Assembly: GCA_030606485.1 (NCBI GenBank)
Contig: JAUWGH010000011.1
Coordinates: forward strand, 1-64,000
Source: Promethearchaeota archaeon
GTDB lineage: Archaea > Asgardarchaeota > Lokiarchaeia > Sigyniarchaeales > SOKP01
Length of the DNA stretch: 64,000 nt
Direction of reading: 5' to 3'
Of the stretch, positions 1 through 64,000 are shown one piece after another; position 1 is the stretch's first letter; each line of letters begins with the position of its first letter. The position numbers and the translations under genes were made by a program. The notes under the pieces were generated by a model, which saw only the letters and a list, made by a program, of their open reading frames with translations, had not been told where the DNA came from and did no database searches.

Positions 1-552
1 GATGATTTCTTTTATACACTCTATGATATATCAAATGAGCAATGGATTGGTGATCCAAATGGAATATTACTTGAAAATGGATATGCTACAATTGAATTAG
101 AGAATGCATTCTATTTAATTACTGTGTTTGTGAATGATACAGAAGGAAATGTTAATAGTACTTTTGTTTATTTTACAGTTGCAATTGATGCAATGATTAT
201 TACTCCTCCTCCAGAATTTTGGTGGATAGTTGGTATTTGTTCTACAATTGGAGCTGGTGCTATGGTTTCGGTAGTGGTAATTAAAAGGAGAAAATCCAAG
301 GCTCAAAAGTATCATCATGATAAAATATTTAAAAAACAAAAAGGTGGCATCTTGATATTTCAAGATAAGTTAGAGAAATTAGAGAAAGATTTAGAAGAAA
401 AATTAGTGGGTCTTAAAGCACCACCTCCACCACCCAGAAGGGACTTAAATAAGAAAAACCTTAAAGATACAGTTCTACCAAAAGAACTTAACTCAGAGAT
501 TTCAGAAAAGTCAGTTAATCAAGAAATAAAAAAAGATGAATTAGAAGAGTAA
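1..552 (+). CDS. C-terminal part of a cell-surface protein: extracellular Ig/cadherin-like segment, one TM helix, cytoplasmic Lys/Glu-rich tail (5' truncated by window)
   Basis: Frame 1 is open from base 1 (DDFFYTLYDISNEQWIGDPNGILLENGYATIELENAFYLITVFVNDTEGN...), then WWIVGICSTIGAGAMVSVVVIKRRK TM and charged tail; the listed ORF at 124 is only an internal Met. Confidence 0.75.
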   Translation, partial: DDFFYTLYDISNEQWIGDPNGILLENGYATIELENAFYLITVFVNDTEGNVNSTFVYFTVAIDAMIITPPPEFWWIVGICSTIGAGAMVSVVVIKRRKSKAQKYHHDKIFKKQKGGILIFQDKLEKLEKDLEEKLVGLKAPPPPPRRDLNKKNLKDTVLPKELNSEISEKSVNQEIKKDELEE

Positions 553-687
553 AAGGATAATTGAATATTTTTTTTTTAAACTTAAATCTTTAAAATAAAG
601 ATTCAAAAGGCAATAATTTATTTTTCGTCAATATGTTGTTTTAAAAGAAAAGCAAAAAGTAAAAAATAGTAAATGTTAGCATAATAT

Positions 688-1380
688 ATGGAATTAAAGA
701 AAGCAGATATTACTTTTTTGATTCTTATCATTATTATTACTATTTTTTCTATTGATTTAATTTTCTTTCCAGAACATAGAGAATTGATTGAAAATATTTC
801 AAGTACGGAACCTTTTCAGAATATGGAATCCGCTCTAATTATAACTTTTGTAGTTTGTTTGATTGGAAACCTCTTACCTGTTCCAACGCCATATACATGG
901 GTTGTTTGCTATGGAAGTGCTCCTTTTATCGGGTTAAATCTTTTTATCCCTATTTTAGTTGGAATTATTGCATCTCTTGGTTGTTTAGTGGGAGAAATGG
1001 GGGGTTATTTAGTAGGACGTGGAACTGCTGAATTTATTGATATAGAAAGCAAGGAAACTTTAACAGGATTAAGAAAGTATTTAGTAGATCATCCAAAAGC
1101 AGCACCACTTATGATATTTTTATTTGGACTCACACCACTTAATGATGATATACTGATCGTTCCATTAGGTTTAATAAAATATTCCGCCAAAAAGACAATA
1201 TTTTTCTGTTGGTTAGGTAAATTAGGATTGATGTTAATATTTGCATATGATCCTTTTAGTATATGTGGATTTTTGGGAGGAGAAAATTGGATTCTTAGCA
1301 TTTTAAGCTTGTACGGGATAATAATTGTAGTATATCTCCTAATAAGGGTAAACATTTTTAAGATATTAAAGAAAAAATAA
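688..1380 (+). CDS. VTT/DedA-like (SNARE-associated) integral membrane protein
   Basis: LPVPTPYTWVVCYGSAPFIGLN...GCLVGEMGGYLVGR resembles the VTT core; multiple TM helices. Confidence 0.6.
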   Translation: MELKKADITFLILIIIITIFSIDLIFFPEHRELIENISSTEPFQNMESALIITFVVCLIGNLLPVPTPYTWVVCYGSAPFIGLNLFIPILVGIIASLGCLVGEMGGYLVGRGTAEFIDIESKETLTGLRKYLVDHPKAAPLMIFLFGLTPLNDDILIVPLGLIKYSAKKTIFFCWLGKLGLMLIFAYDPFSICGFLGGENWILSILSLYGIIIVVYLLIRVNIFKILKKK

Positions 1381-1779
1381 AAAAAATTGAATTTAGAGAA
1401 TTTTATTTCAAAATTGATTAAAATTATCAATTTCTCTTTATATTTTTTTATTAAAATCAGTAAAAATTTTTAATAACTATGATCGTATATAATAAAATGA
1501 TGGGTTTTAATTTTCAAAAGGAATTATGGAAATCCATAAAGATTACAAAAATGATCACTATTTTTTTAAATCTGCATGAAATAGCTCATCGTATTTATCA
1601 CTTTTATATCTGCTCTTGATTTTAGTAAGAAATCCCAGAATAATGGGAAGATTTTAAAAATCAGTTTAATAATAATATGAAAAGAGTCATAAGGTTTAAA
1701 TATTAATTTATAAATTAATTTGTTATTTATTTAAATAGTTATTTATATAAAAATAGATAAAAAAATCAAGGTGAAAAAA

Positions 1780-1920
1780 ATGGGAACAACAAGTATAGAT
1801 AAACCTGTATTTTATCCAAACTTTATAGAAAATTATGGAAAAATTAAGTTTGCAGAGAATGATAATTTTTGGGTAAATGATTTTTATGATTCCTTTGTAA
1901 AATATTTTTTTAAGGAGTAA
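1780..1920 (+). CDS. Short ORF (46 aa), possibly a truncated gene
   Basis: MGTTSIDKPVFYPNFIENYGKIKFAENDNFWVNDFYDSFVKYFFKE; A+G-rich run just upstream of the ATG; not in ORF track. Confidence 0.3.
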   Translation: MGTTSIDKPVFYPNFIENYGKIKFAENDNFWVNDFYDSFVKYFFKE

Positions 1921-1963
1921 GTAAGTGAGATAATAATTTTTTTTTAATTTTTTTCTTCTAAAA

Positions 1964-2031
1964 TTATAATGAAATTGTTTTTAAGTAGATAAATCTATTT
2001 ATTAAATAATTCGGAGAAAATTTCATTATAA
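1964..2031 (+). promoter_or_regulatory. Candidate structured 5' leader or operator upstream of QueT
   Basis: Perfect 13-bp inverted repeat TTATAATGAAATT (1964-1976) / AATTTCATTATAA (2019-2031), enclosing AAGTAGAT-AA-ATCTATTT hairpin, 13 nt before ATG 2044. Confidence 0.4.
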
Positions 2032-2043
2032 ACGATTACATTA

Positions 2044-2556
2044 ATGAATCTGAAATCCTTAGATGTAGCAATGGCTGCCATAACTGCTGCCTTATATATT
2101 GTTTTAGGCTATTTATTTCAGCCAATTTCATTTTTTGAAATTCAATTTAGAGTAGCTGAAGTTATGGTTGGGATGTGCATTTTATTTCCGATACCGGGGC
2201 TAATTGGCAAAATTATTGGTGTGTTTTTTGTCAATATGACTTCTCCTTTTGTACCCCTTGATTTTATAAGTTGTATTGTGAATATTCCTGCTTTATATTG
2301 CATTATTTTATTTAAAAAACTTGGGAAAGAGGGAAAGCTGATACGATATATTGGTGGAATATTTTATGCTTTAATCATTTCATGTTATGTGGCGTGGCTT
2401 ATAGGATATTGGTTCAGTCTACCTAGTGAGCTTTTCCCTCTGAATTTTTTATATGTATTCATATCCGAAGTAATATTAGCAACGTTGGGCATATACATTT
2501 TTTCAATTATTGAAAAAAGAGTAGATTTTCAAAGATATGAACCTTCTCAAGATTAA
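2044..2556 (+). CDS. queT: QueT family transporter (queuosine/archaeosine precursor uptake)
   Basis: MNLKSLDVAMAAITAALYIVLGYLFQPISFFEIQFRVAEVMVGMCILFPIPGLIGKIIGVFFVNM fits the QueT family. Confidence 0.8.
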   Translation: MNLKSLDVAMAAITAALYIVLGYLFQPISFFEIQFRVAEVMVGMCILFPIPGLIGKIIGVFFVNMTSPFVPLDFISCIVNIPALYCIILFKKLGKEGKLIRYIGGIFYALIISCYVAWLIGYWFSLPSELFPLNFLYVFISEVILATLGIYIFSIIEKRVDFQRYEPSQD

Positions 2557-2559
2557 TAT

Positions 2560-3657
2560 TTAAATGAAGACCTCATTAACAATATCTTCAATAGGTTTGA
2601 ATATATTCAAATTGCCATCCCATGTTTTTAAAATGTTAAAAAATATTTTTTCGATTCTTTGGACAAAGTTTTTTAAAGTAATTCGAATTGATTCAAGATC
2701 TTCTTCACAAACTAGCACTCCAATAATATATTTTCCCGGCTGGAATATCATGGTCTTTCCTTCTTTTTCAATAATAGAGATATCCTTTTTATCAGTGATT
2801 GATTCTAATATGATTTGAACACTTGATAAAGCCCCCGAAGCTACAATTTCATCAAAAGATTTCCTTTTTTCTCGAAAGTGTTTAGTATATAGACAGAGTC
2901 CAGATTGCATAATTATATAAATAGAATCTATTTTTTCTTTCCAAAAGTATTCAGTTATTGATGATATAGAGAGAAAATATAGAGAAAGTAATACCAACCC
3001 GATTATTTGAAAGACAGCACCTATTAATCTACCAACCAAACCAAATAGATTTACTATTACATCCGTGGTTAATGCATAGCCAATATTGAGGAAAATAAAT
3101 CCACTAAATAATTCAAATAAATGCCATTTGAAGTTTTTCAATACCTTTTTTAATTCCTTACTAGTACTAACTTTTATCAAATAATGGAAGAAAAATACAA
3201 AATATATCATCCAAGAGAAAAAAAATGAGAATGTTTTTGTAAATACTGATTCAATAAAAAAACAGATAACAAAGAGAATCATAAATACTGTAAAAATAAA
3301 GGTAAATAGATATTTTTTAAAAAAGATTTGAAATTTTTCCATATTATAGATAAATAATAGTCCAGATATCATTTGTACAAAATAAGCAAAATTCAATAAT
3401 ATAAGTCGTATATGTAAATCTTCAACATAATAATCTGAAATAATATAAATTAACCACATAAGAGAATAGCCAAGACAAAACCAACTAAAAGCCTTCCATT
3501 GCAAATTAGATATTTCTTCTTTTTTATTTTTAGATTTAATCCAAAGAATAATACCAATTTCAAGAGCAAAAAAAATTACAATCTCTTCCATAATCAATAA
3601 AGGTTCTTGAAATGGCCCTTGTATCGGAAAATTAACTCCATTAAGCATAATTAACAT
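2560..3657 (-). CDS. Multi-TM (about 7) membrane protein with cytoplasmic C-terminal longin/roadblock-like candidate sensor domain
   Basis: N-terminal TM series; C-term IDSIYIIMQSGLCLYTKHF...GALSSVQIILESITD...; paralogue of 3669-4820. Confidence 0.55.
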   Translation of the reverse strand: MLIMLNGVNFPIQGPFQEPLLIMEEIVIFFALEIGIILWIKSKNKKEEISNLQWKAFSWFCLGYSLMWLIYIISDYYVEDLHIRLILLNFAYFVQMISGLLFIYNMEKFQIFFKKYLFTFIFTVFMILFVICFFIESVFTKTFSFFFSWMIYFVFFFHYLIKVSTSKELKKVLKNFKWHLFELFSGFIFLNIGYALTTDVIVNLFGLVGRLIGAVFQIIGLVLLSLYFLSISSITEYFWKEKIDSIYIIMQSGLCLYTKHFREKRKSFDEIVASGALSSVQIILESITDKKDISIIEKEGKTMIFQPGKYIIGVLVCEEDLESIRITLKNFVQRIEKIFFNILKTWDGNLNIFKPIEDIVNEVFI

Positions 3658-3668
3658 TAAAATATGTT

Positions 3669-4820
3669 CTAATTCATTTTTAAAATATTTTTCATAATTG
3701 TATCAAAACTTGAAAATATCCTTTCTGTACTACTTCCATCTAGAAATTCTAAAATGGGAATTACATGTTTATACATCCATTGAAATTGATTTTTAATGGT
3801 TGTTAAAAAATATTTATTGCTATCCATTTCTCCTTTAACCAATAAAATAAAGAAAATATTAGAAATCGGCTCTTCTCCATATTCTAAAAGAATTGAAAAC
3901 CCGCCTTGTTTAATTTGTTTAATTTTCTTATCTTTTGTTTCTGCAACAGCAGTAAAGATTTCAATAATTCCAATCATTCCATGTGATATTAATTTTATAC
4001 TTTCATTAATATTTATGAGAGTTTTTTTTGAATTATCCATATCTTCTGTGTATGATGTGAAATTATATGAATATAGTTTTTTAAGTGTTTTTCGATTTAT
4101 AATAAAAAGGCTTATTAGATTTTGTTTCCAAAAAAATTCAAGAAAAACTGGAAATCTTAATGCTCCCAATAATAAAATTATTAATCCTAAACTTAGTGTG
4201 GTAATAAATGGTATAGCAATAATAGGGTTTTGTATTTGAGTTTCAAGATCACTTACTGGTATAAATCCAATAATTATCGCTGAAATAATTATTAATGCTC
4301 CTAAAAATATAAACCTCAATCTTTTTTTTATAATACCACTCGACAATCTAATTAGGTTAAGTTGGAAAATTAGAAAAAATAGAAAATCTATAGATATGAA
4401 AATAGTAGCAAAATGAAATTCAGTAGTTGCTGGATTAAATATAAAAATTGAAATAAATGGAAAAATATTCATAAATATCAATATTTTTGTTAATGTAGGG
4501 TTAATTATTTCTTTATACACTTTTGAGGAAATATGATATAGAATTAATACGCTTGCGATTAATACCAGTAAATAAACAATCCTTGCAAAAATATCTTTGA
4601 TAAAAATGTTAGTAATATAAAAATCGTTAATTATATCAAATAAACACCCGGTTATTGACAAGCCAAAAAATATTCCATAATATAGTAAAATCTTATTTAA
4701 TTCTATTTTTCTTTCTCGATGTCTATAATAATAATAAAGAAAATAGAAGGACATTTGATATCCAATAATAAATGATATAAAAATAAAGGGCAAATAAAAT
4801 GTTCTTAGTTCTACGGTCAT
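3669..4820 (-). CDS. Multi-TM membrane protein with soluble C-terminal domain, tandem paralogue of the preceding gene
   Basis: TM series then EFFWKQNLISLFIINRKTLKKLYSYNF...GMIGIIEIFTAVAE, same architecture as neighbour. Confidence 0.55.
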   Translation of the reverse strand: MTVELRTFYLPFIFISFIIGYQMSFYFLYYYYRHRERKIELNKILLYYGIFFGLSITGCLFDIINDFYITNIFIKDIFARIVYLLVLIASVLILYHISSKVYKEIINPTLTKILIFMNIFPFISIFIFNPATTEFHFATIFISIDFLFFLIFQLNLIRLSSGIIKKRLRFIFLGALIIISAIIIGFIPVSDLETQIQNPIIAIPFITTLSLGLIILLLGALRFPVFLEFFWKQNLISLFIINRKTLKKLYSYNFTSYTEDMDNSKKTLININESIKLISHGMIGIIEIFTAVAETKDKKIKQIKQGGFSILLEYGEEPISNIFFILLVKGEMDSNKYFLTTIKNQFQWMYKHVIPILEFLDGSSTERIFSSFDTIMKNILKMN

Positions 4821-5174
4821 AAACTCTGATTACTCGATTTTTTAAAAAATTATACTAATTATTTTATTATAAAACTAAAATTTTTTTAATCAAATTTGAA
4901 ATGGGCGTGAATTCTAGATCTAATAAGATCTTGAAATTTTTTTTCTTATCCTTCTAGAGATATAAAACTACTATAGATAAATAAAATTAATTGAAAAATA
5001 AATAATTATTTAATTAACAATGAATATTAACTTTTTTCTATGCATAATATTTTATTATGAAATCCATTAAGTATAACTCAAAATTACAATTCGAATTTCA
5101 TTAGGTATATATATTGTAGAAAATATATTTATAAATTATAATTTTTGATAAGAAAAAATTTAGTGTTGGTAAAA

Positions 5175-6908
5175 ATGAGTAATAATAATTCTTTTGTAAA
5201 TTATGTTACTTTAGGTGGAATAATTCTTTTCTTTTTTACAGTATTAGTTGCATTATTTGCATGGATTACATATGGAACAATAGAAGGAGTGTTGGGATCA
5301 CTTGCATATATTATTGTAGGTGTGTTGAATATTTTTCCATGGATAATACCTTTTGCGGGAATTCCATTGGGGATTTTAGATATTCTTGGGTTTTTTGGAC
5401 AGGGGATGTATAGTTTAACATTAAATTTAGCGCATCTCAATCATAGTTGGATGCCTTTTTTATGGTATTGGGTTGTAGCTATTATTGCTAGTATAATCGA
5501 TATAGTATTTATGTTGCTCATAATTTCATGGCTAAGAGGATTAAAGTACAGAAAAAAAGAGCCAAAAACAAATATTGCGTTAATTAATTGTAATATTATC
5601 GATGGGAATCGCGATAGTGAAGTAATTAAAGATGGAGTAATTTTAATTAAAAATATTGTAAAAGAAAACGAAACGCCTGGTTTAATTGTAGGTGTTGGAA
5701 AAAAGGATGCAATTGAAATACCAGGGGATTATAAAAAGATAGATCTTAAAGATGCCTATGTGCTTCCTGGATTAATTAATGCCCATTGTCATTTATCTGG
5801 TAGTGGAAAACCAATGAAAATAATGAATCTTAGTGATAAAATGCTGAGTATTTTAATGAAACTATTTAAAACACCTTTAGGAAAGATTCTTCTTATTAAA
5901 ATGATGAAAAAAAATGTTTTAAACGCTTTAAATGCCGGTGTAACAACGCTTAGGTCATTAAGTGATCCTTTTTATTTAGATGTAAAATTAAGAAAGAAAA
6001 TTGAAAAGGGAAAATTTGTTGGGCCTAGATTAATTTGTGCTGGTCAAGGAATTTGTATTACTGGTGGTCATGGAGCTATAATGGGTTATGTTGCAGATTC
6101 AATACCTGAAATAAGGAAATGTATTAGAAAAAACCTTCGAAAAGAGGTTGATTGTATAAAAATCCTTTCAACTGGGGGTGTTATGGATGCTAGAAAAGTG
6201 GGAGAGGCTGGAAGACCTCAGATGACCGTCGAGGAAATTGAGACCGCTTGTTTTGAAGCTCACCGGGGAGGTTTATTAATCGCAACCCACTGTGAAAGTA
6301 CAGAAGGAATTAAAGAAGCTCTCTTAGGCGGTGTTGATACAATTGAACATGGAGCTGAAATCACAGACGAACTCGTACCATTATTTAAAAACAACCCAAA
6401 ATCTCTACGAGGGTATACAGCGTTAATACCCACCGTCATAGCAGGTATGGGGATGGCCACACTCCCGATTAAAGTAACAAAAATAACACAAGTGAAACAT
6501 GAAAATGCGAAGCTGATAGAAATAGGAATGATTAAAGGATTACAAAGAGCTTATAAGGAAGGTATAAAATTAGGCCTTGGAACGGATGCTTCAGTTCCTT
6601 ATTCTACTCATTATGAGGTTTGGAAAGAATTAAAACATTATCTTAAATATACAGATATGACATCCCAAGATGCGATATATTTTGCAACAAAAAATAACGC
6701 AGAAATAATCGGGATCGATGATATAACTGGTACTATAGAGACTGGAAAATCGGCAGACCTTCAAGTTGTTCCTGGGAATCCTCTTGAAAATATTGATTTT
6801 CTTGGAGAAGTTTTTAAAGTAATAATACAAGGGAATTTAATCAAAAACCCTAAAGTGAAAAAAATAAAGAAACTAAAGGAATTTGAACCAATAAAATTAT
6901 CCAGTTAA
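5175..6908 (+). CDS. Membrane-anchored amidohydrolase (imidazolonepropionase-like)
   Basis: N-terminal TM helices; GLINAHCHLSGSG metal motif, STGGVMDARK, LGTDASVP; ATG 5175 preferred to TTG 5145. Confidence 0.8.
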   Translation: MSNNNSFVNYVTLGGIILFFFTVLVALFAWITYGTIEGVLGSLAYIIVGVLNIFPWIIPFAGIPLGILDILGFFGQGMYSLTLNLAHLNHSWMPFLWYWVVAIIASIIDIVFMLLIISWLRGLKYRKKEPKTNIALINCNIIDGNRDSEVIKDGVILIKNIVKENETPGLIVGVGKKDAIEIPGDYKKIDLKDAYVLPGLINAHCHLSGSGKPMKIMNLSDKMLSILMKLFKTPLGKILLIKMMKKNVLNALNAGVTTLRSLSDPFYLDVKLRKKIEKGKFVGPRLICAGQGICITGGHGAIMGYVADSIPEIRKCIRKNLRKEVDCIKILSTGGVMDARKVGEAGRPQMTVEEIETACFEAHRGGLLIATHCESTEGIKEALLGGVDTIEHGAEITDELVPLFKNNPKSLRGYTALIPTVIAGMGMATLPIKVTKITQVKHENAKLIEIGMIKGLQRAYKEGIKLGLGTDASVPYSTHYEVWKELKHYLKYTDMTSQDAIYFATKNNAEIIGIDDITGTIETGKSADLQVVPGNPLENIDFLGEVFKVIIQGNLIKNPKVKKIKKLKEFEPIKLSS

Positions 6909-6969
6909 AAATTTCTTTTATTTATTTCTTTTTTATTATTTAAATTTTAATTTTAGTGTTTAAGAATTA

Positions 6970-7518
6970 TTATTCTCTCCATCTTTTAACATGTTCCCCA
7001 GAAACTCCTAATAAATCCATAAGTCTATTGATTGTATGTTCAATTAGATCATTAATAGTCTCTGGTTTTGTATAGAAAGCTGGCATTAAAGGAGCAATTA
7101 TCACTCCCAATTTGGCCAATTTACTCATATTTTCCAAATGGATTGGTGAGAGTGGAGATTCTCTTGGGCATAAGATTAACTTTCTTTTTTCCTTCATACA
7201 TACTTCAGCTGCTCTGATTATCAAATTATTTGCAATTCCGTTCGCAATTAAGCCCAAGGTCTTCATTGAACAAGGAATCACAATCATTGCATCAAAAAGG
7301 TGGGAACCACTGGCAATTGAAACATTATAATCATTGAATTCATATACCTTGCCGTACTTACTCAACTCAGCTAGGAAATACGGGTTCTCTTGCTTAATAA
7401 CCTCCTTTCCAACTTCAGAAACAATAATCTCAAGCTCTGCTTTTTTAAATAGTTTTTCAATAAACTTTTGAGCATATATAGCTCCAGATGCGCCAGTAAT
7501 TCCAACTATTACTCTCAT
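6970..7518 (-). CDS. ubiX: UbiX family flavin prenyltransferase
   Basis: MRVIVGITGASGAIYAQKFIE, VIPCSMKTLGLIANGIANNLIIRAAEVCMKEKRKLILCPRESPLSPIHLENM. Confidence 0.93.
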   Translation of the reverse strand: MRVIVGITGASGAIYAQKFIEKLFKKAELEIIVSEVGKEVIKQENPYFLAELSKYGKVYEFNDYNVSIASGSHLFDAMIVIPCSMKTLGLIANGIANNLIIRAAEVCMKEKRKLILCPRESPLSPIHLENMSKLAKLGVIIAPLMPAFYTKPETINDLIEHTINRLMDLLGVSGEHVKRWRE

Positions 7519-7520
7519 TA

Positions 7521-8708
7521 CTAAATTATTTCCAATTTTTTCCCGATTCTTTCAATGGCACCTAATGCATTATCTAAATCTTCCTTTGAGAGCAATGCAT
7601 TCATCTGAACCCTTATTCTTGAGAGCTCTTTAGCAACCATGGGAAAGACGATTGGTGTTACGTAGATTGATTCCTCAGTAAATAACAACTCACCTAGTTT
7701 TTGGGCTTTACCTGGATCCCCTACAATTAATGGAATGATCGGAGTTTGTGAATTTCCTGTATTGAAACCCATTTTTTGAACCTCCTTCTTGAAATAATTT
7801 GTGTGATCCCATAATTTTTTTACATGCTCTGGTTCATTTTCAACTACATCAACTGCAGCAATGCAAGCTGCAACCAATCCGGGAGGATGAGCAGTACTAA
7901 GTAGATATGTCCTGCTTTTATTGGTAATATATTCTATCAAATCTTTTGAACCTGCTACTGTTCCACCAAAAACACCAAAACCTTTACTCATTGAACCGCC
8001 TTCAATATGTACTTTTCCTTGTAATTTAAAATGAGCAACTATTCCTCTTCCTTCTCCCAAAACACCTTCACCATGGCAGTCATCAACAAACACCATTGCC
8101 CCATATTCTTCTGCGAATTTTGAAATTTCGTCTAATGGTGCAATATCACCATCCATTGAAAACACTCCATCTGTGATAATAAGGATTCTTCTTGCTCCAC
8201 TTTTATCTGCCTCTTTTAATTGAACTCCTAAGTCAGCTACATCAGTATGTTTATACACTAACCTCTTAGCACTTGTTAATCTTACTCCATCAATTATCGA
8301 ACCATGATTTAATTGATCAGAAATTACAACATCCTCTTTTCCGATTAATTGAGGAATTACCCCTGAATTAACTGCATAACCCGTCTGACATAAAATTGAT
8401 GCTTCAACTTCTTTAAATTTAGCAAACTTTTCTTGAAACTCTCTTGTTAAATCAAACGTTCCCGCAATAACCGGTACTGCCCCTGCACCCGCACCATATT
8501 TATTAATTGCGTCAATTGAAGCCTGCACAACTTTCGGATGTGTCGCAAGACCAAGATAATTATTAGTGTTGAGCATTAATACCTGCTTACCATCTACAAC
8601 AGAGTGTGGTTTTGAAGAAGCTTCAAGATGCCTAATAACCCAATTTAAATTACTATCATATATATTTTTTATTTCCTCTTTAAGAAATGCTTCTGGTTCT
8701 CTTTTCAT
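7521..8708 (-). CDS. kbl: Glycine C-acetyltransferase (2-amino-3-ketobutyrate CoA ligase)
   Basis: NTNNYLGLATHPKVV, FVDDCHGEGVLGEGRGIVAHF, HIEGGSMSKGFGVFGG PLP fold type I signature. Confidence 0.88.
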   Translation of the reverse strand: MKREPEAFLKEEIKNIYDSNLNWVIRHLEASSKPHSVVDGKQVLMLNTNNYLGLATHPKVVQASIDAINKYGAGAGAVPVIAGTFDLTREFQEKFAKFKEVEASILCQTGYAVNSGVIPQLIGKEDVVISDQLNHGSIIDGVRLTSAKRLVYKHTDVADLGVQLKEADKSGARRILIITDGVFSMDGDIAPLDEISKFAEEYGAMVFVDDCHGEGVLGEGRGIVAHFKLQGKVHIEGGSMSKGFGVFGGTVAGSKDLIEYITNKSRTYLLSTAHPPGLVAACIAAVDVVENEPEHVKKLWDHTNYFKKEVQKMGFNTGNSQTPIIPLIVGDPGKAQKLGELLFTEESIYVTPIVFPMVAKELSRIRVQMNALLSKEDLDNALGAIERIGKKLEII

Positions 8709-8882
8709 TTAATCATCTTTTATTATTTTGATTTATATTTGTAAAAAAATCTATGTTTAAAACTAATTTTCTGAAAACATATAAGTTTTTCCAAAATTTA
8801 ATTCATTAATATTTCTAAAAAAATAAGTCATAAGACTTTTTTATTTGACTAACCTATGATTATTATCTAAATTTAATCCATT

Positions 8883-9842
8883 ATGAGACTGATAAAAATT
8901 AAAAGAATTCTTGTAATTGGGTCATGCGGTCAAATCGGTAGTGAACTTGTTCCGGCACTTAGAGAGAAGTATGGGAGTAAAAATGTAATTGCAACTGGAA
9001 GACGGACGCCTCCACCTAAAAGCATGCGTGAATCGGGACCGTTTATCTATCTGGAAGCCTTGAATCGTGATGCTCTCGCAAAAGTGATGTATGAGTATGA
9101 GATAAATACAATCTATCACATGGCTTCGATCCTTTCAGCAACTGGAGAAAAAATGCCTCAAACAGCTTGGGAGATAAACATGAATAGCCTAATAAATGTT
9201 CTTGAAATTGGAAGAAGATATAAAATTGAACGTATTATTTGGCCAAGCTCAATTGCCGCTTTCGGACCAACCACTCCGAGAGAACAAACACCAAATGACA
9301 CCATTCTCCAACCCACTACAATGTATGGAATAACAAAAGTGGCCGGAGAACTGTTAGCAGAATACTACTTTAAAAAATTCGGTCTCGACACTCGCTCAAT
9401 GAGACTCCCGGGCATTATCAGTAGTGAAACACCCCCAGGAGGGGGAACAACCGATTATGCCGTAGAAATCTTCTATGAAGCGATCAAGAATAAACGCTAC
9501 ACCTGCTTTGTTAAAGAAGACACTGTTCTGCCAATGATGTACATGCCAGATTGTATAAAATGTATGATCGATTTAATGGAAGCGGATGGTTCAAAATTGA
9601 CCCGTCATATATATAATGTGACGGGATTGAGTTTCTCTGCAGGGGAATTGGCAACTGAAATCAAAAAGCACATACCTGAATTCAAAATCGAGTACAAACC
9701 AGACTTTAGACAAGCAATTGCTGATTCTTGGCCTAAAACTATCGATGATTCCTTAGCACGTGAAGAATGGTCCTGGAATCCAAGCTATAATCTTACAACA
9801 ATGACAAAGGATATGCTTGAAAAACTAAATAAAAGATTGTAA
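8883..9842 (+). CDS. tdh: NAD-dependent epimerase-type L-threonine 3-dehydrogenase
   Basis: ILVIGSCGQIGSELVPALREKYG, SSIAAFGP, MYGITKVAGELLAEYY, RLPGIISSETPPGGGTTDYAVEIFYEA; divergent from kbl. Confidence 0.82.
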   Translation: MRLIKIKRILVIGSCGQIGSELVPALREKYGSKNVIATGRRTPPPKSMRESGPFIYLEALNRDALAKVMYEYEINTIYHMASILSATGEKMPQTAWEINMNSLINVLEIGRRYKIERIIWPSSIAAFGPTTPREQTPNDTILQPTTMYGITKVAGELLAEYYFKKFGLDTRSMRLPGIISSETPPGGGTTDYAVEIFYEAIKNKRYTCFVKEDTVLPMMYMPDCIKCMIDLMEADGSKLTRHIYNVTGLSFSAGELATEIKKHIPEFKIEYKPDFRQAIADSWPKTIDDSLAREEWSWNPSYNLTTMTKDMLEKLNKRL

Positions 9843-9942
9843 ACGATACAACGATTTCTTGTTCTCCTTTAAAATCAACTCCATATTAAAAAAAAATATA
9901 ATTTTTATTTATAATTTTGGATTATATCCATTGAAGATATCT

Positions 9943-10275
9943 TTATTTGGGCATTGCTAGTCCTACTAACGGCAATGCTTCCTTTCCGGACATGAAAGTT
10001 TCTATTTCATACCTAAATCCTTCGATGTCTGAATACTCAAGTAACATTTGAATAGACAGACTCATAGCTTCTTCATATTTCCCTTTTTGTATTTCACTAA
10101 TAGCAATAACTTTCATGCCATCTTGAGTTGGTCTCACACCCACTCTTAATATAGGTTTTGCGATAGATGGATCATCAGGATATTTTTTAGTAACTTCTAA
10201 AAATTTTTTCCCAACCTCTGCTGATTTACCAGATGGAAACCAGCTGGTTGTTACCATCAATACCATTAGTTTCAC
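9943..10275 (-). CDS. Small uncharacterised protein, paralogous family A copy 1
   Basis: TTSWFPSGKSAEVGKKFLEV...EIETFMSGKEALPLVGLAMPK; paralogues at 10454 and 49391. Confidence 0.7.
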   Translation of the reverse strand: MKLMVLMVTTSWFPSGKSAEVGKKFLEVTKKYPDDPSIAKPILRVGVRPTQDGMKVIAISEIQKGKYEEAMSLSIQMLLEYSDIEGFRYEIETFMSGKEALPLVGLAMPK

Positions 10276-10453
10276 CTCATTTTAAATTTTATTTAATAAA
10301 ATTGGATTTTGAAACAAAGAATAATTAAATTATTATGTATTTAAGTCTTTACATTTTCGTCAAGCTACAATTTAATTGATTCCTTCAAAAAAAAGGAAAA
10401 AAAAGAAAATTAGATATGAGAGATATTTTCAACACTAATTTTTTAAATTAGAA

Positions 10454-10774
10454 TTATTCTGGCATTCCTAGACCTACCATTGGCATGGCTTCTGCTCCTG
10501 ATAGATAAGTTTCAATTTCATATCTGAATCCTTCGACAGCACCAAACATAAGCATGCGTTTCATTTCAATATTTAATAACTTTTCTAAATCACCTTTTTT
10601 AGCTTCAGTGATAGAAATGGTTTTCATACCATCTTTAGTAGCCCTCGCACCTACTAATAAGACAGGTTTTTCAAAAGATTCCGTAGGATATTTTTTCATA
10701 ACTTCAATGTATTTCTTTCCAGCCTCAGCTGCTTTGCTAGGTGGAAACCATGAAGTTACCATAATTAATACCAT
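10454..10774 (-). CDS. Small uncharacterised protein, paralogous family A copy 2
   Basis: VTSWFPPSKAAEAGKKYIEVMKKYP...YEIETYLSGAEAMPMVGLGMPE. Confidence 0.7.
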   Translation of the reverse strand: MVLIMVTSWFPPSKAAEAGKKYIEVMKKYPTESFEKPVLLVGARATKDGMKTISITEAKKGDLEKLLNIEMKRMLMFGAVEGFRYEIETYLSGAEAMPMVGLGMPE

Positions 10775-11026
10775 ATTTTTTACCTTCTTTTAATTTTTTT
10801 TAATAAAATTGGATTTTGAAACGATTATATATTAAATTGGTGAGTATTTAAACTTTTTACAATTTTTGATAATTATTCAGATAGAAAATTAAGAATCAAA
10901 TGATACTATCAAGAAAAATATAGTTATATTGTTTTTTTAAGAAATTAACAAAATTTATTTTCAAAACTTAATTTATTTAAATAAATTACTATTTAGAAAT
11001 TAAATCTTCCATCTAAATTTATTAAT

Positions 11027-12568
11027 TTGGTAATTATGAGCGAGAAAATGAATGTATTATTTATAATGACCGATCAGCAACGAGCTGATCATTTAAGTTG
11101 CGCTGGAAATCCTGCATTAAAAACACCAAATATTGATAGTATAGGAAAAGATGGTATTCGATTCACCAATGCTTTTTGTGCTAATCCTATGTGTATGCCA
11201 AATAGAGCAAGCATGGTTACAGGGTTATATCCAATGGTGCATGGTGTTAGAAGCAATGGAATTAATTTATCTACAGAAATTCCTACTCTAGCCAAGGTTT
11301 TGAAAAAAAGGGGGTATCATACAGCTGCTGTAGGAAAAATGCACTATCAATTTTGGACACCTCCATATAAAATGAAAACTAAATCAACAGAATGTATTGG
11401 TGATTGGTTCGCTGAGAAAGTAGGTAATAATCCTGTACGAGAAAATTTCCCTATCCCATATTATGGATTTGAGGATGTAGAAATGGTACTAGCACATGGT
11501 ACCATGTGCAGCGGACATTACTTTAATTGGTTAAAAGAAAGAAATCCCAAGTATATACCACATTTGAAAAAAAAATATCTGAAATTTCTAGATAATTTTT
11601 TTACATTATTTTGTGATCTTGATTTATCGGAAGAGTATTATAACACTACCTACGTAAAAGAGCGATCTATTGCCTTCCTTGAAAGGTATGCCCATGGAGA
11701 TTACGAGAACAAACCATTCTATTTGCATTGTTCATTTCCAGATCCACACCATCCAGTCTGTCCACCAGGAAAATATAAAGATATGTATAATCCTGATAAA
11801 ATTAATTTCCCCTCGAGTTTTGATGATATCGAGAATTTACGTAATCATCCATTTTTAGGACCACTTTTAGAGGAACCTGTTATTAGAGGGGCGATGTTGC
11901 GTGAATCAACGGAGGAAGAAGTTCGAAATTTTATGGCTTTAACTTATGGATCCTTAACTATGGTCGATGATGCGGTAGGGGAAATTTTAACCACTTTAGA
12001 AAAGTTAGGTTTGACTGATAATACAATAGTAATGTATACAAGTGATCATGGAGATTTAATGGGAGAGCATGGAATGTTGTTAAAAGGACCTTGCCCTTAT
12101 AATTGCTTATTAAACGTCCCTTTACTGTGGAAAGTACCTGGTTTGACAAAACCGTCAGTTTCAGATTCTTTGGTAAGCTCAATTGACTTCACACCGACTA
12201 TTCTCAACATTTTGAATATTAAAGAACGACATCAACCTCCAAATATGCAAGGTCTTGATATAACCTCAATTTTAGAAGATCCTAACAAAAAAGTTAGAGA
12301 TTGTTTTTTAATTGAGGAGGACGAAGAAGTCGGTCCTTACGGTCCTCTTTACACAAGAGTAAGACATTTAATTACAGATACCCATAAGCTAACAGTTTAT
12401 GCAGAATTACCCAGATTTGGGGATTTATTCGACCGTAAGAACGATCCAGACGAGATAAATAATTTATGGTATGATGAGAAGGAACTACAATGCAAAATGT
12501 TGGATAAAATACTTCATGAAAGCCTTAAAATGCAAAGTCGTTATCCTAAAAGAGTATCTGCTACATAA
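11027..12568 (+). CDS. Sulfatase family hydrolase, Cys-type active site
   Basis: MNVLFIMTDQQRADHLSCAGN, CMPNRASMVTG (C-x-P-x-R), HGDLMGEHGMLLKGP. Confidence 0.9.
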   Translation: MVIMSEKMNVLFIMTDQQRADHLSCAGNPALKTPNIDSIGKDGIRFTNAFCANPMCMPNRASMVTGLYPMVHGVRSNGINLSTEIPTLAKVLKKRGYHTAAVGKMHYQFWTPPYKMKTKSTECIGDWFAEKVGNNPVRENFPIPYYGFEDVEMVLAHGTMCSGHYFNWLKERNPKYIPHLKKKYLKFLDNFFTLFCDLDLSEEYYNTTYVKERSIAFLERYAHGDYENKPFYLHCSFPDPHHPVCPPGKYKDMYNPDKINFPSSFDDIENLRNHPFLGPLLEEPVIRGAMLRESTEEEVRNFMALTYGSLTMVDDAVGEILTTLEKLGLTDNTIVMYTSDHGDLMGEHGMLLKGPCPYNCLLNVPLLWKVPGLTKPSVSDSLVSSIDFTPTILNILNIKERHQPPNMQGLDITSILEDPNKKVRDCFLIEEDEEVGPYGPLYTRVRHLITDTHKLTVYAELPRFGDLFDRKNDPDEINNLWYDEKELQCKMLDKILHESLKMQSRYPKRVSAT

Positions 12569-12650
12569 ATTAAAATAATGTTCTTATTTTAGATTTTAGT
12601 TTTATAAAAGATGATTTTATTGAAATAAAATATTCACTTGAATTCGAATC

Positions 12651-14060
12651 ATGAAATTAAAGATATTGTTTGTAAGTGATCTACACAGTAGGTATGAGGA
12701 GATGGCAAAAATTGCATCTATTATTGAGGAGATAAAAGATGAGAACACTATAATTTTAGATATAGGTGATAATGCAGACTTTTCACGGTTAGAAACTGAA
12801 GGTACCCAAGGTAAAATAAGCACGGATATTCTTAATGAGATTGGATTTCATGCCAGAGTATTTGGAAATAATGAAGGGTTTGTAGAAATTGAGATCGGTA
12901 GAAAAATGGCTGAGAATTCCTTGTGTCCTGTTATTACTTGTAATATGTATGATATTAATGGTCAAAAGCTTGATTATCTAAAAGATTATGTAATTATCGA
13001 CATGAAAGGATTAAAAATTTTAATGATTGGGGTAACCGCACCATATAATGAATTTTATCATCTTTTTGGAATTCATATGAAAGACCCTCTAGAAGAGATA
13101 AAGCGGGTTCTTTCCAAATTAAGTAAAGAAAAATACGATCTTCTGATCCTCCTTTCACATCTTGGATTAACTCACGATAAAGAATTAGTCACTAAAATTG
13201 CAAATATTGATATAATAATCGGAGGGCATTCTCATACAGTTCTTACAGAACCAATTAGAGAAAATGGTACCATTATCTGTCAAGCTGGAGGTTATGGAGA
13301 ATATCTAGGTGAACTAGTTATAGACTACGATAAAAAAAGAAATATAATTAAAGAATTTAAAGGAAAACTAATCCCAGCAGCAAATTTTCCACCACATCCT
13401 AAAATTAGTGATATAATCCTTCGCAATTCTAAAGAGGCAGAAAAATTCTTGTCCCGACCTTTATATTCTATTATTGTTACATTAAAACATTCATTAACCG
13501 AAGAAAACGAGATTGGAAATCTTTTAGCTGATGCATTAAGAGAAATGTTCAATAGCGATATAGGAATAATAAACAGTGGTGTTTTAAATCAAGGAATTGA
13601 AAAAGGAATTATTACAAAAAGCCTACTTTTTAAGATATGCCCCTCACCATTAAACCCAACCCTTGTAGAACTAAAAGGGAGCGACCTCTTGATAACCTTA
13701 GAAAAATCTCTCCTTACTAGATATCAACTAATGGATGGAGAAGGAGCTGGATTTAGAGGAAAATATCTCGGAAACATTCAAATATCAAATAATGTTCGTG
13801 TTGCTTTTAATCCTAATAAAAAACCATTAAATAAGATTAATTATGTTAAAATTAATAATACTCTTTTAGATCCTCAACAATGGTATAGAGTAGGGACTTC
13901 TGATTATCTTCAACGTGGAACAGGTTATACGGATTTGAGCAATTGCAAACACGTAAAATATCATCCCGATTGGTTGCGTGATATACTTGAAAAATATTTG
14001 AGTAAGAAGAAATTCATAAAAATGGCATCTTTTAAAAGGTTTATCCCGCAACCAAAATAA
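12651..14060 (+). CDS. Metallophosphatase, 5'-nucleotidase / 2',3'-cyclic phosphodiesterase (UshA-like)
   Basis: ILFVSDLHSRYEE, GNNEGFVE, LLILLSHLGLTHDKEL, IIGGHSHTVL plus C-terminal nucleotidase domain. Confidence 0.85.
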   Translation: MKLKILFVSDLHSRYEEMAKIASIIEEIKDENTIILDIGDNADFSRLETEGTQGKISTDILNEIGFHARVFGNNEGFVEIEIGRKMAENSLCPVITCNMYDINGQKLDYLKDYVIIDMKGLKILMIGVTAPYNEFYHLFGIHMKDPLEEIKRVLSKLSKEKYDLLILLSHLGLTHDKELVTKIANIDIIIGGHSHTVLTEPIRENGTIICQAGGYGEYLGELVIDYDKKRNIIKEFKGKLIPAANFPPHPKISDIILRNSKEAEKFLSRPLYSIIVTLKHSLTEENEIGNLLADALREMFNSDIGIINSGVLNQGIEKGIITKSLLFKICPSPLNPTLVELKGSDLLITLEKSLLTRYQLMDGEGAGFRGKYLGNIQISNNVRVAFNPNKKPLNKINYVKINNTLLDPQQWYRVGTSDYLQRGTGYTDLSNCKHVKYHPDWLRDILEKYLSKKKFIKMASFKRFIPQPK

Positions 14061-14272
14061 ATATCTTAATTTTTTATTAATTCGCAATGCTTTAGTTAAA
14101 TTCTTTATTCACTAACTAACAAGTTCTATAGAATTTAATTAATCGGTAAAGAATTTAAGTTAAGTTATCTATTTTGATCAAATTTAAATAAATGAGATAT
14201 TTTATCAATGCTAAAGGAAAAAAGATTATTAATTTTTTAGCTAAAAATATTTGCATTCAATTCTATTAAGGG

Positions 14273-14644
14273 ATGAAAAAGGTGGATTATTGTCCTAATT
14301 GCGGCGAAAAAATAGAAGGGACAGAAATATATTGCCCTTTTTGTGGATCTTTATTTCAAGAAACTGTTGAAGTGGAGAAGAAAGAAAAAGAAAGAGAAAT
14401 TGCAGATTTAAAACAAAAAATTGCCCAGTTAGAAAAACAAGTAGGAGCTTCGAAAAAAAATGAAATAGAAATACTTAGAAGTGAAGTCTCGGATCTGCAA
14501 CAACAATTAATATTGCAAAAAACTCAACAAGTAGAAATAAAACCTGTAGAAAAGAAGAAAAAAACAGATGAAGGATGTTCTAATTGCTTATGTTGCATAA
14601 TTCTTATAATTATTGTGGCAACAATATTTTATTTTTTATCGTAA
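14273..14644 (+). CDS. Zinc-ribbon / coiled-coil protein with C-terminal TM anchor
   Basis: YCPNCGEKIEGTEIYCPFCGS, Lys/Glu coiled coil, CLCCIILIIIVATIFYFLS tail. Confidence 0.7.
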   Translation: MKKVDYCPNCGEKIEGTEIYCPFCGSLFQETVEVEKKEKEREIADLKQKIAQLEKQVGASKKNEIEILRSEVSDLQQQLILQKTQQVEIKPVEKKKKTDEGCSNCLCCIILIIIVATIFYFLS

Positions 14645-14656
14645 ATAAGTAATTTA

Positions 14657-15532
14657 TCATTTATATTTTAATAGAAAATCCACTAGTTCTAGATTTTTCC
14701 TAAACAAATCATAAATCTGCGTGCTTTGTTTCCCTTTCATCAATTTAAGCAACTCCTTGATGTTATAATCTGTTTCGCCAATTTCTTTTTGAAGCTCAGG
14801 TAATAGTTCGAATAGTAATTGTTGATTTAAAACTTTACCATTATAGCGACGTCCAGCCAAATTACTCGCAAGAAATAAATATATTGGTGAAATTGCTTCT
14901 GGTGGATCTGCTTTAAGGCTTGTTTGTCCTAAATCTTTCATATCTTCTATCAACTTAGTTTGGATTGCTCCTGGCAAAATAACACTCACTTGAATATTGT
15001 TGTGACCCACTTCGGCTTGCAGACATTTAGCCATAGTAGTAACAGCTGCTTTAGAGGCAGAATAAGCAACTTTATAACCACTGAAATAAACATTTCCTTG
15101 AACCGAGGAGGTCATAATGATTTTTCCCCCACCATGTTCGACCATATTAGGAAGAATTTGCTTAGTCATTATATAGGATGCCATGAAGTTTAGATTGAAT
15201 AATTTCTGAGCTTTTTCAAGAGGAAAATCGATCATTGTGGAATAATGGGTCATACCAGCATTATTTACGAGAATATCACATCTATTGAAATTTTCAAAAT
15301 ATTTTTTGGCGCACTCCTTCACATTCTCAAGTATAGTTAAGTCAGTTGGGATGGAGAAACATTTTACACCATAACTTTCAATTTCTTTATGAGTCTGATC
15401 TAATTCATTCTTTTCAAGAGCCGTAATCGCCACATGAGCACCATTTTTTGCAAATTCAAGCGCAACAGCCCTTCCAATACCACGCCCTCCACCAGTCACT
15501 AAAGCGTATTTTCCTTCCAGAAGTTTCATCAA
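14657..15532 (-). CDS. SDR family oxidoreductase
   Basis: ALVTGGGRGIGRAVALEFAKNG, NNAG, YSASKAAV. Confidence 0.9.
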   Translation of the reverse strand: MMKLLEGKYALVTGGGRGIGRAVALEFAKNGAHVAITALEKNELDQTHKEIESYGVKCFSIPTDLTILENVKECAKKYFENFNRCDILVNNAGMTHYSTMIDFPLEKAQKLFNLNFMASYIMTKQILPNMVEHGGGKIIMTSSVQGNVYFSGYKVAYSASKAAVTTMAKCLQAEVGHNNIQVSVILPGAIQTKLIEDMKDLGQTSLKADPPEAISPIYLFLASNLAGRRYNGKVLNQQLLFELLPELQKEIGETDYNIKELLKLMKGKQSTQIYDLFRKNLELVDFLLKYK

Positions 15533-15663
15533 ATCATTCTCTCCAGTTATTTTTAATTAGTTGATAATTAAAATCAATTTTATCAAAATAAATTATTCTT
15601 TTTTAAAAAAATTGCTGTAAGATAAAAATTTCAGAAGAAATGGCCTTATTATTTTCTATAAGA

Positions 15664-16599
15664 TTATACACCAAATAGTAAAATTAAGATCCATAGAAGA
15701 GAAAAACTGATAATAATACTTAAATTCACTAGCATACTAATTATCTTTTGGTCATACTCAAATTCTACAGAAAACGGAATAACTGCAAGACCTATTGGTA
15801 AAACTAATGAAACAGTGATAACTACTCTATATAGATGAGGAAATTGGTCGATGGGTAAGAAAAAGAATAATGAGAGACCAATAGAAAGTCCAATTAAATA
15901 GCGCATTATGAGAACTTTTAAAATTACGTTCCATTCTGCTTTTTCAAATTTGAAACTCAAATAAATGCCTAATAAGAGCAATGTTAAAGCCGTGTTTGCT
16001 CTTGCGAAAATATCCAATATATCTGTAATAAAAATTGGCATGATGAAACCCGAAAAATTTATTGTAAGGGCTATAACATAACTCATTAAAGGTGCTGACT
16101 TTAGTAAGCGTTTGGCAACATGTTTAAAATCCACATTTTTTTCTTCATTATTGAGTGCTGGTGAAAAAATGCAACCAACGATATAACAGAATAAAAATAC
16201 TGTTAAAGCATTACCCGCATCAACTAGAACTATATATTGTAATCCCTCTTCGCCCCAAATCCCTTCTACTAATGGAAATGCTAAATGAACAACATTAAAT
16301 CCAATCACAGTCATTAATATTAGCCCTTTTATATTTCTCGGATAATTTCTAAATAAAATAAGGGCAATACCTAGCATTCCAAGTCCAAAAATTATGTGAA
16401 TTAACGGTATTAAACTCAATGATAAATTAAATTCAATGGTGCTTGTTACCTTTAAGATAATTGCCGGTAACGTGACATTAAATATGATTTTTGCAATAAT
16501 CTTGCCATTTTCTTCTTTAATTATATTTGCTTTTTTAAGAATAAAACCAATTAAAATTATCGTTAATGATAAAAGGAAAGTATAATTTACATCTGCCAT
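15664..16599 (-). CDS. AEC (auxin efflux carrier) family transporter
   Basis: About 10 TM; LGFIL-KKANII...KIIFNVTLPAIILK N-terminal signature. Confidence 0.75.
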   Translation of the reverse strand: MADVNYTFLLSLTIILIGFILKKANIIKEENGKIIAKIIFNVTLPAIILKVTSTIEFNLSLSLIPLIHIIFGLGMLGIALILFRNYPRNIKGLILMTVIGFNVVHLAFPLVEGIWGEEGLQYIVLVDAGNALTVFLFCYIVGCIFSPALNNEEKNVDFKHVAKRLLKSAPLMSYVIALTINFSGFIMPIFITDILDIFARANTALTLLLLGIYLSFKFEKAEWNVILKVLIMRYLIGLSIGLSLFFFLPIDQFPHLYRVVITVSLVLPIGLAVIPFSVEFEYDQKIISMLVNLSIIISFSLLWILILLFGV

Positions 16600-16824
16600 T
16601 TTTTATTATTCTACATATTTTTTCGACTCAATAGAACTATTTAGAATAATTAATTGGTCTATTAATTCATTTTCTTTTTATTTAATCCGCAAAACTTTTT
16701 ATTTTATAGACATATTTGGAAGAAAATAAAGAAGAAAGATGTAATAATAGAAAGGCTTTATCCGATAAAAAATTTTAAATAATGTCATCAGTAAATTAAA
16801 TTATTAATATAAGAGATAATTGAA

Positions 16825-17742
16825 ATGAAACCAAATCTTCTTTCAGAGAAAAAAGTAATTATAACCGTTGCGATAACCGGAGGGATACATGGAAAGTGGG
16901 CGACCTCTTCGCTACCGATAACTCCAGAGGAGCAAGCTCAAGATGCTTTGGAATGTTATAATGCAGGTGCATCAATACTCCATCTTCACGTACGTGATCA
17001 TGATGGTCAAAATACAGCCGATATAAATGTATATAATGAAGCAGTAAAATTAATTGGTGAGAAGTGCCCAATTATTAGGCAGATCGGTAATGGAATTGGA
17101 GCACGTCTAGAAACAACTACAACTATAACAAGATATGGTAGAAAAGCGGTAAAATCCAAGATTGTGCAACCATCACTGGAAGCAAGACTGAACCTACTTA
17201 CAATTGAGCCTATACCTGAAATGTTCACTATTAACGCTGGATCATTTGAATTCAGAACTCCTTATGGTGGGGGGTTATTCGATAATCCAATGGATTTTAA
17301 TAGAAAATTTGTTAAAGGATGTAAAAAATTGGGTTGTGGTATTGAGATTGAAGTATATGATTTAAGCCATATTGCTAATATTATGGAACTTGTCGATAAA
17401 GGCATATTAATACCACCTCTGCACTTTAGCCTTGTTTTGGGAATTAAAGGGGGCGCTCCTGCAACGGTAAAGAATCTATTAAGCATGATTGAGCTACTTC
17501 CCGAGGGATCAACGTGGCAAGTTGTTACAGTTGGTAAATTCCATTTACGAACCACTCTTATCGCTATGTCAATGGGGGGTAATGTTAGAACTGGGCTCGA
17601 AGATACTATTTATTACCAGAAGGGGGTACCAGTAAAAAGTAATGCACAACTAGTGGAACGCATGGTTAGATTAGCCCGAGAAATAGGAAGAGAACCAGCC
17701 ACAGTTGATGAGGCAAAAAAAATGTTGGGATTAAAAAAATAG
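16825..17742 (+). CDS. BKACE / DUF849 beta-keto acid cleavage enzyme (3-keto-5-aminohexanoate cleavage family)
   Basis: ITVAITGGIHG, GASILHLHVRDHDGQNT, GGNVRTGLEDTIYY. Confidence 0.9.
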   Translation: MKPNLLSEKKVIITVAITGGIHGKWATSSLPITPEEQAQDALECYNAGASILHLHVRDHDGQNTADINVYNEAVKLIGEKCPIIRQIGNGIGARLETTTTITRYGRKAVKSKIVQPSLEARLNLLTIEPIPEMFTINAGSFEFRTPYGGGLFDNPMDFNRKFVKGCKKLGCGIEIEVYDLSHIANIMELVDKGILIPPLHFSLVLGIKGGAPATVKNLLSMIELLPEGSTWQVVTVGKFHLRTTLIAMSMGGNVRTGLEDTIYYQKGVPVKSNAQLVERMVRLAREIGREPATVDEAKKMLGLKK

Positions 17743-17878
17743 TTAATATTAATCTAAGAATTTTTATAGAGCGATTTTCTATTATTTTTATTAAATTCAA
17801 GATTCCTGCTTTAAAAAATGATTATAACTAATTAATTGATAAATAGAAAAAAAAAAATTAAAAATTAAAAAAGAAAAT

Positions 17879-19279
17879 TTATTTTGGCATTAATTCTGGA
17901 TATTGTTTCAATTCTTCTCTTATTCTTTCAAGTTTTTCTCCATGTAAGGTATAAAATTTCATGGTAACAATTCCGATAGTAAGTGCAATTGCAGGAAATA
18001 CAAATATTAGTACTTTTAAGCCAATGATGGTTAATGCAGGATCGCTTGTTACCGGCGTATAAGTTTTATCCCAACCAGTCCCAGAGAAAACTACCCAAAT
18101 AGTTAACATAGTTATAATTATTCCCAATCGATGGATAAAAGCATTAACACCATAATAACTTGCAGATCTCTTTACACCAAATTTAAGTGCATCTTCTTCT
18201 ATTACATCTGCATGTAATATATCTACGTAAAATAACGCTCCAGATAATGGAATTCCGTTTAAAGCTGTAATAATAACTCCTAAAATGAGAAATTCTTCAC
18301 CTGAAACTAAAACAAATGGAAATAATGCGCAAATCCAAAGAGCCAATGTTACCATGAACGCATTTCGCATACCTATTTTTGCTCCAAGTTTTCTATGTAA
18401 AGGCATAATTAAAGCAGCAATTACGAATGAAAGCATTAACGATATTCCGATTATTATGGAATTACCTGAAAGTCCAAAAACATGTACAAAATACAAAGTT
18501 AAAATGGTCGGTAAAATATTAAAAACATACCATACACATGTATTTGCTATTACGAATTTTATAAATTCCTTATTTGTAAATGTAATTTTCAATGATTTAA
18601 GAAATGATGGCCTTTTTTCAAATTGTTCTTGAACTTCTTCTTTTTCCTTAATACCCCGCAAGAAAAAAGGTAAAGACAGTACTGCAGTTAAAATTGCTAA
18701 AACTACTCCAGCAGTAATATAATTTAATTTAATACCTTCAATTTCAGCAGGAGTCTCAGGAACTAATTTTGGAACAAGTATTGTAGGTAGAAGCGAAGCA
18801 ATTATTAAAGCAACAACTGTTAATCCCTTTACGAATAAATTAACAGCGCCTCTTTTTTTTTCCGTAGTAAACATCTCGGGAAAAAGTGCATTTACATTTA
18901 CATCAAAAAGTGTATAAACAAATTCAAATAGAAAGATGATGAATAAAAAGTAGAAAGCTTCCATTCCTGTAGGGACAGTGAACAATAATATCATCATTAA
19001 GCAGAGAGGACCTATTGAGAGAGTTAAATAAAATTTCCGTTTGCCCCATTTACCTTTTTGTTTTGTTCTATCTGATAATGCACCTAAAACAGGATCATTT
19101 ACTGCGTTCCATATTCCCCATAAAATATAAATAAGCGTCATCACGGTTATATCGAGTCCAATTACACAAAAATAAAACGTAAAAATTAAGAACTGAAAAG
19201 CTTGATAAGTTAATTGGTCAGGTATAGCACTTAAACCGAAACAAAATTTGTCTTTAAGACCTAAAGTATCTTCACTCAT
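17879..19279 (-). CDS. MFS transporter, GPH (glycoside-pentoside-hexuronide):cation symporter-like
   Basis: LKDKFCFGLSAIPDQ..., WNAVNDPVLGALSDRTKQKGKWGKRKFYL. Confidence 0.82.
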   Translation of the reverse strand: MSEDTLGLKDKFCFGLSAIPDQLTYQAFQFLIFTFYFCVIGLDITVMTLIYILWGIWNAVNDPVLGALSDRTKQKGKWGKRKFYLTLSIGPLCLMMILLFTVPTGMEAFYFLFIIFLFEFVYTLFDVNVNALFPEMFTTEKKRGAVNLFVKGLTVVALIIASLLPTILVPKLVPETPAEIEGIKLNYITAGVVLAILTAVLSLPFFLRGIKEKEEVQEQFEKRPSFLKSLKITFTNKEFIKFVIANTCVWYVFNILPTILTLYFVHVFGLSGNSIIIGISLMLSFVIAALIMPLHRKLGAKIGMRNAFMVTLALWICALFPFVLVSGEEFLILGVIITALNGIPLSGALFYVDILHADVIEEDALKFGVKRSASYYGVNAFIHRLGIIITMLTIWVVFSGTGWDKTYTPVTSDPALTIIGLKVLIFVFPAIALTIGIVTMKFYTLHGEKLERIREELKQYPELMPK

Positions 19280-19439
19280 TTTTTTTCTTATCCTTTTTTA
19301 TTTAAAATTTTTATTAAATGATACTACATTTTTTTGTATTTAAAATTATTGTAAGAGAAAAAAGTGAATAGTAATATATTTATTATACAAAATGCAATTT
19401 TTCATAAACCTAATTAATTAGATTAGAAGATATTTTAAA

Positions 19440-20240
19440 ATGAGTTTTGTAAAAAATTTAGATGAAATAGAAAAAAAAAGAAAAGAAACGTATGATTTCT
19501 ATTCTGCGGAAATGTTGCTTGTTTTATGGGAAACAAAACCGGAAATTGTCCAACGATTACTTCCACCACCTCTAAAACCAGCTCAAATGCCCATTGCTCA
19601 TGCATTAATTGCTAACTATCCCAAAACTAATTTTGGATTACCCTATTTAGAGAGTGCACTTTTTCTGAGGGCTGAATTTAATGGTGAAGAGGGTAGTTAT
19701 TGCCTTGCAATGCATGTTACGGATGATATGGCTTTAGCAGGTGGGCGTGAATGGTTTGGATATCCCAAGAAAATGGCAAATATCCATTTAAAACGTGATG
19801 GAAAGGATGTTGAAGGATGGTCAGAACGCCTTGGAACACGTTATTTTGAGGTACGAGCAAATTTAAGCGGTAAATTAAATGATATGGAAGCTCCGAAGAT
19901 CTTAATCGGAATTGGGATGGTTCCTAGTAAGATGAAGAATATAGTAAATGTCAGTTTTAATTACAAACATTTTCCTGCGCCTGAGATGCGTGGGTTCGAT
20001 TATAAACCCCGTTTAATTAGAGAGGAGGTAGAGTTCCGTCCGAAATCAATGGAGATGGGTGAGGTTGAAATTGAGCTTAAGTCTTCAATACATGACCCAT
20101 GGGGTGAAGTAGAAATTGTTAAAGTGCTGGGTGCATTATATATCGTGGGTGATAACTCCATGCGGTCAGGTACTGTTGTAGCCGAGGTAGAACCAGATAA
20201 ATTCGAACCATATGCATTCTTAAAGTGGGACTGGTATTAA
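19440..20240 (+). CDS. Acetoacetate decarboxylase (ADC) family protein, copy 1
   Basis: LWETKPEIVQRLLPPPLKP, GGREWFGYPKKMANIHLKRDG (Schiff-base Lys region), SMEMGEVEIELKSSIHDPWGE. Confidence 0.82.
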   Translation: MSFVKNLDEIEKKRKETYDFYSAEMLLVLWETKPEIVQRLLPPPLKPAQMPIAHALIANYPKTNFGLPYLESALFLRAEFNGEEGSYCLAMHVTDDMALAGGREWFGYPKKMANIHLKRDGKDVEGWSERLGTRYFEVRANLSGKLNDMEAPKILIGIGMVPSKMKNIVNVSFNYKHFPAPEMRGFDYKPRLIREEVEFRPKSMEMGEVEIELKSSIHDPWGEVEIVKVLGALYIVGDNSMRSGTVVAEVEPDKFEPYAFLKWDWY

Positions 20241-20338
20241 TTTGTATCTAAAATTTCTAATAATTGGAATATAAAAGAGAAAAAAAAATTATATTGTCTG
20301 ATTTTTTTGTTGAAAAGTAGAAAATTCTATTAAATATT

Positions 20339-20593
20339 ATGGCGAATGTAAAATTAAATAATAAGAGGTTGCTTGAAAAACTTCAAGCAGAAATTACTCT
20401 AAAATTAGGGAAAAAAATGTCTCAACAGGAAGTATTAGACAAAAGTATTGAATTTACATATAGTAGACTTAATGAATTCTTTGTTGAAAACATTGATCAA
20501 CCTGCTGTGACTAAAAAATTCATAGAAAGACTTAGAGAAAGTGCAAGTGATGCGCCTCTTTATCATTTAGATAAGTCTGATGGCGAGGATTAA
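20339..20593 (+). CDS. Small protein, RHH/antitoxin-like
   Basis: MANVKLNNKRLLEKLQAEITLKLGKKMSQQEVLDKSIEF; weak similarity only. Confidence 0.4.
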   Translation: MANVKLNNKRLLEKLQAEITLKLGKKMSQQEVLDKSIEFTYSRLNEFFVENIDQPAVTKKFIERLRESASDAPLYHLDKSDGED

Positions 20594-20618
20594 AGAAAGA
20601 GTATCTAATGACTAAAAT

Positions 20619-21449
20619 TTATTTATTCAAATTTTCGCTTTCTTTTTGAAATGCTGAAATAAATATAATCCCAATTATAATTAAAACAATTCCAATAACT
20701 TGAATCCAACTAAGACTTTCACTTAAAGCTAAAACACTTATTAATGATGCCAAAATAATGCTAGTAGAAATAAAACAAGGCACAACTTGATTGGCTTTTG
20801 CTTTAGTAAAGGCATATTGCGTTATAAGTAAAGTTAATGGCGCAAAAATAAATGTAGCTATTGTGAAATATAGTGTCATTTCGGGAATAGTTGTAATACG
20901 CTTTGAAACAGTTTGCAATGCATTGGTGGTTCCTGCTGTAAGTGCAATAATTATTCCAACTAATTTGTAATCGTTTAATTTAGATATAAAAATTAGTAAT
21001 ATCTCAATTACGAGAATAATTATTGAAAAACACAAGAAAAAAGGTAGGTCGAAATGACTCATGCTAAGGCTTCCAACATTTATGTTAAACAGTGTTACTA
21101 AAACAGTTCCCATAATTATGAAAAAAACACCCCTAATTTCATTCGTGGTTATATGTTCTTTTAAAATATAATGAGAGAAAAGTAAAAGAATGATTAGCCC
21201 AACGCCTTCTAATGGAGCTATTATATTAATTGGAGCAAAAAATAAAGCAGCCCATTGGATGAACATGTACAAGCTTGTTAAAATAGTTCCAACGACCCAT
21301 ATTCCAGAATTTTTCTTCTTAATCGAGCAATCTTCCTTAAAACCTTCAATTGCATACTTTTGGATTCCTTTCCCTATATCAAGAAAGATATAAGCAATTA
21401 ATCCAAAAATTAATCCAATGATAATATTTTCATTAGCCATTATAAACAC
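20619..21449 (-). CDS. DMT/EamA-like transporter
   Basis: 8-10 TM; two EamA-like halves, C-term ALSESLSWIQVIGIVLIIIGIIFISA. Confidence 0.7.
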   Translation of the reverse strand: MFIMANENIIIGLIFGLIAYIFLDIGKGIQKYAIEGFKEDCSIKKKNSGIWVVGTILTSLYMFIQWAALFFAPINIIAPLEGVGLIILLLFSHYILKEHITTNEIRGVFFIIMGTVLVTLFNINVGSLSMSHFDLPFFLCFSIIILVIEILLIFISKLNDYKLVGIIIALTAGTTNALQTVSKRITTIPEMTLYFTIATFIFAPLTLLITQYAFTKAKANQVVPCFISTSIILASLISVLALSESLSWIQVIGIVLIIIGIIFISAFQKESENLNK

Positions 21450-21467
21450 ATCTCTTTTAAAGGCAAT

Positions 21468-21794
<327 letters not shown>

Positions 21795-21883
21795 TTATTA
21801 AATATTTTTAATAATTCTTCACTATATTATAAAAATATATAAAACTTATTTAAATAATAAAAGCAAAATCTAATCTAGAAAAA

Positions 21884-22507
21884 TTAAGAAGTAAATTTCA
21901 ATTTATAAGTGTTATATACTACCACTCCTACGAAACTAAGGGAACTAAAAACCGTAAACCATTCTATTATTGGAAAATATAAAGGAATAAACACTATAAT
22001 TAATAAAATAAGGTTAGTAGCAGCTATAACGAAACCATAATATGCAAATGGTTTTAGAAAATTAGGATGTTTTAAAAACGAGAAATTACCCAATATTAGA
22101 ATTAAAAGGATCAAAATAAAAAAAATTGATCCCCAGAACTGATGTTCTTGCGGAAATTCTTCAGAAAATACCCCAATCATCATTAATGAGATTGCTGAAA
22201 AGAATCCTAATATTTGGGTTGCTACCAAAATGGCTTTAACCCTCTTTTCATTAGTATACCACTTATTTAAACCTGCGAAAAATGGGAAGAGAACTATTCC
22301 CGTGAAAATACAACCTAAATTATAAAAAATCGCACCCTGAGGGTTATAATTCATCATTGAATTTCCCAAATCACTTAACCAATGGGTTAATGGTGAAAAT
22401 GGACTTGAAAATAAAGCAAAAGATGTAAATGTAAATATACAATAAATTGCAATAACTGAAATACCTGCAATGCAACTAATCGGCCATTTTAATAGATTCC
22501 ATTCCAT
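21884..22507 (-). CDS. DUF998-like membrane protein
   Basis: SPLTHWLSDLGN...FYNLGCIFTGIVLFPFFAGL, 6 TM. Confidence 0.65.
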   Translation of the reverse strand: MEWNLLKWPISCIAGISVIAIYCIFTFTSFALFSSPFSPLTHWLSDLGNSMMNYNPQGAIFYNLGCIFTGIVLFPFFAGLNKWYTNEKRVKAILVATQILGFFSAISLMMIGVFSEEFPQEHQFWGSIFFILILLILILGNFSFLKHPNFLKPFAYYGFVIAATNLILLIIVFIPLYFPIIEWFTVFSSLSFVGVVVYNTYKLKFTS

Positions 22508-22563
22508 TACTCATACTTCCATTTAATAGAATTTTGTCAAAAAATTATTAAAACACTTTAATT

Positions 22564-22971
22564 TCATTCTTTGGAAATTTTATTAAATTTTATCTCTTGA
22601 ACCTCACCAGAATTTTTTTGTATCAAATCTTTTATAATATCTTCAGAGTTTCCGTAATCTTGACTATATGTCATATAACAACTTACATTTTTTCCCTTCA
22701 TATCCAAATTATTGAGTAAAGCCTTTATAGCTGGAGCAGGTTTTCCACCCCATATAGGACCGCAAATAATTATTTCATTGTAATTTGCAACATCAACATT
22801 TATTTTTTTTGCTTTTTTAGCTAACCTTTTTTTACCCATTAAATATTGAAATCCTCTAAAAATACTTCCAGAAGCGAATTCCAGTAAATCATAATTTTCC
22901 TTTTCTGCAATTTCCTCTGCAATGTGTCTATTATGACCTAAAAGTGAGAAATAAATTATTATTGAATTCAT
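22564..22971 (-). CDS. Flavodoxin-family protein
   Basis: IIYFSLLGHNRHIAEEIAE, IIICGPIWGGKPAPAIKALLNN. Confidence 0.8.
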   Translation of the reverse strand: MNSIIIYFSLLGHNRHIAEEIAEKENYDLLEFASGSIFRGFQYLMGKKRLAKKAKKINVDVANYNEIIICGPIWGGKPAPAIKALLNNLDMKGKNVSCYMTYSQDYGNSEDIIKDLIQKNSGEVQEIKFNKISKE

Positions 22972-23200
22972 TTTTTTTCAATAGATCATTATTTTATAGA
23001 TTTTTTAAACTAATTATCTTGAGTGAAAAACAGATAAAGATATATAAATTACTTCTAGAGACCAATTTTTAGCCCAATACTCAAATCTTATTATGGAAAC
23101 TTTATATGATTACTTATTATATTAATATCAAAATATTGTGAGTTGAAAAACAATTAATAGCAAACTAAAAGCGATTACTTCACCCCCAAGCCGAGAAGAA

Positions 23201-24316
23201 TTGTCCAATCGCTTGGAAAAGGTAAGAAGTTTAATGCACAAAGAAGGTCTGGATTATTATATCTCCTTCAACCCAGTGAATATTTATTATTTAACTAACT
23301 TTGCTAATAAAGTACATGAACGCCCCTTTATTCTTATAATAGCAACAGAGGGAATTCCGAAAATGCTAGTTCCACTATTAGAGAAGGGTCATGTCGAGAC
23401 GAGATCAAGGTGTGAACTTGAATTTATAAGTTATTATGAGTTCCCAGCGCCTGAAGGGCAAAATTGGTATGATCATTATCGCAACCTTATTGAGGATGAT
23501 GTGAAAGTAGGAATTGAATCTGCTATGCCTGCTGGGATCGCAGAAAAAACGCCCGGAAAGAAAATTATTATTGATATTATCGATGAGGTCCGTATTATAA
23601 AAACAGAATATGAGATCGGGCGTACTGTCCATGCCTGCCGGGTTGTAAATAAGGGTCATAAAAAGTTACTAAAAATTTGCAAACCTAAAATGTTGGAATT
23701 TGCATTATATCAAGAGGTCACCAATACAATGACGACCAAGATAGTAACAGATATCCCCAATGCAAACTTCATAATGACCAATACTGCAGGTGCTGTTTGG
23801 CCACCGTCCTTTTCTCATGAGCCCCATATCGTTCCGAATATCTTTGCCGAGATGGAAGAAGGAGGACCCCATGTTTCTATAGTATCTGCTCAAGTAGATG
23901 GCTATGGTGTGGAAATTGAAAGAACATTCTTTTTAGGTTATGTTCCTGAGAAAGCAAAGGAACCTTTTGAAGTCATGTTTGGAGCAAGAGCTCTCGCCTA
24001 TGACTTTGTAAAACCAGGAGTTATAATGAGCGAGATTGATAAAAAAGTTCGTAAATTTATCACTGATCGAGGATATGGTGATTATATCATACATCGGACA
24101 GGTCATGGTCTAGGAATTACCGGACATGAGGCGCCCTATATTGCAGAAGGATATGATCGGAAACTTAAACCCAATATGGTAATTAGCATTGAACCTGGAA
24201 TTTATATACCCGGCTTGGGAGGTTTTCGACACTCTGATACCGTATTAATAACGGAGGATGGGTATTTAAAATTGACAAAAGCTCCCGAAAAACTTGAAGA
24301 CTTGATCATTGAGTAA
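23201..24316 (+). CDS. M24 family metallopeptidase (Xaa-Pro dipeptidase/creatinase-like)
   Basis: GLDYYISFNPVNIYYLTNF, HRTGHGLGITGHEAPYIAEG, SIEPGIYIPGLGGFRHSDTVLIT; TTG start, frame open upstream. Confidence 0.85.
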   Translation: MSNRLEKVRSLMHKEGLDYYISFNPVNIYYLTNFANKVHERPFILIIATEGIPKMLVPLLEKGHVETRSRCELEFISYYEFPAPEGQNWYDHYRNLIEDDVKVGIESAMPAGIAEKTPGKKIIIDIIDEVRIIKTEYEIGRTVHACRVVNKGHKKLLKICKPKMLEFALYQEVTNTMTTKIVTDIPNANFIMTNTAGAVWPPSFSHEPHIVPNIFAEMEEGGPHVSIVSAQVDGYGVEIERTFFLGYVPEKAKEPFEVMFGARALAYDFVKPGVIMSEIDKKVRKFITDRGYGDYIIHRTGHGLGITGHEAPYIAEGYDRKLKPNMVISIEPGIYIPGLGGFRHSDTVLITEDGYLKLTKAPEKLEDLIIE

Positions 24317-24328
24317 AAATTAATTTTA

Positions 24329-25117
24329 TTATTTTCTATTCACGTAATTTAAAAAGGCTTTAACGATCATATGAAATTTAGGATCTGAAACAACGGTCCC
24401 ATGGTCTTTACCTTGAATCTGGAAATGACATGCATCTGGAACTAATTTTGCGATCAATGTTTTATCGCCTGGCAAAAAATCATCAGAACCCATCACGGTC
24501 ATAACAGGTACTGAAATTTTTTTAAGAACCGCTTTAACCCGTTTCTGAGTCGTAGGTATTTTTTCTGATTCTTGGTCAAAACCTGTCATTACAGCTGCCA
24601 ATGCATTCAAATCAGCACCCGTTGATTCTGCAAATCTACGAAATTCTTGACCTACTGGATCTTTAACTTGTTCTATACTTTCTGCCTTTAACGCATTTAT
24701 ATAAGAATCATATCTAAGCGTTGTTTGTTCATCATTTGGGGAAGGTAATACAAAACCTCCTAGAATTGCGCAATTAATTCGACTAGGCTCGCTGAGTAAC
24801 AAATTCAATGTGAGCGAAGAACCCATTGAATAACCAAAGAAATTTGCTCTATGGATCGATAAATGATCCATCAATTTAGAGATATCTTCCATCATTTTTA
24901 CGCCGTATTGAGCTGGCTCTTTGGGTTTATCACTTTTTCCATGACCTCGACAATCCATCAGAATTAATCGATTCTCATCCTTTAATGCATTTATCCAATT
25001 TGTTATTTTCCAATTAAAATCAATATTCGCTGCAAATCCATGAATCATGAATAAATCTGGACCCACTCCTTCAATCTCATAATAGAGCTTAACTCCTTCA
25101 TTATCAAAATATGGCAT
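24329..25117 (-). CDS. Alpha/beta hydrolase
   Basis: DLFMIHGFAANIDFNW, RLILMDCRGHGKSDKP, FFGYSMGSSLTL. Confidence 0.85.
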   Translation of the reverse strand: MPYFDNEGVKLYYEIEGVGPDLFMIHGFAANIDFNWKITNWINALKDENRLILMDCRGHGKSDKPKEPAQYGVKMMEDISKLMDHLSIHRANFFGYSMGSSLTLNLLLSEPSRINCAILGGFVLPSPNDEQTTLRYDSYINALKAESIEQVKDPVGQEFRRFAESTGADLNALAAVMTGFDQESEKIPTTQKRVKAVLKKISVPVMTVMGSDDFLPGDKTLIAKLVPDACHFQIQGKDHGTVVSDPKFHMIVKAFLNYVNRK

Positions 25118-25263
25118 GATTAACTAACTTTCTCTTCTCAAATTAGAAATAAATTATATATTAAATTACAATAAATATTATTTAATCCTTTGCTCATTAA
25201 TTCTAAAAAATTAATATATCATAAGATTGAAATTTAGTGCTTTAATCTGGCGTTATGGAGGTT

Positions 25264-26694
25264 TTATGTTTTTAATTTTTGCTCTTGGGAAAGTTTTTGA
25301 AGATATTCGCGTTCTTTTTGCTCGTGTAATTCCATGATGTATTTTTTCTTTTTCAGCCATTCAGGTCCATCTAATGGATACCAATGTAAAGTAAATGCAC
25401 TTATACCAATTAATATAGCTGGAAGTATACAAAACGCAACTAAAATGCCAATGATGGCTAGTTCAGATTGAGGTTGTTTAATAGGAATCCCATTTTCTAT
25501 AATTGGATCAACAAATCCAAATATTGTTAAAAATCCTAGAAACATCCAATTGGCAATAGAAATCGCTGGCTTTGTAACAATTGCATTAACTCCACCATAA
25601 ATCGCTTCTCGGCGTTTTCCGGTGATTAATTCATCATTATCAATAACATCTCCCATTAAAACAGCATTTGCGATCAATGCTCCGGCGAACCCGAAACCTA
25701 TGCAAAACATTGGTACTGCTGCCATAGAGGAATTTCGACCAAAAAAAAAATAAATTGTAAAACTGATTGAAATTAGGGATAAACATATGATCATTGTCTT
25801 TTTTGAACCCCAAGTGGCTATTTTTTTGAGATTAAATCCCAATCCAAATACAATTCCAATGATAAGAGCAAGCCCAAACAATATTAAATCTTGACCTACG
25901 ACTACATAGTCGATGTAATAAAGTAAACCTGTTTGTAAAGTAGGGTATATTAACGTAATACAGAAAGAAGGTATCATTAAAATCCAAAAAGGTTTATTCT
26001 TTAGTGTTAATCTTAAGCCATCTATAAAGGGTTCATGGGGTTGCATTTGTGCGAACATGTTTTCTTTAATGAAGAATGATGTTATAAAAAGTATTAATGT
26101 ACAACTGAAACCAATGACAAGTATCACAATACTAAATATTGCGGGGATTCCTTGCTGTCCAGTTAGAAGAATAATTGGAAGCACAATTCCTATTACTATA
26201 CTTATAAAACCAATTACATTATAATACACCATGAGACTTGCTCGTTCCTTAGCTGTCACGGCAATCTCATTCGGGAGAGAAAAGAAACAGCAACCAACGA
26301 TAGTAAACATCGTATCTAAAATAAATAATACTAATAAAAAATTAAAAAAAAGAGCTATCTGATTATCTAAAGGAGCAATAGGAAACCAACAAAAAATAAA
26401 GGCTAATCCATAAAAAATTGACCCATAACGAATGTAAGGAATGCGCCGCCCTATTTTAGTTCTAGTATTATCGATGAAGTATGACGCGATAGGGTCATTT
26501 ATTGTGTTCCAAATAGCAAATATTAACCAAGCAATTCCTAAAAGTGTTGCATCCGCACCTAATTTCTGATTATAAAAAAATGTGAGATTTGCAAAAACAA
26601 ATCCATTAAGAATGTTATTAGCAAATCCTCCAAAACTAAAACTAAGTTTTTCTTTTACTGATACGTGTTCTTCGGGTAGATCTATTTTTTCCAT
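25264..26694 (-). CDS. MFS transporter, GPH-like
   Basis: KLSFSFGGFANNILNG, WNTINDPIASYFIDNTRTKIGRRIPYIRYGS. Confidence 0.82.
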   Translation of the reverse strand: MEKIDLPEEHVSVKEKLSFSFGGFANNILNGFVFANLTFFYNQKLGADATLLGIAWLIFAIWNTINDPIASYFIDNTRTKIGRRIPYIRYGSIFYGLAFIFCWFPIAPLDNQIALFFNFLLVLFILDTMFTIVGCCFFSLPNEIAVTAKERASLMVYYNVIGFISIVIGIVLPIILLTGQQGIPAIFSIVILVIGFSCTLILFITSFFIKENMFAQMQPHEPFIDGLRLTLKNKPFWILMIPSFCITLIYPTLQTGLLYYIDYVVVGQDLILFGLALIIGIVFGLGFNLKKIATWGSKKTMIICLSLISISFTIYFFFGRNSSMAAVPMFCIGFGFAGALIANAVLMGDVIDNDELITGKRREAIYGGVNAIVTKPAISIANWMFLGFLTIFGFVDPIIENGIPIKQPQSELAIIGILVAFCILPAILIGISAFTLHWYPLDGPEWLKKKKYIMELHEQKEREYLQKLSQEQKLKT

Positions 26695-26773
26695 ATTTTA
26701 TTTTCGTTGATAAATTATATAAATATTATATTCTAATTTGGTTTATCTTTTGAATAATAAAATGTCATAAGAA

Positions 26774-27988
26774 TTAATTCAATGCTTGATCTATTAATTC
26801 TAAAAGATCAACCATTTTCATATTGGAATTCAATGCTTTTATCGCATCGTCAATATTTCTGAAACAGAAGGGGCAGATGCTTACTAGGTTTTGTGCCCCC
26901 GTTTCTTCCGCTTCTTGAACTCTACTCTTCGCAATCTCTAAAGCTAACTCGGGAAACGCTTTTTTAACACCCCCTCCAGCGCCACAGCATTTAGCGTTTT
27001 CTTTAATAGTTGCCATTTCTACTAGATTTGCCATTTTTCTTAGTAATTCTCTCGGTTCTTCGTAAAGGGGGGTATCTCCTGAGTTTCTTCCTGTATGACA
27101 AGGATCATGGTAAGTTACATTGATTCCTAAATTATTTAATTGAATATTTTTTTCATTTATTATTTTGTATACAAGTTCAATTGTATGAACTACATTAATA
27201 TCTAAATCTTTAAGTAAATCAGCATAATCTAGTTTTAGGGTCCTATAACAACCTGCGCAACTGGTAATAATCGTTTTAATTCCACTTTTTTGAAACAAAT
27301 CAAGATTTTTATCACTAACATAATTAAACGCTTTCCGATCTCCTGTTCGCATTGCAACACTACCGCAACACACTTCATTCTCTCCAAAAACGGAAAAATC
27401 AACTCCTAATTTTTTAAGAACTTTTGCCGTGTTTATAGCTACTGTTTGAATTTGTGGAGTTAAAGCAGTAGTACACCCAACAAAATATAAGACGTCCGCT
27501 TTCTCAGAACTTGCATCTTTTATCTTGAAATCAAGTTTTTCTAGCCAATCATTTTTTTGTTTATTATCCCGTTGATATGGATTTAATAAATCAGTCATTG
27601 CTTGATTCATTTCCTTATGTCCATCTAAGGCATAACCTGCATCCACTAATTCTGCTCTTAAAGCTTCATAAAAAGAAGCATTATCTATATCATAAAAACA
27701 GGCTTCTGAACAAGCATTACAAGTAGGGCATTGATAAATTACCTCCGCCATATCTTTACTCAATTCTAATTTACCCTGCCAGAGAGAACGGATAATTTGC
27801 ATTTTCCCTCTACCAAAAAAAGGTTCAAAGCCCGGAGTATGGTCTCTTGCCACACAAACGCCCCATTTTGGAGGGTCTGAGGAAAAATCAGTTGCTTCTC
27901 GACAATCCCCGCAAGAGATACATTGCAATATCATTTGCTCCAATTCACTTAAATGTTTATACTTTTCCTTTAAACTTATTTCAGTCAT
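26774..27988 (-). CDS. Fe-S oxidoreductase with two CCG domains (GlpC/HdrD-like)
   Basis: CISCGDC, CPTCNACSEACFYD, two Cys-rich C-terminal domains with CCGSVAMR and CCGAGGG. Confidence 0.85.
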   Translation of the reverse strand: MTEISLKEKYKHLSELEQMILQCISCGDCREATDFSSDPPKWGVCVARDHTPGFEPFFGRGKMQIIRSLWQGKLELSKDMAEVIYQCPTCNACSEACFYDIDNASFYEALRAELVDAGYALDGHKEMNQAMTDLLNPYQRDNKQKNDWLEKLDFKIKDASSEKADVLYFVGCTTALTPQIQTVAINTAKVLKKLGVDFSVFGENEVCCGSVAMRTGDRKAFNYVSDKNLDLFQKSGIKTIITSCAGCYRTLKLDYADLLKDLDINVVHTIELVYKIINEKNIQLNNLGINVTYHDPCHTGRNSGDTPLYEEPRELLRKMANLVEMATIKENAKCCGAGGGVKKAFPELALEIAKSRVQEAEETGAQNLVSICPFCFRNIDDAIKALNSNMKMVDLLELIDQALN

Positions 27989-27999
27989 TATTTTACCCT

Positions 28000-29529
28000 T
28001 TATTGCTCATCTCTAATAATATATTTAGTAATATCATCTTTATAACTGTACATGTGGAATTTATTTGGACTTAATAAAAAATTCGGATCTACTGTTTTTT
28101 TCATATCCTTAAAAAATTGCGTAAATTCGGGTGAGTAGGCACCTGCTTCGACTATTGATTGTGAAATTGACTCTCCAAGCCAGTAATGCACTGCCCCATA
28201 TTTCACCTGAGCTCTTAATTTTTTGTGCCACATATTCATCGCAATTGGATGTTGTTCATCCGTATTATCAACACTAAACCCTCCCGCAAACACACAATTT
28301 CCATTAGGCAAAAGATGGATGGAAGAAGCAAATAAAGAAAAACTAGATGCTGGAAATTCGCTTCTATATTTATTATCAAACTCAGCACTCAATTTTATTT
28401 TTTCTGGAGCTGATGAAATTGGAACTTTATGGCATGTTACGCATGAAATTCTGGGTGGAGCAAGAGAAACAAATTTATTAAAATAATTATAAGAATACTT
28501 TAAATTAAACTTCCAATCTTTAGCTAATTCAGCACTTAAATCAATTTCTTGCCATTCAAATTGTCTAGAATCATTCTTCATAATCTCATCAACTTTTTCA
28601 CGATAAATATCTAAAATTCGTTCATCAAATGCTTCCAAATATACTGAAAAAACAGGTCCCCTTAGTTTTGCTCTTTTAGGCGGTTTTTTTTTTGCTTGAG
28701 ATGCAAGAAGTCGAACTATAACTAGTGGTGAGATATATAAATCATGCAATCCATCACTAACTTCTTTACGTAACTTATACATTAATTCGAATAGTTTATT
28801 ATAATCATTTTTAGAAAGCATGTAAGTTCTTAATATTTTTATTGGAGAATTTGGAAATAATCTTAGAAATGCTTTAGTTTTAATACCCATAGTTCCTACA
28901 TCTCCCATAAAAAGTCCGGTAAAATCCGGAGCGACCCCATATCTACAAAATGGTTTTGCATACTTATTAACCGCTGCTCCCGTTCTTATAATGGTTCCTT
29001 TAGGATTGGGCAATACAACTTCAACTCCTAAACAAATGTCCGGAACTAAACCATATTTAGTGGAACCAAATCCTGCAGTGCTATTTGAAAGAGCACCTCC
29101 TACAGTTGCAGCATATCCACTTCCTGGACCAAGAACGCCTGTAGTTAAGCCTCTTTTATATAATTCCGAAACTAAAGCACCCCAGGTTACTCCACATTCA
29201 ACTTCACAATAAAAATCAAATTCATTAATTTCCAAAATTTGATTCATTCTTGTAAGGTCAATAAGAATACCTCCCTCCGAAACAGACCCTCCAACTAGAT
29301 CAGCACCTCCACCCCTTGGAACCATATGAATTTTGTATTTATTGGCGATTTTTACAATTTCAGAAACTTCTTCCGGTGTTTCAGGTCGAACTATCATATC
29401 AGCCCATCTATCAGGAAAAGCAGGATCTACATTTCTTGAATATGACGCTTTCATAAAATCCTTGTCAGTAATAAATTCCGATCCAATGTAATTCTCAATT
29501 TCCTTGTATGCATTTAAAATATTAGACAT
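28000..29529 (-). CDS. FAD-linked oxidase (GlcD/D-lactate dehydrogenase-like) copy 1
   Basis: HMVPRGGGADLVGGSVSEGGILIDLTRMNQI, GVLGPGSGYAATVGGALSNSTAGFGSTKYG; contains CVTCHK. Confidence 0.88.
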   Translation of the reverse strand: MSNILNAYKEIENYIGSEFITDKDFMKASYSRNVDPAFPDRWADMIVRPETPEEVSEIVKIANKYKIHMVPRGGGADLVGGSVSEGGILIDLTRMNQILEINEFDFYCEVECGVTWGALVSELYKRGLTTGVLGPGSGYAATVGGALSNSTAGFGSTKYGLVPDICLGVEVVLPNPKGTIIRTGAAVNKYAKPFCRYGVAPDFTGLFMGDVGTMGIKTKAFLRLFPNSPIKILRTYMLSKNDYNKLFELMYKLRKEVSDGLHDLYISPLVIVRLLASQAKKKPPKRAKLRGPVFSVYLEAFDERILDIYREKVDEIMKNDSRQFEWQEIDLSAELAKDWKFNLKYSYNYFNKFVSLAPPRISCVTCHKVPISSAPEKIKLSAEFDNKYRSEFPASSFSLFASSIHLLPNGNCVFAGGFSVDNTDEQHPIAMNMWHKKLRAQVKYGAVHYWLGESISQSIVEAGAYSPEFTQFFKDMKKTVDPNFLLSPNKFHMYSYKDDITKYIIRDEQ

Positions 29530-29677
29530 TTTTTAACTATGATTTTCAAATTTAATAATATAAAATTAGAACTTGTGATTTAAATAAGTTTATTTACTCA
29601 TCAAATATTTAATTCTCGAATAAAATTGAATCTAATTTCCCTATATTTATTTGATTAAAAATTAGTGAAATTTATTA

Positions 29678-29737
29678 TTAGGCGCTTACTCCCTCATAAT
29701 GATCATTACTCTTAACAAGTGAAGCTTTAACCTTCAT
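29678..29737 (-). pseudogene. DUF362-like N-terminal relic (19 codons then stop)
   Basis: Reverse strand: ATG start, MKVKASLVKSNDHYEGVSA*, resembles DUF362 N-termini (xKVALVKxxxYExV). Confidence 0.4.
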
Positions 29738-29753
29738 TGTTATAAATCCCCTT

Positions 29754-30530
29754 TCATTTAGAATTAATTATTAAATTAAGGGTTTCTTTCATTTTCCTAG
29801 CTTTATAAGAAACAAACTCACCATTGCATATAATACAATAAGTGCCATATGCATTAATCGAATTTTGCTGTGCTTCCTTACAGTCTTTCAACACTTTCTC
29901 TTGAAAAGGTATATTTTTAAAATGTGCATATTCTTTTAGTTCCTCAACGATATCATAAACATAAGGACATTGATGAGAATTGAAAATAGTTATCCCTTCG
30001 TTATATTCCTTTAAAGTTTCCTCAGATAATGGAAAAAACTTAGGTAAAGGTGCATCGTCTGCAAAAGCTTTAGCATATAATACGTAATTAGGGGTTATCT
30101 CATCTACCTTTTCAAATCCATGCTTAAGGAATAATGCTTTTTTAGGCAACCAACCTCCTTTCTCAGCGGTCATAATTACAACACCAAATAATCCTTGCCC
30201 TTTTGCATCCTTGAAACATTCTTCTAAGAGTTTTGAACCATGTCCTTTCTTCTTATGCTTACCTACGACCCAAAGGCAATGAATTACCATCCAGCCATCC
30301 GCTTGAATTCCACGCCAATTATACTCACCTGGAATGTATTCAATAAAACCTCGTGATGTTAATTTATTAGATTCTTTAACTAAGAGAAGCTTGTATTTTA
30401 ACCCTTCTTTAAATCGTTCTTTTATCCATTTGGCCTTATTTTGATAGCCCTTTTCCTTGCTTTGCGATTTCTTGCAAAATAACTTATATTCATCCATATT
30501 TTCTTCATTAATATCAATTATTTTTGCCAT
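29754..30530 (-). CDS. GNAT N-acetyltransferase with YoaP-like C-terminal domain
   Basis: CLWVVGKHKKKGHGSKLLEECFKDA; NSHQCPYVYDIVEELKEYA C-term. Confidence 0.8.
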   Translation of the reverse strand: MAKIIDINEENMDEYKLFCKKSQSKEKGYQNKAKWIKERFKEGLKYKLLLVKESNKLTSRGFIEYIPGEYNWRGIQADGWMVIHCLWVVGKHKKKGHGSKLLEECFKDAKGQGLFGVVIMTAEKGGWLPKKALFLKHGFEKVDEITPNYVLYAKAFADDAPLPKFFPLSEETLKEYNEGITIFNSHQCPYVYDIVEELKEYAHFKNIPFQEKVLKDCKEAQQNSINAYGTYCIICNGEFVSYKARKMKETLNLIINSK

Positions 30531-30574
30531 ATTTTTTACCTCCTTTTTATCTTAAAAAAAAAAGATTTGAATAT

Positions 30575-31075
30575 TTATTGTGATTCTTCTTCGAAAAATC
30601 CTTGTTCAGCTGCCCATTCAGCCGCATCTTCATACCATTCTGGCCACCCTTTAAGCCATGGAGGTATAAAAGCTTCTCTTACTCGATCACAAACAGGGAA
30701 ATAACCTTTTATATCAATAACAGGCGTTCCATCAAAAGCATCTATAAATGGTATTTTTACTAATCCTTTATCATGATTAACTTCTAAAATATTCACTGCT
30801 GTTAAAGCAATGGGGTTTGGGCGAAATTCTGCTCTGGTAGCAAATACACCAGTAACAGGGGGATTTTCACCGTAGGGAGGAGTAACTTGCATAGTATTAC
30901 GGCTCTCCTTATTATCATTTATATGAGCCCACCAGAAAACCTGTGCATGACTAAAATGCTCTAATTCTTTAAGTGCAGGAATAAAAGGCTTTAAAATTTC
31001 AATATAAAATTCTCCATTAATTTGTTTAACATATCCAATTGGATATATATTAAATTCTTCTTTTTTTTCGTTCAT
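30575..31075 (-). CDS. trmO: TrmO/TsaA family tRNA N6-t6A37 methyltransferase-like protein
   Basis: YPIGYVK..., FSHAQVFWWAH, PPVTGVFATRAEFRPNPIALTAV, GTPVIDIKGYFPVCD. Confidence 0.88.
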   Translation of the reverse strand: MNEKKEEFNIYPIGYVKQINGEFYIEILKPFIPALKELEHFSHAQVFWWAHINDNKESRNTMQVTPPYGENPPVTGVFATRAEFRPNPIALTAVNILEVNHDKGLVKIPFIDAFDGTPVIDIKGYFPVCDRVREAFIPPWLKGWPEWYEDAAEWAAEQGFFEEESQ

Positions 31076-31218
31076 GATTTATTTCCTCTAAGTCTGTTTT
31101 CTATCATTTTCAATTTTTTTTAAAAATATAAATACAACAAATCAATTTCATATTTAAATATTCACATTTGTTAGGATTTTATTCATTTTTTTTAGGAAGA
31201 TTTAAATATGAAATATGC

Positions 31219-31237
31219 CATTACTATATCAGTAATG
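31219..31237. promoter_or_regulatory. Candidate operator palindrome CATTACT-ATATC-AGTAATG
   Basis: Perfect 7-bp inverted arms, between a TATA-like TTTAAATAT (31201) and the likely TTG start (31255) of an operon that includes an ArsR-like regulator. Confidence 0.4.
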
Positions 31238-31254
31238 AAAAGGCTGTGTGTGCT

Positions 31255-31767
31255 TTGAACAGAGAACCAAAAATAATCGATGAAAAAAGCTATAGACTAC
31301 TAGGATGCGTTTTTTATGGTGATCCTTTCCATTCTGCGAAGGAATGGACAATAGAAAATGAAATAGGTAAAACTTGGCTGCGTTTTGGGAACCTTTCTAG
31401 AAAATATTCAATTTTACTTAAAAAAATTAACGTAAATCCTTATGTGGCATATGAAATACATATAGAACCTGAAGAATACAAGAAAACTAAAAAATATGAT
31501 GTTTTTGTGGGTATTGAAGTAAAAAATTATGAAGAAGTACCCGTGGAGATGTTTGTTAAAATTCTTCCAAAAACAAGCTATGTGATGTTCATTACTAAAG
31601 GCAGAGATTTCAGCGAAGGCGAATATGTTTTTAAAAAGTGGTTACCAAATTCAAATTGCGAGCAAGCATATCCATATATAATTCAATCTTACGATAGAAG
31701 ACGATTCAAGGCACTCGATGATGAGGAGTCCGAAATTGATTGGTATATTCCAATTAAAGAAAAATAA
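31255..31767 (+). CDS. GyrI-like / AraC effector-binding domain protein
   Basis: REPKIIDEKSYRLLGCVFYGD..., YDVFVGIEVKNYEEVPVEMFVKILPKTSYVMF; start uncertain (track starts 31168). Confidence 0.65.
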   Translation: MNREPKIIDEKSYRLLGCVFYGDPFHSAKEWTIENEIGKTWLRFGNLSRKYSILLKKINVNPYVAYEIHIEPEEYKKTKKYDVFVGIEVKNYEEVPVEMFVKILPKTSYVMFITKGRDFSEGEYVFKKWLPNSNCEQAYPYIIQSYDRRRFKALDDEESEIDWYIPIKEK

Positions 31768-31793
31768 AGAAAAATATAACCATTAAATTTAAT

Positions 31794-32186
31794 ATGATTG
31801 AAAAAATAACACCAAATGAATTAAAAGAATCACTTGAACAATCATTCGATGATATTTTAGCTATTATAAAAGCTATGGGAAACCAAAATAGGTTAAAAAT
31901 TCTCATAACTTTACTTTCTGGAGAAAAATCATTTCAAACTCTTATGAGTGAAACAAATTTGCAAAAAACGGCATTATCAAATCATCTTACATTATTATTC
32001 AAAAATAGTTTAATAGAAAAGCCGGATTATGGTAAGTATAAAATAACTCAAGATGGTGTAGAGTTCATTCGAGCAATTCAAGCGGTTTATTATCAATCTG
32101 ATACCCAAAGGAAAAAAGAACTAGAAATCATACAAGGAAGAAAATTATCTGAAACTTTTCTTGAATCGTTTTTTAAAAGAAAATAA
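31794..32186 (+). CDS. ArsR-like winged-HTH transcriptional regulator
   Basis: AIIKAMGNQNRLKILITLLSGEKSFQTLMSETNLQKTALSNHLTLLFKNSLIEKPDYGKYKIT. Confidence 0.85.
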   Translation: MIEKITPNELKESLEQSFDDILAIIKAMGNQNRLKILITLLSGEKSFQTLMSETNLQKTALSNHLTLLFKNSLIEKPDYGKYKITQDGVEFIRAIQAVYYQSDTQRKKELEIIQGRKLSETFLESFFKRK

Positions 32187-32236
32187 TTAATAATTAATTG
32201 ATTTTTACTGATTTTATTTTAATAAAAAAGATGAAA

Positions 32237-33037
32237 TTAATACCAATCCCACTTTATATACGAATATGGCAAAAATTCATCTGGATCTACTTCTGCGATT
32301 TTCTCACCTGGCAACATTGTGTTATCTGTCTTGAGATATAAAGCACCCAGCACCTTAACTACCTCTATTTCGCCCCACGGGTCGTGGGCTGTTGAGTTAA
32401 GAGTAATTTCTGCTTCACCCATTTCCATTGATTTAGGACCTACAGCAGTCTCTTGTTTAACCAACCACGGATTATAATCGAAACCAACTTTATTTGGAGC
32501 CGGAAAGTATTTAAAATTGTAATTAACAGTATTCTTTTTCCGACCAGGAAGTAAGCCAAGTTCTTTTATAATCTTTGGAGTCTCAGGATCGTTAAATTTT
32601 CCCGTTAATTTTACGCGAATTTCGATGTTTTTTACTCCAAGACGCTCGGAGTAAGCATAAACATCCTTATCAGTGCGTTCAAGATAAACATTTGCAATTT
32701 TTTTAGGAAACCCAAAAATTTCTCGACCACCTATCATTGCTCTATCGTCAGTCACCGGCATTGCTAAGTAATAATTTCCCATTTCACCATTGAATTCACA
32801 TCTCAAAATAAGAGCGCCTTCAAAGTAAGGCAGACCCTGATTAGTAGAAGAATAATTTGCGATAAAGGCAAAGGCAATGGGTCTCGAAATGGGTTTAAGT
32901 GGAGGTGGAAGTATTTTCTCGATAATTTCTGGTTTAGTCTCCCATAAAACTGTTATCATTTCCGCATCTTTGAAAATAGTCGTTCTCAATTCTTTTCTTT
33001 TTTTCTCAATCTCTTCTAAAGACCTTTTAAAACTCAT
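32237..33037 (-). CDS. Acetoacetate decarboxylase family protein, copy 2
   Basis: Paralogue of 19440-20240; GGREIFGFPKKIANVYLERTD, SMEMGEAEITLNSTAHDPWGE. Confidence 0.82.
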   Translation of the reverse strand: MSFKRSLEEIEKKRKELRTTIFKDAEMITVLWETKPEIIEKILPPPLKPISRPIAFAFIANYSSTNQGLPYFEGALILRCEFNGEMGNYYLAMPVTDDRAMIGGREIFGFPKKIANVYLERTDKDVYAYSERLGVKNIEIRVKLTGKFNDPETPKIIKELGLLPGRKKNTVNYNFKYFPAPNKVGFDYNPWLVKQETAVGPKSMEMGEAEITLNSTAHDPWGEIEVVKVLGALYLKTDNTMLPGEKIAEVDPDEFLPYSYIKWDWY

Positions 33038-33079
33038 AATAAATCAACCTTATAAATTACAAATAGAATTTCCCTTTTA

Positions 33080-34609
33080 TTATTCCTCATCTTTGACGAT
33101 ATATTTTGTAATATCATCTTCATAACTGTGAAAATGGAACTTCTCTGGACTCAACAAAAAATTTGGATCCACAGTTCTCTTCATATCCTTAAAAAATTGG
33201 ATAAATTCCGGTGTGTAAGCACCAGCCTCAACTATCGACTGCGAAATTGCCTCTCCAAGCCAATAATGAACTCCACCATATTTTACTTGATGCCTTAATT
33301 TCTTATGCCACATATTCATCGCAATCTGGCGTTGTTCCTCAATATTGTCTGCATTAAAACCGCCTACAAAAACACAATTTCCGTTAGGTAATAGAAATAT
33401 ACATGTGGCAAATAAAGATATACTTCCAGGTGGAAATTCAGCCCGATACTTTGCATCAAATTGAGTGCTTAATTTAACTATTTCTGGTATAGATGAAATT
33501 GGAACTTTATGACAAGTTGTGCAGGATATCTTTGGTGGTTGAATAGAAATGTATTGATTAAAATAATTATAGGCAAACTTTAAATTGAACTCCCAATCCT
33601 TTGATAATGGCTGGCTTAAATCAATTTCCTGCCATTCAAATGGTCTGGCATCATCTTTCATAATCTCATCAACTTTTTCTTGATAAACATCCAAGATTCG
33701 CTGATCAAATGCCTCCAACCCAACCATAAAGACAGAACCTCTTATTTTAGGTCTTGTGGGAGGTTTTTGCTGTGCCATACCCTCCATAAATTTAACCACA
33801 GTAAATGGTACAAGAATTAAATCATGTAATCCATCATTAACTTCTTTTCGCAATCTGTACATTATTTCGAATACTTTATTATAATCATTCTTGTTAAGGA
33901 TATAATGTCGCTGAGATTTGAATGGAGCATCCGGAAATATTTTTAAAAATGCTTTAGTCTTAATCCCCATGGTTCCCACATCCCCCATAAAAAGACCCGT
34001 GAAATCCGGTGCAACTCCATACCGGCAAAATGGCTTTGCATATTTACTTGCGGCTGCCCCTGTTCTCAAAATAGTTCCCTGTGGGTTTGGTAATACAACC
34101 TCAACTCCCAAACATATATCAGGAACTAAACCATATTTTGTCGAACCAAACCCCGCTGTGCTATTAGAAAGACCGCCCCCGATGGTCGCTGAGTAACCGC
34201 TTCCAGGTCCCAGAACTCCCGTTGTTAGACCTTTCTTTTGCAATTCTGAAACCAAAATGCCCCAAGTTATTCCACACTCAACCTCACAATAATAATCTAT
34301 TTCATTAATCTCCAAAATCTGATTCATTCTCGTAAGATCCATCAGAATTCCTCCCTCGGTGACTGACCCCCCAACCAAGTCAGCGCCACCGCCCCTCGGA
34401 ACCATGTGAATCTTGTATTTGTTCGCAATCTTGATAATTTCTGATACTTCCTCCGTTGATTGCGGTCTTACAATCATATCTGCCCATCTATCGGGAAAAG
34501 CGGGGTCAACATTTCTCGAATATGCTGCTTTCATGAAATCCTTATCAGTAATATAATCCGAGCCAATAATTTTTTCTATCTCAACATACACTTCCTTAAC
34601 TTTGGACAT
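33080..34609 (-). CDS. FAD-linked oxidase (GlcD-like) copy 2
   Basis: 509 aa, same length and closely similar to 28000-29529; contains CTTCHK. Confidence 0.88.
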   Translation of the reverse strand: MSKVKEVYVEIEKIIGSDYITDKDFMKAAYSRNVDPAFPDRWADMIVRPQSTEEVSEIIKIANKYKIHMVPRGGGADLVGGSVTEGGILMDLTRMNQILEINEIDYYCEVECGITWGILVSELQKKGLTTGVLGPGSGYSATIGGGLSNSTAGFGSTKYGLVPDICLGVEVVLPNPQGTILRTGAAASKYAKPFCRYGVAPDFTGLFMGDVGTMGIKTKAFLKIFPDAPFKSQRHYILNKNDYNKVFEIMYRLRKEVNDGLHDLILVPFTVVKFMEGMAQQKPPTRPKIRGSVFMVGLEAFDQRILDVYQEKVDEIMKDDARPFEWQEIDLSQPLSKDWEFNLKFAYNYFNQYISIQPPKISCTTCHKVPISSIPEIVKLSTQFDAKYRAEFPPGSISLFATCIFLLPNGNCVFVGGFNADNIEEQRQIAMNMWHKKLRHQVKYGGVHYWLGEAISQSIVEAGAYTPEFIQFFKDMKRTVDPNFLLSPEKFHFHSYEDDITKYIVKDEE

Positions 34610-34769
34610 TTTTTTACCACATGTTTTCCCTAACTAGCTTTAAATAAAACAACTGCAATTTATATACAATAGTGTGAAATTTAATAAAAAATTTTATCAT
34701 ACTATTAGTATAATTAAAACTAAATTAAATCTTGTAAAAAAAATAAATAATAATAAGAGGGAACAAACA

Positions 34770-35153
34770 ATGGCAACCGAAATTTTAAAAGGGCTTAAAA
34801 TAATATTTCTCCTTCAATTTATCACAATGACATTCTTTGGGATTTTTTTCTTTTTTTTCATTGAAGCATATGTAGTACTTTTTAGTTGGCCATATTTAGA
34901 CCCAATCGCTGGACATTATATTGGTGCATTCTCATTAGGAATCGCAGTTTTAGCCATATTAGCTTATAGAGAAACAGAATGGGATAGAATAGAGCTTTTA
35001 GTTATTTTTCATATCGTCTGGATTCTTTTAGGCTTAATTGCAATGATATGGGGACTTGTCACGGATTTCACTTTTGCTGGTACGTTTAATTCAATTTTAC
35101 TTGTATTCTTTCTCGTAGCTTTTACATATTTCTATTTGCAACAGAGAAAGTAG
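34770..35153 (+). CDS. Small 4-TM membrane protein
   Basis: MATEILKGLKIIFLLQFITMTFFGIFFFFFIEAYVVLF...; ATG 34770 preferred over track start 34674. Confidence 0.6.
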   Translation: MATEILKGLKIIFLLQFITMTFFGIFFFFFIEAYVVLFSWPYLDPIAGHYIGAFSLGIAVLAILAYRETEWDRIELLVIFHIVWILLGLIAMIWGLVTDFTFAGTFNSILLVFFLVAFTYFYLQQRK

Positions 35154-35547
35154 CTTAATTAAAACGAGCATCTTAAGAAACCCCAACACGAGAATATTAA
35201 AATCTAAAACTTTTTTTTTATTCCAACTACAATTCCTATTAATATTGATCCTAAAACTCCAAATATTGTGGCTCTATTAATATTTAAAGTAAAAAGAAAC
35301 CAAGCTGACAAAAGAACAGAGAAAGTTCCAGCTATTAAAATCGCTTGTAATAGATGAAAAGGATCGAAATCTGGGAAATTGGTACTTACAAAAATATCTG
35401 CAAAATAAGTATTCCAAGCAAGAGAAATAAAAGAAATAAAAACATAAAGTATCCTAATTATACGCGGAGTTTTACTTTTAATTTTAATACACCTTTCCTA
35501 AATTTTTTTTCTCTTCGATTTAAAATTATTACCTATTTTACCTTGAA

Positions 35548-36456
35548 TTATAAACCTAACACTTTTGCAGCATTCTCTCCAAGAATTTTATTCTTCTCCT
35601 CATCAGTAAATTCAGGCAGCCCCATTAATTGGAGCGGAGGAGGTAATTTCATTTTCTTAATTCCCCTTACCCATTTTTTAAGTGAAAGTATAGGGGTAAA
35701 TAAAGGCCAATCTGTGCCAAATAGAATTTTTTCTATTCCGCATGAAAGCTTAGCTTGCACGAGAGTCTGAAAAAAAGCAAATGGAACCATTTTAAAAGTT
35801 GGTTCCCATGCAGAAATATCAAGATATACATTTGGATTTTTTGTAGCCACTGATATTGCCTCATCTGTCCATGGCTTTCCCATATGTGCCATAATAAATT
35901 TAATTTTAGGAAAATCAATTGCAATTTTATCTATATAGACCGGTCTACAATATTTCAAATATGTTCTAGGAGGGCCTTCTCCCGTATGACAAAATATTAC
36001 AGCCCCAAGTTCCTCCACCCGTTCATAAAAAGGGTAATACTTCATATCATCAGGATAAAACCCAGTTAAAGGCCATAATTTGACTCCACGAAATCCTAAT
36101 TCTTCAATACACCTCTCTAATTCTTGAATTGCTTCTTTACCCCTCCTAGGATCAATACCAGCAAATCCAATTAATCTATCAGGATATTCATTGAACATCT
36201 CTGCGACCATATCATTATACTCCCTATAACTTACTTTCCCCCTAAAAAGATACTGATAATCCAAAGCAACAATCACCGCCTTATCTATCCCAGCTTCATC
36301 CATTTCTTCAACCAATCTCTCAGGAGTTCCATTTAATATTAAATTTGGATCAAAATCGTGCTGCTTTGCAATCGAAACTATAACTTCTCGTAGTTCTTTA
36401 GACAAGGACTCCTCATCCCACACATGACAATGACCATCAATTATCACAATTTCCAC
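35548..36456 (-). CDS. Amidohydrolase-2 family metal-dependent hydrolase
   Basis: IIDGHCHVWDE, FAGIDPRRG, FIMAHMGKPWTDEAI, ILFGTDWPLF. Confidence 0.85.
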   Translation of the reverse strand: MEIVIIDGHCHVWDEESLSKELREVIVSIAKQHDFDPNLILNGTPERLVEEMDEAGIDKAVIVALDYQYLFRGKVSYREYNDMVAEMFNEYPDRLIGFAGIDPRRGKEAIQELERCIEELGFRGVKLWPLTGFYPDDMKYYPFYERVEELGAVIFCHTGEGPPRTYLKYCRPVYIDKIAIDFPKIKFIMAHMGKPWTDEAISVATKNPNVYLDISAWEPTFKMVPFAFFQTLVQAKLSCGIEKILFGTDWPLFTPILSLKKWVRGIKKMKLPPPLQLMGLPEFTDEEKNKILGENAAKVLGL

Positions 36457-36789
36457 CTTAAAATTTTATAAACATTCGATTTAAATTTATGATTCAATAT
36501 TTCCTCAAACAAATAAAAATATATTGATCATTGAGCTTTTCATTGAAAATCTAACTATTTTTAATCAGAAATTAAATTTAATTAGGTATAAGATTATTTA
36601 AAAAAAAAATCATTCTATCTAATTTCACCCATTCCTTGTTTGATTACCTGGCTAAGAATTGTAGGTCTTGTTTAGTCCAACTTTAGCAATTTTTTTTCTA
36701 TAAATCTTTATTTACAATATTCTTACTCGTAATTTTCTTCTTATATTATATAAATATCTTTTTAATTAACTATTATTTAATTAAGAATT

Positions 36790-37536
36790 ATGAGTTACTG
36801 GTATGCTTTTTTCGTTATCATTGGAATTATTTCTATTTTAATTCTGATATTTGGCTTACCTCGAAAAAAGAGTACCAGACAACCAAATATAGAAGGTCTT
36901 GATAATCCAGAAGTTGCTAAAGCATTCGAAAAAATGACAAATTTTCTTCCCTTTAAACTCTTACGCCGAAAAGTAATATCTCGATTGAAAAAATTTAACC
37001 CAAGCGGAAAGTTGGTGGATATAGGTTGCGGTTCTGGAAATTTAATTATCCAAATTGCAGAAAAACTTCCAAAGCTTAATTTAATTGGAGTTGATATTTC
37101 CTCTGAAATACTCGAACTTGCAAAAAAACGAGCAATTGAGAAAAAGGTGGATAATAAAGTTGAATTTAAAAACGGAACTGTAGAAAATTTGCCTTTTCCA
37201 AATAATTCAATCGATTTTATAATAAGTACTTTCTCACTTCATCATTGGGTGAATCCCATTAAAGCGTTTAAAGAACTTTATCGCATTTTGAAAGAAAGTG
37301 GAACCTTTTTAATCTTTGATTTTCGCCGAGATTCACGAAAATTTTTTTATGGCTTTTTAACTTTTATTACTAAAGTGGTTGTTCCTAAAGCATTAAAAAA
37401 TATTAATGAGCCTTTAGGTTCAATTCAGGCAAGCTATACTCCTGATGAAGTGCTCCAATTCTTCTCTCAATTTTTTTTCCCGAATACTGAAATTAAACTG
37501 TTTCTCGCTTGGATGTTTATTAGTAGCAAAAAGTAA
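36790..37536 (+). CDS. Class I SAM-dependent methyltransferase with N-terminal TM helix
   Basis: MSYWYAFFVIIGIISILILIFGLP, LVDIGCGSGNLIIQIAEKLP, DFIISTFSLHHW. Confidence 0.85.
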   Translation: MSYWYAFFVIIGIISILILIFGLPRKKSTRQPNIEGLDNPEVAKAFEKMTNFLPFKLLRRKVISRLKKFNPSGKLVDIGCGSGNLIIQIAEKLPKLNLIGVDISSEILELAKKRAIEKKVDNKVEFKNGTVENLPFPNNSIDFIISTFSLHHWVNPIKAFKELYRILKESGTFLIFDFRRDSRKFFYGFLTFITKVVVPKALKNINEPLGSIQASYTPDEVLQFFSQFFFPNTEIKLFLAWMFISSKK

Positions 37537-37809
37537 AATTAAAATTGTTCAAAAATACGAAATACGATATTATTGAACAAAAAGGGGATATATCATAATT
37601 AAATTTAATTCATTCAGTAGGGTATAAATGAACTATTTAAAATAGATCCATTCTTTGAGCTTATTAAGGAAGTCTATTTATTAAAATTAACAAAAAAAAT
37701 ACAATATTAAGAATAGTATTCATTATTCAAACAATTCGCTTTATAAATAAAAGAAAGTCTGAAATTAATCGATAATTTCTTGTGTTTTAAATAGGAGAAT
37801 AAGTGGAAG

Positions 37810-38424
37810 ATGTACATTTTGTTTTTTATTTGTATATTAAGTCTAATTTCTATGGCACCCATTCATTTTTTATCTGTTGAGCATCTAAAGCTTCAAGAAA
37901 AATATGGAAAACAAAAAGGAACTAAAATTGCCAAAATTTTTGGAATAATTTCAGGATGGGGCTTCTTCATATTTTTAATTGGAACCTGGATTTTACCTCA
38001 ACCCAGATTTGTTATCCCAATTTTTCAAAATATTTCAATCTTAATTCCAATTATCAATTTCTTAATTCACTTATTCCATCTAATAGTTTCTATGCCCTTC
38101 TTAATATTTGGTGCTTGGCTTGGAATTGCAGGCGTAAAAGAAATAACCCTTAAAGTAGCAGAAACACATCAACCCAAAAAAATTATTACTACTGGGATTT
38201 ATTCTATTATTAGACATCCGCAATATTTCGGTGCAATATTAGCACACGTGGGTATTTCTATTTTGTTATCTTCGTTATATTCATTACTTTCCACTCCTTT
38301 AATAATCATATTTAATTATCTCATCTCATGGAAAGAAGAAAAAGAGTTGATTAAAGAATTTGGCAAGGATTATGAGGATTATAAGAAAAATGTCCCAATG
38401 TTAATTCCAAAATTAAGAAGATAA
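37810..38424 (+). CDS. ICMT/PEMT-like (isoprenylcysteine carboxyl methyltransferase family) membrane protein
   Basis: TTGIYSIIRHPQYFGAILAHVG ... EEKELIKEFGKDYEDYKKNVPMLIP. Confidence 0.75.
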   Translation: MYILFFICILSLISMAPIHFLSVEHLKLQEKYGKQKGTKIAKIFGIISGWGFFIFLIGTWILPQPRFVIPIFQNISILIPIINFLIHLFHLIVSMPFLIFGAWLGIAGVKEITLKVAETHQPKKIITTGIYSIIRHPQYFGAILAHVGISILLSSLYSLLSTPLIIIFNYLISWKEEKELIKEFGKDYEDYKKNVPMLIPKLRR

Positions 38425-38587
38425 TGATATTTAAATGGGCTTTTAATCAATAACTAAAAAACGAGACTTTAATCGGTATAGATAAAGTTCTAAAGAAAAC
38501 TTTTTTAAGAGCTCCTATTATTTAACTTATCATTAAGTTAGATTTCCCATTTTTAAATATTTTAAAATTAAAGAATTTGGTGATATT

Positions 38588-39046
38588 TTGAGTCTTGATA
38601 ATGCGTTTGACCTGTTATTTGTAATTATTGCAATTACTTTTAATCTTTTAATTATTGGCATTTTTATCGCTGGAAAGAGGAAGCAGGATAAACTGAGGAG
38701 ATGGTTTGGGATTGTATTTGTTTGTTTAACAATACCATTGATCATCGTTTTCATTAATTATTTGATCATCGGGCAAGAATTGTGGATTATTATATGTTTG
38801 GTGATTATTTTATTATACTTATTCTTAGAATTATTACTCGATTTAATATTAAAATACGATTTTAGGAAAAAACCGATAACCCACGTTCCATACATCATAC
38901 TATTTTATATCGTATCTTTTAGCTTGATTGGGATTACGTTTTATATTGATGAAATCAGTGGATGGATTGTCTCAATTACATTCTGGGCTGTTTTGGCAAG
39001 TTTGATTTATAATTTAGCTGGTCGAAAAAAGAAAGATAATGAATAA
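38588..39046 (+). CDS. Integral membrane protein
   Basis: Multiple TM helices, TTG start. Confidence 0.5.
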   Translation: MSLDNAFDLLFVIIAITFNLLIIGIFIAGKRKQDKLRRWFGIVFVCLTIPLIIVFINYLIIGQELWIIICLVIILLYLFLELLLDLILKYDFRKKPITHVPYIILFYIVSFSLIGITFYIDEISGWIVSITFWAVLASLIYNLAGRKKKDNE

Positions 39047-39191
39047 GTAACTCCCTTTTTCTTCCAAGTTAGTATTTAATATCCAATTTTAATATTTAAT
39101 TTATAATACATAAGAGAAAAGATTATAAACATAATTAGTAATACTTAATAATAAAAAATAAATCTCCTTTTAATTTAAAGAGGAATATAAA

Positions 39192-39626
39192 ATGTCATCC
39201 GAAATTAAAATTGACCCTTTTGCCGCGTTGATATTAGTACTTAGTGTTGTCGGGATAATTCTAATAGCAGCTTTTAGTTTTGCAGGTTTTTTTTTACCTA
39301 GTTATGGAAATAGATATTCTTGCTTGGGTTGTGAATATTGGACACCCGGTGATTTAGCAGCACAAGTCATTATGATAATACTATTAATAATACAAATAGT
39401 TGTGGCCTTAAATGACCTGCTCCCCAAAAAATTCATAGAAATGGATCTAGAGATATTTGGCATACTTCTTGCAGGTTTAACAATCCTTCTTGCCATCATA
39501 GGGATTGCTTCATTTGGAATAGCTTATGAGGCATATATATGGTGGCCTGAGACTGGATTTTACGGCGGTATTATAGCGGGAATACTCAACACAATCTTGT
39601 TTTTCTTAAAATATAAAAATAAGTAA
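39192..39626 (+). CDS. 4-TM membrane protein
   Basis: MSSEIKIDPFAALILVLSVVGIILIAAFSFAGFFLPSYG... Confidence 0.6.
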   Translation: MSSEIKIDPFAALILVLSVVGIILIAAFSFAGFFLPSYGNRYSCLGCEYWTPGDLAAQVIMIILLIIQIVVALNDLLPKKFIEMDLEIFGILLAGLTILLAIIGIASFGIAYEAYIWWPETGFYGGIIAGILNTILFFLKYKNK

Positions 39627-39740
39627 TTTATCATTTTTTTTCTTTTTTGCCATTATTTTTTTCCACCCATCTTTCGCATAAATAAATAGGTAAGAGTTAT
39701 AAACATAATCAATAAACTTAAGAAAGAACTACCAACTAAT

Positions 39741-40409
39741 ATGGTTGATCCAGTTGAATTAACTAAAATTGTTGAGACAAAAGTATGCAGGAGTAGTTCG
39801 AGAAAGTATTATAGATTCCGTAAAACAAGTTTCTATGGAGGTTGCGCCACTGCTGATTGCTTAGGTTGCAATCTGAGATGTGCCTATTGCTGGGCTCAAA
39901 AAAAAGTTTGGACTCCTGAAAAATTCGGTAAGTTTTATACACCGAGAGAAGTTAGTGAAAAATTAATTAAAATGAATTACGCATTAGTGAGAGTGAGTGG
40001 TGGAGAACCGACAATTTGCAAGAAACATTTGCTTGAACTTATAAGTTTATTTCCAGAAAATAAATTATTCATTCTTGAAACCAATGGAATATTATTAGAT
40101 GAAGATTATATTGAGGAATTAAGCAATTTTAAGAATATTTATGTTAGAATTTCTTTAAAAGGAGTTGATGAGAAAACCTTTAAACAAATTACCGGTGCGG
40201 ATGGTGAAATTTTCAAAAACCAGCTAAATGCGTTGGAATTACTTAAGAAATATAGAATTAAAAGCAGAGCCGCTATTCTTGTTGATTTATTTTCTGAGAA
40301 ACAAATTGAAAGTTTAGGAATTCCCGACTTGGAATATGAGACTCTGATATCATATCCTTTTGTAATGAAGAGTTTGAAAAAAAAAGGAATTAAATTAGCA
40401 AGAAAATAA
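39741..40409 (+). CDS. Radical SAM protein
   Basis: CNLRCAYCWAQ (CxxxCxxC), RVSGGEPTICKKHL. Confidence 0.88.
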   Translation: MVDPVELTKIVETKVCRSSSRKYYRFRKTSFYGGCATADCLGCNLRCAYCWAQKKVWTPEKFGKFYTPREVSEKLIKMNYALVRVSGGEPTICKKHLLELISLFPENKLFILETNGILLDEDYIEELSNFKNIYVRISLKGVDEKTFKQITGADGEIFKNQLNALELLKKYRIKSRAAILVDLFSEKQIESLGIPDLEYETLISYPFVMKSLKKKGIKLARK

Positions 40410-40452
40410 CTTTTAGAATATCTTGTAAGTTTTTATCTTCTTTTTTCCACTT

Positions 40453-41334
40453 TTAAACTTTAGCTGCATTCTTTGCAATCGCATCCACAATTTGTGGCCA
40501 AGTTTCAGGTGGCAAGCTATGTCCCATGCCATTGATAATTAGCAATTCTGCACCATATATTGCTTCTGCGGTATCTATCCCACCTTCAACGGGTACAAGT
40601 AGATCATCTCCTCCGTGAATTACAAGTGTTGGTACTTTTATTGATGCCAATGTTGACCTCCGATTACCACTTGCAAGAACCGCAGCTAATTGACGTGCGA
40701 AACCCTGCGGATAGAAACTACGGTCATACGCTCTTGTTGCCATTTTTCGCCTTCTTTTTTCATCGAAAGGAAAGCCAGTACCATAAAGAATCCGCCAACG
40801 TTTTACAGATTCCTCAATATAAGCCTCACGTTCAGTTGGCGCAGGTGTCATGACTACTTTCATTGCCTCTTGTTTTGGCTGTAGAAGGTCAAAATTTCCG
40901 GTAGATCCCATAATAGAAGTAAGACTTAAAACTCGGGAGGGATATCGAACCGCTATAACTTGAACAATCATTGCACCCATCGAAGCACCACAAATATGGG
41001 CTTCATCAATCTTAAGAGCATCTAGAAGACCAATTGCATCATCAGCCATATCTTCCAAAGTATAAGGAAATTCAATTTTTTCACCCCGTTGAGCCCCTAT
41101 GACTAATTTCATTATATCTGGCACACCTATTTCTTCAAATTTAGTTGATAAACCAACATCTCGATTATCGAATCGAATCACATAAAAACCATGATTTACA
41201 AGTAGTTCGCAGAATTCCTCTTCCCAAGAAATCATTTGAGAGCCAAGCCCCCTAATTAGAAGTAATGGATTAGATAAGGGATCTCCAAACGTGTCATACT
41301 CAATCTCGATATTATTAGCAATTATTTTAGGCAT
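40453..41334 (-). CDS. Alpha/beta hydrolase
   Basis: LLIRGLGSQMISWEEEFCELL, CGASMGAMIVQVIA, HGGDDLLVPVEGG. Confidence 0.85.
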   Translation of the reverse strand: MPKIIANNIEIEYDTFGDPLSNPLLLIRGLGSQMISWEEEFCELLVNHGFYVIRFDNRDVGLSTKFEEIGVPDIMKLVIGAQRGEKIEFPYTLEDMADDAIGLLDALKIDEAHICGASMGAMIVQVIAVRYPSRVLSLTSIMGSTGNFDLLQPKQEAMKVVMTPAPTEREAYIEESVKRWRILYGTGFPFDEKRRRKMATRAYDRSFYPQGFARQLAAVLASGNRRSTLASIKVPTLVIHGGDDLLVPVEGGIDTAEAIYGAELLIINGMGHSLPPETWPQIVDAIAKNAAKV

Positions 41335-41417
41335 ATTTATTCCCTTTTTAAATTACAACGGTTTATTATAAATTTTTATTAAATTAAAATTTCCTCTTAT
41401 AAAGTAAAATAAATTCT

Positions 41418-41870
41418 TTAAATGGAATCAAATATTTCTTCCATAATAATAGTTATTCCATTTCTTTTCAATAAAGCAGTCGTTACGCCATCGCCGTTAA
41501 TAATTTTACCAGTAAAAGTGCCATCATAGATTTTCCCACAGCCGCACGCGGGACTTTCCTGTTTAGCAATAAATTCCTTTACACCAAGCAATCTTATGAT
41601 TTTTAATACTTCATAAGCGCCCCGAATAAATTGTTCGGTAACGTCAGCACCTTCCTTATTAATAACTCGACATTGATTATCTAACACATCCTCACCCGAA
41701 TGCCTATGAATTTCTTGCGACGGTCGAGGAGTCGGCAAACCCCCTAACTGTTCAGGACAAACGGGTATCAAAATTTCCTTCTTTAATAAAGCAATAACCT
41801 TTTCATTCTTTCGATCCTTACCGTCCCAAGCACATTTCATCCCCAATAAACACGCACTACATAGCTTCAT
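41418..41870 (-). CDS. DUF523 family protein
   Basis: CSACLLGMKCAWDGKDRKN, PVCPEQLGGLPTPRP, KQESPACGCGKIYDGTFTGKI. Confidence 0.85.
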   Translation of the reverse strand: MKLCSACLLGMKCAWDGKDRKNEKVIALLKKEILIPVCPEQLGGLPTPRPSQEIHRHSGEDVLDNQCRVINKEGADVTEQFIRGAYEVLKIIRLLGVKEFIAKQESPACGCGKIYDGTFTGKIINGDGVTTALLKRNGITIIMEEIFDSI

Positions 41871-42089
41871 TTTACACTCATTTTTTCCTTTTGTACCATT
41901 GTTTAATCTATTATTATAAAAATTTTTAACTTCTAATATATTAAGCGGATGAAAATTATAAATTTAAGAGATATTTTTGAGAAAATTACTAAATTTGAAT
42001 TAGTTCGAAAAAATTTAAATACTCTTATATCGTATTGAGATTGAAGTTAAAAAAATTATCTATTAAGCAACTTACAAGGTCGTGATTTA

Positions 42090-42851
42090 ATGAGTATTGA
42101 TTGGAATTCAGTAGAGGCTAAACCAGATAAGTCCCATAAAGTTATTGGACAGGCTCTTTTAGATTTGCGTGCAAAAGTTAATAGTTTAGAAAAACAGTTG
42201 GCAATCAACCGAACAGAGCTGGAAAAAACTACTAATGAATTAAATGCCACCAAGACAAAATTAACTACCACAGAAACTGACTTGAGCACAATTAAAGAGG
42301 AAAAAGAAAATATTGATAAGAAATTTACAGATCTTGAATCAACCAAATCCGCTTTAGAGAATGAATTAAATGATGGAAAAGCGAAAATTACTGAGTTAGA
42401 AGAAAAACTAAATACCTCTGCGGCAACCAACACTGAACTACTAAAAAAAATTGAAAACCTTGAAGCCGATTTAACTACAAAAACAAATAAAATCCAAACC
42501 CTTGAATCTGAAATTCCCTCAAAACAAGAAAAAATTAATGAATTAACCAACACTTTAAGTGAAAAAGAAAGCCAATTAGAAGAATTAAAATCATCTCTTG
42601 CCGAAAAAGAACAGACATTGAGTCAAATTACTGCCCAATTGGAAGAAACGAAGTCAGAATTGAGTGCATTTAAACTCCCTGAGATTGGCCCCGTTGAACC
42701 ATTTCGGAGAGAAGAGAGAGTGATATGCCCTATGTGTAGTGGAACTGCTATAAAAGAAATAGACGACAAAACCAAAATTTTATATTATTCAGGAACCAAA
42801 GCCATTTACGCAAAGAAAAAAATATGCAAAAAATGCGGATACGAATTCTAA
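42090..42851 (+). CDS. Long coiled-coil protein with C-terminal zinc ribbon
   Basis: Heptad-rich LEKQLAINRTELEKTTNELNATKTKL...; CPMCSGT...KICKKCGYEF. Confidence 0.75.
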   Translation: MSIDWNSVEAKPDKSHKVIGQALLDLRAKVNSLEKQLAINRTELEKTTNELNATKTKLTTTETDLSTIKEEKENIDKKFTDLESTKSALENELNDGKAKITELEEKLNTSAATNTELLKKIENLEADLTTKTNKIQTLESEIPSKQEKINELTNTLSEKESQLEELKSSLAEKEQTLSQITAQLEETKSELSAFKLPEIGPVEPFRREERVICPMCSGTAIKEIDDKTKILYYSGTKAIYAKKKICKKCGYEF

Positions 42852-42890
42852 GAAATGAAACTCTAATAAAGTCTATAATAAAACCAATTA

Positions 42891-43095
42891 CCCACTAACC
42901 AAGTCAATCCCTCTACACCTAGGAACTATATGAATCTCTTATTTATTTGTTATCATAACAATTTCAGTAACTTCTTCAGTTGGTTGCGGCCTTATAAGTA
43001 CGTGGGCCCATCTATCAGAAAAAGCGGGATTAACATTTCTTGAATATGGAGTCTTCATAAAACCTTTATTTGTAATTCTAAAAATTGTTGTAATG
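42891..43095 (-). pseudogene. Relic of a third GlcD-like FAD oxidase (N-terminal part)
   Basis: Nucleotide alignment to 34365-34570, e.g. ctgcccatctatcgggaaaagcggggtcaacatttctcgaatatg vs gggcccatctatcagaaaaagcgggattaacatttcttgaatatgg. Confidence 0.75.
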
Positions 43096-43191
43096 GAAAA
43101 AAAATTAAAAAGCATATTAATTTAATTTTCTTATTCTTACTATAGAACAAACGGGTCAAAATATAAATAAAAATTCAATAAAAACTTAAAA

Positions 43192-44139
43192 GTGGAGCAA
43201 TTGGATTCCTTAGGATTAGTAATTAAAGATGAATTATTGCGATTTTTAGAAAAAGAATTTGAAAGTAGCAAGCTTAACCTTCTTCCTGAGAAATATAAGG
43301 GTGGAAAAATATTTTCTCATCCATTAATAGGCGTTGCTCAAGGTAATGATCCTATTTTTCAAAAGTTCAAAGAAGTTGTAGGTCCGGAACATCTAACACC
43401 TCTAGAAATGTGGGTAGGAAGTGGTCAAGATCAATTGTCAGCGTCTGACCTTTATGTAGTATCTATGGTGTTTCCTTTTACTGATAAGATTCGCAGGGAA
43501 AGTAATAATCCAATTGTATTGCCTCGAATAACATTACCAGCTGAAACTTATTCTGTTGCTAGAAATTATGGTAATGTATTCAAAAGGGATATAATGAAGC
43601 AAACAATTAATTTTTTAAAGGAAAAAGGTTATAATGCCGTATCTGGGATGTCCTGTGATGCTTATTCAGTTATTTTGAAAGGAAAATTTTATTCTACTTG
43701 GTCTGAAAGATATATTGCTTTTGCTGCGGGATTAGGAACCTTCGGTTTGCATGAAGGACTAATTACTGAAGTAGGGTGTAATATTCGATTAGCCTCAGTG
43801 GTCACTAATGCCCCAATTAAAGTTTCTCGAAGAAAGAGTGATGAACCTTACTCAAATTGTTTATATTATGCAAAAGGAACTTGCAAAGAATGTGCGAAAA
43901 AGTGCCCTGCAAATGCGATTACAGAAAAAGGACATAATAAAACAAAATGTAATAAATATCGCTGGAAGGTTGCAAGAAAAATGATACCACGTCTTGGTTC
44001 AATTCTGAAGCCTGATTCCCGCCGTATTAACTGGAAATTAAAAGAAGATATTTTCCTTGTAGGTTGTGAATTTTGTCAATTTGGAGTCCAATGTACGGAT
44101 AAAAACCCTATGGTCAGTGACTACTTAGATTTTGATTGA
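43192..44139 (+). CDS. 4Fe-4S protein, epoxyqueuosine-reductase / reductive-dehalogenase-like
   Basis: AAGLGTFGLHEGLITEVGCNIRLASVVTNAPI, GTCKECAKKCPANAITE, GCEFCQFGVQC; GTG start. Confidence 0.7.
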   Translation: MEQLDSLGLVIKDELLRFLEKEFESSKLNLLPEKYKGGKIFSHPLIGVAQGNDPIFQKFKEVVGPEHLTPLEMWVGSGQDQLSASDLYVVSMVFPFTDKIRRESNNPIVLPRITLPAETYSVARNYGNVFKRDIMKQTINFLKEKGYNAVSGMSCDAYSVILKGKFYSTWSERYIAFAAGLGTFGLHEGLITEVGCNIRLASVVTNAPIKVSRRKSDEPYSNCLYYAKGTCKECAKKCPANAITEKGHNKTKCNKYRWKVARKMIPRLGSILKPDSRRINWKLKEDIFLVGCEFCQFGVQCTDKNPMVSDYLDFD

Positions 44140-44912
44140 GATTGATGCTTAAACCAGGTTACTACTGATTCAACCGTCTTCTCAAAAGCTTTGGGATCTG
44201 TAAGTTTATGATCTGCTCCTTCGATAACAATAAGCTCCTTAGGCTCTTTAGCCAATTCGAAAAGGCGGTGAACCCCCGCCAAATCTATTCCTTCATCTGC
44301 ATCTCCTGCAATTATAAGCAGTGGACGGGGAGCAATACTTAAAACCTCCCGAATAGGATTTAACTTTTTCGAATCCTCCAGCATACTTTCAAGGATTTCT
44401 TTGCTAATATCTGGATCACTCAATCCATGCATTTCGTCTGGTGAATTTTGCACCAAGTCTTCTACAGCGAGTTGAATAAGGGGGGAACGAGCAAATGCAA
44501 GCGTGTCATACACAGGTGCCCGAAGGCATACCACACTAATTCGATTATCGCGAACCGCAGCCAACACAGCTACAGCTCCACCATAACTAGCCCCATATAC
44601 TCCAATCCAGTTTTTAACTGAGTAATCAGACTCTAGCAGATGAGAAACAGCATTTCGGGCGTCTTTAACTTCTCGGGCAAGACTGAAATATCCTTCACTC
44701 CGACGGAATCCCCTAAAATCAAACGTTAAAACTAGGAAACCGGCTTCCGCTAGTCGAGAGGCTATACCATGCACTTGATCAGGAGACCCTGGAAGCCCAT
44801 GAAATTTACATATCCCCGGAAATGGTCCATCGCCCTCTGGAACTAAAAAGTTTCCCCTCAGCAACTGCCCCTCTGAATGAAATTCGGTTGGAATAAGACG
44901 GAAATTCGACAA
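44121..44912 (-). CDS. Alpha/beta hydrolase (dienelactone hydrolase / S9-like)
   Basis: ICKFHGLPGSPDQVHGIASRL, VLTFDFRGFRRSEG, GVYGASYGGAVAVLAA, DADEGIDLAG. Confidence 0.85.
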   Translation of the reverse strand: MSNFRLIPTEFHSEGQLLRGNFLVPEGDGPFPGICKFHGLPGSPDQVHGIASRLAEAGFLVLTFDFRGFRRSEGYFSLAREVKDARNAVSHLLESDYSVKNWIGVYGASYGGAVAVLAAVRDNRISVVCLRAPVYDTLAFARSPLIQLAVEDLVQNSPDEMHGLSDPDISKEILESMLEDSKKLNPIREVLSIAPRPLLIIAGDADEGIDLAGVHRLFELAKEPKELIVIEGADHKLTDPKAFEKTVESVVTWFKHQSQSKSK

Positions 44913-45021
44913 TTAGTTTTCACTCTTCAAATTTTGTTCTCATATGATTGAGAGAATCCTATTAATTATTGATAAATTTTACTATAAATTTGTATTTGCT
45001 TATCTTTTTATAATAATTTCC

Positions 45022-45150
45022 TTTTTGGTTTCATTTTTCTCTATATAACAACTTTCGCAAATACCTTGACAAACATTTATAATTTTAATTTCAAATCTTT
45101 TACTATGTCAGAAACATCCAAAAAATTTTCAACCCCAGTATCAATAGCAT
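45022..45150 (+). repeat. Promoter/leader repeat, copy A (three copies in window)
   Basis: tttggtttcatttttctctatataacaactttcgcaaataccttgacaaacatttataattttaatttcaaatcttttactATGtcagaaacatccaaaaaattttcaacccc. Confidence 0.85.
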
Positions 45151-45218
45151 TAATTATTCTTGGCGATCACTCCTATCAATTTGCGTTTGGTATTCAAATT
45201 TTTGCACACTCATTATAA
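45105..45218 (+). pseudogene. Truncated ICMT-like gene N-terminus (copy A)
   Basis: MSETSKKFSTPVSIALIILGDHSYQFAFGIQIFAHSL* vs intact MSKTSKKFSTPVLIAIIIFADVMQ... Confidence 0.75.
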
Positions 45219-45433
45219 TTTTATTTTTAACAGTCTAATATTTATAAGATGTAGATTTAAATTTTTGCCACTTTTTATTACACTTCTATAGATTGCTTTT
45301 TTATAAGTATCTTCCATAGGTATCATTATCTATATTTATTCATTCTATGGTAAAGTAAATTATTTTACAGAAATATATATAAATTCGAGTGGGTTTATTT
45401 ATAAACGTAATAAAATAACACAAAAAAAAGGGT

Positions 45434-45721
45434 GTGAAAATGCCAAAATTTATTGTAATTCATACAATACCGAAAAAACAAATTGAACAAATGGCCGAAA
45501 TTCCTCCTGAGAAAAATACCATGATTATTAATGCGAGAAAAAATCAAAATTTTGATGCCTATTGGGTTAGAAGCTGGGTGGTTCCAGATCAAGATAAGTT
45601 ATATTGTGAATGGAATGCTAAAGATGAAGAATCAATCCGAAAAGCATGGGAGAGTGTGAAAGGAATTGGAATTGACTCCATCAATGAAATGCAAATAATA
45701 GACGCAGAAGATTATAGGTAA
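45434..45721 (+). CDS. Small DUF4242-like protein
   Basis: MPKFIVIHTIPKK...YWVRSWVVPDQDKLYCEWNAKDEESIRKAWES. Confidence 0.6.
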   Translation: MKMPKFIVIHTIPKKQIEQMAEIPPEKNTMIINARKNQNFDAYWVRSWVVPDQDKLYCEWNAKDEESIRKAWESVKGIGIDSINEMQIIDAEDYR

Positions 45722-45767
45722 AAATGATTTTATCTTAAATAATAATAAAAATTTTTTTTAAAAATTT

Positions 45768-45895
45768 CTTTTTTGTTTTTTATATTTCTCTACATAACAA
45801 CTTTCGCAAATATCTTGACAAACCTTTATAATATTAATTTTCAAATCTTTAACTATGTCAAAAACATCCAAAAAATTTTCAACCCCAGTATTAAT
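45768..45895 (+). repeat. Promoter/leader repeat, copy B
   Basis: ctctacataacaactttcgcaaatatcttgacaaacctttataatattaattttcaaatctttaactATGtcaaaaacatccaaaaaattttcaacccc. Confidence 0.85.
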
Positions 45896-46547
45896 TGCCA
45901 TAATTATTTTTGCCGATGTAATGCAAGCGTTGCCTTTGATACTCCTCTCTGGAAACTTTCTCTGGATTGAAATGTGGATTTATCTATTAATATTTACCAT
46001 TTTCATGACTTATTCTATGTTTTGGTTAAGAAAAAACAACCCCCAATTACTTGAAAGTAGAACCTCAATGAAAGGGTCGTCGGGTTCAGATAAAATCATT
46101 CTGTCTTTACTCGGCGTTGTGTGTATTGTTTATTTTTTTGTAGTTAGTCTAGACGGTGGAAGATTTCATTGGTCATTGGTTCCAGTCTTAGTAAAAATAC
46201 TTGGATTCATTGGTGTAGCTCTTGGGTTAATTATTATATTTCTAGTTATGAAAGAAAATGCTTACGCTTCAAAAGTTCTGAGAATAGATAAAGAGGGAGG
46301 ACAAAAAGTAATTACTACGGGACCATATGCTGTTGTGCGACATCCAATGTATACCGGGTTTATATTAATGTTTTCTGGATTAACCATCGCATTGGGCTCC
46401 CTTTTTGGTCTTATTCCAACAGCAATATTAGCCATCTTAATAATAATACGAATTCCTCTTGAAGAAAAACTATTACACGAAGGACTCGAAGGATATACTG
46501 AATACACAGAGAAAGTAAAATGTAGATTAATTCCAAAGATTTGGTAG
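45855..46547 (+). CDS. ICMT/PEMT-like methyltransferase, intact copy B
   Basis: TTGPYAVVRHPMYTGFILMFSGLTIALGS ... EEKLLHEGLEGYTEYTEKVKCRLIPKIW. Confidence 0.8.
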   Translation: MSKTSKKFSTPVLIAIIIFADVMQALPLILLSGNFLWIEMWIYLLIFTIFMTYSMFWLRKNNPQLLESRTSMKGSSGSDKIILSLLGVVCIVYFFVVSLDGGRFHWSLVPVLVKILGFIGVALGLIIIFLVMKENAYASKVLRIDKEGGQKVITTGPYAVVRHPMYTGFILMFSGLTIALGSLFGLIPTAILAILIIIRIPLEEKLLHEGLEGYTEYTEKVKCRLIPKIW

Positions 46548-46574
46548 AATATTAGTAAAGGGGGTTTTAATGTA

Positions 46575-46731
46575 ATGGCAAATAATATAAATTACAATTT
46601 TTTTTTAATATTCTCTATTTACAATTGGGTTATTTATCAGATTTAATAAGTTTTTTCCTACTTTAGGATTGGCAAGACTAATTGACCCAGAAGGAGGATT
46701 CATAGGAAAGTACAGCCCTTTAGATAAGTAA
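46575..46731 (+). pseudogene. Probable frameshifted small membrane protein
   Basis: MANNINYNFFLIFSIYNWVIYQI* then +1 frame SLFTIGLFIRFNKFFPTLGLARLIDPEGGFIGKYSPLDK*; frame change near poly-T. Confidence 0.35.
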
Positions 46732-47088
46732 TGCCCAAAATTCCTTAACAGTTTCAGCTACTTACTTGAAATCAAAAAATAAGTATCAATTTTAGATAAT
46801 ACTCCCGTAGACTAATTGATGGATGTAAGTAAGTAAAAAAAGGGATTTATAAGACAAAACATTTCTATTCTATTTTAGAAATTAACTTTCAGAATAAACC
46901 AATTTTGTTTAATTAAATTTGTTTCATAACATTTTAATCATTTTATTCTTTATTGGATTACACAAGGGCTTTAATGATGGAAAAGTTTCGGTTATTAAAC
47001 CAGCTTTATTATTGATATTTATTTTTATTTTTTCAAGACTTTCCTTTTCTCATCGTCTTTTTTCTTCTTTTTTCTTTTCAGCTTCTAG

Positions 47089-47994
47089 TCACTTCTCTTT
47101 TATTTCTAATAACTCCCACACTTTTACCATTTTATCATATGATCCGCTGACTATGTAGTTTCCATCTGGAGAAACCGCAACCGAAAATACATCAGCTTTA
47201 TGCCCCCTAAGAGTGCGAATGAGCCTTCCCGTTCCTAATTCCCACACTTTTACCGTTATGTCCACTGGCCCTGCTCCGCTGACTATGTAGTTTCCATCGG
47301 GAGAAACCGCAACCGATAACACCTCATCTTCATGCCCTTCAAGAGTGCGAACGAGCATTCCCGTCCCTAACTCCCACACTTTTACCATTTTGTCCCATGA
47401 TCCGCTGACTATGTAGTTTCCATCGGGAGAGACCGCAACCGAACTCACATCAGCTTTATGCCCTTTAAGAGTGCGAATGAGTCTTCCCGTCCCTAATTCC
47501 CACACTTTTATCGTTTTATCAACTGATCCACTGACTATGTAGTTTCCATCGGGAGAGACCGCAACCGAATCCACAGGACTTTCATCCTCTTTAAGAGTGC
47601 GAACGAGCCTTCCCGTCCCTAATTCCCACACTTTTACCGTTGCGTCCAATGATCCGCTGACCATGTAATTTCCATCAGGAGAGACCGCAACCGAATTCGC
47701 CCAACTTTCATGCCCTTCAAGAGTGCGAACGAGCCTTCCCGTTCTTAATTCCCATACTTTTATCTTTTTGTCAGATGATCCGCTGACTATGTAGATTCCA
47801 TCGGGAGAGACCGCAACCGAATACACACCACCTTCATGCCCTTTAAGAGTGCGAACGAGCATTCCCGTCCCTAATCTCCACACCTTTATCGTTTTATCAA
47901 CTGATCCACTGACTATGTAGTTTCCATCGGGAGAGACCACAACCGACAACACAGTACCTTCATGCCCTTTAAGGGTGCGAATAGACAGTTCCAT
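47089..47994 (-). CDS. WD40 beta-propeller protein, seven near-identical repeats
   Basis: Seven units RTLKGHEGxVxSVAVSPDGNYIVSGSxDKTIKVWELGTGRLV. Confidence 0.95.
   Translation of the reverse strand: MELSIRTLKGHEGTVLSVVVSPDGNYIVSGSVDKTIKVWRLGTGMLVRTLKGHEGGVYSVAVSPDGIYIVSGSSDKKIKVWELRTGRLVRTLEGHESWANSVAVSPDGNYMVSGSLDATVKVWELGTGRLVRTLKEDESPVDSVAVSPDGNYIVSGSVDKTIKVWELGTGRLIRTLKGHKADVSSVAVSPDGNYIVSGSWDKMVKVWELGTGMLVRTLEGHEDEVLSVAVSPDGNYIVSGAGPVDITVKVWELGTGRLIRTLRGHKADVFSVAVSPDGNYIVSGSYDKMVKVWELLEIKEK
47100..47980 (-). repeat. Tandem 126-bp (42-codon) DNA repeat encoding the WD40 blades
   Basis: Recurring ...cccacacttttaccgtt...gatccgctgactatgtagtttccatcgggagagaccgcaaccga... Confidence 0.9.
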
Positions 47995-48276
47995 TATTTT
48001 TCCCTTTATATCTTAAAACATTAATTAAATTAAATTAGAAAAAATATAATTCTAAACATGTACTCTTTCAATAGAATTAATACTTTAGATACTTATAAAG
48101 TTTATAACATTCTATTTACTTATCATTTTACCTTGAAGTTGCAGAATTATTTAATCCCAATTACAAATTTAATTTCTTTTGTTAATTCTTATGGATATAT
48201 TTAAATATTTTTTTGTTGAGTTAGAATATTTTAGCAATGTTTCAGAAAATTTTTGCAAATGCAAGAGACAATATTC

Positions 48277-48345
48277 AGAATATACTGAATACACAGAGAA
48301 AGTAAAATATAGATTAATTCCACAGATTTCCGTAGAATATTAAAA
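48277..48345 (+). pseudogene. ICMT-like C-terminal relic
   Basis: gaatatactgaatacacagagaaagtaaaatatagattaattccacagatttccgtagaatatta matches 46492-46555. Confidence 0.8.
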
Positions 48346-48418
48346 AAATCTTTCATTATTTAATTTGCGGGGCTTAATATACAAAAGAATTGACATATTA
48401 TCCATTTTGTGGTTCTTA

Positions 48419-48826
48419 CTAAAAAAATTCAGATAACCTAAGTTCTGTTGCATCTTCACCATCCAAATTAGGTCCTGGAAAGAGAAAAGGGGAAAGTCCA
48501 GCTCCCAATCCAGCTCCTAAACGAGGATATCTGATTGTTGATAGAACTAATATTCGATTTTTGCCCGCAGCCATTATGAGGATTAAGCCATTATCTCCCT
48601 CAATCATAATTCTCTTTAGATTTCCACGAACAACCTCTAAAACCCCACGTTCTCCTAATGAAAATATCGCAGCGGTCATAGCGGCAATTTTTGTATCATC
48701 GATCGCCTCGGGAAAAACACTTACAATAAGGGACCCCTCTATTGAAACAATTGCTCCAGCCTCAACGTCAGGATTGGACTTAACCAATCTTTTTAATTCT
48801 CGCTTAAGTGATTTTAAATCATCCAT
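48419..48826 (-). CDS. Roadblock/LC7 domain protein, copy 1
   Basis: LKRLVKSNPDVEAGAIVSIEGSLIVSVFPEAIDDTKIAAMTAAIFSLGERGVLEVVRGNLKRIMIEGDNGLILIMAAGKNRILVL. Confidence 0.9.
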   Translation of the reverse strand: MDDLKSLKRELKRLVKSNPDVEAGAIVSIEGSLIVSVFPEAIDDTKIAAMTAAIFSLGERGVLEVVRGNLKRIMIEGDNGLILIMAAGKNRILVLSTIRYPRLGAGLGAGLSPFLFPGPNLDGEDATELRLSEFF

Positions 48827-48950
48827 TAATTTCTCATTGGATCATTATTTCTCAAATTTATATAAAAATAAATTTAGAAGATAAGTTATTTAATAATTGT
48901 GATAGGAACTAAATAAAATTTATTAATGTTTTATTCAATCTTATTTCCGC
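48490..48950 (-). repeat. Long direct repeat (Roadblock gene plus upstream flank), copy 1
   Basis: Nearly identical to 58474-58930 including upstream non-coding aataaatttagaagataagttatttaataattgtgat. Confidence 0.9.
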
Positions 48951-49040
48951 AATTTTTCGGATCTTTTTATCTTTCTAGAGACTTTAATATCTTTTAGCAA
49001 AATTCTCAATATCATATTTCATTCAGTACTATCTTTTTCT

Positions 49041-49220
49041 TTATTGCTCAATTTCTTTCGAAGTTTTTATTAAGTTATCTATACCCAACCATGTTGGATG
49101 TGTAAAGTGATGTAGCGTAATTATTGGTTCCTTTCTTGCTTTAAATATGATTTCTACAATTTTTGCATAGTGATCAACAACCTCATAATCATTCTGATCT
49201 GATTAAAGAAAGTCGGGATA
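49041..49220 (-). pseudogene. Glycoside hydrolase family 1 (beta-glucosidase-like) relic
   Basis: Reverse strand: NYPDFL*SDQNDYEVVDHYAKIVEIIFKARKEPIITLHHFTHPTWLGIDNLIKTSKEIEQ*; TLHHFTHPTWL is GH1-like. Confidence 0.6.
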
Positions 49221-49390
49221 ATTGAAAAATTTGGAGGATAAAATTATACAAAAAATATTAAAATATTAATTTCATTTCCATTAGACAAAAAATACTTAAC
49301 AAAAATGTAAGGTTTATATATTAAAAGATTTTATAGTTCTTTACTTCAAAATATAATTTTAATAAAAATATAATAAGAAAGGTAAAAATT

Positions 49391-49711
49391 ATGCCATATG
49401 TTGTTATAAAGACTTGGTTTCCAACTAATAAAGCAAATGAAGTTGCAAAAATATATATTGAAGAGCGTAAGAAATATCCTTTTGATAGATCTCTAGGAAA
49501 AGAAGTTGTAACTGCTGTTTCGACAGATGAAAATGGTATAATATCCATGGGTGTTATAGATGTAAAAGAAGGCAAACTTGAAGAAACTCTAGCCCGAGAT
49601 AATAACATTTTTGTAATGTACCTTAACATCGAAGGATATAACCGTAAGCAGGAAGTTTGGTCGACTGCTGTAGAAGCCTTGACATTATTAGGAATGAAAG
49701 CGCCAGAATAA
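49391..49711 (+). CDS. Small uncharacterised protein, paralogous family A copy 3
   Basis: MPYVVIKTWFPTNKANEVAKIYIEERKKYP...EVWSTAVEALTLLGMKAPE. Confidence 0.7.
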   Translation: MPYVVIKTWFPTNKANEVAKIYIEERKKYPFDRSLGKEVVTAVSTDENGIISMGVIDVKEGKLEETLARDNNIFVMYLNIEGYNRKQEVWSTAVEALTLLGMKAPE

Positions 49712-49927
49712 TTATTTAATATCTAATTTCTTTTTTTTCTTTATCTTTTCCTAATTTATTAGATTTTTTTAAAAAAATTTTTAAGATTTCAAAATTGAAC
49801 TTTATTTTTTTATAAATTTAATTTCAAAAGCAGCTAATAATTTTTTATAAAAAACAATAAATTTACCTAGACCAATAAATATATTTCCACTTTCTATCGA
49901 GCATTAACTTTGTTAGCTAAATAATTA

Positions 49928-50050
49928 TTTTTTTGGTTTCATATTTCCCTACATAACAACTTTCGCAAATATATTGGAAAACATTTATAATTTTAATTTT
50001 CAAATCTTTAACTATGTCAAAAATATCCAAAAAATTTTCATCCCCAGTAA
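49928..50050 (+). repeat. Promoter/leader repeat, copy C
   Basis: tttttttggtttcatatttccctacataacaactttcgcaaatatattggaaaacatttataattttaattttcaaatctttaactATGtcaaaaatatcc. Confidence 0.85.
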
Positions 50051-50205
50051 TGAAGGGTTCGCCGAGGGCAGGTAAAATCATTCTGTCTTTACTCATTGTT
50101 GTGGCTATCGTTTATTTTATAGTAGTTAGTCTGGACGATGGAAGATTTTATTGGTCATTTGTTCCGGTCTTAGTAAAAATCCTTGAAAAAGTAAAAGAGG
50201 TGTAA
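50014..50205 (+). pseudogene. ICMT-like gene with two internal deletions (63-codon ORF)
   Basis: MSKISKKFSSPV|MKGSPRAGKIILSLLIVVAIVYFIVVSLDDGRFYWSFVPVLVKIL|EKVKEV, segments match intact copy B. Confidence 0.8.
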
Positions 50206-50210
50206 AATTT

Positions 50211-50996
50211 TTGGCAGAAATTGCTATTGCATTGTTATCTCCTATCGCTAGTTTTATAGGGAAAATGATAGTAAAGAAAATTAAAAAGAAAATAGACCAA
50301 AAATTAATTAAGATTAATGTGAAAAGTCCAGATTATAATGGAACAGCAAATCACTGGGTTACCTATCTTGACGAGCGTATCAAAACCGAACAAGAAAAAC
50401 AATTTCAATATGCCTATCTTGGAGATGATATCCAAACTTCAATTGAGAAAGATAATAAAGTCTCAACCATAAAAATTCAAGTGCCTAATGTAGATAAGGA
50501 TGCTTTAAAGGAACTTATGTTAAAAAAACAATGGAATAATCAAAATGATCCAATTCATGGAAATGGTGTTTTTAATCTGGCCCTCCCCCAAATTACTCAC
50601 GCGAATTTAGAAGGAGATACATATCAAATCCAGTATCTAAATCTATCCTCGATTCCTCTAAATGGTAAATATCTGTTTACTACTAAATTAGAATCCTTAA
50701 GTTTTGAAAAATATGACCCTGATGAGTTCTATAAACATGGAGGGACCTTTGAAATCCCAATTTATCTAGAAAAATCAACACCAGATTATCATGTTTACCC
50801 AATCACACCTCCAGCGCCAAAAATTCCAGATTATGCTATTAAAACAAAAATCATTAAAGAAAAAATTATCCCATCCATTGAAGAAACTCAAGTTTTTGTA
50901 TTCTGCCCATTTTGTGGAGCTAGAATGCCAAAATCTAAAGATCTTAAATTCTGTTTATCATGTGGGAAAAATATTGAACAACATCTTAATTTTTAA
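50211..50996 (+). CDS. Uncharacterised protein with C-terminal zinc ribbon
   Basis: FCPFCGARMPKSKDLKFCLSCGKNIEQ; TTG start. Confidence 0.6.
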   Translation: MAEIAIALLSPIASFIGKMIVKKIKKKIDQKLIKINVKSPDYNGTANHWVTYLDERIKTEQEKQFQYAYLGDDIQTSIEKDNKVSTIKIQVPNVDKDALKELMLKKQWNNQNDPIHGNGVFNLALPQITHANLEGDTYQIQYLNLSSIPLNGKYLFTTKLESLSFEKYDPDEFYKHGGTFEIPIYLEKSTPDYHVYPITPPAPKIPDYAIKTKIIKEKIIPSIEETQVFVFCPFCGARMPKSKDLKFCLSCGKNIEQHLNF

Positions 50997-51015
50997 CTGT
51001 TAAGGATTAGTTTAA

Positions 51016-51927
51016 ATGACAAAAACTGAAAAATTATTATCTCAGGCAAAAAAATTTGAAATAGAACATCAATTTGAAAAAGCTGCTACACTTTATATAA
51101 AAGCGGCCCAAATATCGTTAAATAAGGGTAATTTGAAAACAGCTACAATTGGGTTTAGTAAGGGGGCAGATTGCTTATATGGTGCTAGAAAAATCAGCAA
51201 TGGACTAAAATATTCTCAACAGGCTTTAGAAATTATCAATAAATTAAATGATTTGAGTGGAAAAGCCGCTATATTGAATAATATTGGAAGAATATTACGT
51301 GAGAGTGATGATCTTGATGAAGCTCTTATGTACTTTAAACGTGCCTTGGAAATTGACGAACAATTAGAAGACTTTATAGGAATAGGTATCAGATTAACTA
51401 ATATCGCAGAAATTCAAGGCAAAAAGGGAGAATTCAGCGAAGCTCTCAAGAACTATCGAAGCGCTATAGTAGTTGTAGAATATACTGGTGATTTGAAGGT
51501 TAACGCCGCTATATTAAATAATATCGGACTATTATTACACGAGCAAGGCGAATTTGGCGATGCACTCGAATCTTATCTTAAAGCTTTGGAAATTGATGAC
51601 TTACTAGGGGATTTAAGGACAAAAGCTATACATTTAACTAACATTGGAGAGCTTTTAGGTGATATGGGCAGGATCGATGAAGGTCTTGAGCACTGGCAAC
51701 AAGCTTTAAAAATAATGGAAGATTTGGACGAAATTATAGATAAAGTTGCTCTATTAAGCCAATTTGGTGAAAAACTAATTAATAAAGATGATTCCGCAAA
51801 AGGTTTTGAATACTTATTAAAGGCTAGAGAAATTGCCAATAGTGTGAGAAATCCAAATCAAAAAGCATTTCTTTTAGAAAAAATCAACACAATTTTACGA
51901 GATAAAGGATTTAATTTTCAAACTTAA
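51016..51927 (+). CDS. TPR repeat protein
   Basis: 40-aa repeats LKVNAAILNNIGLLLHEQGEFGDALESYLKALEIDDLLGD. Confidence 0.9.
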   Translation: MTKTEKLLSQAKKFEIEHQFEKAATLYIKAAQISLNKGNLKTATIGFSKGADCLYGARKISNGLKYSQQALEIINKLNDLSGKAAILNNIGRILRESDDLDEALMYFKRALEIDEQLEDFIGIGIRLTNIAEIQGKKGEFSEALKNYRSAIVVVEYTGDLKVNAAILNNIGLLLHEQGEFGDALESYLKALEIDDLLGDLRTKAIHLTNIGELLGDMGRIDEGLEHWQQALKIMEDLDEIIDKVALLSQFGEKLINKDDSAKGFEYLLKAREIANSVRNPNQKAFLLEKINTILRDKGFNFQT

Positions 51928-54197
51928 TGAAAATGTCAGATTTAAATAAACTTAGGCAATTAGCTCAAAAATTTGAGGGAGAATTCCAATATAATGAAGC
52001 TGCTAAACATTATTTAAAAGCGGCTGAATTAGATTTAAAAAAAGGCAATAAGAATATCGCTGGAGTGGAATTTAATAGAGCTGCAAAATGTTTATATAAC
52101 ATTGGGAAAATTAATGAAGCTTTAAATTATTTTGAACGTGCTCTGGAAATTGCCGATCAAGTCGGTGATTTGGCAGGTAAAATTGTTCTATTAAATAATA
52201 TTGGAGAAATTTTTCATAATAAACGTGAACTTGATAAGGCATTAAAATATTTTCAACCCGCCTTAGTAATTGCTGAACAGATAGGTATGCTAGAAGGGAA
52301 AACAGCTTTATTAACTAATATCGGAAGCATCTTATATGAAAGTGGAAAACTCGATGTAGCTCTCGATAACTTTCAACATGCCTTAAAAAATGCAGAACAG
52401 TTAGGGGATTTAAGAGCAAAAGCCACTCTTTTAATCCACCTTGGATTGATTTTTCGCGATAAGGGCGAGATTGATGAAGCTCTTCGGTCATACCAACGGG
52501 CTCTGAAAATTGCCGACCATCTAAGAGATTTGAGAATAAGTTCTAGTATATTAATCAACGTTGGAAATATATTACATGATAAGGGGAAACTCGACGAATC
52601 TATCGAGAATTATCAACATGCATTGGAAATTTCTGAACAATTAGGCGATTTAAGGGGAAAAATAACTCCATTAACCAATATTGGGGAAATTTTTCGAGAT
52701 AAAGGAAAGTTGGATGATGCTTTTAAATATTACCAACAAGCTTTGAAAATTGCCGAACAATTAGGCGATTTAGGTGGAAAAGCTGCTCTATTAAATAACA
52801 TTGGCATGGTATTTTACAATAGGGGAGAGCTAAAGGAGGCTTTAAAAAATTATCATCGTGCTTTGGAAATTGATGAACAGTCGGGATACTTGAAAGGAAA
52901 GGCTATCCGATTAAATAATATCGGTTTGGTTTTATATGATCAAGGCGAACTTGATAAAGCCTTGAAATACTATCAACATGCCTTGGAAATTGATAAAAAA
53001 TTAGGAAACTTGAAAGGAAAAGCCGATCGATTAACCAACATTGGAGAGATACTAGTAAATAAGGGTGAATTCAAGAAAGCATTTGAGTGTTACCAGGATG
53101 CTTTGGAAATTGCTAAAAAATTAGGTGATTTGAAGGGTAAAGCTAATCAATTAAACAATATTGGCTTGATATATCTTGATAAAGGCAAGCTCGATAATGC
53201 ACTTGAGAATTTTCAACATGCATTGGAAATTTATGAGCAAATAGGCATCTTGGGAGGCAAAGCAGCTCTATTAAACAATATAGGAACCGTTTTATTTGAT
53301 AAAAATGAAATCAGTGAGGCTCTCGATTACTTACAGCGTTCATTGAATTTATTTCAGAAGAGAATTGCAGGAAAAGAATTAGACTTCAAAACTGGAATAT
53401 TATCTTGTCCAAATGCTATTTGTTCGGCAGAACTAGAAATTAAAATAATGGGTATCCAGGGAGCGATAATTGAAACATGTCCCAGATGTAATATCCAATT
53501 TTCAGTCTGGATTGATTCTATAAACTCAAAATATCAAATTGGGATACTTTCTGATGAAATTTTTGAAACAAGAAGTATTACATCGGGAACAATAGAATTC
53601 CAAGATCAAGTAGGAAGGAAAACGGAAACAACTATTTCGGAATGGTTAAAGCACGGAGCACTAACGACAGAAAACATCGCAGTTTGCCATAAAATAAGAA
53701 AAGATTTCTTAAACTCTTGTACAAATTATTACCAAGCGGCAAGTTTATACCGTGGTCTTGGATTTTTGGAGAAATCGGAGAATATATTGAAAATCCTTGA
53801 AGATTTGTTAATTCATATTGATGAGAAAAATAGGGAAATTTTCGTCCATGAGATTGCCCAGCTTCGGAAAAGAACTTCTGAAAGCTTACGCACAAGAGAT
53901 TTCTCTTACATCTTCATTTCGTGCCCAAGTTGTCAGAAAGAACACCGCGTTCAAGCCAGTCCAACTACAATTGCAACTAAAATTTGTACTCATTGCCGCG
54001 GAAAATTTTCAATCTACTACGATGATAACACGGAAGAATTTTACACCAATATCTTAGAAAACCCAGTGGTTAAGACAAGTATTCGAGATAAGGGGTTGAA
54101 ACGAGATGTTGTAAAATTTTGCGCGAGATGTGGATTAAAAGTGGGTGAAATTGCACAATATTGTGCGAGATGCGGTTTAAAAATGTTGAGAAAATAG
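51927..54197 (+). CDS. TPR array (about 11 repeats) with C-terminal zinc ribbons
   Basis: LRGKITPLTNIGEIFRDKGKLDDAFKYYQQALKIAEQLGD x11; CPNAICSAEL...CPRC, CPSCQKEH...CTHCRGKF, CARCGLKVGEIAQYCARCGLK; ATG overlaps preceding TAA. Confidence 0.92.
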   Translation: MKMSDLNKLRQLAQKFEGEFQYNEAAKHYLKAAELDLKKGNKNIAGVEFNRAAKCLYNIGKINEALNYFERALEIADQVGDLAGKIVLLNNIGEIFHNKRELDKALKYFQPALVIAEQIGMLEGKTALLTNIGSILYESGKLDVALDNFQHALKNAEQLGDLRAKATLLIHLGLIFRDKGEIDEALRSYQRALKIADHLRDLRISSSILINVGNILHDKGKLDESIENYQHALEISEQLGDLRGKITPLTNIGEIFRDKGKLDDAFKYYQQALKIAEQLGDLGGKAALLNNIGMVFYNRGELKEALKNYHRALEIDEQSGYLKGKAIRLNNIGLVLYDQGELDKALKYYQHALEIDKKLGNLKGKADRLTNIGEILVNKGEFKKAFECYQDALEIAKKLGDLKGKANQLNNIGLIYLDKGKLDNALENFQHALEIYEQIGILGGKAALLNNIGTVLFDKNEISEALDYLQRSLNLFQKRIAGKELDFKTGILSCPNAICSAELEIKIMGIQGAIIETCPRCNIQFSVWIDSINSKYQIGILSDEIFETRSITSGTIEFQDQVGRKTETTISEWLKHGALTTENIAVCHKIRKDFLNSCTNYYQAASLYRGLGFLEKSENILKILEDLLIHIDEKNREIFVHEIAQLRKRTSESLRTRDFSYIFISCPSCQKEHRVQASPTTIATKICTHCRGKFSIYYDDNTEEFYTNILENPVVKTSIRDKGLKRDVVKFCARCGLKVGEIAQYCARCGLKMLRK

Positions 54198-54233
54198 CAA
54201 ATTATTAAATAATTTGCATAAGATTTGTTAGGT

Positions 54234-54506
54234 TTAACGTTGTTTTAAGAAATCCTCATCCAGCTTAATTTGCTCTTTCATCATTGTTAAGATAATATCG
54301 CGCACTTTAAATATTTTTGAATCATCATATTGATCCGCTGATATTAAAGCATGAACATATTCTTTATTTTCCGAAACTTTGGAGACTATCGTGGCTACCT
54401 TAAACATACCATCTCTTAATTTATCTGGTTTTTTGCATTTTTGCAAAATTGTAATAGACTTTTTAAGTACTTTAATATCTTCTTTAATATTTTCTAAATT
54501 GCTCAA
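54234..54506 (-). CDS. Small helical hypothetical protein
   Basis: MSNLENIKEDIKVLKKSITILQKCKKPDKLRDGMFKVATIVSK. Confidence 0.45.
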   Translation of the reverse strand: MSNLENIKEDIKVLKKSITILQKCKKPDKLRDGMFKVATIVSKVSENKEYVHALISADQYDDSKIFKVRDIILTMMKEQIKLDEDFLKQR

Positions 54507-54668
54507 TTCTAATTCTCACTCTCTTCTTTTTATATAAAATAAAAATGAACTCGGTATTCATTAATCCTTATTCATTTATTAAATTTAAATAAAATTAAAA
54601 AATATTTGAATATCTATGGTTTAAACTTTAAATTTAAATTTTAAACCTCTAAAAAAGATTTTTAGTGA

Positions 54669-55973
54669 GTGAATTTTATGGAGAAAGTTAAGTATAAAAA
54701 ATTTGTATATCATGTGGAAAATAGGGGGCTAAATTTAAGTGATTTAAAAATTAGTGATATAAGCAAGATTAAAGGACTTGAAAATCTCATGAATCTACAA
54801 ATATTAGATTTGGGTGCAAATCAGATTTCTGAAATTGAAGGGCTTGAAAATCTTAAGAATTTACAAGAACTTTACTTTTATAATAATCAAATTACCGAGA
54901 TTAAGAGGCTTGAAAATCTTGGGAATTTGAAAAAATTAGACCTTCGAAATAATCAAATAACTGAGATAAAAGGAGTTGAGATGCTCAAGAACCTGCAAAT
55001 ATTAATGCTTTCTAATAACAAAGGTTCAACTAATGGGCTGGTTATCAAAAAAAATAAAATTTCTGAGATTAAGGGTTTAGAAAAACTCACTAATTTGCAA
55101 GAATTATATTTATCTCGTAATAATATCTCTGAAATTAAAGGACTTGAAACACTTACGAATTTGCAGAAATTAGACCTTCATTGGAATTATATAAAAGAGA
55201 TTAAGGGCCTCAAAAATCTTACAAAATTGAAAACATTAAATCTACAGGATACCCTAATTACTGAGATTAAAGGGTTAGAGAATCTCACGAATTTGCATAT
55301 ATTAGATTTTAGAGGAAATCAAATCACAGAGATAAAAGGACTCGAAACGCTCATAAATTTGACACGCTTAACTCTTAGTAATAACCAAATCTCTAAGATC
55401 AAGGGATTCGAAAAACTTACAAATTTACAAGAATTATGGCTTGATAGAAATCAAATCTCTGAAATAGAAGGTCTTGAAACTTCCATAAATCTATGGATCT
55501 TAAATCTTGGATATAATCAAATCTCCGAGATCAAAGGACTAGAATCTCTCACGAAACTTACAACATTTTACCTAAAAGAAAATCAAATCCCTCAAGACTT
55601 ATTAAATCAATTGGGTGGTGTAGGTAAAAATGGATTTGCTAAAAGTCCTCAAAATTTGGTAGAATACTGTCGTAAAAAAAGAGAGAAGGAAGAAAAATTG
55701 GAAAAGGAATCACTCGAAAAAATAAAAAAGATAATTAAAGTATCCACCCGAATTAAACTTGATATGCTTATAGATGCTCTTAAAATGGATACACAAACAT
55801 TTAACGAAAAAATTTTCGAATGGGCAGAAAAATTCGGTTTTACAATTGATGGGGATTATTTAATTACTAATATAGATATGGTTTCAGATTTTATAGATGA
55901 ATTAGATAAACAATTTGCCATATGGGAAAAATCAGAAAGAGAAAAAATCAAAAAATTAAATAATTCGATTTGA
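54669..55973 (+). CDS. SDS22-like LRR protein with C-terminal PCI/winged-helix-like domain
   Basis: 22-aa LRRs (ISEIKGLENLTNLQELYLSRNN); C-term KIIKVSTRIKLDMLIDALKMDTQTFNEKIFEWAEKFGFTIDGDYLI. Confidence 0.88.
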   Translation: MNFMEKVKYKKFVYHVENRGLNLSDLKISDISKIKGLENLMNLQILDLGANQISEIEGLENLKNLQELYFYNNQITEIKRLENLGNLKKLDLRNNQITEIKGVEMLKNLQILMLSNNKGSTNGLVIKKNKISEIKGLEKLTNLQELYLSRNNISEIKGLETLTNLQKLDLHWNYIKEIKGLKNLTKLKTLNLQDTLITEIKGLENLTNLHILDFRGNQITEIKGLETLINLTRLTLSNNQISKIKGFEKLTNLQELWLDRNQISEIEGLETSINLWILNLGYNQISEIKGLESLTKLTTFYLKENQIPQDLLNQLGGVGKNGFAKSPQNLVEYCRKKREKEEKLEKESLEKIKKIIKVSTRIKLDMLIDALKMDTQTFNEKIFEWAEKFGFTIDGDYLITNIDMVSDFIDELDKQFAIWEKSEREKIKKLNNSI

Positions 55974-56081
55974 AACTAAGAATAATGACCCTTATTACTA
56001 AATTTAAAATGAGAATATTTAATTAAAGCTTTTTTAATATTATACACTCTATTTAAACACAAAAAATTAAATAAATAAGAT

Positions 56082-56651
56082 ATGGGAACAGATATCCATT
56101 TATTTGTAGAAAAGAAGGAAAATAATAAGTGGATTTATGTTGGAAAACATGACATAGCTAGAAATTATCCACTCTTCGCAATTTTAGCTAATGTAAGGAA
56201 TGGAATAAGAAGCGGAAAGTTTGAGCCAATTTCATATCCAAGAGGCCTTCCTAATAATGTTTCCCCAGAAGTTCGTAAAAGAGCAGATAATTGGATACTT
56301 GAGTTTCATTCACATAGTTGGTTTTTATTAAAAGAATTGAATCATTTTGATTGGGATGGAAAAAAAGTGAAATTTAAGGCATATGTGAATAAAATAGGTT
56401 ATGATAAGTGGAAAAAAACTGGAAAACCATGGGGAGCAGCACAGTTGGCAGGTGGAAAGATAATTTCACATGAAGAGATGGAAAAATATGACCCAATAAA
56501 AAATGGTTATATTGCCCATACTATGGTGGAATGGGTGCAAACTTATCGTGAATGTTGTATTTATTTTGTTGAAGATTTTTTAAAAGAATTGAATAATATG
56601 AGTAGAGAAAATGGCGAGGATATTAGAATTATTTTTTGGTTTGATAATTAA
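56082..56651 (+). CDS. Phage/bacterial-type uncharacterised protein (MGTDIH family)
   Basis: MGTDIHLFVEKKENNKW...YPLFAILANVRNG...ISYPRGLPNNVSPEV...HSHSWFLLKEL. Confidence 0.6.
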   Translation: MGTDIHLFVEKKENNKWIYVGKHDIARNYPLFAILANVRNGIRSGKFEPISYPRGLPNNVSPEVRKRADNWILEFHSHSWFLLKELNHFDWDGKKVKFKAYVNKIGYDKWKKTGKPWGAAQLAGGKIISHEEMEKYDPIKNGYIAHTMVEWVQTYRECCIYFVEDFLKELNNMSRENGEDIRIIFWFDN

Positions 56652-56722
56652 TTCAACTATAAATGATATTGAATATACTGTTCGAAAAAGATTTTCTTGA
56701 TTATTTAGGACCATAATATTAT

Positions 56723-56812
56723 TTAGTTAAAAATTTTCTGTTCCTTTGTTAGTTTGCTTCCGCAATGCTTACAAAATTTTCGACTCTTTATCAATTCTAC
56801 TGTTTCTTTCAT
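56723..56812 (-). pseudogene. Zinc-ribbon relic
   Basis: Reverse strand: MKETVELIKSRKFCKHCGSKLTKEQKIFN*, matches NETKVLIKSRKFYKNCGSKLKNRQKVCKICG of 58906-59100. Confidence 0.5.
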
Positions 56813-56826
56813 CACTATTGTCGTTT

Positions 56827-57735
56827 TTACCGTTTGATTTTTTTCTCTTTTTCTTTAATTTCAATGTTTTTTTTCTTAATTAAGTCTTTTAAATAATCAA
56901 TCTGACTAGTTTTTCTCATATTTTCTTCCTTTAAATTAGTAATTAATAGTCTTTGTTTTTTCAACTTCTCTTGTAAATCTCTAACAAGATTATGTACAGG
57001 TATTTCCTCCTCTTTAATCTCAATTATATGACCATTTGATTTAGATCCTTTCTTTCTTTCCTGTTCTAATTGTTGCTGAAGCTGAATTTTTTCTTTTCTA
57101 AGTAAACCCATGTTAATCTTTAATTCCCTATATTTTTTTTCTGTTTCTTCTAATTTCAACTGTAATTTTTTAGCATATGCACGTTTTTTTCCGTACTTAT
57201 CAATTAGATCATTTAATTTATTTAATTCTTCTCTATATGAGGATATTGATATTTCACTAATCTCTAAATCCGTTTTGAGGTGTTCAATTTCTCTATTTTT
57301 AAAATCAAATTCCTTTTTTATTTGATTTACCTCAACTCTCAGTTGATCTATGCTTTCCTCAATTTGTTCTTTTAATTCAATTCCTTCTTTTGGTTTTATT
57401 TCTTGTTTTATTTCTATTTTATCAAATTTTTTTGCAAGTTTAATACTTTTACTTCCTTCTATAAACTCAAGAAAATCACGGGGCTCTATCCCTTCGTCTA
57501 CAGGCACAACTGAATACTCCAAACCTACTTGCCCTCTAATATCTTGGCTTTTTTGAGCACCAATAAATTTCTTTCTAACTGATGATTCTGCCCCCTTCCA
57601 TAACCAAATTGTTTTATCAGGGGGATCACTGATGATAATATACACTTCAAAAGTCTTCAGGATATCCTTTATATCTTTATCGATTTGTATTTCTTCTATT
57701 TCTCCAGTTTCTAATACTTTAAATATCCGGATCAT
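56827..57735 (-). CDS. Gelsolin-like domain fused to long coiled coil
   Basis: VYIIISDPPDKTIWLWKGAESSVRKKFIGAQKSQDIRGQVGLEYSVVPVDEGIEPRDFLEFIEGS, then about 190 aa coiled coil. Confidence 0.7.
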   Translation of the reverse strand: MIRIFKVLETGEIEEIQIDKDIKDILKTFEVYIIISDPPDKTIWLWKGAESSVRKKFIGAQKSQDIRGQVGLEYSVVPVDEGIEPRDFLEFIEGSKSIKLAKKFDKIEIKQEIKPKEGIELKEQIEESIDQLRVEVNQIKKEFDFKNREIEHLKTDLEISEISISSYREELNKLNDLIDKYGKKRAYAKKLQLKLEETEKKYRELKINMGLLRKEKIQLQQQLEQERKKGSKSNGHIIEIKEEEIPVHNLVRDLQEKLKKQRLLITNLKEENMRKTSQIDYLKDLIKKKNIEIKEKEKKIKR

Positions 57736-57865
57736 ATTTTATGCCGTTGAGATTATCATAATTTTTTTGAATGTTAATAAGATAAATTTGTTTTTTATCC
57801 ATCAATGTAAAAATGCTAATATAATTTTTAAAATCTTTCCTAATTTTCGTATATCAATAACTTCC

Positions 57866-58387
57866 TTATCTTTTAGATTTCTCATCCAATGCCATTTTTG
57901 CAATCCTAGAGAAAATTTCAGATGCTCCTTCTTTTGAAACAACCGAAGTTTCAATATAGTTCAGTTTAAAATCTTCAATTAATTTCTCAACTTCCTTGTG
58001 AGATACAGTAAAAAAATTGGAATATCTTTTATTTCCCACAAGAAGTATAGGAATACCTACAGCATTCTTCCTAACTAAGTTAATCCAATCAGGCAAATTC
58101 TCGAAAGATCTCCGATCGGCAAAATCGAAAAATAATATCAACCCTTCAGCTCCTTTAACATACTGCGGGAATAAAAATTTGTACTTTTTTTCACTTCTAA
58201 AATTCCACAATTGTAGTTTTACTTTTATATTTGCGATCTCAACATTTTTACTGAAAAAATTAACTCCAATAGTAAGGCTCAGATCCTCCTCAAATAATTT
58301 AGGCTTATTAATATGACGTGATAAAAGCGCTTTCTTAATCCAGCCCTCGCCTAACATTAATATCTTAAATGTTTCATCAGTCTTCAT
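57866..58387 (-). CDS. Ras/Rab-like small GTPase fold with degenerate nucleotide-binding motifs
   Basis: FKILMLGEGWIKKALLSRHI (P-loop lacks GK[ST]), LSLTIGVNFFSKNVEI, KLQLWNFRSEKKYKFLFPQYVKGAEGLILFFDFADRRSFENLPDWINLVRKN, ILLVGNKRYSNF, ETSVVSKEG. Confidence 0.8.
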   Translation of the reverse strand: MKTDETFKILMLGEGWIKKALLSRHINKPKLFEEDLSLTIGVNFFSKNVEIANIKVKLQLWNFRSEKKYKFLFPQYVKGAEGLILFFDFADRRSFENLPDWINLVRKNAVGIPILLVGNKRYSNFFTVSHKEVEKLIEDFKLNYIETSVVSKEGASEIFSRIAKMALDEKSKR

Positions 58388-58457
58388 TTAAGATTTTTCC
58401 TCCACTCTAGTTAATTTAAATATCAAGTCTGAAATTAATCTCTTTTTTCTTCAATAT

Positions 58458-58802
58458 TCAGGTATCAATTAAGAAATCTCCTAATCCAGCTCCTAAACGA
58501 GGATATCTGGTTGTTGATAGAACTAATATTCGATTTTTGCCCGCGGCTATTATGAGGATTAAACCATTATCTCCCTCAATCATAATTCTCTTTAGATTTC
58601 CACGAGCAACCTCTAAAACCCCACGTTCTCCTAATGAAAATATCGCAGCGGTCATAGCGGCAATTATTGTATCATCGATCACCTCGGGAAAAACACTTAC
58701 AATAAGGGACCCCTCTATTGAAACAATTGCTCCAGCCTCAACGTCAGGATTGGACTTAACCAATCTTTTTAGATCTCGCTTAAGTGATTTTAAATCAACC
58801 AT
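58458..58802 (-). CDS. Roadblock/LC7 domain protein, copy 2
   Basis: Nearly identical to 48419-48826 except shortened C-terminus PRLGAGLGDFLIDT. Confidence 0.9.
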   Translation of the reverse strand: MVDLKSLKRDLKRLVKSNPDVEAGAIVSIEGSLIVSVFPEVIDDTIIAAMTAAIFSLGERGVLEVARGNLKRIMIEGDNGLILIIAAGKNRILVLSTTRYPRLGAGLGDFLIDT

Positions 58803-58930
58803 TAATTTTTCATTGGATCATTATTTCTCAAATTTACTAAAAATAAATTTAGAAGATAAGTTATTTAATAATTGTGATAAGAATTAACTAAAATTTATTA
58901 ACCTTTTATTCAACCTTATTCCCGCAAATT
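58474..58930 (-). repeat. Long direct repeat, copy 2
   Basis: See copy 1 at 48490-48950. Confidence 0.9.
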
Positions 58931-59100
58931 TTACACACTTTTTGTCTATTTTTGAGTTTGCTACCGCAATTCTTATAAAATTTCCTGCTTTTTATTAACA
59001 CTTTTGTCTCATTATCAATTACTTTTATATTTCTATAGCCTTTTATTTTTTCTATTTCAAAGCCATCTAACGTTTTTATCAGTACATATACCTCGATCAC
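58906..59100 (-). CDS. Small zinc-ribbon protein
   Basis: MIEVYVLIKTLDGFEIEKIKGYRNIKVIDNETKVLIKSRKFYKNCGSKLKNRQKVCKICGNKVE. Confidence 0.55.
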   Translation of the reverse strand: MIEVYVLIKTLDGFEIEKIKGYRNIKVIDNETKVLIKSRKFYKNCGSKLKNRQKVCKICGNKVE

Positions 59101-59410
59101 GTTTTGTTCTATTTCTCTTTTTATTGGAAAAAATAAGATTTTAATGTTCTTTATATCAATGCAAAATAAAGGTTCGACAAAAATCCGACAGAAATTTAAA
59201 ATCTCCTTGATAAAAGAGAGGGGAGACTAAAAGTAAAAAATAAAATTCACTAATTCTACAGCCTTTTGAAATTTTAATTCTAGAAATTGTATCTTCTCTT
59301 CATGAAAGGTATTATTACATCTTCAACTATTGTATCCTTCGCTTTAAGATTAAAGGCTTTGGATGTTTTAAAATATTTTATTTTCAATAAAAACAAAAGG
59401 AGGGGTTAAT

Positions 59411-59968
59411 ATGATTACGATAGAAAGTTTTCTGGATTTAAAGAATATTAAAATTCTAATAGATGTTTGCAATATATGTTATTGCCAAAAAACTGATGAT
59501 GGGAAACCTATTCTTGCCAACTTAATGTCAGTTTTACATCATTTGATTAAAGAATTAGAAATCCCGAGGCATAATATTATTTGTATTTCGGATCCTGGAG
59601 TTGTTAGGTATATGGATGATTCGAAAAAGTTCCAAAAAATGATAGATTCTGGAGAGGTCATAAAATCGCCGAAAACGGCAGATGAGTTCATTTTAGGGTT
59701 TGCACTTAGTTGCGACTTCTGTCTAATTATATCTAACGATAAATATAGAGACTATATTAAACAATTACCGAGTGAAGAATGGCTTCAAGATAGGAGTGTG
59801 AATTTTATGATAATTAATGGTGTAACGGTTTTAAGTCCTAATATCGAATTTGAGAAATTAAGCGGTAGAGTTGGAAAAACTTTTAGTGAAAAAATTAGTG
59901 AAAATATTGAAGAATTTATTGACATAACTAAATTAGAAAAAATTACGTTAAGTGAAAGAGATGTATAA
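59411..59968 (+). CDS. NYN/PIN-like (Zc3h12a-type) RNase candidate
   Basis: NIKILIDVCNICYCQ, KTADEFILGFALSCDFCLIISNDKYRDYIKQ acidic constellation. Confidence 0.65.
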   Translation: MITIESFLDLKNIKILIDVCNICYCQKTDDGKPILANLMSVLHHLIKELEIPRHNIICISDPGVVRYMDDSKKFQKMIDSGEVIKSPKTADEFILGFALSCDFCLIISNDKYRDYIKQLPSEEWLQDRSVNFMIINGVTVLSPNIEFEKLSGRVGKTFSEKISENIEEFIDITKLEKITLSERDV

Positions 59969-60046
59969 AAAACGCAATATATTTGGTGGGATATTAAAAA
60001 AAATAAAAGAAAATTAAGAGTAAAATATATTTATAATAAACCTTAA

Positions 60047-60838
60047 TTGGTAAATTTTATGAGTTGGGAGGAAAGAGAGATTTTATTAGTTGCAAAAACC
60101 TATCCTGTAAGAAGTAGATCTCATGGAAATACCGTATGTACTGCAGGGATTTTAGAAGATACAAATGAATGGGTAAGAATTTATCCAATCAGATGGATAA
60201 AATATGCTAAAAATAATTTAAAGAAATTTGTGCGCTTTAAAGCTCAAATTAAGAAAAATACTTCAGAATATCTACAAAGAAAAGATTCCTATAAAATCAG
60301 AGAACCTACAATCAGAATAACTGATGATAGTTTAACTAAAACTCAAAATAAAGGAGTCTGGCAAGAAAGAAAAAAGATATTATTAAAAACTCTCTCCAAT
60401 TCAATTGAAACTCTTAATGAAAAATTTAAGGAGGATAAAACATCATTAGGAATGATAAAACCAATAGCAAATTCAATAGAATTTTTGATTCTTAAACCAG
60501 TTGATGAAATTGAAATTGATGTTGAAAAATCAACTCAATATACCATTTTTGGAGAGAAATTAATAAAAGTTGATAAAATAGAAAATGTATTTAAATATAA
60601 ATTTAAATGTATTAATGTTAAATGTTCCACTCATAAAATGATATGTGAAGATTGGGAATTACTACAAGCTTTTAGAAAATTTAGAAAGATATACGATTCT
60701 GAAGAACTCGAAAAACAATTAAGAAATCAATTTTATGAAAAAATGATTAAATATAGAGATTTATATTTTATTGTAGGTACTCATTGGCAATTTCCTAAAT
60801 TTTTAATAATTGGACTTTTTTATCCCCCAAAAAGATAA
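60047..60838 (+). CDS. Uncharacterised protein linked with DUF488
   Basis: REILLVAKTYPVRSRSHGNTVCTAGILEDTNEWVRIYPIRW; 13 bp upstream of ParB-DUF488 ATG. Confidence 0.6.
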   Translation: MVNFMSWEEREILLVAKTYPVRSRSHGNTVCTAGILEDTNEWVRIYPIRWIKYAKNNLKKFVRFKAQIKKNTSEYLQRKDSYKIREPTIRITDDSLTKTQNKGVWQERKKILLKTLSNSIETLNEKFKEDKTSLGMIKPIANSIEFLILKPVDEIEIDVEKSTQYTIFGEKLIKVDKIENVFKYKFKCINVKCSTHKMICEDWELLQAFRKFRKIYDSEELEKQLRNQFYEKMIKYRDLYFIVGTHWQFPKFLIIGLFYPPKR

Positions 60839-60851
60839 GAGATTAAATAAA

Positions 60852-61916
60852 ATGAAAATAAAAATTGAAAAAATAATAGTTGGAAAATATAATGTAAGAG
60901 AAAAATTTGAACAAGAATATTTAGAAGAAATAAAAGAAAGCCTAAAAATTGATGGGCAATGGAATCCTATAATTATAAGACCTATAGGAAATGGGAAATA
61001 TGAATTGATTTCAGGACATTATCGTTTACAAGCGGCCATAGAATTAGGTTGGAAAGAAATCGAGGCTACTGTAAAAGATATATCAGAAATTAATGCAGAT
61101 GTATTGTCTTTAAAAACAAATTTATTAAGATTGAATATGTCTCCAAGAGAACAAGGTAAAGTTATACATAATTTAATAACAAAATATGGGATTAGTCAAA
61201 ATGAATTAGCGGAAAAAATAGGAATGAGTCAGAGCAAAATTAGTCAATTATTAACAATTGTATTGAAATTACATAAATCTGTCGTTGATGCTTTAAATTT
61301 AAAAACCATAAATTATGGAATTGCATCTGTTATTGGAAGTCTTAGTTTAGAACAGCAACCTATTTTTTTAGAAATCATTTTGAATAGTAAAATCTCATCT
61401 CCAGCATTAGCAACAAAAATAAAGAATAAATTTTTAAATAACACCTTATATACGATTGGATATCAAGGACGAAATTCAGCTAATTTTATTGAAATTTTAG
61501 AAAAAAATGATATTAAACTTGTCGTTGATATTAGAAGTTCTGCAAAATCAGAAAAAAAACCAGAATTTAATGAAGAAATCCTGAGTCGAGAATTGGAGCG
61601 AAATGATATGAAATATAAACACTATCCAGAATTAGGTGTTCCATATATACTTCAAGAACCATATAAAGATGGAAAATTTTCATATGAGTGTTTAAAACAA
61701 TGGTACAATTGGCATATCAAAGAAAATGTTGAATTGGAAGAAATAATAAAATTTTTAAAAGATTCGGGACGGTCGGTAATATTATGTATGGAAAGATATG
61801 CAAAACCAACGAAAGAGCAAAAATATGCTTGCCACAGAAATATTCTTGCAGATTTAATTTTAAAATTTAAGGTTTCAGATCCCTTGCTTGAATTTAATAA
61901 AAGGATAGATTTATAA
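60852..61916 (+). CDS. ParB/Spo0J-like nuclease/HTH domain fused to DUF488
   Basis: KIIVGKYNVREKFEQEYLEEIKESLKIDGQWNPIIIRP...LISGHYRLQAAIELG, HTH NELAEKIGMSQSKISQLL; DUF488 YTIGYQGRNSANFIEIL...VILCMERYA...CHRNILADLI; ATG 60852 preferred over 60810. Confidence 0.85.
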   Translation: MKIKIEKIIVGKYNVREKFEQEYLEEIKESLKIDGQWNPIIIRPIGNGKYELISGHYRLQAAIELGWKEIEATVKDISEINADVLSLKTNLLRLNMSPREQGKVIHNLITKYGISQNELAEKIGMSQSKISQLLTIVLKLHKSVVDALNLKTINYGIASVIGSLSLEQQPIFLEIILNSKISSPALATKIKNKFLNNTLYTIGYQGRNSANFIEILEKNDIKLVVDIRSSAKSEKKPEFNEEILSRELERNDMKYKHYPELGVPYILQEPYKDGKFSYECLKQWYNWHIKENVELEEIIKFLKDSGRSVILCMERYAKPTKEQKYACHRNILADLILKFKVSDPLLEFNKRIDL

Positions 61917-62120
61917 AATTATTTTTAATTTTAATTTATTTTAAAATAAAGATTTTCAGCTTTTTATGAAGATGATACTCATTTCTTTTATTTTCTTTAA
62001 TCAAAATTGCATTAAGATTCAAACATTTGTGATCAAATAACTCAAAATCCCTCGTGATAAAGAAATTTTGATATTTTTACTATTTTATCGATTCTATATA
62101 TATGACTTTTTATTAGTATT

Positions 62121-62585
62121 TTAAAAAAAAGAATTATTGGAGCAATTAAAGCATTCTGAGTTTTTTATATCGTTTGCTAATCTACAATTTTCACATATTT
62201 TAATTTTTGTGCAGATATTCTTTTCTATAATTAATATTTTAATCTCAAATTGAATAGTTTTTAAAGCATTATTTAAATCACTTATACATTCTTTACCAAT
62301 CAATATACCTCTAATTCTTTTATTATCCCCAAATTCTTGTCCAATATCTTCCAAATAGCCATTTAATTGTAATAAATGATTAATTTCAAGGGGTTCAATT
62401 TTTAATTCGATTACAACAATTTCATTTTTTAAAAAAACTATTAAATCGGCAAATCCTGATGGTAGGCGATATTGTGGTATTGATTTTTGATTAAGAAATT
62501 GTTTTTCAATCAAATATGGATGAGTTTGGTAAAGAGTTTGAATTTCTTTTTCAGTAACAGAATTTTCTTCATCTAAAAAAAACAC
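62121..62585 (-). CDS. PD-(D/E)xK nuclease (NucS/DUF91-like) with C-terminal zinc ribbon
   Basis: LPSGFADLIVFLKNEIVVIELKIEPLEINHLLQLNGYL (D...ExK), CENCRLANDIKNSECFNC. Confidence 0.75.
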   Translation of the reverse strand: MFFLDEENSVTEKEIQTLYQTHPYLIEKQFLNQKSIPQYRLPSGFADLIVFLKNEIVVIELKIEPLEINHLLQLNGYLEDIGQEFGDNKRIRGILIGKECISDLNNALKTIQFEIKILIIEKNICTKIKICENCRLANDIKNSECFNCSNNSFF

Positions 62586-62590
62586 GTTAT

Positions 62591-63196
62591 TTACCTTCCT
62601 AAATGCGCTATTGCTTTATCTTCCATAATTCTTTCGACGATAACATTGACAATTTTTTCCCTTTTACGGAATCTTTTTTCATTTGATTTTAAAATGGAAT
62701 AAGCGGCTTGTTTTAAAATTTGGACATCTGGATATCTTTTTAAATCATTTAATTCTTTTCTTAATTGTTCTGGGGGTAACATAAGCCATCTTGAGGTTTG
62801 ATCTTCAATTCTAATCTTTTTTGATACAGAAGGGGCTTTCTTTTTAGGCGGAAGTTTCCTTTTTGGAGCTTTTCTAACAGGTTTAGGAAGTAGTTCTATC
62901 AATTTTTTAAGAGCAATGTTCTTAGATATAGATACTTTTGCTATCTCCTCTTCGATATCTACCCTTTTGGTTTTTTTAACTTGATAATTTAATTTTATTT
63001 TTGAAAAATTTTTTAGATCTGTAATAATTCTAAAATTTTTTTTATCTTTAAAGAAATTTAATATTTTTTCATCAATTTTAACACATAGATTTAAATCCTG
63101 TTCCAATTTAATTAATAAATTATGAATTTGATTGAGATCATAGAACTCTGATTTATTCTGAATTAATAATTTAATCCCATCTATTATTTCAATCAT
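62591..63196 (-). CDS. Unknown protein with basic linker, candidate ParA partner
   Basis: KPVRKAPKRKLPPKKKAPSVSKK linker; 33 bp downstream of parA. Confidence 0.5.
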   Translation of the reverse strand: MIEIIDGIKLLIQNKSEFYDLNQIHNLLIKLEQDLNLCVKIDEKILNFFKDKKNFRIITDLKNFSKIKLNYQVKKTKRVDIEEEIAKVSISKNIALKKLIELLPKPVRKAPKRKLPPKKKAPSVSKKIRIEDQTSRWLMLPPEQLRKELNDLKRYPDVQILKQAAYSILKSNEKRFRKREKIVNVIVERIMEDKAIAHLGR

Positions 63197-63229
63197 AATA
63201 TTTTTAATTGGAAAAACCCCTCCTTTATT

Positions 63230-64000
63230 TCATTTTGAAATTATATTCAGTATTTCATGACATAGGTTTCTAAATTCCATTGTAGAATCAGAGCGGGGTT
63301 TATCAACACAAACGGGTAAATATTTACCAGAAGCCTTTTTGATATCAACTTTATTAGTAATTATACTTCTAAATACTATAGAATTTTCATCAACCATGTT
63401 TTCTTGTTTAAAAATTTCTAATAATCGCCGAATCCTTTGTAATCCATCTTTATGTACATTTATGCGTGTATCCAATAAATTTATCAATATTCCAGCTAAT
63501 TTAACAGATGCATTTTTCTCTTCTCTTTTAATCTCAATCGTTTTGTTTAATGAATTAACTAAGAGTGGAATTCCACTAATAGATAGATAATCAGGAATTG
63601 TTGGAATTATAAAATAATCTGATGCATATAATGAATTATGGGTAGTTGTATAGATATTTGGAGGACAATCAATAAGTATAAAATCATAATAATCTTTTAT
63701 TTGTTCCAGAAATTTACTAAGAATAGCAAACCTTGATCTTACATAATTAACGATTTTTTGTTCTAATTGCATTAGGTGAGAAGTTGCGGGAAGTAAATCA
63801 AGTTGAGTTAATGGTCTGATTTCTTTTCCTTGAATTGTTCGTCTTACAACTGATTTAATTATTGCAGTTCCAAAATTAAATCTTTTCTTATTTTCATTAT
63901 CTTCCATTGCATCTAAAAAAAGTTGATAAATGGTATCGCGATATATATCATTTTCATCTAGTTCATATCCAAATTTTTGTTGATATCTCTTTGGACCCAT
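63230..64000 (-). CDS. parA: ParA/Soj family ATPase (5' truncated by window edge)
   Basis: DYYDFILIDCPPNIYTTTHNSLYASDYFIIPTIPDYLSISGIPLLVNSL, Walker A' lies upstream of window. Confidence 0.85.
   Translation of the reverse strand: MGPKRYQQKFGYELDENDIYRDTIYQLFLDAMEDNENKKRFNFGTAIIKSVVRRTIQGKEIRPLTQLDLLPATSHLMQLEQKIVNYVRSRFAILSKFLEQIKDYYDFILIDCPPNIYTTTHNSLYASDYFIIPTIPDYLSISGIPLLVNSLNKTIEIKREEKNASVKLAGILINLLDTRINVHKDGLQRIRRLLEIFKQENMVDENSIVFRSIITNKVDIKKASGKYLPVCVDKPRSDSTMEFRNLCHEILNIISK

Follow-up and report, generated by a model that had tools for sequence, protein, structure and literature searches.

A pseudoGTPase gene and a gelsolin-like coiled-coil gene form a genus-restricted pair, beside a recently duplicated Roadblock gene, in an Asgard archaeon

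The regulation of actin in Asgard archaea is relevant to how the eukaryotic cytoskeleton arose, and the protein classes with which this study is concerned, 1DGelX, ProGel, Roadblock and pseudoGTPase, are already known. The 1DGelX class, which was named in PMC9433394, and the Asgard-specific gelsolin cluster cls.008013 (PMC9433394; PMC6393860) have a single gelsolin-like domain and, after it, a region that is not gelsolin, while the Asgard 2DGel proteins (7whg, 7whf, 7c2g; PMC9433394) have two domains, a WH2-like motif and calcium sites. For MglA-MglB and for the Asgard small GTPase and Roadblock proteins, a possible partnership of Roadblock with Ras-like proteins is described, and genome layout has so far been of little help for matching small GTPases to their regulators (PMC10933270). 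The class i pseudoGTPases (CENP-M, p190RhoGAP pG1/pG2 and fungal dynein LIC; PMC5593906) have a Ras fold without the G motifs. None of the literature that we searched describes gelsolin and Roadblock genes as a pair in Asgard archaea, and such an absence does not prove the pair to be new. Where distant Asgard lineages keep a gelsolin-like gene next to one particular Roadblock gene, the latter is a concrete candidate partner. Here we describe a locus of a Promethearchaeota archaeon that lies in a window of 64,000 nucleotides, which is the whole stretch of DNA that was analysed.

Layout of the locus and origin of its Roadblock gene

Three consecutive genes of the minus strand occupy positions 56827-58802, and in the direction of transcription the ORF list gives them in the order Roadblock, pseudoGTPase and gelsolin-like coiled-coil protein (gelsolin-CC), with gaps of 70 and 130 nt between them (Table 1). 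An earlier note on this DNA had read the three as a Roadblock/LC7 protein, a Rab/Ras-fold protein and a gelsolin-like domain with a long coiled coil, followed by a zinc-ribbon relic. The coordinates and reading frames of the three genes proved correct, Pfam recognised the Roadblock domain as well as the Ras domain, the latter above the cut-off, and the relic is there as a short ORF; no conserved element of a gelsolin, GTPase and Roadblock unit corresponds to this relic.

Table 1. Positions of the features of the locus and of the source of the duplicated block
Feature	Coordinates	Strand	Basis
Roadblock/LC7 gene, recent duplicate	58458..58802	minus	Pfam Robl_LC7 E 8e-13
Ras-fold pseudoGTPase, G1/G3/G4/G5 lost	57866..58387	minus	Pfam Ras E 2.5e-27, motif survey, G010 relative
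Gelsolin-like domain and coiled coil, 302 aa	56827..57735	minus	ORF, Pfam, phmmer
Gelsolin-like domain, residues 1-94	57454..57735	minus	AlphaFold, Foldseek 7c2f, profile matches to PDB gelsolins
Coiled-coil tail	56827..57400	minus	Periodicity; 66% identity over part of the tail to a 396-aa coiled-coil protein encoded separately in this genome
Zinc-ribbon relic, 29 aa, one CxxC only	56723..56812	minus	Read from ORF translation
Zinc-ribbon ORF, 64 aa, upstream of Roadblock; 3' end inside duplicated block	58906..59100	minus	
Duplicated block, copy beside pseudoGTPase	58478..58932	minus	DNA self-comparison
Source position of duplicated block; syntenic in G010 and G012	48502..48957	minus	
Source Roadblock gene, 135 aa	48419..48826	minus	Robl_LC7 7e-13

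Elsewhere in the window there are an NYN-type RNase (59411-59968), a ParB fused to DUF488 (60810-61916) and a ParA-like AAA_31 protein (63230-64000); the ParB and ParA genes, near the end of the 65,413-base contig, are plasmid- or element-like partition genes. A protein with WD40-type repeats, recognised by eye, is encoded at 47089-47994 by 126-nt repeats that are up to 87% identical, and at 51016-54197 lie two adjoining genes with 120-nt repeats that by eye are TPR-like, the second of which ends in zinc-ribbon motifs.

When the DNA was compared with itself, a 455-nt block that ends inside the Roadblock gene was found to be 95% identical to a stretch about 10 kb away. Alignment to the sister species G010 placed the junction of this block at 58478/58479; from 58479 on the DNA is older resident DNA as in G010, from which the last residues of the Roadblock protein, DFLIDT, are derived. 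The source position at 48 kb is syntenic in two sister species, G010 and G012, and the Roadblock gene is absent at the matching place in G010. The amino acid changes in the lineage of this Roadblock protein were indistinguishable from neutral in six pairwise comparisons, each with few substitutions, in contrast to the Roadblock subfamily that is paired with 1DGelX, where 3 changes were observed and 20.8 were expected. The Roadblock protein of the window lies outside the subfamily that is paired with the two-domain gelsolin, to which it is 25% identical, and its C-terminal region is replaced. Because of the duplicated block, its junction, the absence from G010, the syntenic source and the neutral-looking change we regard this gene as a newcomer; as an inherited member of the cluster it is ruled out by the synteny and by the junction inside the gene. 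It is probably carried along as a passenger; at most it would be a partner that was recruited recently.

These data bear on whether the trio is one co-functional operon, in which the Roadblock protein would be a platform for the Ras-like protein and the latter would control the gelsolin protein. The common strand and the small distances between the genes agree with it, as do the gelsolin-Roadblock and gelsolin-GTPase neighbourhoods that recur in other Asgard families, but with a Roadblock gene that was recently copied from 10 kb away, changes in a neutral-looking manner, is missing at this place in G010 and belongs to a subfamily other than the 1DGelX-paired one, we consider an operon of this kind unlikely. 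The genes of the locus could also have separate promoters. One inherited unit of the three genes is not supported either, since G010, the one sister species in which the degenerate GTPase was found, keeps the GTPase and gelsolin genes without Roadblock and so does not conserve the three-gene linkage. The trio of the window is a young offshoot.

The pseudoGTPase and its pairing with the gelsolin-like gene

The Ras-fold protein is degenerate, as had been claimed, and four of its G motifs are broken: G1 reads GEGWIKKA in place of GxxxxGK[ST], G3 reads WNFRSE in place of WDxxGxE, G4 reads NKRY in place of NKxD and G5 reads TSVVS in place of SAK. Of the other Ras-family proteins in this genome the 30 best were examined; G1 was visible and intact in 29, and the row of the 30th ended short of G1. 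Among 79 genomes of the order, the sole close relative was that of G010, which is 55% identical in amino acid sequence and is likewise broken in its motifs; the threshold of this search was strict (1e-35) and so more distant pseudoGTPases would escape it. Between the window and G010 proteins dN was 0.324 and dS 0.631, a dN/dS of about 0.5. Under neutral simulation the chance that no stop codon would appear was 0.0006, and the 77 amino acid changes observed were fewer than the mean of 96 expected neutrally, with none of 20,000 simulations giving a number as low. We take this to mean, from the two sequences compared, with which the strength of the constraint is uncertain, that the reading frame of the pseudoGTPase is maintained. 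A maintained Ras-fold pseudoGTPase beside an archaeal gelsolin-like protein would extend a class of pseudoenzymes that is best known from eukaryotes. A viral origin was rejected, as neither the pseudoGTPase nor the two-domain gelsolin family gave a confirmed relative when viral contigs were scanned. In G010 (L052; G010 C208:1-5942) a PCNA-like gene and two fragments, which by eye resemble a broken transposase, lie beside the pseudoGTPase gene.

In the window genome and in G010 the GTPase gene is followed by the gelsolin gene, and G010 is the only other genome in which the pair was found, which makes it restricted to one genus and two species. The gelsolin domains of the two are 95% identical. 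The contig of G010 ends inside the coiled coil and therefore the complete fusion is seen in one genome only. The DNA identity to G010 is about 70% over the GTPase gene and about 95% from its 3' end onward, with a sharp change near 57880; the drop in identity runs from 57880 upstream to 58479. Likewise, dS between the two genomes was 0.63 in the GTPase region and 0.10 in the gelsolin region whereas two baseline orthologue pairs gave 0.25-0.32, and this contrast makes a recombination boundary near 57880 likely. Going by these sequences, the pseudoGTPase and gelsolin genes may have had separate histories and have been joined by recombination at this point.

The locus may also be viewed as part of a region under rearrangement whose DNA is decaying or has been reshuffled, and in which neither the pseudoGTPase nor gelsolin-CC would have an important function. 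The zinc-ribbon relics that flank it, the truncation of the duplicate, the domain pieces that occur separately elsewhere in the genome, the small number of relatives and the partition-type genes near the end of the contig all fit with this. It is improbable, however, considering that the pseudoGTPase frame is open against the low neutral chance given above and that the amino acid changes in the gelsolin domain are below the neutral expectation (5 compared to 8.8, P 0.013), with the conserved residues of the family retained.

The gelsolin-like domain, the coiled coil and their Asgard relatives

Pfam Gelsolin matched the N-terminal region with an E of 0.016, which is under the cut-off, and Pfam alone is thus insufficient. 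Searches of the PDB by sequence (phmmer) and by profile matched 7whg (Loki 2DGel) at 1.5e-9 and 8e-15, respectively, and also matched ProGel, villin and horse gelsolin (2e-8). The AlphaFold model has gelsolin topology, with block-mean pLDDT of at least 90 over residues 1-90, and its top Foldseek match was the Thorarchaeota ProGel 7c2f (E 1.6e-8, TM 0.88 by target length). Profile, model and structural match thus uphold the predicted gelsolin fold, which we regard as supported. The long coiled coil was upheld as well, as residues 113-302 have a strong hydrophobic periodicity of 3.5 residues with a power of 10.4, compared to no more than about 1 at any other period tried.

The Asp, the Glu and the later Asp of 'CSVDEK...LDQ' in domain D1 of Loki2DGel align to Arg54, Lys55 and Arg67 in the window protein, and Arg54 and Arg67 are invariant among 24 relatives. 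The positions of Lys55 and Arg67 are those that we take, by assignment from human gelsolin G1, to hold the Type II Glu and the Type I Asp calcium ligands. Both positions tested are basic, in place of the ligand acids of a calcium-regulated gelsolin, and therefore calcium control of the 2DGel kind is unlikely. The chain also has one gelsolin domain, with coiled coil as the remainder, and not the two of the 2DGel type; a single gelsolin domain with an unrelated extension, as in the window protein, is what characterises 1DGelX. When the coiled coil was used as query, G010, G011 and G012, which are of the same genus, gave one match each with 66-69% identity in frames of 391-401 aa, G013 gave one weaker match of 48%, and no second copy was present in any of these four genomes. 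By sequence, the matches in the first three agree with what would be expected of orthologues of the coiled-coil protein that is encoded separately on contig C2, and a coiled-coil orthologue of the fusion in the sister genomes was rejected. On C2 (L012 and L054, G000 C2) this separate protein adjoins a permease that by eye is FtsX-like.

A tree puts the window and G010 domains together with paralogues of 114 aa from the genus (support 91/98, not starred) and close to the two-domain proteins. This two-domain family, in which a gelsolin-like N-domain is followed by a second conserved domain, has matches, partial ones included, in 205 of 228 Asgard genomes with an E of 1e-12 or better, and is probably the published '1DGelX' class. 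The window protein matches only positions 3-113 of the 282 of its profile and the conserved second domain is missing. In profile-profile comparison this second domain matched neither Roadblock nor a second gelsolin domain and was rejected as either. For a two-domain relative the model was poor, at a mean pLDDT of 59.2, and every PDB match listed for it was a gelsolin-fold structure or a fusion.

In many Asgard lineages the two-domain gelsolin gene is followed by a gene of one Roadblock subfamily. Among the matches listed, the two lie within 1.5 kb of each other in 97 of 116 genomes and in 7 of 10 families, and in 94 of those 97 genomes the Roadblock gene is downstream on the same strand; the 116 are the genomes for which both best matches were listed, weak matches are under-represented, and the Roadblock profile was built from the linked copies themselves. 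The genomes are mostly metagenome assemblies, and labels of families such as f15 are numbers given by the tool and not names. In family f15 the gelsolin gene is followed by a Rab-like GTPase and then by a second small GTPase at all four loci examined (L155-L158, with an overlapping ORF call in L157). The second one, which by eye we take to be MglA-like, is given by Pfam as Arf (8.9e-6). In several families the neighbourhood survey found neither Roadblock nor GTPases beside the gelsolin gene. In the family of the window, 19 of the 23 loci with enough sequence have a downstream gene for an actin-related protein within the cluster; the 23 are 21 surveyed loci and those of G010 and G012, the last two being without it. 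The window genome itself encodes actin and three further actin-family proteins. A same-strand cluster at 7430-18790 of locus L053 (G000 C7:30000-49000) consists of genes for an NAD(P)H-hydrate repair enzyme, a two-domain gelsolin, Roadblock, a 721-aa VWA protein, an MraZ/MazE-like protein, a 230-aa protein, an actin-related protein and a weak CHAT-domain protein, and for most of these genes relatives are found repeatedly around the gelsolin-Roadblock pair within the family.

The conserved gelsolin-Roadblock neighbourhood points to an old link of actin control with GTPase-platform proteins, and at the level of the family a link of gelsolin with Roadblock and GTPases is plausible. Of the co-function that the earlier note had drawn from gene order, this link is supported independently by the conserved Asgard neighbourhoods but the window trio as a unit is not supported; the gelsolin-Roadblock pair is widespread among the relatives, and linkage of all three genes was not kept in G010. 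We rate the conserved pair of the relatives higher than the trio of the window, which is modest. A gelsolin domain that does not act on actin, and has come to bind Roadblock proteins, Ras-fold proteins or membranes instead, is very unlikely, for although invariant basic residues stand at the calcium-ligand positions in the long helix and the relatives are paired with a Roadblock gene, the top structural match is a ProGel crystallised on actin and, in the window's family, the cluster of the relatives includes an actin-related protein gene.

Proposed explanation and comparison with known systems

Our preferred explanation is that at the core of the locus lies a unit of two genes restricted to the genus, a paralogous offshoot of a widespread Asgard type that is usually encoded beside Roadblock; with its proposed functions included, we hold this to be evenly poised between right and wrong. 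The gelsolin head would bind actin or an actin-related protein without calcium, by analogy to the single-domain ProGel fold, the coiled coil would dimerise gelsolin-CC, and the pseudoGTPase might be an adaptor without a nucleotide switch that ties gelsolin-CC to Roadblock-type platforms or to other partners. A broader idea, which we put forward tentatively and think somewhat doubtful, is that of an old Asgard module in which a calcium-independent gelsolin-like protein and a dedicated Roadblock, joined in some lineages by small GTPases or by an actin-related protein, would tie actin control to GTPase platforms, and of which the window would be an offshoot where the switch GTPase was replaced by a pseudoGTPase.

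Compared to MglA-MglB and the Asgard small GTPase and Roadblock proteins, the window has the same two kinds of possible partners, but its Ras-like protein is degenerate and its Roadblock is a recent arrival. The class i pseudoGTPases are eukaryotic and of lineages unrelated to the window protein, which resembles them in its Ras fold without the G motifs. With 2DGel the gelsolin-like protein has the fold in common, but it has a single domain and the ligands are replaced. With ProGel (7c2f) it shares the single gelsolin-like domain and, at the helix positions that align, the lack of acidic calcium ligands, but the identity is 27%, the solved chain is without a coiled coil and the paralogue setting is different. 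Probably the nearest by sequence are 1DGelX and cls.008013, from which the window protein differs in that a coiled coil stands where they have the conserved second domain.
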